Source: a virus
IMG/VR virus record: IMGVR_UViG_3300030333_004928
Location: 1-20,890 of that record
Length of the DNA: 20,890 nucleotides
Direction: 5' to 3' (one strand)
The position numbers were made by a program, and so were the translations under genes. Below the pieces are notes generated by a model. It saw only the letters and a list, made by a program, of their open reading frames with translations. It was not told the DNA's origin and did not search any database. Shown piece after piece: positions 1 to 20,890 of this stretch (the stretch's first letter is position 1; each line of letters begins with the position of its first letter).

Positions 1-237
1 TACTGCACGAACCGCACCGTTCAATTCGGGGTCTAACTTCAACATCGAATCATACAAGTCAAATTCGTTATCAAAATTGCTATCGGTTCTTATCTTCTCA
101 GTATCACGGACAATATCGGGTATTCCCGCCGCTACTGAAAACGACTTGTTAGTGGGTAATCTCTTTGTTTGCGCTACTACCGGCTCTTTTTTCTGAAAGG
201 ATCGGAAGAAGGGAAAACGCCTTCGCTCATCAGCCAT
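1..237 (-). CDS. Probable portal protein, N-terminal fragment (runs off the left edge)
   Basis: An open frame starts at ATG 237 on the minus strand and remains open for 79 codons to the window edge, so the C-terminus is missing. The visible part has a basic, Phe-rich start (MADERRRFPFFRSFQKKEP) and a later segment DLYDSMLKLDPELNGAVRAV. That segment resembles the early helix of head-tail portal proteins, which form the dodecameric DNA channel at the capsid vertex. Its position next to a terminase operon, transcribed divergently, supports portal. A TATA-like box lies at 261-267, about 27 nt upstream of the ATG, which fits a nearly leaderless mRNA. The fragment is too short to exclude another structural protein. 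Confidence 0.68.
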   Translation of the reverse strand, partial: MADERRRFPFFRSFQKKEPVVAQTKRLPTNKSFSVAAGIPDIVRDTEKIRTDSNFDNEFDLYDSMLKLDPELNGAVRAV

Positions 238-260
238 ATTTACAAGGTATGTTAGTTATC

Positions 261-267
261 CTATAAA
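261..267 (-). promoter_or_regulatory. TATA-like box for the portal gene
   Basis: Reads TTTATAG on the minus strand, centred about 27 nt before the ATG at 237. This is the usual archaeal spacing for a leaderless or near-leaderless transcript. Confidence 0.5.
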
Positions 268-498
268 GGTTGGTTTTTATTTTTTTAATGATTTTGCGTT
301 TTTTAGAAAGAATAAAACGCTTTACTGCGGATTTATTGTTTATTTATTTTATTTCTTCAAAGATATGTAAGGGAAATAGAGGGGGAACAAAAATACCTTT
401 GAAGAAAAAAAAGAATAACGGTAATCGTTATACTGCGACTCGTTTATTTTTTCTGAGGCCGGAAAAAACATTGGAAATAATATGTGTTTATACTAACC

Positions 499-509
499 TT
501 TAATAAATA
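499..509 (+). promoter_or_regulatory. TATA-like box for the phosphoesterase-terminase operon
   Basis: Reads TTTAATAAATA, centred about 25 nt before ATG 529. It supports 529 rather than the upstream in-frame ATG at 484, which lies before the box. Confidence 0.55.
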
Positions 510-528
510 CCCGAACATCGTTAGGTTC

Positions 529-1938
529 ATGGGGAAACGCTATCACGGTGGAGAAGACCTTATCGCCCAACACATAAACAAAGGCTTTCCAAATGATAAA
601 GAATTTGCAGTATTTTTGAACGAATTAGAACCAAGACGATCAATTGACTCTTGGCGTATTAAAGTCGGCAGGTATCGCAAGGCTAATCCTTACGAACAAC
701 CAAAGCAGGAAGTAATACATACATACTATGACGAAGGTAAAGACCAATACTTGACCTTCTTATCTCATATTGATAACATATTAGTTATTAGTGGTAAAGA
801 CCATAGGAATATGCGCCGCTCTTATTCTAATGAAGGTGGCGGTTTAACCATTGATGAAATGTGCGCTGAGTATGAAATGGATAGCATTACAATGTCTGCG
901 TATATACGCGCATACAATTGGAAGCACACCATGAATCCTTTGACCGATGAAGAAATCACTTTGAAGGACACATCAAGTCTTGTGCAGGATTATCTTTCGA
1001 TTAAGCGACAGGAAGTAGTCCTAAAGGCACAGAAGCAATTGAAAAAGGACTTAGAGGCTGATGCAACGGCATGGAGAGAATTTAAGCATACTATTTATGA
1101 CGATTTCCAAACCCTTGTGCCGAAGATTAAATCAACGGCTAAGAAGCCTAAGACTAAGGCGGCACACGAATATGCTCTTGTCTTATCTCCAACGGATCTT
1201 CACTTTGGGAAATACGGCTGGAAGGATGAAGTCGGAGAAGAATACGATATGGATATTGCTAAAGAGCGACTTATAGAAAGCACCGAAGCACTACTAACTC
1301 GACTACCACACCTGCCGGAAAAAATAATCCTAACTGCTGGTAGCGATTGGTTTCATGTTGATAACGACAACGGCACTACAACCAAAGGCACACCACAAGA
1401 TACTGATGCGACACCTGCTGAAATCTTGATGAAGGGTTGCGCTTTGGCTCGCCAGCATATTGATATGCTAAGAAAGGTAGCACCCGTTGATGTAGTCCTT
1501 ATGGCTGGTAATCACGACAGGCATACTTCTCTTATGCTTATGATGTATCTTGAAGCGGCATACGAACAATGCGAAGATGTATCAGTAGTAATCAGCCCTC
1601 AATCACGACAATATGTGCAGTATGGCGACAACCTGCTCGGTTTTACTCATGGTGATAAGGTTCGACTTAACACACTACCTGCTATTATGTCTAACGAACA
1701 AAGAGAGGCATGGGGTGAATGCCGTAATCATGTATGGTTTCACGGACATTTGCATCATTTGAAAATCGCCGACACAAACGGTGCTACCGTAATTCAATTA
1801 CCGAGTCTTAGCGGCCACGACAGATACCACGCTCGTTCCGGCTATGTTATGGAACGCAAAGGTCTGTGCGGCCACATGATAGACAAGACTCTCGGTGTAG
1901 TGGGTAACTTCTTCATACCGGTGGTTAAAGATGAGTGA
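529..1938 (+). CDS. Calcineurin-like metallophosphoesterase (Mre11/SbcD superfamily), viral type
   Basis: The 469-residue protein has the full set of metal-binding motifs of calcineurin-like phosphoesterases: D-x-H at residues 223-225 (PTDLHFGKYGW), GSD at 271-273, GNHD at 327-330, a His at 374 (THGDK) and GHLH at 406-409. About 200 N-terminal residues precede the catalytic domain and include a possible helix-turn-helix stretch (residues 105-135), a layout I associate with virus-encoded members. It probably hydrolyses phosphodiesters, perhaps trimming DNA ends during packaging or recombination. That role is inferred from its 8-nt overlap with the terminase gene. Start 529 is chosen because a TATA box sits 25 nt upstream; an in-frame ATG at 484 would add 15 residues. 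Confidence 0.85.
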   Translation: MGKRYHGGEDLIAQHINKGFPNDKEFAVFLNELEPRRSIDSWRIKVGRYRKANPYEQPKQEVIHTYYDEGKDQYLTFLSHIDNILVISGKDHRNMRRSYSNEGGGLTIDEMCAEYEMDSITMSAYIRAYNWKHTMNPLTDEEITLKDTSSLVQDYLSIKRQEVVLKAQKQLKKDLEADATAWREFKHTIYDDFQTLVPKIKSTAKKPKTKAAHEYALVLSPTDLHFGKYGWKDEVGEEYDMDIAKERLIESTEALLTRLPHLPEKIILTAGSDWFHVDNDNGTTTKGTPQDTDATPAEILMKGCALARQHIDMLRKVAPVDVVLMAGNHDRHTSLMLMMYLEAAYEQCEDVSVVISPQSRQYVQYGDNLLGFTHGDKVRLNTLPAIMSNEQREAWGECRNHVWFHGHLHHLKIADTNGATVIQLPSLSGHDRYHARSGYVMERKGLCGHMIDKTLGVVGNFFIPVVKDE

Positions 1939-3427
1939 TACTAACTTTTCTATGGAGAGAAGCAGGAAGGACATTTCCTATTTCTATAAGTGGCTTGGCT
2001 ACACATGGGGTAAGCACATCGGAGAATGGATGGAGTTATATTCCGATAGAAAAGGTGCATCCGTTCATCGTGTCTGTATTATTGCACCGAGAGATCATTC
2101 CAAATCAACAACCCTTCGTGTTAAATTATTGCACCAATGCCTTTTTGAAAAGAAGGGTGATGGTTCGCCTTTTACCTGCTGGCTTATCTCAGCGAGTAAA
2201 GATACTGCCGCCCAAAGGCTTGAGGAAATACGCGGCGACCTAAAAAAACACCCACAGTTAAGAAAATACATTAGCCCCTCTAAAGGTAACAAATTAGAAT
2301 TGCATTTCACTAACGGCGCATGGATTCGTGCTACATCTGTTGGATCTGCGATTCGTGGGGCGCACCCTGCCTGTGTAGCATTTGACGATGTGCTCGTTGA
2401 TTCAGACGATACCAGCCCCAAAGCCCTGCAATCATGGTATAAGAAAGCAATTATTCCTATGTTAAGCCCCGATTCGTGGTTTTACTGTGTGGGAACTCCA
2501 ATGAGTATGGTTGATCTATACCACACGGAAATGTTAGAAAATCCCGTTTGGAAATCAGCCGTGTATTCTGCTATTACTAACTATGATGAATGGCGAGCAA
2601 GTGATGGCGAGATAGAACCCGAAGTGCTTTGGGAAGAATATCGAAGTGCGGCTTATCTCCTTGAGCAACGAGAAGGTATGGGTGAATTGGCTTTTGTGCA
2701 GGAGTATTTGTGCAGGGTTATTGATGACGAAGCCGCAGTATATCCGAGAGAGTTAGTAAGAAAACATCTCGACATGGAAGGAATATTCCAAACGGAAAAG
2801 GATGATAACTGCAAGTATAGTATTGGGTTTGACCCCGCACACGGTTTAGGAAAGGACTTTTCAGTCATGGTTGTCCTCAAACAAGATCAAGAGGGCTTTA
2901 TCCACTTTGTAAATATGTGGCGGCGTAATGATTTCCCACCGGACAGACAAGCAGACATGATTATCGAATGGAATAAGAGATATGGTTATCCTGCCTTCGC
3001 ATCCGAAGATGTGGGATTCCAGCAATTATACAAGAGTCTTATTGAGCAAAAGAATGCAAATGTGGATTATCGCGGTAGCAAAGTTAGCAACCGCACACTA
3101 AAGCAGGGAATACTCAATAGACTTCGTGTTTGGTTTGAGCGGGAGTTAATCATATTCCCATACGGCGACCACAACACACGAATGCAAGTAAATACCCTCT
3201 TTGACGAATTGGAAACACACGCATGGAAAAACGGCCTCATTGAAGACTTAGGAAAACACAACGACTGTGTTATGGCCTTTGCACACGCAATAGACCAATT
3301 CCAAGCAAAGGAATTTGAAATGCCCGTTATTATGAAGAAGGCGGAAGCCGGAGAATGGTTGGGCGGCTCTAAAACAAAACTAAATCGTGGGGCTAAAGGT
3401 ATAGGCGGAAAGGTGATTAACAGATGA
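1931..3427 (+). CDS. Terminase large subunit (packaging ATPase-nuclease)
   Basis: The 498-residue protein has the two-domain architecture of large terminases. The ATPase part shows a Walker-A-like APRDHSKST at residues 52-60 (Ser in place of the usual Gly before Lys), Walker B CVAFDD at 148-153 and a coupling motif CVGTP around 186-190. The RNase H-like nuclease part shows GFDPA with Asp 301, a second acidic pair at 359-360 (SEDVGF) and HND at 443-445. It drives genome packaging through the portal and cuts concatemers. A GGTGG ribosome site precedes the ATG, and the frame overlaps the phosphoesterase by 8 nt, so the two are co-translated. The length is normal for the family. Confidence 0.95.
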   Translation: MSDTNFSMERSRKDISYFYKWLGYTWGKHIGEWMELYSDRKGASVHRVCIIAPRDHSKSTTLRVKLLHQCLFEKKGDGSPFTCWLISASKDTAAQRLEEIRGDLKKHPQLRKYISPSKGNKLELHFTNGAWIRATSVGSAIRGAHPACVAFDDVLVDSDDTSPKALQSWYKKAIIPMLSPDSWFYCVGTPMSMVDLYHTEMLENPVWKSAVYSAITNYDEWRASDGEIEPEVLWEEYRSAAYLLEQREGMGELAFVQEYLCRVIDDEAAVYPRELVRKHLDMEGIFQTEKDDNCKYSIGFDPAHGLGKDFSVMVVLKQDQEGFIHFVNMWRRNDFPPDRQADMIIEWNKRYGYPAFASEDVGFQQLYKSLIEQKNANVDYRGSKVSNRTLKQGILNRLRVWFERELIIFPYGDHNTRMQVNTLFDELETHAWKNGLIEDLGKHNDCVMAFAHAIDQFQAKEFEMPVIMKKAEAGEWLGGSKTKLNRGAKGIGGKVINR

Positions 3428-3711
3428 GAACAAAATTTGGGCCAAAGAAAAGAAAGGAATTAGCCAACGATGCAATCGTAAAATTGTTTAACGAGGGCTA
3501 CTTTGACGAATGGCGTTTAGCGCGTGAAATTTCCGAACAAATCACAAAAAATATCCCCTCTCGATGGGGTAACTTTAGACCGGAAGCCGTTAGATTCGCT
3601 ATGCTCAAAACAAAATTACCATTCGTAACACGCAATAAGCACCAAAGACTACAATGGCGAGCCGATGAGGGGAATGAGGGGATCGGCTCAAATACAGATG
3701 AGCAAAAGTGA
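3424..3711 (+). CDS. Small basic protein downstream of terminase, unknown
   Basis: A 95-residue protein that overlaps the terminase stop by 4 nt (ATGA), with a GGTGA ribosome site inside the terminase 3' end. It is Lys/Arg-rich at the N-terminus (MRTKFGPKKRKELAND) and mostly predicted helical, with a WRLAREISEQI stretch that could be a DNA-binding helix. A small-terminase or packaging-accessory role is possible from position only. After the TGA the same frame stays open for another 35 codons (see findings). Confidence 0.75.
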   Translation: MRTKFGPKKRKELANDAIVKLFNEGYFDEWRLAREISEQITKNIPSRWGNFRPEAVRFAMLKTKLPFVTRNKHQRLQWRADEGNEGIGSNTDEQK

Positions 3712-4028
3712 TTTAAAAAAATTTGTAAAAAATTTCGCGTGGGGGTAGCCATACCACAACGCCGGATTGCGGCTGAGTTATGGCGGCAAATTCCAACGCA
3801 TAGCGGCGAGGGCGTATAGTTAGGCATGAGATGCAGGGGCGACCCCCCTTGAGTCCATCCAGCGAGGCCCACAGGGTGATTTTGGGGGTATTCTGAAAAT
3901 ATCCATGCCGAGCAAATGATCATTGATTTTTCAAATCAGAATCCAGCCTCACGGCCAATCGTGAATTTCGATTTGAGATTGTGAGCCGGTGGCGGTTATC
4001 CGCCGCCACCGACTCGATTTTCATTTGC
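3712..4028. other. Non-coding stretch between convergent genes
   Basis: No credible gene. It begins with an A/T-rich run (3714-3735), then turns markedly more GC-rich than the flanks (about 3737-3890), with small self-complementary segments such as GGGGCGACCCC near 3837-3847. It ends with the hairpin at 3987-4011. A minus-strand frame at 3498-3923 overlaps the plus-strand gene and has no protein-like character. No GTTACAA repeats occur. Candidates are a structured RNA, a packaging (pac/cos) site or a decayed gene; nothing decides between them. Confidence 0.5.
3987..4011. terminator. Hairpin between convergent transcripts
   Basis: CGGTGGCGG pairs with CCGCCACCG across a 7-nt loop (9 bp). It lies 18 nt past the minus-strand stop at 4029 and downstream of the terminase operon, so it may end transcription from both sides. 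There is no long U-tract. Confidence 0.5.
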
Positions 4029-5165
4029 TCAGATTTTGAACATAGACCAACGACCGAGAACCGAAGTAGTCAATCGTGCCGTTTCGTAATTCTTGTTGGA
4101 CTTATCCTTGAGGGTTGGAACGAGTCCGATTCTCAAAGCATGAACCACCGGTGCGACTCTTTGCACATCGGCAATAGTCGCATCGAATACGCCTCTTTCA
4201 AAGCCCGCTTCAAACACCCAAAATAGGAAGGTGAAAGGGTCGCCGTTTGGGGTGGTTGCGTTGCCGAGATATCGAACCATACGACCCGCGATTGATTTCA
4301 CGGTTCGCGCACCGCTTGTCGGTGGGATATCAATATCTAATTCCGGCACTACTAAGCCGTTCTTTCTCTCGTATGCGAGAACGACTCTCGCGCCGGTTTT
4401 CTTTTGGACTTGAACCTTGATTGGTTGCTTGTATTCTCCACCAATGAAAGCATAGGTCTTGAGGGTCGAGAACATATTGCCGCCGACTTCTCTTGATGAC
4501 TCGACAACATCACCGCCACAGGTCGGGCAACCCATGAATGGAGATGAGCCGAGCGGTAGCCATGATTCCGTTCCCGAAGGAGTATAACAACCGACACCTT
4601 CGGCCACTTTTTCGCATACATATCTCGCACCCTGCTTGACTTGCTTAACCAATGAACGGGTTAATTTCTGTTCCTTAGTGTAGCCGTTGATAGCGTATAG
4701 GTTGTTTTCAATGGCGTTTCCCCTGCTCAATTCAAACAGGACCGGCATTGATTCAATAGGGCCAATATTGCCCTTTCCGGCCCACTTGACTAATTGCTTA
4801 ATGCCGTCAGTCTTAGCAGGGTTTAGAACGACCTTGACCTTGCGGCCAATGGTTGAATGAAGTAAGCCCATTTGCCCCATTTCAACGACCTTATCGAAGG
4901 AGAATGAGCGAGGCCATACCGGAACATTTGCTTGAGGGCTTACAGCCTCAATTATTGCGTCAATATGGCTCGTCTTCTTTGCCTTGTTCTTTGGTGCGGC
5001 TTCGACCCTCTCCGAGAGAGCCTTAACCTTCTTCATTGGAAGAAGGCTCAATGCCGCAACGATGAGGGATTTTAACCACCCCATCGTCTTGACCTCAGCC
5101 GCCGCATTTACGGCGGTTGAGGCATTCGTTGTTTGTGCCTCATAGGATATCGCGTTGGATTCCAT
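4029..5165 (-). CDS. Unknown protein with hydrophobic N-terminal segment and Cys cluster
   Basis: A solitary minus-strand gene of 378 residues from ATG 5165. A GTG at 5177 in the same frame would add four residues, but a TATA-like box at 5188-5194 sits 26 nt before the ATG. Near residues 30-40 there is a short hydrophobic stretch (WLKSLIVAALSLLP) followed by a basic Lys-rich linker. The middle holds a Cys group ending in CPTCGGD, a likely zinc site. The C-terminal half is rich in beta-type sequence. Codons are more GC-rich than in the right-arm genes. I do not recognise the family. Isolation from neighbours and its own promoter and terminator suggest independent expression; a virion component is possible but unproven. 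Confidence 0.85.
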   Translation of the reverse strand: MESNAISYEAQTTNASTAVNAAAEVKTMGWLKSLIVAALSLLPMKKVKALSERVEAAPKNKAKKTSHIDAIIEAVSPQANVPVWPRSFSFDKVVEMGQMGLLHSTIGRKVKVVLNPAKTDGIKQLVKWAGKGNIGPIESMPVLFELSRGNAIENNLYAINGYTKEQKLTRSLVKQVKQGARYVCEKVAEGVGCYTPSGTESWLPLGSSPFMGCPTCGGDVVESSREVGGNMFSTLKTYAFIGGEYKQPIKVQVQKKTGARVVLAYERKNGLVVPELDIDIPPTSGARTVKSIAGRMVRYLGNATTPNGDPFTFLFWVFEAGFERGVFDATIADVQRVAPVVHALRIGLVPTLKDKSNKNYETARLTTSVLGRWSMFKI

Positions 5166-5187
5166 GAGCCGAGCCACTTCATGCGTA

Positions 5188-5194
5188 GTATATG
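5188..5194 (-). promoter_or_regulatory. TATA-like box for the 4029-5165 gene
   Basis: Reads CATATAC on the minus strand, centred 26 nt before ATG 5165, consistent with a leaderless mRNA. Confidence 0.5.
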
Positions 5195-5206
5195 AGGCGT
5201 TCGTTT

Positions 5207-5566
5207 TTCGTAACTCCTTTGATTTGATTTCTTGACGGTATGAGTCCAGCGCAATTTTAGCCGTTACAATAATTCAATAATAATAATTCTGAGAATTTTA
5301 TTAAATTGCTCGATCTGAGCGTTACAATAATTTTTCCCACAGAAGCGTTACAAAAAAGAAAATCGTTACAATAAATAGAGTTACAATAAAAAAAGTTACA
5401 ATAAAAGAAATCCGTTACAAAAAAAGAAATCCGTTACAAAAAAGAGATTTGGGCGGGGCGTTACAATGATCAATGTAACGTGAGGCGGCGTTACAAAACG
5501 CCCCACCCGTTGAGTGTTACAATTAGTATATGTTACAATTAAGCGGAGTTGGATCGTTACAATTTT
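5207..5566. repeat. GTTACAA repeat cluster A
   Basis: At least 13 forward copies of GTTACAA(T/A) begin at 5263, 5321, 5347, 5365, 5380, 5395, 5414, 5433, 5460, 5490, 5516, 5532 and 5556. One reverse copy lies near 5472-5479 and one degenerate reverse copy (CGTAACT) near 5209, closest to the left gene. Copies at 5347-5433 are 15-19 nt apart and separated by A-runs. The cluster fills the 419-base gap between two minus-strand genes; I see no gene in it. Confidence 0.9.
5451..5508. terminator. Long GC-rich inverted repeat inside cluster A
   Basis: GGGCGGGGCGTT (5451-5462) pairs with AACGCCCCACCC (5497-5508) with one mismatch. The loop contains a near-palindrome around TGATCA and a third repeat copy. 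It lies about 75 nt downstream of the minus-strand stop at 5585 and may terminate that operon, or act as a DNA cruciform. Confidence 0.45.
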
Positions 5567-5584
5567 TTGGTTTTGATTTCTTCT

Positions 5585-6007
5585 TCATTCTGACTTCACC
5601 CCGAAGTAGTTATCCCAATCTGTAAGGGATAGAGGTTGCCGACAGGCGGTGCAGTTAGGGCATTCCCATATTGGATATGATTCAAGGGTTTCTTCACCAG
5701 CAGAACCGAAATAATCGGTTTCAACGGACATCTTGAAATTGTGCTGGTTGTCTTTGCATAGCACCGGTCCAATCTTTTCTGATGGCTCAAATTTAACTTC
5801 CCATGCGATTCCGTCTTCGTCTTCGTATGTGTAAGACTTGATGATTTTACACGCCTTCGTAAAGCGGCGTGATTGGAATGCGGGGTTAGGGAAGGCCATG
5901 ATGAATTGATAGAATGCGTCATGGATTGCCTGTTGGGTTGCGTAGTCCTTAGAGGGGTGATTAGCAACAATCTCAGCCATTTTGTTGAAGTGCTGGCGTG
6001 AGAGCAT
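5585..6007 (-). CDS. Unknown protein with CxxCxxC motif
   Basis: 140 residues from ATG 6007. A TTG one codon upstream is a less likely start. The ATG overlaps the TGA of the upstream gene (TGATG), so it is the second gene of a two-gene minus-strand operon. The N-terminal half is helical (SRQHFNKMAEIVANHPSKDY). The C-terminal half holds CPNCTACRQP, a probable zinc-binding knuckle, and an acidic SYTYEDEDG stretch. No family recognised. Confidence 0.8.
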   Translation of the reverse strand: MLSRQHFNKMAEIVANHPSKDYATQQAIHDAFYQFIMAFPNPAFQSRRFTKACKIIKSYTYEDEDGIAWEVKFEPSEKIGPVLCKDNQHNFKMSVETDYFGSAGEETLESYPIWECPNCTACRQPLSLTDWDNYFGVKSE

Positions 6008-6435
6008 CAATACACCCCCCGACTCTCTAACTCGTCTTCAATGTCGCAGGAATAGCCTTGAATGCGGGCTGGTGGTTCTAAGAGGGCGGTTATCTCGGCT
6101 TGATGGTCGCAAGTGCCTTCAAACACGCAAGAACAGGTCTTGATTATCAATTGCTTAATTCGGTGGTATCGGTAAAGTGGTTCGTCTATCGGCTCATCTT
6201 CATTGTCTGAACAGTCGCCGTTCCAGCCGTCTTCCTGTTTGATTTTGGTTGTGATAATTCGACCATAGCAACCCGCTTCGGGGCAATCTTCGCTACTTTT
6301 GGTGGGGTGGTTGTTTGGGTCGGATTCGACAAAATATTCAACCATGCCCCACATTTCGTTATCAATTCTCCATTGTTCAAACGATGGTTCGGGCGGTAGT
6401 GGTTCTGAGGACTTGTAATCATCCCACCGGCGCAT
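6007..6435 (-). CDS. Unknown acidic Cys-containing protein
   Basis: 142 residues from ATG 6435. In-frame alternatives are ATG 6462 and GTG 6495. I prefer 6435 because a weak TATA-like AATATGC lies about 27 nt upstream and the residues added by earlier starts are atypical. The protein is acidic with scattered Cys (EDCPEAGCYG, KTCSCVFEGTC) that could bind metal. It is coupled to the next gene by a 1-nt overlap. No family recognised. Confidence 0.7.
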   Translation of the reverse strand: MRRWDDYKSSEPLPPEPSFEQWRIDNEMWGMVEYFVESDPNNHPTKSSEDCPEAGCYGRIITTKIKQEDGWNGDCSDNEDEPIDEPLYRYHRIKQLIIKTCSCVFEGTCDHQAEITALLEPPARIQGYSCDIEDELESRGVY

Positions 6436-6589
6436 CAGACCACCCCCAAAGCGCAGGTGCATATTGTTAGCACCGCATCGGTGCGACCAGCGCACGAACT
6501 AAAGTCAATTGTTAGGGCCTCATCTATGGGGTTGCATCCGCAAGCCATGACTCGCCGTAGCCATTGTTGCTTATCAATACTATGCTAAT

Positions 6590-6960
6590 TTATTGTAACG
6601 GTTATTGTAACGCAGATGATCATTTATTGTAACGCTCAAGCGGTAGCGAAGCGATCATGTTACAATAATTTCGTAACGGGGATCTAAGCCCGTTACAATA
6701 AAAAAAGTTACAAAAAAAAGCGTTACAATAAAAAAAAGTTACAATAAAAAAGTTACAATAACTCAGACCGTTACAATAAAACCGGTCTATAATATATGCC
6801 CTGCCGTTACAATAAAAAAAATACCTAAAAAAACCGTTACAAAAAAGAGAAAAAAAGAGTTACAAAAAACAAGCCGGATCTGGCGTTACAATAGCACGAC
6901 TAAGGGAGTTACAATTAACTCCCTTAGCCGCTTGCGTTACAATATTAGGATGTTACAATT
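6590..6960. repeat. GTTACAA repeat cluster B
   Basis: Reverse copies (TTATTGTAAC) begin at 6590, 6602 and 6624, with a TTCGTAAC variant at 6670. About 14 forward copies begin at 6659, 6692, 6707, 6722, 6738, 6752, 6770, 6806, 6836, 6859, 6885, 6908, 6936 and 6952. Those at 6692-6752 are spaced 14-16 nt. The last copies overlap the 3' end of the minus-strand gene that stops at 6945. The gap from 6436 also holds a 14-codon minus-strand frame near 6563-6519 that I do not call. Confidence 0.9.
6900..6927. terminator. 12-bp perfect hairpin embedding a repeat copy
   Basis: CTAAGGGAGTTA pairs with TAACTCCCTTAG over a CAAT loop. The GTTACAA unit at 6908 forms the top of the stem and the loop. It sits 18 nt past the minus-strand stop at 6945, so it is well placed as a terminator for that gene. 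Confidence 0.55.
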
Positions 6961-7355
6961 CGATGAAAATTACTAAATTTGTAAATCGCGGGCCAATCTC
7001 GCATATCCCAATGTTCGCTGGCCTCAGTCACAATCATTCTCATGTCGTCTGATATTGAAGAATGCCTCAATTTCATAATTTCCGGTGTTGTCTTTGATTT
7101 GCCGCCATCAGCATACATTCCTTCTTCACCCTTCAATATGTTTTCAACATGAGAACAGATATCCGCCATGCTATCCATGTCGTCTTCTTCTAAGTCAGAC
7201 CACTCCATCGTGTCTTGATTGTGAATTACTCGGAATCTTTTATTCACATAATCCCATGATTTTGCGAGTAATCCTGCCTCGCTACGAGCGAGGATAACCC
7301 GCTCATACTCTCTATTGCCGTTCTTCTCCTTGATGATGCCCCAATGCAACCTCAT
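6945..7355 (-). CDS. Unknown protein, possible helical adaptor
   Basis: 136 residues from ATG 7355. An in-frame ATG at 7379 overlaps the TATA-like box itself, whose centre is exactly 25 nt before 7355, so 7355 is preferred. The protein is mixed charged, with a REYERVILARSEAG strand-helix start and an acidic EWSDLEEDDMDSM segment. Its last codons (…RIVTS) are encoded by a GTTACAA repeat copy, so repeat and gene overlap. No family recognised. Confidence 0.75.
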   Translation of the reverse strand: MRLHWGIIKEKNGNREYERVILARSEAGLLAKSWDYVNKRFRVIHNQDTMEWSDLEEDDMDSMADICSHVENILKGEEGMYADGGKSKTTPEIMKLRHSSISDDMRMIVTEASEHWDMRDWPAIYKFSNFHRIVTS

Positions 7356-7376
7356 AATTAGTCGTAGGTGGGGTTG

Positions 7377-7383
7377 CATATAA
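7377..7383 (-). promoter_or_regulatory. TATA-like box for the 6945-7355 gene
   Basis: Reads TTATATG on the minus strand, centred exactly 25 nt before ATG 7355. It decides the start over the upstream ATG 7379. Confidence 0.5.
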
Positions 7384-7396
7384 GGGCTTTGGTGGT

Positions 7397-8240
7397 TTAT
7401 TGTAACGGCATATTTCGATCTGGATTTAGCAGTTACAATAATTTCGTAACGCGATCAAGGGATCGGTGGTTACAATAATTTCGTAACGCGATCAAAGCGA
7501 TCAATAGTTACAATAACTCGGACAACCACCTATATAACCTTTTAGTTACAATAACTCGGACAGGGGGTCTATAAAGATTACCCGTTACAATAGAGGTTTT
7601 TGCTGGTTTAAGTCTTTCGTTTGTAACACCCGATTTCATTTGTGGTGGATAGGCTCGCAGTATAGCGTTTTTATGTGGTGAGTTACAATAATTAACAAAA
7701 TTGGCGATTTTGCGGCCCAAGTGGGGGGGTTTCGCGTCATTTTCGCGTTACAAAAAATTTTGATTCGATCCACGCAATTTTTCCGCAAAAAAACGCAAAT
7801 TTCGCGGAGTTACAAAAAAATTGTAACTTTTTGATTTGTAACTATTTTGCGCTTATTGTAACGATTTATTGTAACATTTGCGTGTTACAATTATTATTGT
7901 AACAACGACTTTTTTTTGTAACACCCCCAGACCAAGTAGTGTAAAAAAGAAAGCGAGTGTTGTAAATAAAACCGGCTGAAAAAAGTAAAGCCGATGTGCT
8001 TAATGCACTAAGGGTTTTTATTGTAACTTAATGTGGATATACGAAAATTATTGTAACTATTATTTATATCTTCGATCCTGAGCGTTACAATAAAAGATCA
8101 TGGTTTTTTCCTGCGTTACAATAAGCCGTTACAAAAAGATACACCCGTTACAAAAATGTTCATGCGTTACAATATATATATCTCGATCTAAACCGTTACA
8201 ATATACCGAGAGAGATTTTTGCATAAAAGATCCGTTACAA
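7397..8240. repeat. GTTACAA repeat cluster C (largest)
   Basis: About 16 forward copies begin at 7432, 7469, 7507, 7545, 7584, 7682, 7747, 7809, 7884, 8084, 8115, 8128, 8147, 8166, 8195 and 8234. About 10-12 reverse copies begin near 7397, 7621, 7821, 7836, 7853, 7866, 7894, 7915, 8018 and 8048, plus TTTCGTAAC variants at 7442 and 7479. The cluster fills a 950-base gap between divergent genes. It also contains two small hairpin-forming words near 7973-8009 (CGGCT/AGCCG and GTGC/GCAC). The frame at 7508-7720 is a repeat artefact. I see no gene here. Confidence 0.9.
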
Positions 8241-8278
8241 TAGGGCTAAAATTAAGGGAGAATGCCGCATAGAAAAGA

Positions 8279-8285
8279 TTATATA
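8279..8285 (+). promoter_or_regulatory. TATA-like box opening the rightward region
   Basis: Reads TTATATA, centred about 26 nt before ATG 8308. No CACCGC box precedes it, so this first operon differs from the downstream ones. Confidence 0.5.
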
Positions 8286-8307
8286 CTACCTATTTCCTGC
8301 TCTAATT

Positions 8308-8823
8308 ATGAGAAAAGTCATACCTGCGCGTATATGTCCTATATGTAGTGGAGAATTTGAGGCAAATACGAGGGGTCGCCCTCGCCGCTTCTGTTCTCCC
8401 GAATGCACCACCAAAGCAAAGAATACTAACTTCGCTAAGAACGAAGCACTTGACCGGCCAAAGTCTAAGGGCGGTCGGGGAAATAAAATCCTTCGACCGT
8501 GTGGGTGTCCTACTCGTAAGCATAATCCCGATTGCGTTTTATCTCGCGCATTCCATGTTAATGATGAAATGAATATGCAATCAGTCGCGGCCAGCAACGC
8601 TTCAAGGATTGCTAAAGCAAAGAGAACGCTTGAGGCTCAACGACTACGGGCGGCAAACAAGCGAGCCGCCGCAATCAAGAAGGCCGGAATGATTCCGGTT
8701 GATTCAATCAGTAAAAATCTCCCTATCTATATCGCGTGTGTGAAATGTAAGGGGCGAGGTCCAATAAGGGATTTCACCGCATGGAAACAAGCGGATAGAA
8801 CCGGAGTGTGTAAGAATTGTTAG
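8308..8823 (+). CDS. Multi-zinc-ribbon protein
   Basis: 171 residues, Lys/Arg-rich, with three Cys groups: CPIC at 10-13 paired with FCSPEC at 28-33, a central PCGC…PDC group, and a C-terminal CVKC…CKNC pair ending at the last residue. A long basic helical linker (about residues 100-130) separates them. The first group resembles zinc knuckles found in viral nucleic-acid-binding proteins. Likely a DNA- or RNA-binding protein; the target is unknown. First gene of a three-gene operon with a leaderless start. Confidence 0.85.
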   Translation: MRKVIPARICPICSGEFEANTRGRPRRFCSPECTTKAKNTNFAKNEALDRPKSKGGRGNKILRPCGCPTRKHNPDCVLSRAFHVNDEMNMQSVAASNASRIAKAKRTLEAQRLRAANKRAAAIKKAGMIPVDSISKNLPIYIACVKCKGRGPIRDFTAWKQADRTGVCKNC

Positions 8824-8836
8824 GAGATGAAAAGAA

Positions 8837-8977
8837 ATGAATGAAGAAGAAATGAAAGAATTTTGGAAGAAATTAGATGAAGAAAATGAATGCGAATGCG
8901 ATAAACAAGAAGTCGAAAGATTGAGAAAAATCAAGGATGGGCTTCAAGTGGGATATTGTATGTGTGGTGTTGAGTGA
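8837..8977 (+). CDS. 46-residue acidic protein with Cys pairs
   Basis: Starts at ATG 8837 after the ribosome site AGGAGATGA. It begins MNEEEMKEFWKKLDEENECE and ends YCMCGVE, giving a CEC and a CMC pair that could form one metal site across a short helix. Its stop overlaps the next start (TGATG). Function unknown. Confidence 0.65.
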   Translation: MNEEEMKEFWKKLDEENECECDKQEVERLRKIKDGLQVGYCMCGVE

Positions 8978-9285
8978 TGGATAGATATATTGAGAAAATA
9001 GAAGACTTTGATGATGAAGAATTGAGCATGATTGCTAATGCGTTGAGCGACAAAGAATCCCGCATGAGGGAATTGGCTAACGATGAGAACCACTTGAATT
9101 TATTAGCGGTTCGACAGATAAGATTAGGAAAGAAAAATGGCCGCGATTACGCTAAGGAATGCGGCAAAGAGTGGTTTGGGGAAATGATGGAATTTTACAA
9201 GTCGGAACGGAAGAACCAATACCTGCAAGACGCGAGAAAATACGGGAAATTATCAAACCGGTTTTTTGAAGAATTATTTGAGTAA
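8977..9285 (+). CDS. Unknown acidic helical protein
   Basis: 102 residues from ATG 8977 (a GTG just before it is less likely). Almost entirely helical and charged, with an acidic start (MDRYIEKIEDFDDEELSM) and several Met and Tyr residues. Translationally coupled to the upstream 46-residue gene. No family recognised. Confidence 0.75.
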   Translation: MDRYIEKIEDFDDEELSMIANALSDKESRMRELANDENHLNLLAVRQIRLGKKNGRDYAKECGKEWFGEMMEFYKSERKNQYLQDARKYGKLSNRFFEELFE

Positions 9286-9303
9286 TGCTGGATCAATAAA
9301 CCT

Positions 9304-9325
9304 CACCGCTAAAAGATATAAATAC
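9304..9325 (+). promoter_or_regulatory. Box promoter 1
   Basis: CACCGC at 9304, then TAAAAG and the TATA element ATATAAATA. ATG 9346 lies exactly 42 nt after the first C, as in eight other copies. A GAGGA word lies between box and start. Confidence 0.8.
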
Positions 9326-9345
9326 TAAAAAAAAGAGGACTAATT

Positions 9346-9681
9346 ATGGAAAAAAGCCACACTAACAAAGCCAGCATAAAATTGATGAACAAGACTCAGA
9401 AGCACACCATTTTTGTTGATGGTGAATTAGATATTTTAGCCGCTTATCAAATCGTAGCGGGTAAAAGAGCCAACATTATTTACGGCCATTCTTTCAAGGG
9501 TCGCGCAAGACAAATTTCTTTTGATACTTGCGCTTCTTCTTTGATAAAAAATGATTTCCCGCGCCTAAGTAATGAAGAATACCGCGATATGTTCTTTAAA
9601 ATTCAAAAAGTCAAGGATGAATTGCGAGCGTTTAGAGAGAACCTGTGCCTTGAGTATGGGAACGACAAGCAGGACTCGTAA
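9346..9681 (+). CDS. Unknown 111-residue protein
   Basis: A single-gene transcription unit: box promoter upstream, hairpin plus T-run terminator downstream. The protein is basic at the N-terminus (MEKSHTNKASIKLMNKTQKH) and contains VDGELDILAAYQIVAGKRA, then a helical C-terminal half. No family recognised. The start is fixed by the 42-nt register of the promoter. Confidence 0.75.
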   Translation: MEKSHTNKASIKLMNKTQKHTIFVDGELDILAAYQIVAGKRANIIYGHSFKGRARQISFDTCASSLIKNDFPRLSNEEYRDMFFKIQKVKDELRAFRENLCLEYGNDKQDS

Positions 9682-9688
9682 TCGGATC

Positions 9689-9907
9689 ATTGTAACGGGT
9701 CGGTGGGGTTAGAACCCCATCGGCCCTAAATTTTTTTTGTCTATCAAAAATTATTGTAACGGTTCTCTATCTGAAAATATTGTAACGGATCTGGATCCAG
9801 AATTATTGTAACGCTTTGTATCGGCCAGCACGAAGCGTTACAAAAAAATATGATCTGAAAAAGTTACAATAAAAAAAGAAAAAAGCGCGTTACAAAAAAG
9901 TTACAAA
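9689..9907. repeat. GTTACAA repeat cluster D (4 reverse + 4 forward)
   Basis: Reverse copies at 9689, 9751, 9779 and 9803; forward copies at 9837, 9863, 9889 and 9900. The inner pair forms a perfect 11-nt inverted repeat, TTGTAACGCTT (9806-9816) with AAGCGTTACAA (9833-9843). A terminator hairpin sits between the first two reverse copies and box promoter 2 follows the last forward copy. Confidence 0.9.
9697..9738 (+). terminator. Rho-independent-like terminator
   Basis: GGGTCGGTGGGG (9697-9708) pairs with CCCCATCGGCCC (9715-9726) using two G-U pairs. The sequence CTAAA and eight Ts follow. It lies 16 nt after the stop at 9681. Confidence 0.8.
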
Positions 9908-9930
9908 AAAGGAAATTCGATCTTAAAAAA

Positions 9931-9954
9931 GATCACCGCTAAAAGCCTTAAATA
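9931..9954 (+). promoter_or_regulatory. Box promoter 2
   Basis: GATCACCGCTAAAAG, two bases, TTAAATA. ATG 9976 is 42 nt after the first C of CACCGC. Confidence 0.8.
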
Positions 9955-9975
9955 TTAAGAAGAAAACGGAATATC

Positions 9976-10092
9976 ATGGTTGAAACATACACCAAAGAGG
10001 ATTTACCCGCGACTGACCTTAACGAATGGGGCTACCCATCCGATGACTATATGCACATCGGAAACGGATTATTCGTAAAGAGGGATGAGTAA
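9976..10092 (+). CDS. 38-residue leaderless protein
   Basis: Starts with MVETYTKEDLPATDLNEWGY and ends FVKRDE. The start codon sits at the exact 42-nt register from the promoter box, which is the main reason to accept so short a gene. First gene of a five-gene operon. Acidic; function unknown. Confidence 0.65.
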   Translation: MVETYTKEDLPATDLNEWGYPSDDYMHIGNGLFVKRDE

Positions 10093-10094
10093 AA

Positions 10095-10391
10095 ATGAAT
10101 AGAAATGATTGGAGAGGTTTGACGAATGAATTACTTGCTGATTATGAAACCCGTTCTTTTGAACAAATGCAAGAGATAGAAACGGTGGTAAGAAATTTAA
10201 TGCCGCGAGAAACGCACCCTTGCCCTGTCGGTCTATTGATTGCTGAAATCAAGCGATTGAGAAAAGATGAGGATTTGCTTTTTGATGCTTACACACAGAT
10301 GAGAAAAGAAAGGGATTCACTTTTAAAAGAAATGAAAAACGATTTAATCGAGCAAGCACTAACCATTAGTAGCAAAAGAAACGGAGAGTAA
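10095..10391 (+). CDS. Probable coiled-coil protein
   Basis: 98 residues, nearly all helical, with a long charged heptad-like stretch in the second half (AEIKRLRKDEDLLFDAYTQM followed by RKERDSLLKEMKND). A single CPVG sits in the middle. It follows the 38-residue gene by two bases. Probably an oligomerising or scaffold-type small protein; no family recognised. Confidence 0.75.
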   Translation: MNRNDWRGLTNELLADYETRSFEQMQEIETVVRNLMPRETHPCPVGLLIAEIKRLRKDEDLLFDAYTQMRKERDSLLKEMKNDLIEQALTISSKRNGE

Positions 10392-10396
10392 AAATT

Positions 10397-10531
10397 ATGA
10401 ATCAGACTAAGATATTTTACACAGACATGACGAAAAAAACAGACGCTAAAAATTGTAAGACACACCACCCAAAAATAAGCGGTGAAAATTATTGCCGGAT
10501 ATGCAATAGAAGCAGGAGTGAGGAAGAATGA
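10397..10531 (+). CDS. 44-residue zinc-ribbon-like protein
   Basis: Begins MNQTKIFYTDMTKK and contains CKTHHP…YCRIC, a Cys/His set able to bind one zinc. It ends SEEE, encoded by a GTGAGGAAGA stretch that doubles as the ribosome site for the next gene, whose ATG overlaps its stop. Function unknown. Confidence 0.6.
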   Translation: MNQTKIFYTDMTKKTDAKNCKTHHPKISGENYCRICNRSRSEEE

Positions 10532-10683
10532 CTAAAAATTTTGAACCTAATTGCGAAGTCTATTTCAAAAAGAATTACAAAGAATTAGCACGATTAGTTA
10601 GGGGCGAACACCCAAAAAAAGTTACGGTTAAAATAGTCTTGGAAGACGGAACAGAATACATAGGCAAGGTGGAACAACAATGA
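10528..10683 (+). CDS. 51-residue beta-rich protein, paralogue of 18400
   Basis: Overlaps its neighbours by 4 nt on both sides (ATGA). The C-terminal part KVTVKIVLEDGTEYIGKVEQ resembles LLIEITFDDGDIYKGWVDKQ encoded at 18400-18507, including the acidic-Gly turn and the closing W/K-V-x-Q. The two are probably paralogues. Function unknown. Confidence 0.65.
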   Translation: MTKNFEPNCEVYFKKNYKELARLVRGEHPKKVTVKIVLEDGTEYIGKVEQQ

Positions 10684-10880
10684 AAGTTAGATGTAGTAAT
10701 TGCCTATCAGTATTTCATGTCGCCGCGCCCGATAGAAGCGTTTGGAATAGAGGCGGTAAATTCGATATTATTACCTGCTTTGAATGTGGCTTCGACAATT
10801 GGAGAAAGATTCCTCATTCAGACAAAAAGATTTCAAAGAGGCCCGACAAAATAACCACCGTTGTTTTGATTGATCCATAA
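10680..10880 (+). CDS. 66-residue zinc-ribbon protein
   Basis: Two Cys pairs, CSNC at residues 5-8 and CFEC at 33-36, are spaced as in a classic single zinc ribbon. The C-terminal tail is basic (KKISKRPDKITT). The start overlaps the upstream stop. Last gene of the operon; box promoter 3 begins 2 nt after its stop with no terminator visible. Confidence 0.75.
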   Translation: MKVRCSNCLSVFHVAAPDRSVWNRGGKFDIITCFECGFDNWRKIPHSDKKISKRPDKITTVVLIDP

Positions 10881-10881
10881 A

Positions 10882-10905
10882 GATCACCGCTAAAAGGGTT
10901 AAATA
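10882..10905 (+). promoter_or_regulatory. Box promoter 3
   Basis: GATCACCGCTAAAAG, two bases, TTAAATA, immediately after the preceding stop codon. ATG 10927 is at the 42-nt register. Confidence 0.8.
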
Positions 10906-10926
10906 GTAGTAATGAGAGAGATAATT

Positions 10927-11061
10927 ATGGGAGAAGAAGTCCATACAGAAGGAATGCTGACTAATGAATTATTTAGGCGAATGATGGAAGCCGAGAATTG
11001 GTGTTGTGGCCGATTCTGTGATGTTCCAAATTCCCCTTTATGCACCTGCGAGGATAAGTGA
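10927..11061 (+). CDS. 44-residue Cys-rich protein
   Basis: Starts at the promoter register position (an in-frame ATG at 10912 precedes the predicted RNA start). The second half carries WCCGRFCDV…CTCEDK, five Cys in about 17 residues, suggesting a compact metal site. First of two genes; the next follows with its ribosome site GGATAAGTGA overlapping this 3' end. Confidence 0.65.
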   Translation: MGEEVHTEGMLTNELFRRMMEAENWCCGRFCDVPNSPLCTCEDK

Positions 11062-11066
11062 AAAAA

Positions 11067-11453
11067 ATGTATATGAAGATAGATGAACAAGATTTTGTAA
11101 ATGCCTTTGAAAGAATGAATCGGTCCGATAATTTCTCGGTGATTGGCCGCCGAATGTTATTTGAATATTTGACCGATGTTGAAGATGATGTGGGAGAAGA
11201 AATGGAGTTAGATGTAATCGCATTCTGTTCTTCTTTTACCGAGTATGAATCAATTGATGAGTATTGCGACACCTATGATTATAGCCCGCTCACACGCGAC
11301 CGCTTGAACCATGCGGTGAAAGAAGAAGATATTGACTACCTGCGAGAAATCTTAGGTGATAAGCACCATGCCGTTATAACATGGTTTAATCACCCATTAG
11401 TGGGTTATGGTGGCTACCAAAAGACTTTCAGAATGATTCTGAGTGATTTCTAA
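11067..11453 (+). CDS. Acidic phage-family protein (NFS-x-FEYL…EMELDVIAFC type)
   Basis: 128 residues from ATG 11067. The earlier GTG 11058 is part of the ribosome site GTGA, a pattern repeated before 13334 and 13657. The order DNFSVIGRRMLFEYLTDVED, then EEMELDVIAFCSSFTEYES, matches a small uncharacterised family I recall from many phages and plasmids. I recognise the family from memory only and know of no function for it. Followed by repeat cluster E and a terminator. Confidence 0.8.
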   Translation: MYMKIDEQDFVNAFERMNRSDNFSVIGRRMLFEYLTDVEDDVGEEMELDVIAFCSSFTEYESIDEYCDTYDYSPLTRDRLNHAVKEEDIDYLREILGDKHHAVITWFNHPLVGYGGYQKTFRMILSDF

Positions 11454-11462
11454 AACGATTGG

Positions 11463-11630
11463 TTATTGTAACGCCTCGCCGTCTAAATGGCGGCGGGGCT
11501 AAATTTTTTTTTCGGCTGAAAAATTATTGTAACGCTTCTGGATCGATCCCGCGCCAGCGTTACAATAAAAATATATCATAACTCGTTACAAAAAAAGAGA
11601 ACCAAAAAAGAGTTACAAAAAAGTTACAAA
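11463..11630. repeat. GTTACAA repeat cluster E
   Basis: Reverse copies begin at 11463 and 11524; forward copies at 11559, 11585, 11612 and 11623. The inner pair is a perfect 13-nt inverted repeat, TTATTGTAACGCT (11524-11536) and AGCGTTACAATAA (11556-11568), enclosing the palindrome GGATCGATCC. The layout parallels cluster D (repeat, terminator hairpin, T-run, repeat, palindrome, forward copies, box promoter). Confidence 0.9.
11473..11512 (+). terminator. Rho-independent-like terminator
   Basis: GCCTCGCCG (11473-11481) pairs with CGGCGGGGC (11491-11499) with one G-U, followed by TAAA and nine Ts. It lies 20 nt after the stop at 11453. Confidence 0.8.
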
Positions 11631-11642
11631 AAAAGAAAAAAA

Positions 11643-11666
11643 GATCACCGCTAAAAAATATAAATA
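11643..11666 (+). promoter_or_regulatory. Box promoter 4
   Basis: GATCACCGCTAAAAAAT with TATA element ATAAATA. The nearest ATG (11686) is 40 nt from the first C and opens a 26-codon frame. The main gene starts 16 nt later at 11702, after a small GGTT/AACC hairpin. Confidence 0.75.
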
Positions 11667-11701
11667 CTTGAACGATTACGGACAAATGGTTGTGATAACC
11701 G

Positions 11702-12088
11702 ATGAGGCAAACAAAGACGATAGAAGAAAGAATAGACGCAATTTTAGGGCATACAGAATCGCTTGAGGACTTAAAAAAATTCAAGCCTAATTCGTTTTGT
11801 AAAGACTGTAAGAAGCATTACCAAATTATTCGTTCAGCACCCTATGTAATTGTGATGACTGATGACGGAGAAAAAGCACCGCAATTTTCCGGTTCGGGTG
11901 ATGCTAACTGTTTGAAGAAATTTTTAGGTCGCGATTATCCCGAATATGATTTTGAAGATGGTTATTATTACGGTGGAATATTCCAAAAAGATGTTATCAA
12001 AACGAGTAAAGAATATCGAAAGGCATTCCAAAAAGAAATCAAGAGGATCAATCAGAATGCGTGTAAATGCTCATACCCGATAATGTGA
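11702..12088 (+). CDS. Unknown protein with Cys pairs
   Basis: 128 residues. CKDC occurs near residue 33, followed by a Lys/His stretch, and CKC near the C-terminus (NACKCSYPIM). The middle is acidic and aromatic (EYDFEDGYYYGGIF). An alternative leaderless ATG at 11686 is in another frame (26 codons, ending 11766), so the main protein needs a short leader. No family recognised. Confidence 0.75.
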   Translation: MRQTKTIEERIDAILGHTESLEDLKKFKPNSFCKDCKKHYQIIRSAPYVIVMTDDGEKAPQFSGSGDANCLKKFLGRDYPEYDFEDGYYYGGIFQKDVIKTSKEYRKAFQKEIKRINQNACKCSYPIM

Positions 12089-12092
12089 GAAA

Positions 12093-12116
12093 GATCACCG
12101 CTAAAAGAGTTAAATA
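12093..12116 (+). promoter_or_regulatory. Box promoter 5
   Basis: GATCACCGCTAAAAG, two bases, TTAAATA, five bases after the preceding stop. ATG 12138 is at the 42-nt register. Confidence 0.8.
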
Positions 12117-12137
12117 GTATGACGATGAGGATTTATT

Positions 12138-12458
12138 ATGAAGCAGAACCGAGATGTGGTAAAAGACTACTTCCTATGCACATGGAATGGAGATGAAATA
12201 ATAGAATTGCACACGAAAGAAAGCCTTTGGAAAAATTATAAAGATACTAATTTATTTGAAGATGATGATTGGTTTTATGAAAGGGAAAATTTAGAAAATG
12301 TAAGCCTAACGGATTTGATGAGTATATGTGCTTATCATAAAGATAAAACGATTCATTACAACGATAATATGACTATCATGTATGTCGGAAGTAAAAAGCG
12401 GCTTGCTCTTTTTAGAGGCTACCGCGATTCTAAATTAGAGCATCTAAAATTCAAGTGA
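12138..12458 (+). CDS. Unknown 106-residue protein
   Basis: A single-gene unit between box promoters 5 and 6. Acidic middle (DTNLFEDDDWFYERENLENV) and a basic C-terminal part (VGSKKRLALFRGYRDSK). No family recognised. The start is set by the promoter register. Confidence 0.75.
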   Translation: MKQNRDVVKDYFLCTWNGDEIIELHTKESLWKNYKDTNLFEDDDWFYERENLENVSLTDLMSICAYHKDKTIHYNDNMTIMYVGSKKRLALFRGYRDSKLEHLKFK

Positions 12459-12462
12459 GAAA

Positions 12463-12486
12463 GATCACCGCTAAAAGACTTAAATA
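12463..12486 (+). promoter_or_regulatory. Box promoter 6
   Basis: GATCACCGCTAAAAG, two bases, TTAAATA. ATG 12508 is at the 42-nt register. The sequence AGTGAGAAAGATCACCGC is shared almost exactly with promoter 5. Confidence 0.8.
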
Positions 12487-12507
12487 GAAGAAAGGAGAGG
12501 ACTAATT

Positions 12508-12987
12508 ATGAGAAAAATGCCGACCAACCTAAGCCACAAAGAAGCCACCTTCCTTTATTGGTGTGCTTTGGATAAAATAGAAAATGAAAGCCGCGACCAT
12601 GCGGTTTTCATATTCGGTTCAGAAGAAAACGGCGGGCATGATTCCACCGAAATGATTACACAAAAAGAGATTTGGTCGCTTGTAAATAATTTGGCGGAAG
12701 AAGTCCAATGGCGGCAAGACATGAAAATGATTCAAAAGGTGGTGTGTGCTGATTGCGGAACGGTTTGTCCGGCCAGCATGGAAACCTTTGGGTCGAAATT
12801 GTCTATGCACAGTGGAATTTGGGCTGATTGCCCCGAATGCGGCTTGACCGGCTACGATGAAATCGTGGTGGATTGGGATCGATGGGCTAAAAATAATCTC
12901 ACACATGAAGCGAGAGAAAGAACGGCTGAACAAAACAAAAGCACCGCCAAAAGATTCTCAGATGCGTTTAGACCAAACAGGGAATGA
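12508..12987 (+). CDS. Unknown protein with zinc ribbon
   Basis: 159 residues. The N-terminal half is helical (LSHKEATFLYWCALDKIENE). The centre has CADCGTVC and, about 40 residues on, DCPECGLTG, a likely four-Cys zinc ribbon. The C-terminal tail is charged and helical. A single-gene unit. No family recognised. Confidence 0.78.
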   Translation: MRKMPTNLSHKEATFLYWCALDKIENESRDHAVFIFGSEENGGHDSTEMITQKEIWSLVNNLAEEVQWRQDMKMIQKVVCADCGTVCPASMETFGSKLSMHSGIWADCPECGLTGYDEIVVDWDRWAKNNLTHEARERTAEQNKSTAKRFSDAFRPNRE

Positions 12988-12998
12988 TCCATAAACCT

Positions 12999-13019
12999 CA
13001 CCGCAAAAAGACTTATTAA
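12999..13019 (+). promoter_or_regulatory. Box promoter 7 (variant)
   Basis: CACCGCAAAAAG followed by a weaker TATA element TTATTAA. ATG 13041 is at the 42-nt register, which rules out the earlier in-frame ATG 13026. Confidence 0.75.
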
Positions 13020-13040
13020 CTATGAATGAGAGGACTATAT

Positions 13041-13328
13041 ATGAGCAGGAGAAGAACAACCAGCGCAAATAAGATTGATGAGAAAATCCGCACGATAGAT
13101 GATATCGTAAGCGGGTTGGATGAACGAACCGATGTAGTAAATCTTGAGATTTTACGAATCTTTGATGAAAAACTGAGGATGCTTATTGAGGATATGCGGC
13201 ACGAAATCCAAACGAAAGAAACCGCATTAGAATTATTGAGATTCAAGGATAGAGTCGAGAGAATCGGTATGGATAAGATATTGGAAAAGATAGACCAATG
13301 GGTAAAACAAAATGAAGAAAACAGGTGA
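13041..13328 (+). CDS. Small helical, charged protein
   Basis: 95 residues, basic N-terminus (MSRRRTTSANKIDEK) followed by long amphipathic helices with heptad-like spacing (IDDIVSGLDERTDVVNLEIL). Probably a coiled-coil oligomer. First gene of an operon with a zinc-ribbon protein and the DUF932 protein. No family recognised. Confidence 0.78.
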   Translation: MSRRRTTSANKIDEKIRTIDDIVSGLDERTDVVNLEILRIFDEKLRMLIEDMRHEIQTKETALELLRFKDRVERIGMDKILEKIDQWVKQNEENR

Positions 13329-13333
13329 AAAAA

Positions 13334-13636
13334 ATGGAGAGTATAATTTGTGAAAAATGCGGAGAAGACCTAACAGATGTTGCCGAAGAAGAAGATAATG
13401 CAGAATTGATAATGATTGTTTGTTCTTGCGGGCATAGAACCAAAGGACCTGCATACCCTAAATTCAAAAGATTCCGGCCATACAAGGCAGAATTAAATGC
13501 CGATGAAATAAAAATGCTTTTGGCTTTAGACCGCATACTACCTAAAGATGTATCAGAATTTATGGAGATAGAATATAAGGGCGAATACGGCCGATTCATT
13601 AGAAAATTATCGAGAGGATATAGGGGCTACGATTAA
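13334..13636 (+). CDS. Zinc-ribbon protein
   Basis: 100 residues from ATG 13334, preceded by the ribosome site GGTGA within the upstream gene's stop region. CEKCGEDL at the N-terminus and CSCGHRTKG about 22 residues on form a classic zinc ribbon. The rest is basic and helical (KFKRFRPYKAELNADEIKML). Likely nucleic-acid binding by analogy only. Confidence 0.78.
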   Translation: MESIICEKCGEDLTDVAEEEDNAELIMIVCSCGHRTKGPAYPKFKRFRPYKAELNADEIKMLLALDRILPKDVSEFMEIEYKGEYGRFIRKLSRGYRGYD

Positions 13637-13656
13637 AAAAATAAGGAGTGAAAAAA

Positions 13657-14637
13657 ATGGCTAAGAAAAACAAAACCATGCCCGCCTATGCTATGATGGG
13701 GAAGCAAGCGGTGGGTTCAACGACTGAGGAAGTGCTAACGAATGCCGGAATGAATTTTTCGATAGGTATAGAACCAATCTATACCAAATCGGGAAAAATG
13801 ATTCGGGGGGGTAATTTCCGCCGAGTATTCCGTAAAGATAACGACCATGATTTAGGGGTGGTAAAAAAGAATTATCAGATTTTACAACCTATCGAATGGG
13901 CCAACATAGCGAACACCTTGAGTGGTGGCTTAGAGGCCGAATGGGATCGAATCGGTATGATAAACAAGGGAGAAAAAATGTTCGGGTCATTTACTTTGCC
14001 CGAACAAATCCAAATAGGCAACGGCGACAAATTCGCAACGAATATGTATCTATGGACTTCTAACGATGGTTCGGGTGCAGTAAATTGTTTGCCGACCTTA
14101 AGACGGCTGGCTTGTGCTAATCAATCACCGATGGCTTTCAGAACGCTCGCTACTATGGGCTTGAGAGCGAAGGATTTGTCTATCCCTCATTCTTCTATAA
14201 TGAGAGGCAGGATTGATAATTTACCGCAAAAATTGAACATGATTAACACCATGCAACAGGAATGGTGCGCCATGACCGACCAATTGTTAGAGGTCGAAAT
14301 GGAATTTGACGATAGGGTGCAATTCTATATTGATGTGATGGGTTGGACTCAAAAAGACGAATTGAAGGATAAGGTCGAAAATCCTCATGGGCTGGCTACA
14401 AGAGGCCGCAACCAATTAGAGGCCATGCTTGAGTTAGAAGGTTCTCGCACAAACACAGGAAATGGTATGCGTGATACTCAATATCAAGCATACAATGTTC
14501 TGACGGAATTTATAGACCACCATAGCATTCTAAGCGGCGGCAAGCCCAAAGAATCAACGATGAATAATACCGTATTCGGTGCGGGGGCGAGGAAGAAGGA
14601 TAAGGCATGGGCGTTGCTCATGCAATCCCACCTATGA
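13657..14637 (+). CDS. DUF932-type phage/plasmid protein
   Basis: 326 residues from ATG 13657 (ribosome site AAGGAGTGA). Features of the DUF932 family are present: a VVKKNYQILQP early segment, a central MYLWTSNDGSGAVNCLPTLR block with RRLACANQSPMAF, and a C-terminal NTGNGMRDTQYQAYNVLTEF followed by IDHHS. The family is widespread in phages and plasmids; its biochemical role is not firmly known to me. It is the largest right-arm protein and the last gene of its operon. A repeat copy and a long hairpin follow the stop directly. Confidence 0.88.
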   Translation: MAKKNKTMPAYAMMGKQAVGSTTEEVLTNAGMNFSIGIEPIYTKSGKMIRGGNFRRVFRKDNDHDLGVVKKNYQILQPIEWANIANTLSGGLEAEWDRIGMINKGEKMFGSFTLPEQIQIGNGDKFATNMYLWTSNDGSGAVNCLPTLRRLACANQSPMAFRTLATMGLRAKDLSIPHSSIMRGRIDNLPQKLNMINTMQQEWCAMTDQLLEVEMEFDDRVQFYIDVMGWTQKDELKDKVENPHGLATRGRNQLEAMLELEGSRTNTGNGMRDTQYQAYNVLTEFIDHHSILSGGKPKESTMNNTVFGAGARKKDKAWALLMQSHL

Positions 14638-14639
14638 GT

Positions 14640-14647
14640 ATTGTAAC
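14640..14647 (-). repeat. Last GTTACAA repeat copy (F)
   Basis: A single reverse copy, ATTGTAAC, two bases after the DUF932 stop and abutting the hairpin. No further copies occur to the right edge. Confidence 0.8.
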
Positions 14648-14675
14648 GGGGCTACGGGATCGATCTCGTAGCCCC
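14648..14675 (+). terminator. Near-perfect palindromic hairpin
   Basis: GGGGCTACG pairs with CGTAGCCCC, and the interior continues through GATCGATC, so the whole 28 nt is palindromic except one G-U. There is no T-run, unlike the hairpins at 9697 and 11473. It lies 10 nt after the stop at 14637 and 8 nt before promoter 8. Confidence 0.6.
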
Positions 14676-14680
14676 AAAAC

Positions 14681-14703
14681 ATCACCGCTAAAAGAGTTAA
14701 ATA
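14681..14703 (+). promoter_or_regulatory. Box promoter 8
   Basis: ATCACCGCTAAAAG, two bases, TTAAATA. The ATG at the 42-nt register (14725) opens only a 7-codon frame. The main gene starts 16 nt later at 14741. Confidence 0.8.
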
Positions 14704-14740
14704 GAAGAAAATCGAGGATTAAATATGAGAGGGAATAAAC

Positions 14741-15286
14741 ATGACTGAATCATTTATTGGAAGACTGACTGACGAAATACATAGCGACACATTAGGCCGC
14801 TCTTATGCGCTGGCCTATTGGATGAACGCCACCGATGGCGACTTCGCAAGAGAAGTATATGACTTTGAACACGCGCATGGAAAAAGCATACACCACGAAT
14901 GGGGGAAGGTGGATTTAGAAGGCACTTGTTCTGATGATGCCGACACAATTTTTACGACCAATATGGGCGAGTATATTGTGCTAACTGAAAACGAAGCATA
15001 TCAAAAGGCTACGGAATACATTGAGGACACCCTATGGGCGTTTAATAGCGATTTCTTAGCAGGTTATACGCGGGTTGATGAATCGGTGTTTGAGCAATTG
15101 TCGCTACAATACGAAAGCGCAAATGAGGCGGTTCTCTCATTGATACAGGCCAACGGTGGTTTAGAGGGTTTCGTTAGTGAGGCGGTTGCCGCCGATGGTT
15201 TAGGGCATTTCATATCGCAGTATGACGGCGAAGAACATCAAATGATTATCGGCAGTAAAGTATGGAGTATCTTTAGGGTGAATTGA
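14741..15286 (+). CDS. Unknown acidic protein
   Basis: 181 residues, acidic throughout, with blocks ALAYWMNATDGDFAREVYDF, HGKSIHHEWGKV and NMGEYIVLTENEAYQKATEY. The negative charge recalls DNA-mimic antirestriction proteins, but I see no ArdA motif and do not assign it. A leaderless mini-frame (14725-14748, MRGNKHD) ends just inside this gene's start, and the GAGAGGG word in it may serve as ribosome site. First gene of the operon that includes the DNA methyltransferase. Confidence 0.8.
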   Translation: MTESFIGRLTDEIHSDTLGRSYALAYWMNATDGDFAREVYDFEHAHGKSIHHEWGKVDLEGTCSDDADTIFTTNMGEYIVLTENEAYQKATEYIEDTLWAFNSDFLAGYTRVDESVFEQLSLQYESANEAVLSLIQANGGLEGFVSEAVAADGLGHFISQYDGEEHQMIIGSKVWSIFRVN

Positions 15287-15288
15287 AC

Positions 15289-15981
15289 ATGACTAACTAC
15301 TACTTAGGCGACCCCTGTTATGTCTTGTCGGAAGACAACGACCCCGAAGATAGATTATGGAGAGCATTTCTTGAACCGTATTTTGCGAGGACTGATCTTT
15401 ACCGTGAAAAAAAAGAGCAACCGCGTTATCCAATGTATTTCACATACAATGAAAACGATGGTAAATTTTACTTCGCATATCAAGACGAACCCGAAGAAAA
15501 CCGGATCGAATTGTGGGAGAGTCCGTTTGGAGATGGTTGTTGGACTTATGCTAACTCCGTCTTTGGTATGGAGAATTGGATTTGTGGGCGTGAGATACCC
15601 GTTGATGCTGGCTTGATAGCGGTTGTGCCGGTATCAATCCTTGAACAAATACATGGTTTTGATTTAGGGGGTATAGGCAGACCACTTGACGACTACGGTA
15701 TGCTTTTCTCGGCAAAGCCCGAAATCGCAACGGGCGAATATTTAGACGGAAATGTTATCGTTCAAGGATATACGCCGGATGGATTCGGTGAATGCTACAA
15801 TTGCGGGGCTATCAAACACGGAGAAGATTTTGAATACTGCGAAACTTGCGGCGAAGAAGGGTGCTACGATTGCTTCAATTGTGAGTGTGAGTGGTGCGAT
15901 AAATGCAGAACGCAGGTCGAATCAAATGATTATAACCATAGAAAGGATTGTTGCGTTGATTGTGCAGGTGAGGAAGAATGA
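15289..15981 (+). CDS. Protein with Cys-rich zinc-binding C-terminus
   Basis: 230 residues from ATG 15289 (a TTG at 15283 is less likely). It opens MTNYYLGDPCYVL, a phrase I recall from small phage proteins that also carry a later DAGLIAVVP strand, present here near residues 105-115. The last 65 residues contain about 16 Cys in CxxC-type pairs (CYNCG, CETCGEEGCYDC, CEWCDKC, CCVDC), probably two or more zinc ribbons. It ends GEEE, encoding the next gene's ribosome site, with a 4-nt overlap into the methyltransferase. Confidence 0.8.
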   Translation: MTNYYLGDPCYVLSEDNDPEDRLWRAFLEPYFARTDLYREKKEQPRYPMYFTYNENDGKFYFAYQDEPEENRIELWESPFGDGCWTYANSVFGMENWICGREIPVDAGLIAVVPVSILEQIHGFDLGGIGRPLDDYGMLFSAKPEIATGEYLDGNVIVQGYTPDGFGECYNCGAIKHGEDFEYCETCGEEGCYDCFNCECEWCDKCRTQVESNDYNHRKDCCVDCAGEEE

Positions 15982-16943
15982 AATTAAAAATCTTTGAAGG
16001 GTTTGCTGGCGCAAGCGGGCATCCTAAAATTGAAGCCGGTTGGACTAAAGAAGCGAGAAAGAGAGGCCATATCGTGAAATTAGGTGAATTAGAAAACCTA
16101 TGGTATGAGCCAGATCTTCACGGCGACATATTAGATTTTACCGCTCAAGATATTCTTAATTTGTTTGATGGAGAGCCGCCCGATATATGTTGTTTTTCGC
16201 CACCATGCGAAGGATTCTCTATCGCTGGTGCGATTAGTAGCAATTGGTCGGATTGGGATAAGGAAAAAAAGGATAATTTTAATCGAGCAAGATGGAACAA
16301 AGATTATGATTATTTTAACCAACCAAATGTCGGGCCGACTCCCACATCAGAAAGATCGATAAAAGGCCGTGAATTGCTTTTGCATACTCTAAAAATCATA
16401 GATGATTTGTTGGAGATAAACCCGTTCATGCTTTATTTCATAGAGAACCCCACAGGTATGATGAGATACCAACCGGAGTTAGCGAAGCGTTTTGATTTAC
16501 TACCACCGTTTGAGCAGGGATTAGGGCCGAGCGAAACGCTCGCCCCTTCTCCTTCTATTACTCATTCGTCTTACGCTGGTCCGTTGTCTAAATTGATATG
16601 TGGGCGCGAAGGGCATTTAGTGGGTCATTCCGAAGGAACATTACCTTCAAGAAAGGCCACAGATATTTTCACTAATGCTTGGCCCGCCTTTGAAGGGAGA
16701 AGACGCTCTAAAAATGGTATTCATGCAGGGATTTATCACGCTTCCGCACCGAGAGGGGCTAAGACGGGCATACAGGGTTTGAATGATTGGATAGATGAAG
16801 AAAACGGTATTGTTATCGGAAAATATTGGCTTCGATCTTTGATTCCTTATGAATTAGGGGTTGATATGATAAATGCCGCAGAAGCAATTTTCAGCGAGGA
16901 TTATGAATGGAATACCGACACCGCCAATATGGGGTGGTTCTGA
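15978..16943 (+). CDS. C5-cytosine DNA methyltransferase
   Basis: 321 residues. Motif I is KIFEGFAGASG (residues 4-14, AdoMet binding), motif IV is SPPCEGFS with catalytic Cys 77, and motif VI is FIENPTG (residues 154-160), the ENP variant found in phage enzymes. It transfers a methyl group from AdoMet to cytosine in DNA. No restriction endonuclease is recognisable beside it, so it is probably an orphan enzyme protecting viral DNA or modulating expression. It overlaps its upstream neighbour by 4 nt and its downstream neighbour by 1 nt. The recognition site cannot be read from sequence. Confidence 0.88.
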   Translation: MKLKIFEGFAGASGHPKIEAGWTKEARKRGHIVKLGELENLWYEPDLHGDILDFTAQDILNLFDGEPPDICCFSPPCEGFSIAGAISSNWSDWDKEKKDNFNRARWNKDYDYFNQPNVGPTPTSERSIKGRELLLHTLKIIDDLLEINPFMLYFIENPTGMMRYQPELAKRFDLLPPFEQGLGPSETLAPSPSITHSSYAGPLSKLICGREGHLVGHSEGTLPSRKATDIFTNAWPAFEGRRRSKNGIHAGIYHASAPRGAKTGIQGLNDWIDEENGIVIGKYWLRSLIPYELGVDMINAAEAIFSEDYEWNTDTANMGWF

Positions 16944-17281
16944 TGCGTAAGTATAGCCCACCACCGGATTTCAAGAGGCACGATTACTGCGAATGTGATG
17001 AAGGCACATTGTATGTATCGCATCAATACTTTTTACCGTTATATGTTTGTTCGACCTGCGGCTTTGCCGGACACGAACCTAATGTTAGAACCATAGATGG
17101 GGATATAGAAGACTATCCCGAAAGAGAAGCACACCTATTGCTCATCGAGCGTATGTATGAATGGATAGGTGTTGCCGCACCGAGAGCGCAAAAGGTATCG
17201 GGTCAAGCGAAAGAATACTTACAGGTATTGAAGGATTCAGCATTGGTGCTTCGTAATTGGAGATCGGAAAAGGGAGAATAA
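16943..17281 (+). CDS. Zinc-ribbon protein coupled to the methyltransferase
   Basis: 112 residues from ATG 16943 (TGATG overlap with the methyltransferase stop; the in-frame ATG 16907 lies inside it). CEC at residues 17-19 and CSTCGFAG near 36 form a probable zinc ribbon, followed by a helical tail. The overlap suggests production alongside the methyltransferase; a partner role is only inferred. Confidence 0.75.
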   Translation: MRKYSPPPDFKRHDYCECDEGTLYVSHQYFLPLYVCSTCGFAGHEPNVRTIDGDIEDYPEREAHLLLIERMYEWIGVAAPRAQKVSGQAKEYLQVLKDSALVLRNWRSEKGE

Positions 17282-17283
17282 AC

Positions 17284-17306
17284 ATCACCGCAAAAAGAGT
17301 TATAAA
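17284..17306 (+). promoter_or_regulatory. Box promoter 9 (variant)
   Basis: CATCACCGCAAAAAG, two bases, TTATAAA. The codon at the 42-nt register is GTG 17328, the first base pair region of the leader fold described next. Confidence 0.78.
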
Positions 17307-17326
17307 CTACAAGAAGCAGGAAAATT

Positions 17327-17427
17327 TGTGAGGGAGTATGGCGTGGCTATCGAAAGCAAGGTGTTAGCCCAAAACCTATACCATGTTCGCTTCGGCGTAT
17401 AAAAGAAGGATAAGCCAGCCCCTCACA
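17327..17427 (+). ncRNA. Candidate structured leader RNA
   Basis: Several helices nest in 101 nt. TGTGAGGG (17327-17334) pairs with CCCTCACA (17420-17427). TGGCTATC (17344-17351) pairs with GATAAGCCA (17409-17417, one bulge). GGTGTTAG (17360-17367) pairs with CTATACC (17376-17382). CGC-TTCG-GCG (17388-17397) is a UUCG tetraloop hairpin. An alternative pairing, GGCTA with TAGCC (17366-17370), would compete with the second helix. The predicted RNA start (25 nt past the TATA centre) coincides with the foot of the outer helix. It could be a riboswitch-like leader of the 17451 gene or a free small RNA. I match it to no known family. Confidence 0.45.
17328..17402 (+). CDS. Possible 24-residue leaderless peptide
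   Basis: GTG 17328 sits at exactly the 42-nt promoter register used by ATG starts elsewhere. The frame reads MREYGVAIESKVLAQNLYHV then RFGV and stops at TAA 17402. Composition is protein-like, but it lies inside the candidate RNA fold, so peptide and fold are rival or combined explanations (for example a leader peptide coupled to RNA folding). Confidence 0.3.
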   Translation: MREYGVAIESKVLAQNLYHVRFGV

Positions 17428-17450
17428 CAAAAGAACAAGGAGAAAAAAAT

Positions 17451-17714
17451 ATGACCTCTAAGGAATGGAATAGTATAGAAGAAAAAGAAATGAACGAGAA
17501 CGAACACGCCATCCAGCGTTTTTCAATGATGCTTGATGTGATAGAGAATGGGGATTGTGTCGAAGATTTTAGCGACCCTAAAATTATAGCAAATATACGC
17601 ACACTAACTAATTTGCTAAGGCACTACATAAACGATCAAAATGATGAGATAGAACACCGAGCCATGTTTGAAAAAATGGTGGAAGAAAAGAAGAAACAAT
17701 GGAGAGAGGCATGA
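17451..17714 (+). CDS. Small helical acidic protein
   Basis: 87 residues with its own ribosome site (AAGGAGAAAAAAAT before the ATG). Helical and charged: SKEWNSIEEKEMNENEHAIQ at the start, KKKQWREA at the end. It follows a 120-nt structured leader, so its expression may be controlled there. No family recognised. Confidence 0.75.
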   Translation: MTSKEWNSIEEKEMNENEHAIQRFSMMLDVIENGDCVEDFSDPKIIANIRTLTNLLRHYINDQNDEIEHRAMFEKMVEEKKKQWREA

Positions 17715-17798
17715 ATGAGCCGTTGTCCGGTTGAACACGCGATTAGAAAGAAATGGGAACAAGACATGAAGGAGATGGAAAAAAATGAGCATAACTAA
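17715..17798 (+). CDS. Possible 27-residue protein
   Basis: ATG 17715 begins one base after the previous stop. It reads MSRCPVEHAIRKKWEQDMKE and ends KNEHN, overlapping the next gene by 14 nt. The continuous reading and its fit between two genes support it, but the length is too small to be sure. Confidence 0.4.
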   Translation: MSRCPVEHAIRKKWEQDMKEMEKNEHN

Positions 17799-18153
17799 TT
17801 TTACAAGAGAAACAGGCTTTTGGGTCTGTGAAGATAAGACAGATGAAGAAACGATGGAGAGCCTATACCAATTTCTATTCAACACGAAATGGGGTTTGGT
17901 GGATAACATATACTTCGACCAATTGAGAATCTTTGAATCCTTTGAAGATTTCATAAAAAATAATACCCTCTTTTCTTTTAGATTGAAGGTGTGGGGCTTG
18001 CAGGATCACATCACGATTAGGGTTAAAACAGAACCACAATCAAATTATCAACAAGCCTTCATGCACAATATCGCTCTCTCATGGTGGAAGGCGAATATGG
18101 ATTCATTCATCAACCCATACCACTTAGATTTCAGCAAAGGTGAGGAAGAATGA
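17785..18153 (+). CDS. Unknown 122-residue protein
   Basis: Preceded by the ribosome site AAGGAGATGG. Aromatic-rich (YQFLFNTKWGLVDNIYFDQL), with mixed alpha/beta character and a helical end HNIALSWWKANMDSF. It ends KGEEE, encoded by a GGTGAGGAAGA stretch that is the next gene's ribosome site. No family recognised. Confidence 0.75.
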   Translation: MSITNFTRETGFWVCEDKTDEETMESLYQFLFNTKWGLVDNIYFDQLRIFESFEDFIKNNTLFSFRLKVWGLQDHITIRVKTEPQSNYQQAFMHNIALSWWKANMDSFINPYHLDFSKGEEE

Positions 18154-18308
18154 TGATTACACCGGACACAATTATAACCGGCATTTTTTGTAATAGATGC
18201 GGTAATGAATTACCACCGCATACTGCCGCAGAACACCTTGATGCAGATCATCCGGTGCATGAATGCCCGCACGACTATTTATTAGAAGACGAAGGAGAGG
18301 ATGAATAA
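18150..18308 (+). CDS. 52-residue zinc-finger-like protein
   Basis: Overlaps the upstream stop (ATGA). CNRCGNEL near residue 14, then HLDADHP and ECPHDY give a mixed Cys/His set able to bind one zinc. Acidic tail (LLEDEGEDE). Function unknown. Confidence 0.65.
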   Translation: MMITPDTIITGIFCNRCGNELPPHTAAEHLDADHPVHECPHDYLLEDEGEDE

Positions 18309-18403
18309 TGCCGACCGGAAGACAGAAGGCCGCTCGCCGTTGGCTATACAGACAGAAATTCAAGGCGCGAATAGCACATGAGATGATGGGGGAAGAAGAA
18401 TGA
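18308..18403 (+). CDS. 31-residue basic protein
   Basis: Starts on the last base of the previous stop (TAATG). It reads MPTGRQKAARRWLYRQKFKA and ends GEEE. The Arg/Lys-rich amphipathic helix could bind nucleic acid. The ATGA overlap with the next gene on the other side supports it as a real frame. Confidence 0.5.
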   Translation: MPTGRQKAARRWLYRQKFKARIAHEMMGEEE

Positions 18404-18507
18404 GCGACTACACGGTGGAATTTCTTGAAGTGGATGGAAAAGATTTACTCATTGAAATAACATTTGATGACGGAGATATTTACAAAGGTTGGGTGGATAA
18501 ACAATGA
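18400..18507 (+). CDS. 35-residue paralogue of the 10528 protein
   Basis: Flanked by 4-nt overlaps on both sides. The segment LLIEITFDDGDIYKGWVDKQ parallels KVTVKIVLEDGTEYIGKVEQ of the 10528-10683 protein, so the two small genes probably arose by duplication or share a domain. Function unknown. Confidence 0.6.
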   Translation: MSDYTVEFLEVDGKDLLIEITFDDGDIYKGWVDKQ

Positions 18508-18809
18508 GCATAATAGATAGATTCAAAGAAGGCAAATTAACATTGACCGATGCTATGTATGATGTATTCCTGCCTATCGTCAGCCACGAAAATAAGAATG
18601 TTGTTTTATTCCAGCATTTGCACATGACCGAAGAATTGGTATTCCGAGCATTGAATGGATTACCATTGAAGGACTACGAAAGATTCGATAAACTCCGAAA
18701 GATGAATACAGGATGGATTCTCGCCAACGGCGGGCAGGTCTTGATCGTCAAGAGCGGAGAAGATACACAATTCATTTCCACCTTTAAATCAACAGGTGGA
18801 TTAGTCTAA
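18504..18809 (+). CDS. Unknown 101-residue protein
   Basis: Last gene of the promoter-9 operon. Mixed helical sequence (IIDRFKEGKLTLTDAMYDVF, then LPLKDYERFDKLRKMN) and a beta-type C-terminus (GGQVLIVKSGEDTQFISTF). The start overlaps the upstream stop by 4 nt. No family recognised. Confidence 0.75.
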   Translation: MSIIDRFKEGKLTLTDAMYDVFLPIVSHENKNVVLFQHLHMTEELVFRALNGLPLKDYERFDKLRKMNTGWILANGGQVLIVKSGEDTQFISTFKSTGGLV

Positions 18810-18884
18810 CCCTTTGGGGTGAAGTCGCTATAAAAAACGAAGGGTATGTTCTTCTTTCTTCTTGTGTTATTGCCTCAACACAAG
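18809..18884 (+). terminator. Hairpins and U-rich tract after the promoter-9 operon
   Basis: ACCCTT (18809-18814) can pair with AAGGGT (18840-18845) and is followed by a T-rich stretch. Then CTTGTGTT (18861-18868) pairs perfectly with AACACAAG (18877-18884). Together they are a plausible archaeal termination region. The first helix has a long loop and is weak. Confidence 0.45.
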
Positions 18885-18898
18885 CGGCTCGCCCAAAC

Positions 18899-18921
18899 AT
18901 CACCGCTAAAATACTTAAATA
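18899..18921 (+). promoter_or_regulatory. Box promoter 10
   Basis: ATCACCGCTAAAATAC then TTAAATA. It is an exception to the register rule: no start codon lies 42 nt on. The gene starts at 18960 after a short leader with a GTAGGAGTGA ribosome site. Confidence 0.78.
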
Positions 18922-18959
18922 GTATTACTATGTGGTTTAATTTGTAGGAGTGATAGACA

Positions 18960-19073
18960 ATGAGTAAAAACCAGCCACATTGTATTCCATGTATGAAAAA
19001 ACACGGTAAAAGATACATAATTAAGGGTTGCACTTGTGATGAAGCCGCCCCTATGTTTAATTTGAGATTTTGA
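18960..19073 (+). CDS. 37-residue zinc-ribbon-like protein
   Basis: MSKNQPHCIPCMKKHGKRYI followed by GCTCDE: CxxC and CxC pairs 16 residues apart. Ribosome site GGAGTGA upstream. The stop overlaps the ribosome site of the next gene. Function unknown. Confidence 0.6.
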   Translation: MSKNQPHCIPCMKKHGKRYIIKGCTCDEAAPMFNLRF

Positions 19074-19087
19074 AGGAGATGAAGAAA

Positions 19088-19360
19088 ATGGTTAGATCGA
19101 AGAAAAAATTACGCCGAGAAATAGGATTGATTCTTGCAGAAGCAGAATCGCCCCTATATTCCGGCCAAATAGCAGACAGAATAGCAAACAGGGGTGTCGC
19201 ATCGAGGACTGTTAATTTTAGTATTAACATAATTGCTGGCGCACTACGAGGCGCACATGGCGTTGAGGTTGTATATCCGTATGGTAAAAGAATGAGAGGC
19301 GAGGCCATTCAATACAAAATGACGGACAAGAATGCGTTTGATAAGTGGGTGAATAGATGA
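19088..19360 (+). CDS. Probable winged-helix DNA-binding protein
   Basis: 90 residues from ATG 19088, placed after AAGGAGATG (earlier in-frame TTG 19070 and ATG 19079 lie within that ribosome site). Basic N-terminus, then LILAEAESPLYSGQIADRIA and a second helix with SINIIAGALRG, followed by a VEVVYPYGKRMRGE strand-turn that could be the wing. A candidate regulator of the virus promoters; its target is unknown. Confidence 0.65.
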   Translation: MVRSKKKLRREIGLILAEAESPLYSGQIADRIANRGVASRTVNFSINIIAGALRGAHGVEVVYPYGKRMRGEAIQYKMTDKNAFDKWVNR

Positions 19361-19929
19361 ATATATTTGTGTTAGATGAAGACCCGATAGCGGCGGCTAA
19401 GATGTATTGTGATCGCCATATCCCGAAAATGTGTGTCGAATTATTACAACAATTAGGAAGTGCGGCAATCAAACATGGCGCACAACCCGAACAATTGCCT
19501 CTCGCAAAGGCTACACAAAAGCCGATACGAGGGGGTTATCACAATCACCCTTGCACCATTTGGTGCGGCATGACGAGAGATAACTACCTATGGGCGGCGC
19601 ATCATGGTGCGGCTCTATGCGAGGAATACACAAAGAGATTCGGCAAAGAGCATTATTGTGCTAACGGTATCGAGATTCTGTATGGTCTATCGCATCTCAT
19701 ACCCGAAGGCGACCTAACACCGTTTGCTCTCGCCATGCCCGATGTGTATAGACCGCAAACATGGACTTCAAGAACTACATTCAGATTTGCGACCCACGCA
19801 AGCGGTGATAATGCGGTTCAAGCATACCGCCGCTACTATCACGCTAAGGCATTCGCTAAGTGGGAGAAGGGGCGACCTATGCCCGATTGGTTCGATGTGG
19901 TAAAACAGGCGGTGTTGGCTGATGCGTAG
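19357..19929 (+). CDS. Phage protein of the MNIF-LD-DP family
   Basis: 190 residues. It opens MNIFVLDEDPIAAAKMYCDR followed by HIPKM, and later has NHPCTIWCGMTRDNYLWAAH and CEEYTKRFGKEH. This order matches a family common in tailed phages (typically MNIFYLD-x-DP…CDKHV-KM). I know of no established biochemical role; the conserved Asp, His and Cys residues suggest an enzyme or metal-binding protein. It overlaps its neighbours by 4 and 8 nt. Confidence 0.82.
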   Translation: MNIFVLDEDPIAAAKMYCDRHIPKMCVELLQQLGSAAIKHGAQPEQLPLAKATQKPIRGGYHNHPCTIWCGMTRDNYLWAAHHGAALCEEYTKRFGKEHYCANGIEILYGLSHLIPEGDLTPFALAMPDVYRPQTWTSRTTFRFATHASGDNAVQAYRRYYHAKAFAKWEKGRPMPDWFDVVKQAVLADA

Positions 19930-20179
19930 TGAAGATGTATGGTATGGTTCAGATCCCTGTATTGACTACGATTCGTTGCCTTCAAGGGTTGAAGACCACG
20001 ATGTATGCCCCGATTGCGAGAAGGCCATGCCCGACCAAGATTTAGCAGAATTTGGTATTGAGGAATGCGATTGTGTCGAATGCGAATCCTGCGGTGAATG
20101 GAAATCCTTTGAAGACTTTTGTAATGTATCAAATATATGCGATTCATGTTATGATAAAGATCACCGCAAAAATACTTAA
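19922..20179 (+). CDS. Cys-rich zinc-ribbon protein whose 3' end contains a promoter
   Basis: 85 residues, acidic, with CPDC, ECDCVECESCGEW and ICDSC pairs, enough for two zinc sites. The last six codons (DHRKNT and stop) are written by box promoter 11, so the coding sequence and the promoter of the next operon overlap completely there. Confidence 0.75.
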   Translation: MRSEDVWYGSDPCIDYDSLPSRVEDHDVCPDCEKAMPDQDLAEFGIEECDCVECESCGEWKSFEDFCNVSNICDSCYDKDHRKNT

Positions 20180-20182
20180 ATA
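20159..20182 (+). promoter_or_regulatory. Box promoter 11 (inside a coding 3' end)
   Basis: GATCACCGCAAAAATAC then TTAAATA, overlapping the stop codon at 20177-20179. ATG 20204 is at the 42-nt register. Confidence 0.8.
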
Positions 20183-20203
20183 GAATTAATGAGAGGGAAA
20201 AAT

Positions 20204-20428
20204 ATGGGAAGTAGTTGGAATAGCAGACAACCTGCGAGAGATAAAGACGCATTGAAAAGAATTAGCAAGCGGTATGATAGGTGGAAATCACGCTTTAGTG
20301 ATTCAGTATCTTATCGCTTAGGCACGACTCACAAATGGAATGAGGCGAAGGTCAAGAAGTGGTTTGAATCGTTGCCTCGCACAATTGCAGACCGAGAGAA
20401 GGCATTTGTAAAGGAGATGAAAAAATGA
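20204..20428 (+). CDS. Small basic protein
   Basis: 74 residues. The start is set by the promoter register; the in-frame ATG 20189 lies upstream of the predicted RNA start. Basic and helical (KDALKRISKRYDRWKSRFSD). No family recognised. First gene of the rightmost operon. Confidence 0.72.
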   Translation: MGSSWNSRQPARDKDALKRISKRYDRWKSRFSDSVSYRLGTTHKWNEAKVKKWFESLPRTIADREKAFVKEMKK

Positions 20429-20502
20429 TTCCGATTTGTCCTAAGTGCAATCAATCGATCGGTTATTGTTCGATGTATTCTTGTAAGAAGGTGGAACAAT
20501 GA
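20425..20502 (+). CDS. 25-residue zinc-binding peptide
   Basis: MIPICPKCNQSIGYCSMYSC then KKVEQ: CPKC and CSMYSC give four Cys in 16 residues, a minimal zinc knuckle. It overlaps both neighbours by 4 nt, and its 3' end (AAGGTGGAACA) is the ribosome site for the next gene. Small but well supported by context. Confidence 0.55.
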   Translation: MIPICPKCNQSIGYCSMYSCKKVEQ

Positions 20503-20816
20503 GATACCACACAGAACGAAGAAGAAAGGGAAAAATATCTAACGGTTGGAAATTACAAACCGTTGCTCGCTACCTGCGGGAGAATGGCGAGTCCAGCGCA
20601 ATAAATATAATCCAAAACGCAAGGAATAAGCGAGGAAGAAGCATCGATCTAACTACTAATTCATTAACAAATAGAATGAAAAAACACCCTTCTTTTTATG
20701 ACCGTGTGCCGCAAAAAGGAGATCCGCTTTACAATCACAAAAACCCACAGAACAAGGTTTGGGGTGTCTATGATACCGAAGAAGTCTTTGGAGAGAACGG
20801 TTGGGTTAAGTTATGA
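20499..20816 (+). CDS. Possible winged-helix protein
   Basis: 105 residues. Basic start (MRYHTERRRKGKISNGWK), then LQTVARYLRENGESSAINII and a Thr/Asn-rich recognition-type helix (SIDLTTNSLTNRMKKHPSF), with a WGVYDTEEVF strand near the end. The pattern recalls winged-helix domains, like the protein at 19088, with weaker support. Confidence 0.6.
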   Translation: MRYHTERRRKGKISNGWKLQTVARYLRENGESSAINIIQNARNKRGRSIDLTTNSLTNRMKKHPSFYDRVPQKGDPLYNHKNPQNKVWGVYDTEEVFGENGWVKL

Positions 20817-20890
20817 CGACCAACGCTTATGTAGCCCGATGCACCCATTGTGGGGCAGATACTTGCCTAAACAATCGTAGCACACGACCA
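20813..20890 (+). CDS. Zinc-ribbon-like protein, N-terminal fragment (runs off the right edge)
   Basis: ATG 20813 overlaps the upstream stop (ATGA) and the frame is open to the window end (26 codons): MTTNAYVARCTHCGADTCLN. CTHC plus a third Cys suggest another zinc ribbon. The C-terminus is missing. Confidence 0.55.
   Translation, partial: MTTNAYVARCTHCGADTCLNNRSTRP

Follow-up and report, generated by a model that had tools for sequence, protein, structure and literature searches.

Arrays of short, lineage-specific half-sites as probable operators of an accessory gene block in uncultured, apparently archaeal tailed viruses

In at least a dozen virus lineages, an array of short elements occupies the same locus, flanked by the terminase gene on one side and the gene for a zinc-cluster protein on the other, and each lineage has its own spelling of the element around a common YTACAAA-like core. 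In these uncultured and apparently archaeal tailed viruses, 30–100 copies of the short word per virus lie in the gaps of one block of small genes. We consider it likely that the elements are operators of a virus-encoded, probably dimeric regulator that switches this accessory gene block. This is the best reading of the data, and an origin of replication, partition sites, or a mobile repeat are weaker explanations. The window, which is the whole stretch of DNA that was analyzed, comprises 20,890 nt of a 29.3-kb virus record (virus G000).

An exact count found GTTACAA 51 times on the plus strand and 20 times on the minus strand of the window. The dense family described in the original prediction is therefore real, but it has 71 instead of about 75 members, with 20 instead of 22–25 in reverse. 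The expectation for both strands is 2.65 copies under a dinucleotide model of the window, in agreement with the two to three assumed earlier, and 0.87 for the intergenic part alone. The extended form GTTACAAWAA is present in 51 of the 71 copies (37 plus, 14 minus), whereas the reversed, uncomplemented control sequence contained only one. As had been claimed, placement is almost exclusively intergenic: genes take up 79% of the window, and yet 70 of the 71 copies avoid them completely (P=5e-47). Again 70 of 71 fall within positions 5263–11632, and the sole exception is at 14641. A count over the rest of the record (20891–29329) found no further copy.

The locus is anchored in all relatives by the gene for the large terminase subunit TerL (1931–3427, plus strand), directly followed, at the left edge of the array locus, by the gene for a 95-aa winged-helix protein (3424–3711, plus strand) that is conserved in the group. 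The array itself begins beyond the leftward gene 4029–5177 (minus strand) and occupies five large gaps of the block. The gap 5178–5584, between this gene and the leftward gene 5585–6010, holds 13 elements (5263–5562), all of them GTTACAA on the plus strand, and includes the dyad 5460–5479 (GTTACAATGATCAATGTAAC). In the gap 6496–6944, three reverse elements are followed by 13 forward ones (16 elements, 6593–6942), with an imperfect dyad at 6659–6677. The copy at 6908 sits in a hairpin stem, and a single copy just past this gap (6952–6958) lies inside the 3' end of the ORF 6945–7379, so that the predicted stem and gene-end copies were both recovered. The largest cluster, with 26 elements in both orientations (7400–8240), is found in the gap 7380–8307 between leftward and rightward genes and contains dyads at 7432–7450, 7469–7487, 7809–7827, and 7884–7903. 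Between rightward genes, the gap 9682–9976 holds eight elements (9690–9906; four reverse, four forward) and the gap 11454–11701 holds six (11466–11629; two reverse, four forward). The lone outlying element (14641–14647, minus strand) lies past the gene for a DUF932 protein (13648–14637, plus strand), a conserved early gene. Several short rightward gaps of the window, as well as gaps of 169–350 bp at 17–19 kb, are free of elements, and the idea that almost every operon gap is filled was thus too broad. The window has no Rfam match at gathering thresholds. A 7–12-bp word at irregular spacing on both strands does not fit CRISPR, in which regular repeats of about 20–40 bp alternate with unique spacers of much the same length, and the array is also not a single tandem array, as originally stated.

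Comparison of related viruses showed that the elements are kept in place. In the collinear sister virus G009, 65 of 70 elements are intact at their position (93%), as compared to 61.5% of control intergenic 7-mers, and between the relatives G001 and G002 the same holds for 35 of 42 elements, as compared to 41% of control 9-mers. As this retention exceeds that of the intergenic controls, the elements are under selection. By core words, most relatives have 27–91 copies and the poorest 13–18. A search with a triple pattern returned dense arrays from this virus group alone, and with the pair pattern GTTACAAWAA-N-GTTACAAWAA the matches listed were mostly single chance ones. Pattern searches revealed no dense arrays in unrelated viruses, and in cells (genome_contigs collection) GTTACAA gave scattered or tandem matches but no dense array. 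The word is thus neither as frequent within genes as between them nor as frequent in genomes outside the group, and the refutation proposed earlier failed.

At the same time, spelling differs even between close relatives. The window virus and G001 share 97% of TerL and 91% of their DNA over the first 3.75 kb, and yet the element is spelled GTTACAATAA in the former and GTTACATAAT in the latter. The genes between the arrays are largely unrelated across lineages, and the entire block has been replaced between these two viruses. Such replacement would be in line with a mobile miniature repeat or a recombination junction that shuffles gene cassettes, but we regard this as scarcely probable. A miniature mobile repeat would have a longer body flanked by terminal inverted repeats, with relatives showing empty sites, whereas the 7–12-bp word has no longer repeated body, the copies stay put in sister viruses, they are respelled together as a set between lineages, and their spacing and TATA linkage are regular. 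It is also very improbable that the elements are decoy sites that act as a sponge for a regulator of the host or of a rival virus. The copy number is far above need and the sites occupy otherwise empty gaps, as a decoy would suggest, but near-identical viruses, presumably with the same hosts, have different spellings, no comparable arrays were found in the genome_contigs collection, and the link to promoters would be left unexplained.

This link to promoters, together with the arrangement of the elements, argues for operators. Two facing elements form a palindrome at a fixed spacing of 12–13 bp: all six facing pairs of the window are spaced in this way, and pairs with 13 bp between the TAC centers account for 4/4 in G003, 6/6 in G022, 7/7 in G008, 7/8 in L059, and 9/10 in L064. 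The majority orientation points away from TerL in all 21 records, that is, antisense to the leftward genes. The rightward gaps of the window contain both orientations, and elements are missing from most rightward promoters there. Of 37 dyads, 11 have a TATA-like box at a distance of 10–14 bp on the side of the leftward gene, and none has one on the opposite side. The box is not part of the element; promoter-nearest elements tend to sit 8–17 bp upstream of it, a distance found for 39 of 142 such elements as compared to 59 of 849 others (odds ratio 5, p=3e-11), but for about 70% of the promoter-nearest elements the 8–17-bp interval contains no TATA-like match. In the window, the promoter-proximal element 7397–7406 (minus strand; in leftward sense GTTACAATAA) precedes the TATA-like box CTTATATG of the gene 6945–7379 by about 12 bp, and the promoter-proximal element 6590–6599 (minus strand) precedes the leftward TATA-like box TATTGATA by about 10 bp.

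Based on these aspects, we propose that the elements are half-sites read by a virus-encoded DNA-binding protein that is sequence-specific and probably dimeric. The proposal of binding sites for a virus-encoded protein has thereby gained weight from the virus-specific spelling, the palindromic dyads, the selection, and the covariation with a neighboring virus protein described below. At the small leftward genes, the TATA-like box tends to be closely preceded by one element or dyad, and additional half-sites, mostly in one orientation, occupy the remainder of the gap between leftward genes. Dimers would occupy the dyad next to the promoter, and the other half-sites could be bound cooperatively or by monomers, so that the accessory block may be switched as one unit. 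Most likely, this would silence the block and hinder read-through between genes, as phage stoperators do.

The sign of regulation could also be the opposite. The dyads end about 10–14 bp upstream of the TATA-like boxes without overlapping them, and activators of the Ptr2 or TFB-RF1 type act from just such a position upstream of the TATA box. The sites could then be upstream activating sites from which a virus protein recruits TBP/TFB to leftward promoters, forming an activator regulon without silencing. We consider this unlikely, although it is a serious alternative, as it offers no reason for the numerous one-way half-sites that lie at a distance from promoters, toward the terminator end of the gap. 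Recruitment of TBP/TFB is indeed the way in which archaeal activators such as Ptr2 and TFB-RF1 work, but characterized archaeal regulators are mostly repressors (PMC5569661).

Regular direct repeats occur alongside the inverted dyads in some lineages, with a spacing of 14 bp in G003 and G022 and of 12 bp in L064. Iteron plasmids likewise use half-sites as direct repeats and inverted pairs as operators, with the iterons clustered at one origin and a single operator. An iteron-like control of replication, with direct repeats bound by an initiator and inverted pairs as operators, would also fit the GC-skew minima of G002 and G003, which lie in or beside the array, but it is improbable. In G001, G018, G019, and G020, array-bearing and array-less alike, the minima lie near or upstream of a phosphoesterase gene, GC skew follows the direction of transcription, and there is no consistent origin signal. 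In contrast to iterons, the array sites are spread over many gaps within 4–7 kb, broken up by many genes, with dyads at many promoters and not at one. With minima that do not sit consistently at the array, the suggested distributed origin is not supported. Partition (centromere) sites, or genome-organizing sites for an architectural protein of the virus, are still less probable. This role would suit the dense packing of sites in one prevailing orientation over about 6 kb and the winged-helix protein at the left edge, with the centromere protein AspA among its weak structural matches. However, no ParA-like ATPase was recognized among the proteins scanned, the promoter-linked dyads are not expected of such sites, the elements look more like promoter-tied operators, and the divergence of the winged-helix protein does not follow that of the motif.

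For the operator system, the best candidate for the cognate DNA-binding protein is, judging from the sequences, the zinc-cluster protein (8308–8823, plus strand; CGCPxRxHxxxC and C-terminal CxxC/CxxC), encoded by the first rightward gene beside the array. Once TerL divergence is corrected for, its own divergence follows that of the motif (partial r 0.52, p=0.002), whereas the winged-helix and DUF932 proteins show no tracking (partial r 0.00 and 0.17). As the zinc gene adjoins the array, this covariation could come from co-transfer. The same-motif viruses L059 and L118 share 59% of the zinc protein, no closer than different-motif pairs; the protein is also encoded at this position by G007, G019, and G020, members of the group that lack YTACAAA arrays, and it was not found in G006. 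Its N-terminus weakly matches CGNR/HNH-type zinc fingers, the AlphaFold model is mediocre (pLDDT 70) with no significant PDB match by Foldseek, and no dimeric DNA-binding fold was recognized in it. No protein family was found that is restricted to array-bearing viruses and conserved across most of them. The winged-helix protein was rejected as site reader; its fold is supported, but G023 and G024 share 97% of it and yet differ in motif. The orthologue of the protein encoded by 4029–5177 is 93% identical in same-motif viruses, with a partial match of about 30% in the GTTACATAAT viruses, and a suspected SAP domain found no family match. If the zinc protein is the reader, the divergence in spelling may reflect joint change or joint exchange of the protein and its sites, as seen in phage immunity groups. 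Tentatively, and with some doubt, we suggest an undescribed archaeal-virus system in which this protein reads lineage-respelled YTACAAA half-sites and coats gaps over 4–7 kb via 30–100 sites, so that near-identical viruses would fall into mutually exclusive groups of regulation and perhaps of immunity.

TATA-like promoters, a family B polymerase, and an RFC-like clamp loader point to an archaeal host; an affiliation with the magroviruses of Poseidoniales is a guess only. TerL has no relatives in the genome_contigs collection and matches annotated phages only below 60% identity (21–26% for the best among the matches listed), and the portal protein matched no annotated phage. If our explanation is correct, the spelling of the array would label the regulatory, and possibly the immunity, group of each virus from sequence alone and provide a readable regulatory code for uncultured archaeal tailed viruses. 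With the zinc protein, a new family of DNA readers would come into view, and its many natural protein–site pairs could be used to derive recognition rules. The array would also mark the genes that such viruses keep under common control, and as these change fast, they are good candidates for functions in host interaction and counter-defense.

We found no description of such arrays for archaeal viruses in the literature searched. The dimeric archaeal-virus regulators F55, SvtR, and AvtR bind tandem or inverted repeats near viral promoters, and some spread along DNA (PMC5569661), but they are ribbon-helix-helix proteins with few sites per genome, and none such was recognized in the window virus. 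The archaeal tailed halovirus HF2 has intergenic, promoter-linked repeats that are likewise kept in place among relatives. There are nine of them, however, each 29 or 58 bp long and with the TATA box inside the repeat (PMC8707807), whereas the array comprises far larger numbers of short elements that are placed upstream of the box and whose spelling changes from one lineage to the next. The bacterial prophage SPbeta resembles the proposed system in its repeated operator, SPBRE, at many promoter regions and its virus-encoded master regulator, the recombinase-fold repressor MrpR, but it has about ten 15-bp operators (PMC10516654) and no arrays of many sites per gap. The stoperators of cluster A mycobacteriophages are tens of short, phage-specific sites, mostly in one orientation and some inside promoters (PMC6550527, PMC9283540). 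In contrast to the array, 20–30 of them are distributed across the phage genome and not 30–100 in one 4–7-kb block, and the asymmetric 13-bp site binds a monomeric repressor, of which no homologue was seen, whereas array elements are AT-rich half-sites of 7–13 bp that commonly also form palindromic dyads, reading against leftward genes and in mixed orientation in rightward gaps. What both share are tens of near-identical, largely intergenic short sites per genome and a consensus that differs between related viruses in step with a regulator protein, as established for the phages (PMC6550527, PMC9283540) and suggested here for the candidate zinc protein.

Across the window, an exact count found GTTACAA 51 times on the plus strand and 20 times on the minus strand, a total of 71 copies where a dinucleotide model predicts 2.65. 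The forward number and the excess over some two to three chance copies agree with the original prediction, whose 22-25 reverse copies were slightly too many. Confinement to gaps, also predicted, is almost complete, as 70 of the 71 copies are intergenic (P=5e-47) in a window that is 79% coding. The elements do not fill almost every operon gap, but are concentrated in five large ones, namely 5178-5584 (13 copies), 6496-6944 (16), 7380-8307 (26), 9682-9976 (8), and 11454-11701 (6). A single copy at 6952 lies in an ORF end, confirming the claimed overlap with a gene end, and an outlying one is found at 14641. Their position-weight consensus is gcGTTACAAtAA. When the count was extended, as had been proposed, to the whole 29,329-base IMG/VR virus record, no elements were found beyond its first 20,890 bases, which form the window. 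GC-rich hairpins at 9695-9740, 11475-11512, and 14648-14675 immediately follow genes, are flanked by reverse elements and are likely terminators; T runs follow the first two. A leftward minus-strand ORF of about 37 residues read by eye at ~6434-6547 (start MACGCNP), before gene 6007-6495, resembles an ORF near 6380-6670 of the relative G008 (MACRHAP) and may be an overlooked conserved gene.

The collinear sister virus G009 carries the same motif, with 70 elements in the compared block. Of these, 65 were intact in place, 3 were deleted, and 2 were changed, compared to 61.5% intact among other intergenic 7-mers. Ungapped identity fell from 98.1% in elements to 94.7% in their 8-bp flanks, and was 89.9% in the remaining intergenic DNA and 86.3% in coding sequence. 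Between the relatives G001 and G002, 35 of 42 elements were intact versus 41% of control 9-mers. Alignment anchoring on repeats may explain part of this difference, but both virus pairs show a wide margin.

We gathered 80 relatives by terminase and further ones by the zinc-cluster protein and by pattern. In many of them, a dispersed 8-mer exceeds its expected count by a factor of 20-70 or more, and these words align to one common core. The spelling gcGTTACAAtAA is shared by the window's virus (G000), G009, and L009, whereas other records use aaGTTACATAAt (G001, G002, L011, L014), TTACTACAAATTA (G003, G022), AACTACATAACA (G008), AACTACAAAACA (L059, L068, L070, L071, L118), TGTTACAAAAC (L064), AGGTTACAATTTT (G004), TGGTTACAAAAACA (L147, L196, L202, L204), AAAGTTACAAAT (L079, L080), gaCTACAAATTTgT (L084), AACCCTACAAAATA (L125, L126), TGcCTACAAAAC (L127), TAGcCCTACGAAGT (L128), or, assigned less surely, AAAATCCAAAt (G006, L039, L117, and others). 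G000 and G001 share 97% terminase identity and ~91% DNA identity over the first 3.75 kb, but most of the block between ~3.75 and 16.9 kb has been exchanged, and the motif changed along with it. In mapped array-bearing records, the array adjoins the terminase gene and is usually bounded on the far side by the small zinc-protein gene; the genes within are small, leftward, and mostly unrelated between records. Most elements are oriented away from the terminase gene in each of the 21 records tested. At this locus, the array-less relatives G007 (L017; ~3071-6972) and G019 (~8500-12800) have strongly conserved TTTATATACC promoters or GAGAGAGA runs replacing the YTACAAA arrays.

The TAC centres of facing half-sites lie 13 bp apart in G003 (4/4), G022 (6/6), G008 (7/7), L059 (7/8), and L064 (9/10), forming palindromes such as TACTACAAATTAATTTGTAGTA and AACTACATAACATTATGTAG; the distance is 9 bp in L084, L080, and G004. 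In the window, all six facing pairs lie at 12-13 bp if GTTACG is permitted. Direct repeats of 14 bp (G003, G022) or 12 bp (L064) occupy much of the remaining gap space. A typical gap of L059, followed in the direction of its genes, leads from stop codon through hairpin with T-run, several half-sites, palindrome, and TATA-like box to the start. Of 37 dyads, 11 have such a box 10-14 bp further on towards the leftward gene, and none of the 37 has one on the opposite side. Over 21 records, a TATA-like box lay at 8-17 bp from 39 of 142 elements nearest the promoter in their cluster versus 59 of 849 others (odds ratio 5, p=3e-11). Window gene 6945-7379 is a direct example, with GTTACAATAA followed after ~12 bp by CTTATATG. 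A second promoter class, serving rightward genes, has CACCGCNAAAAG immediately before a TATA-like box (TTAAATA) in at least eight copies (9304, 9934, 10885, 12096, 12466, 12999, 14683, 17286), mostly without GTTACAA elements.

No protein family was both conserved across most array-bearing viruses and restricted to them. Two conserved proteins frame the locus, a 95-residue protein following the terminase (3424-3711), modelled as a winged helix with weak matches to many winged-helix regulators, and the zinc-cluster protein (8308-8823), with CGCPxRxHxxxC and C-terminal CxxC pairs, which is present in 19 of 28 records examined, the remainder being mostly short fragments. In pairwise comparisons of 14 viruses, once terminase distance was corrected for, zinc-protein distance correlated with motif distance (partial r 0.52, permutation p 0.002), whereas the winged-helix protein gave 0.00 (p 0.51). 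In an 11-virus set, the conserved DUF932 protein reached 0.17 (p 0.17) and the zinc protein 0.48 (p 0.001). The relatives G023 and G024 are 98% alike in terminase and 97% in the winged-helix protein, but only 61% in the zinc protein, and their motifs differ. The zinc protein is the leading candidate for a cognate binder, although it has no recognised fold, adjoins the array, and is also kept in array-less group members. Two further small proteins kept in relatives (19070-19360 and 20499-20816), winged-helix-like by eye, are other candidate regulators.

The terminase encoded in the record, the portal, tape measure, family B polymerase, and RFC-like clamp loader encoded by the close relative G001, and the TATA-box promoters mark this as a tailed archaeal virus. 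A search for terminase relatives in the genome_contigs collection found no host. A DNA methyltransferase-like protein (15978-16943) has weak PHROG matches, is 98% identical in G009, and has no match in the compared G001 or G002 ORF sets; a 1740-residue ORF at the record end of G001 (L090; ~660-3900), also in G002, contains a long run of imperfect internal repeats.

The elements are thus genuine, under selection, particular to each virus, and located between genes; they are partly palindromic, linked to promoters, and biased in direction, and they covary with one virus protein. From these sequence features, we infer putative operators of a dimeric virus regulator controlling the accessory gene block, a stronger reading than that of an origin, partition sites, a sponge, or mobile repeats. 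The many half-sites between genes would suit a regulator that silences the block and controls read-through in the manner of phage stoperators (PMC6550527); alternatively, it may activate from a site a short way upstream of the TATA box. In bacteria, operators repeated throughout a virus genome have been described, such as stoperators (PMC6550527) and SPBRE (PMC10516654). Promoter repeats are known in halovirus HF2 (PMC8707807), and known archaeal virus regulators use few sites (PMC5569661); the literature searched described no dense, lineage-respelled half-site arrays for archaeal viruses. As stoperators are asymmetric sites, whereas the elements here commonly pair into palindromes, we place the latter outside the stoperator family, but related in kind to known repeated operators, and their rapid respelling resembles the immunity-group divergence of cluster A phages.
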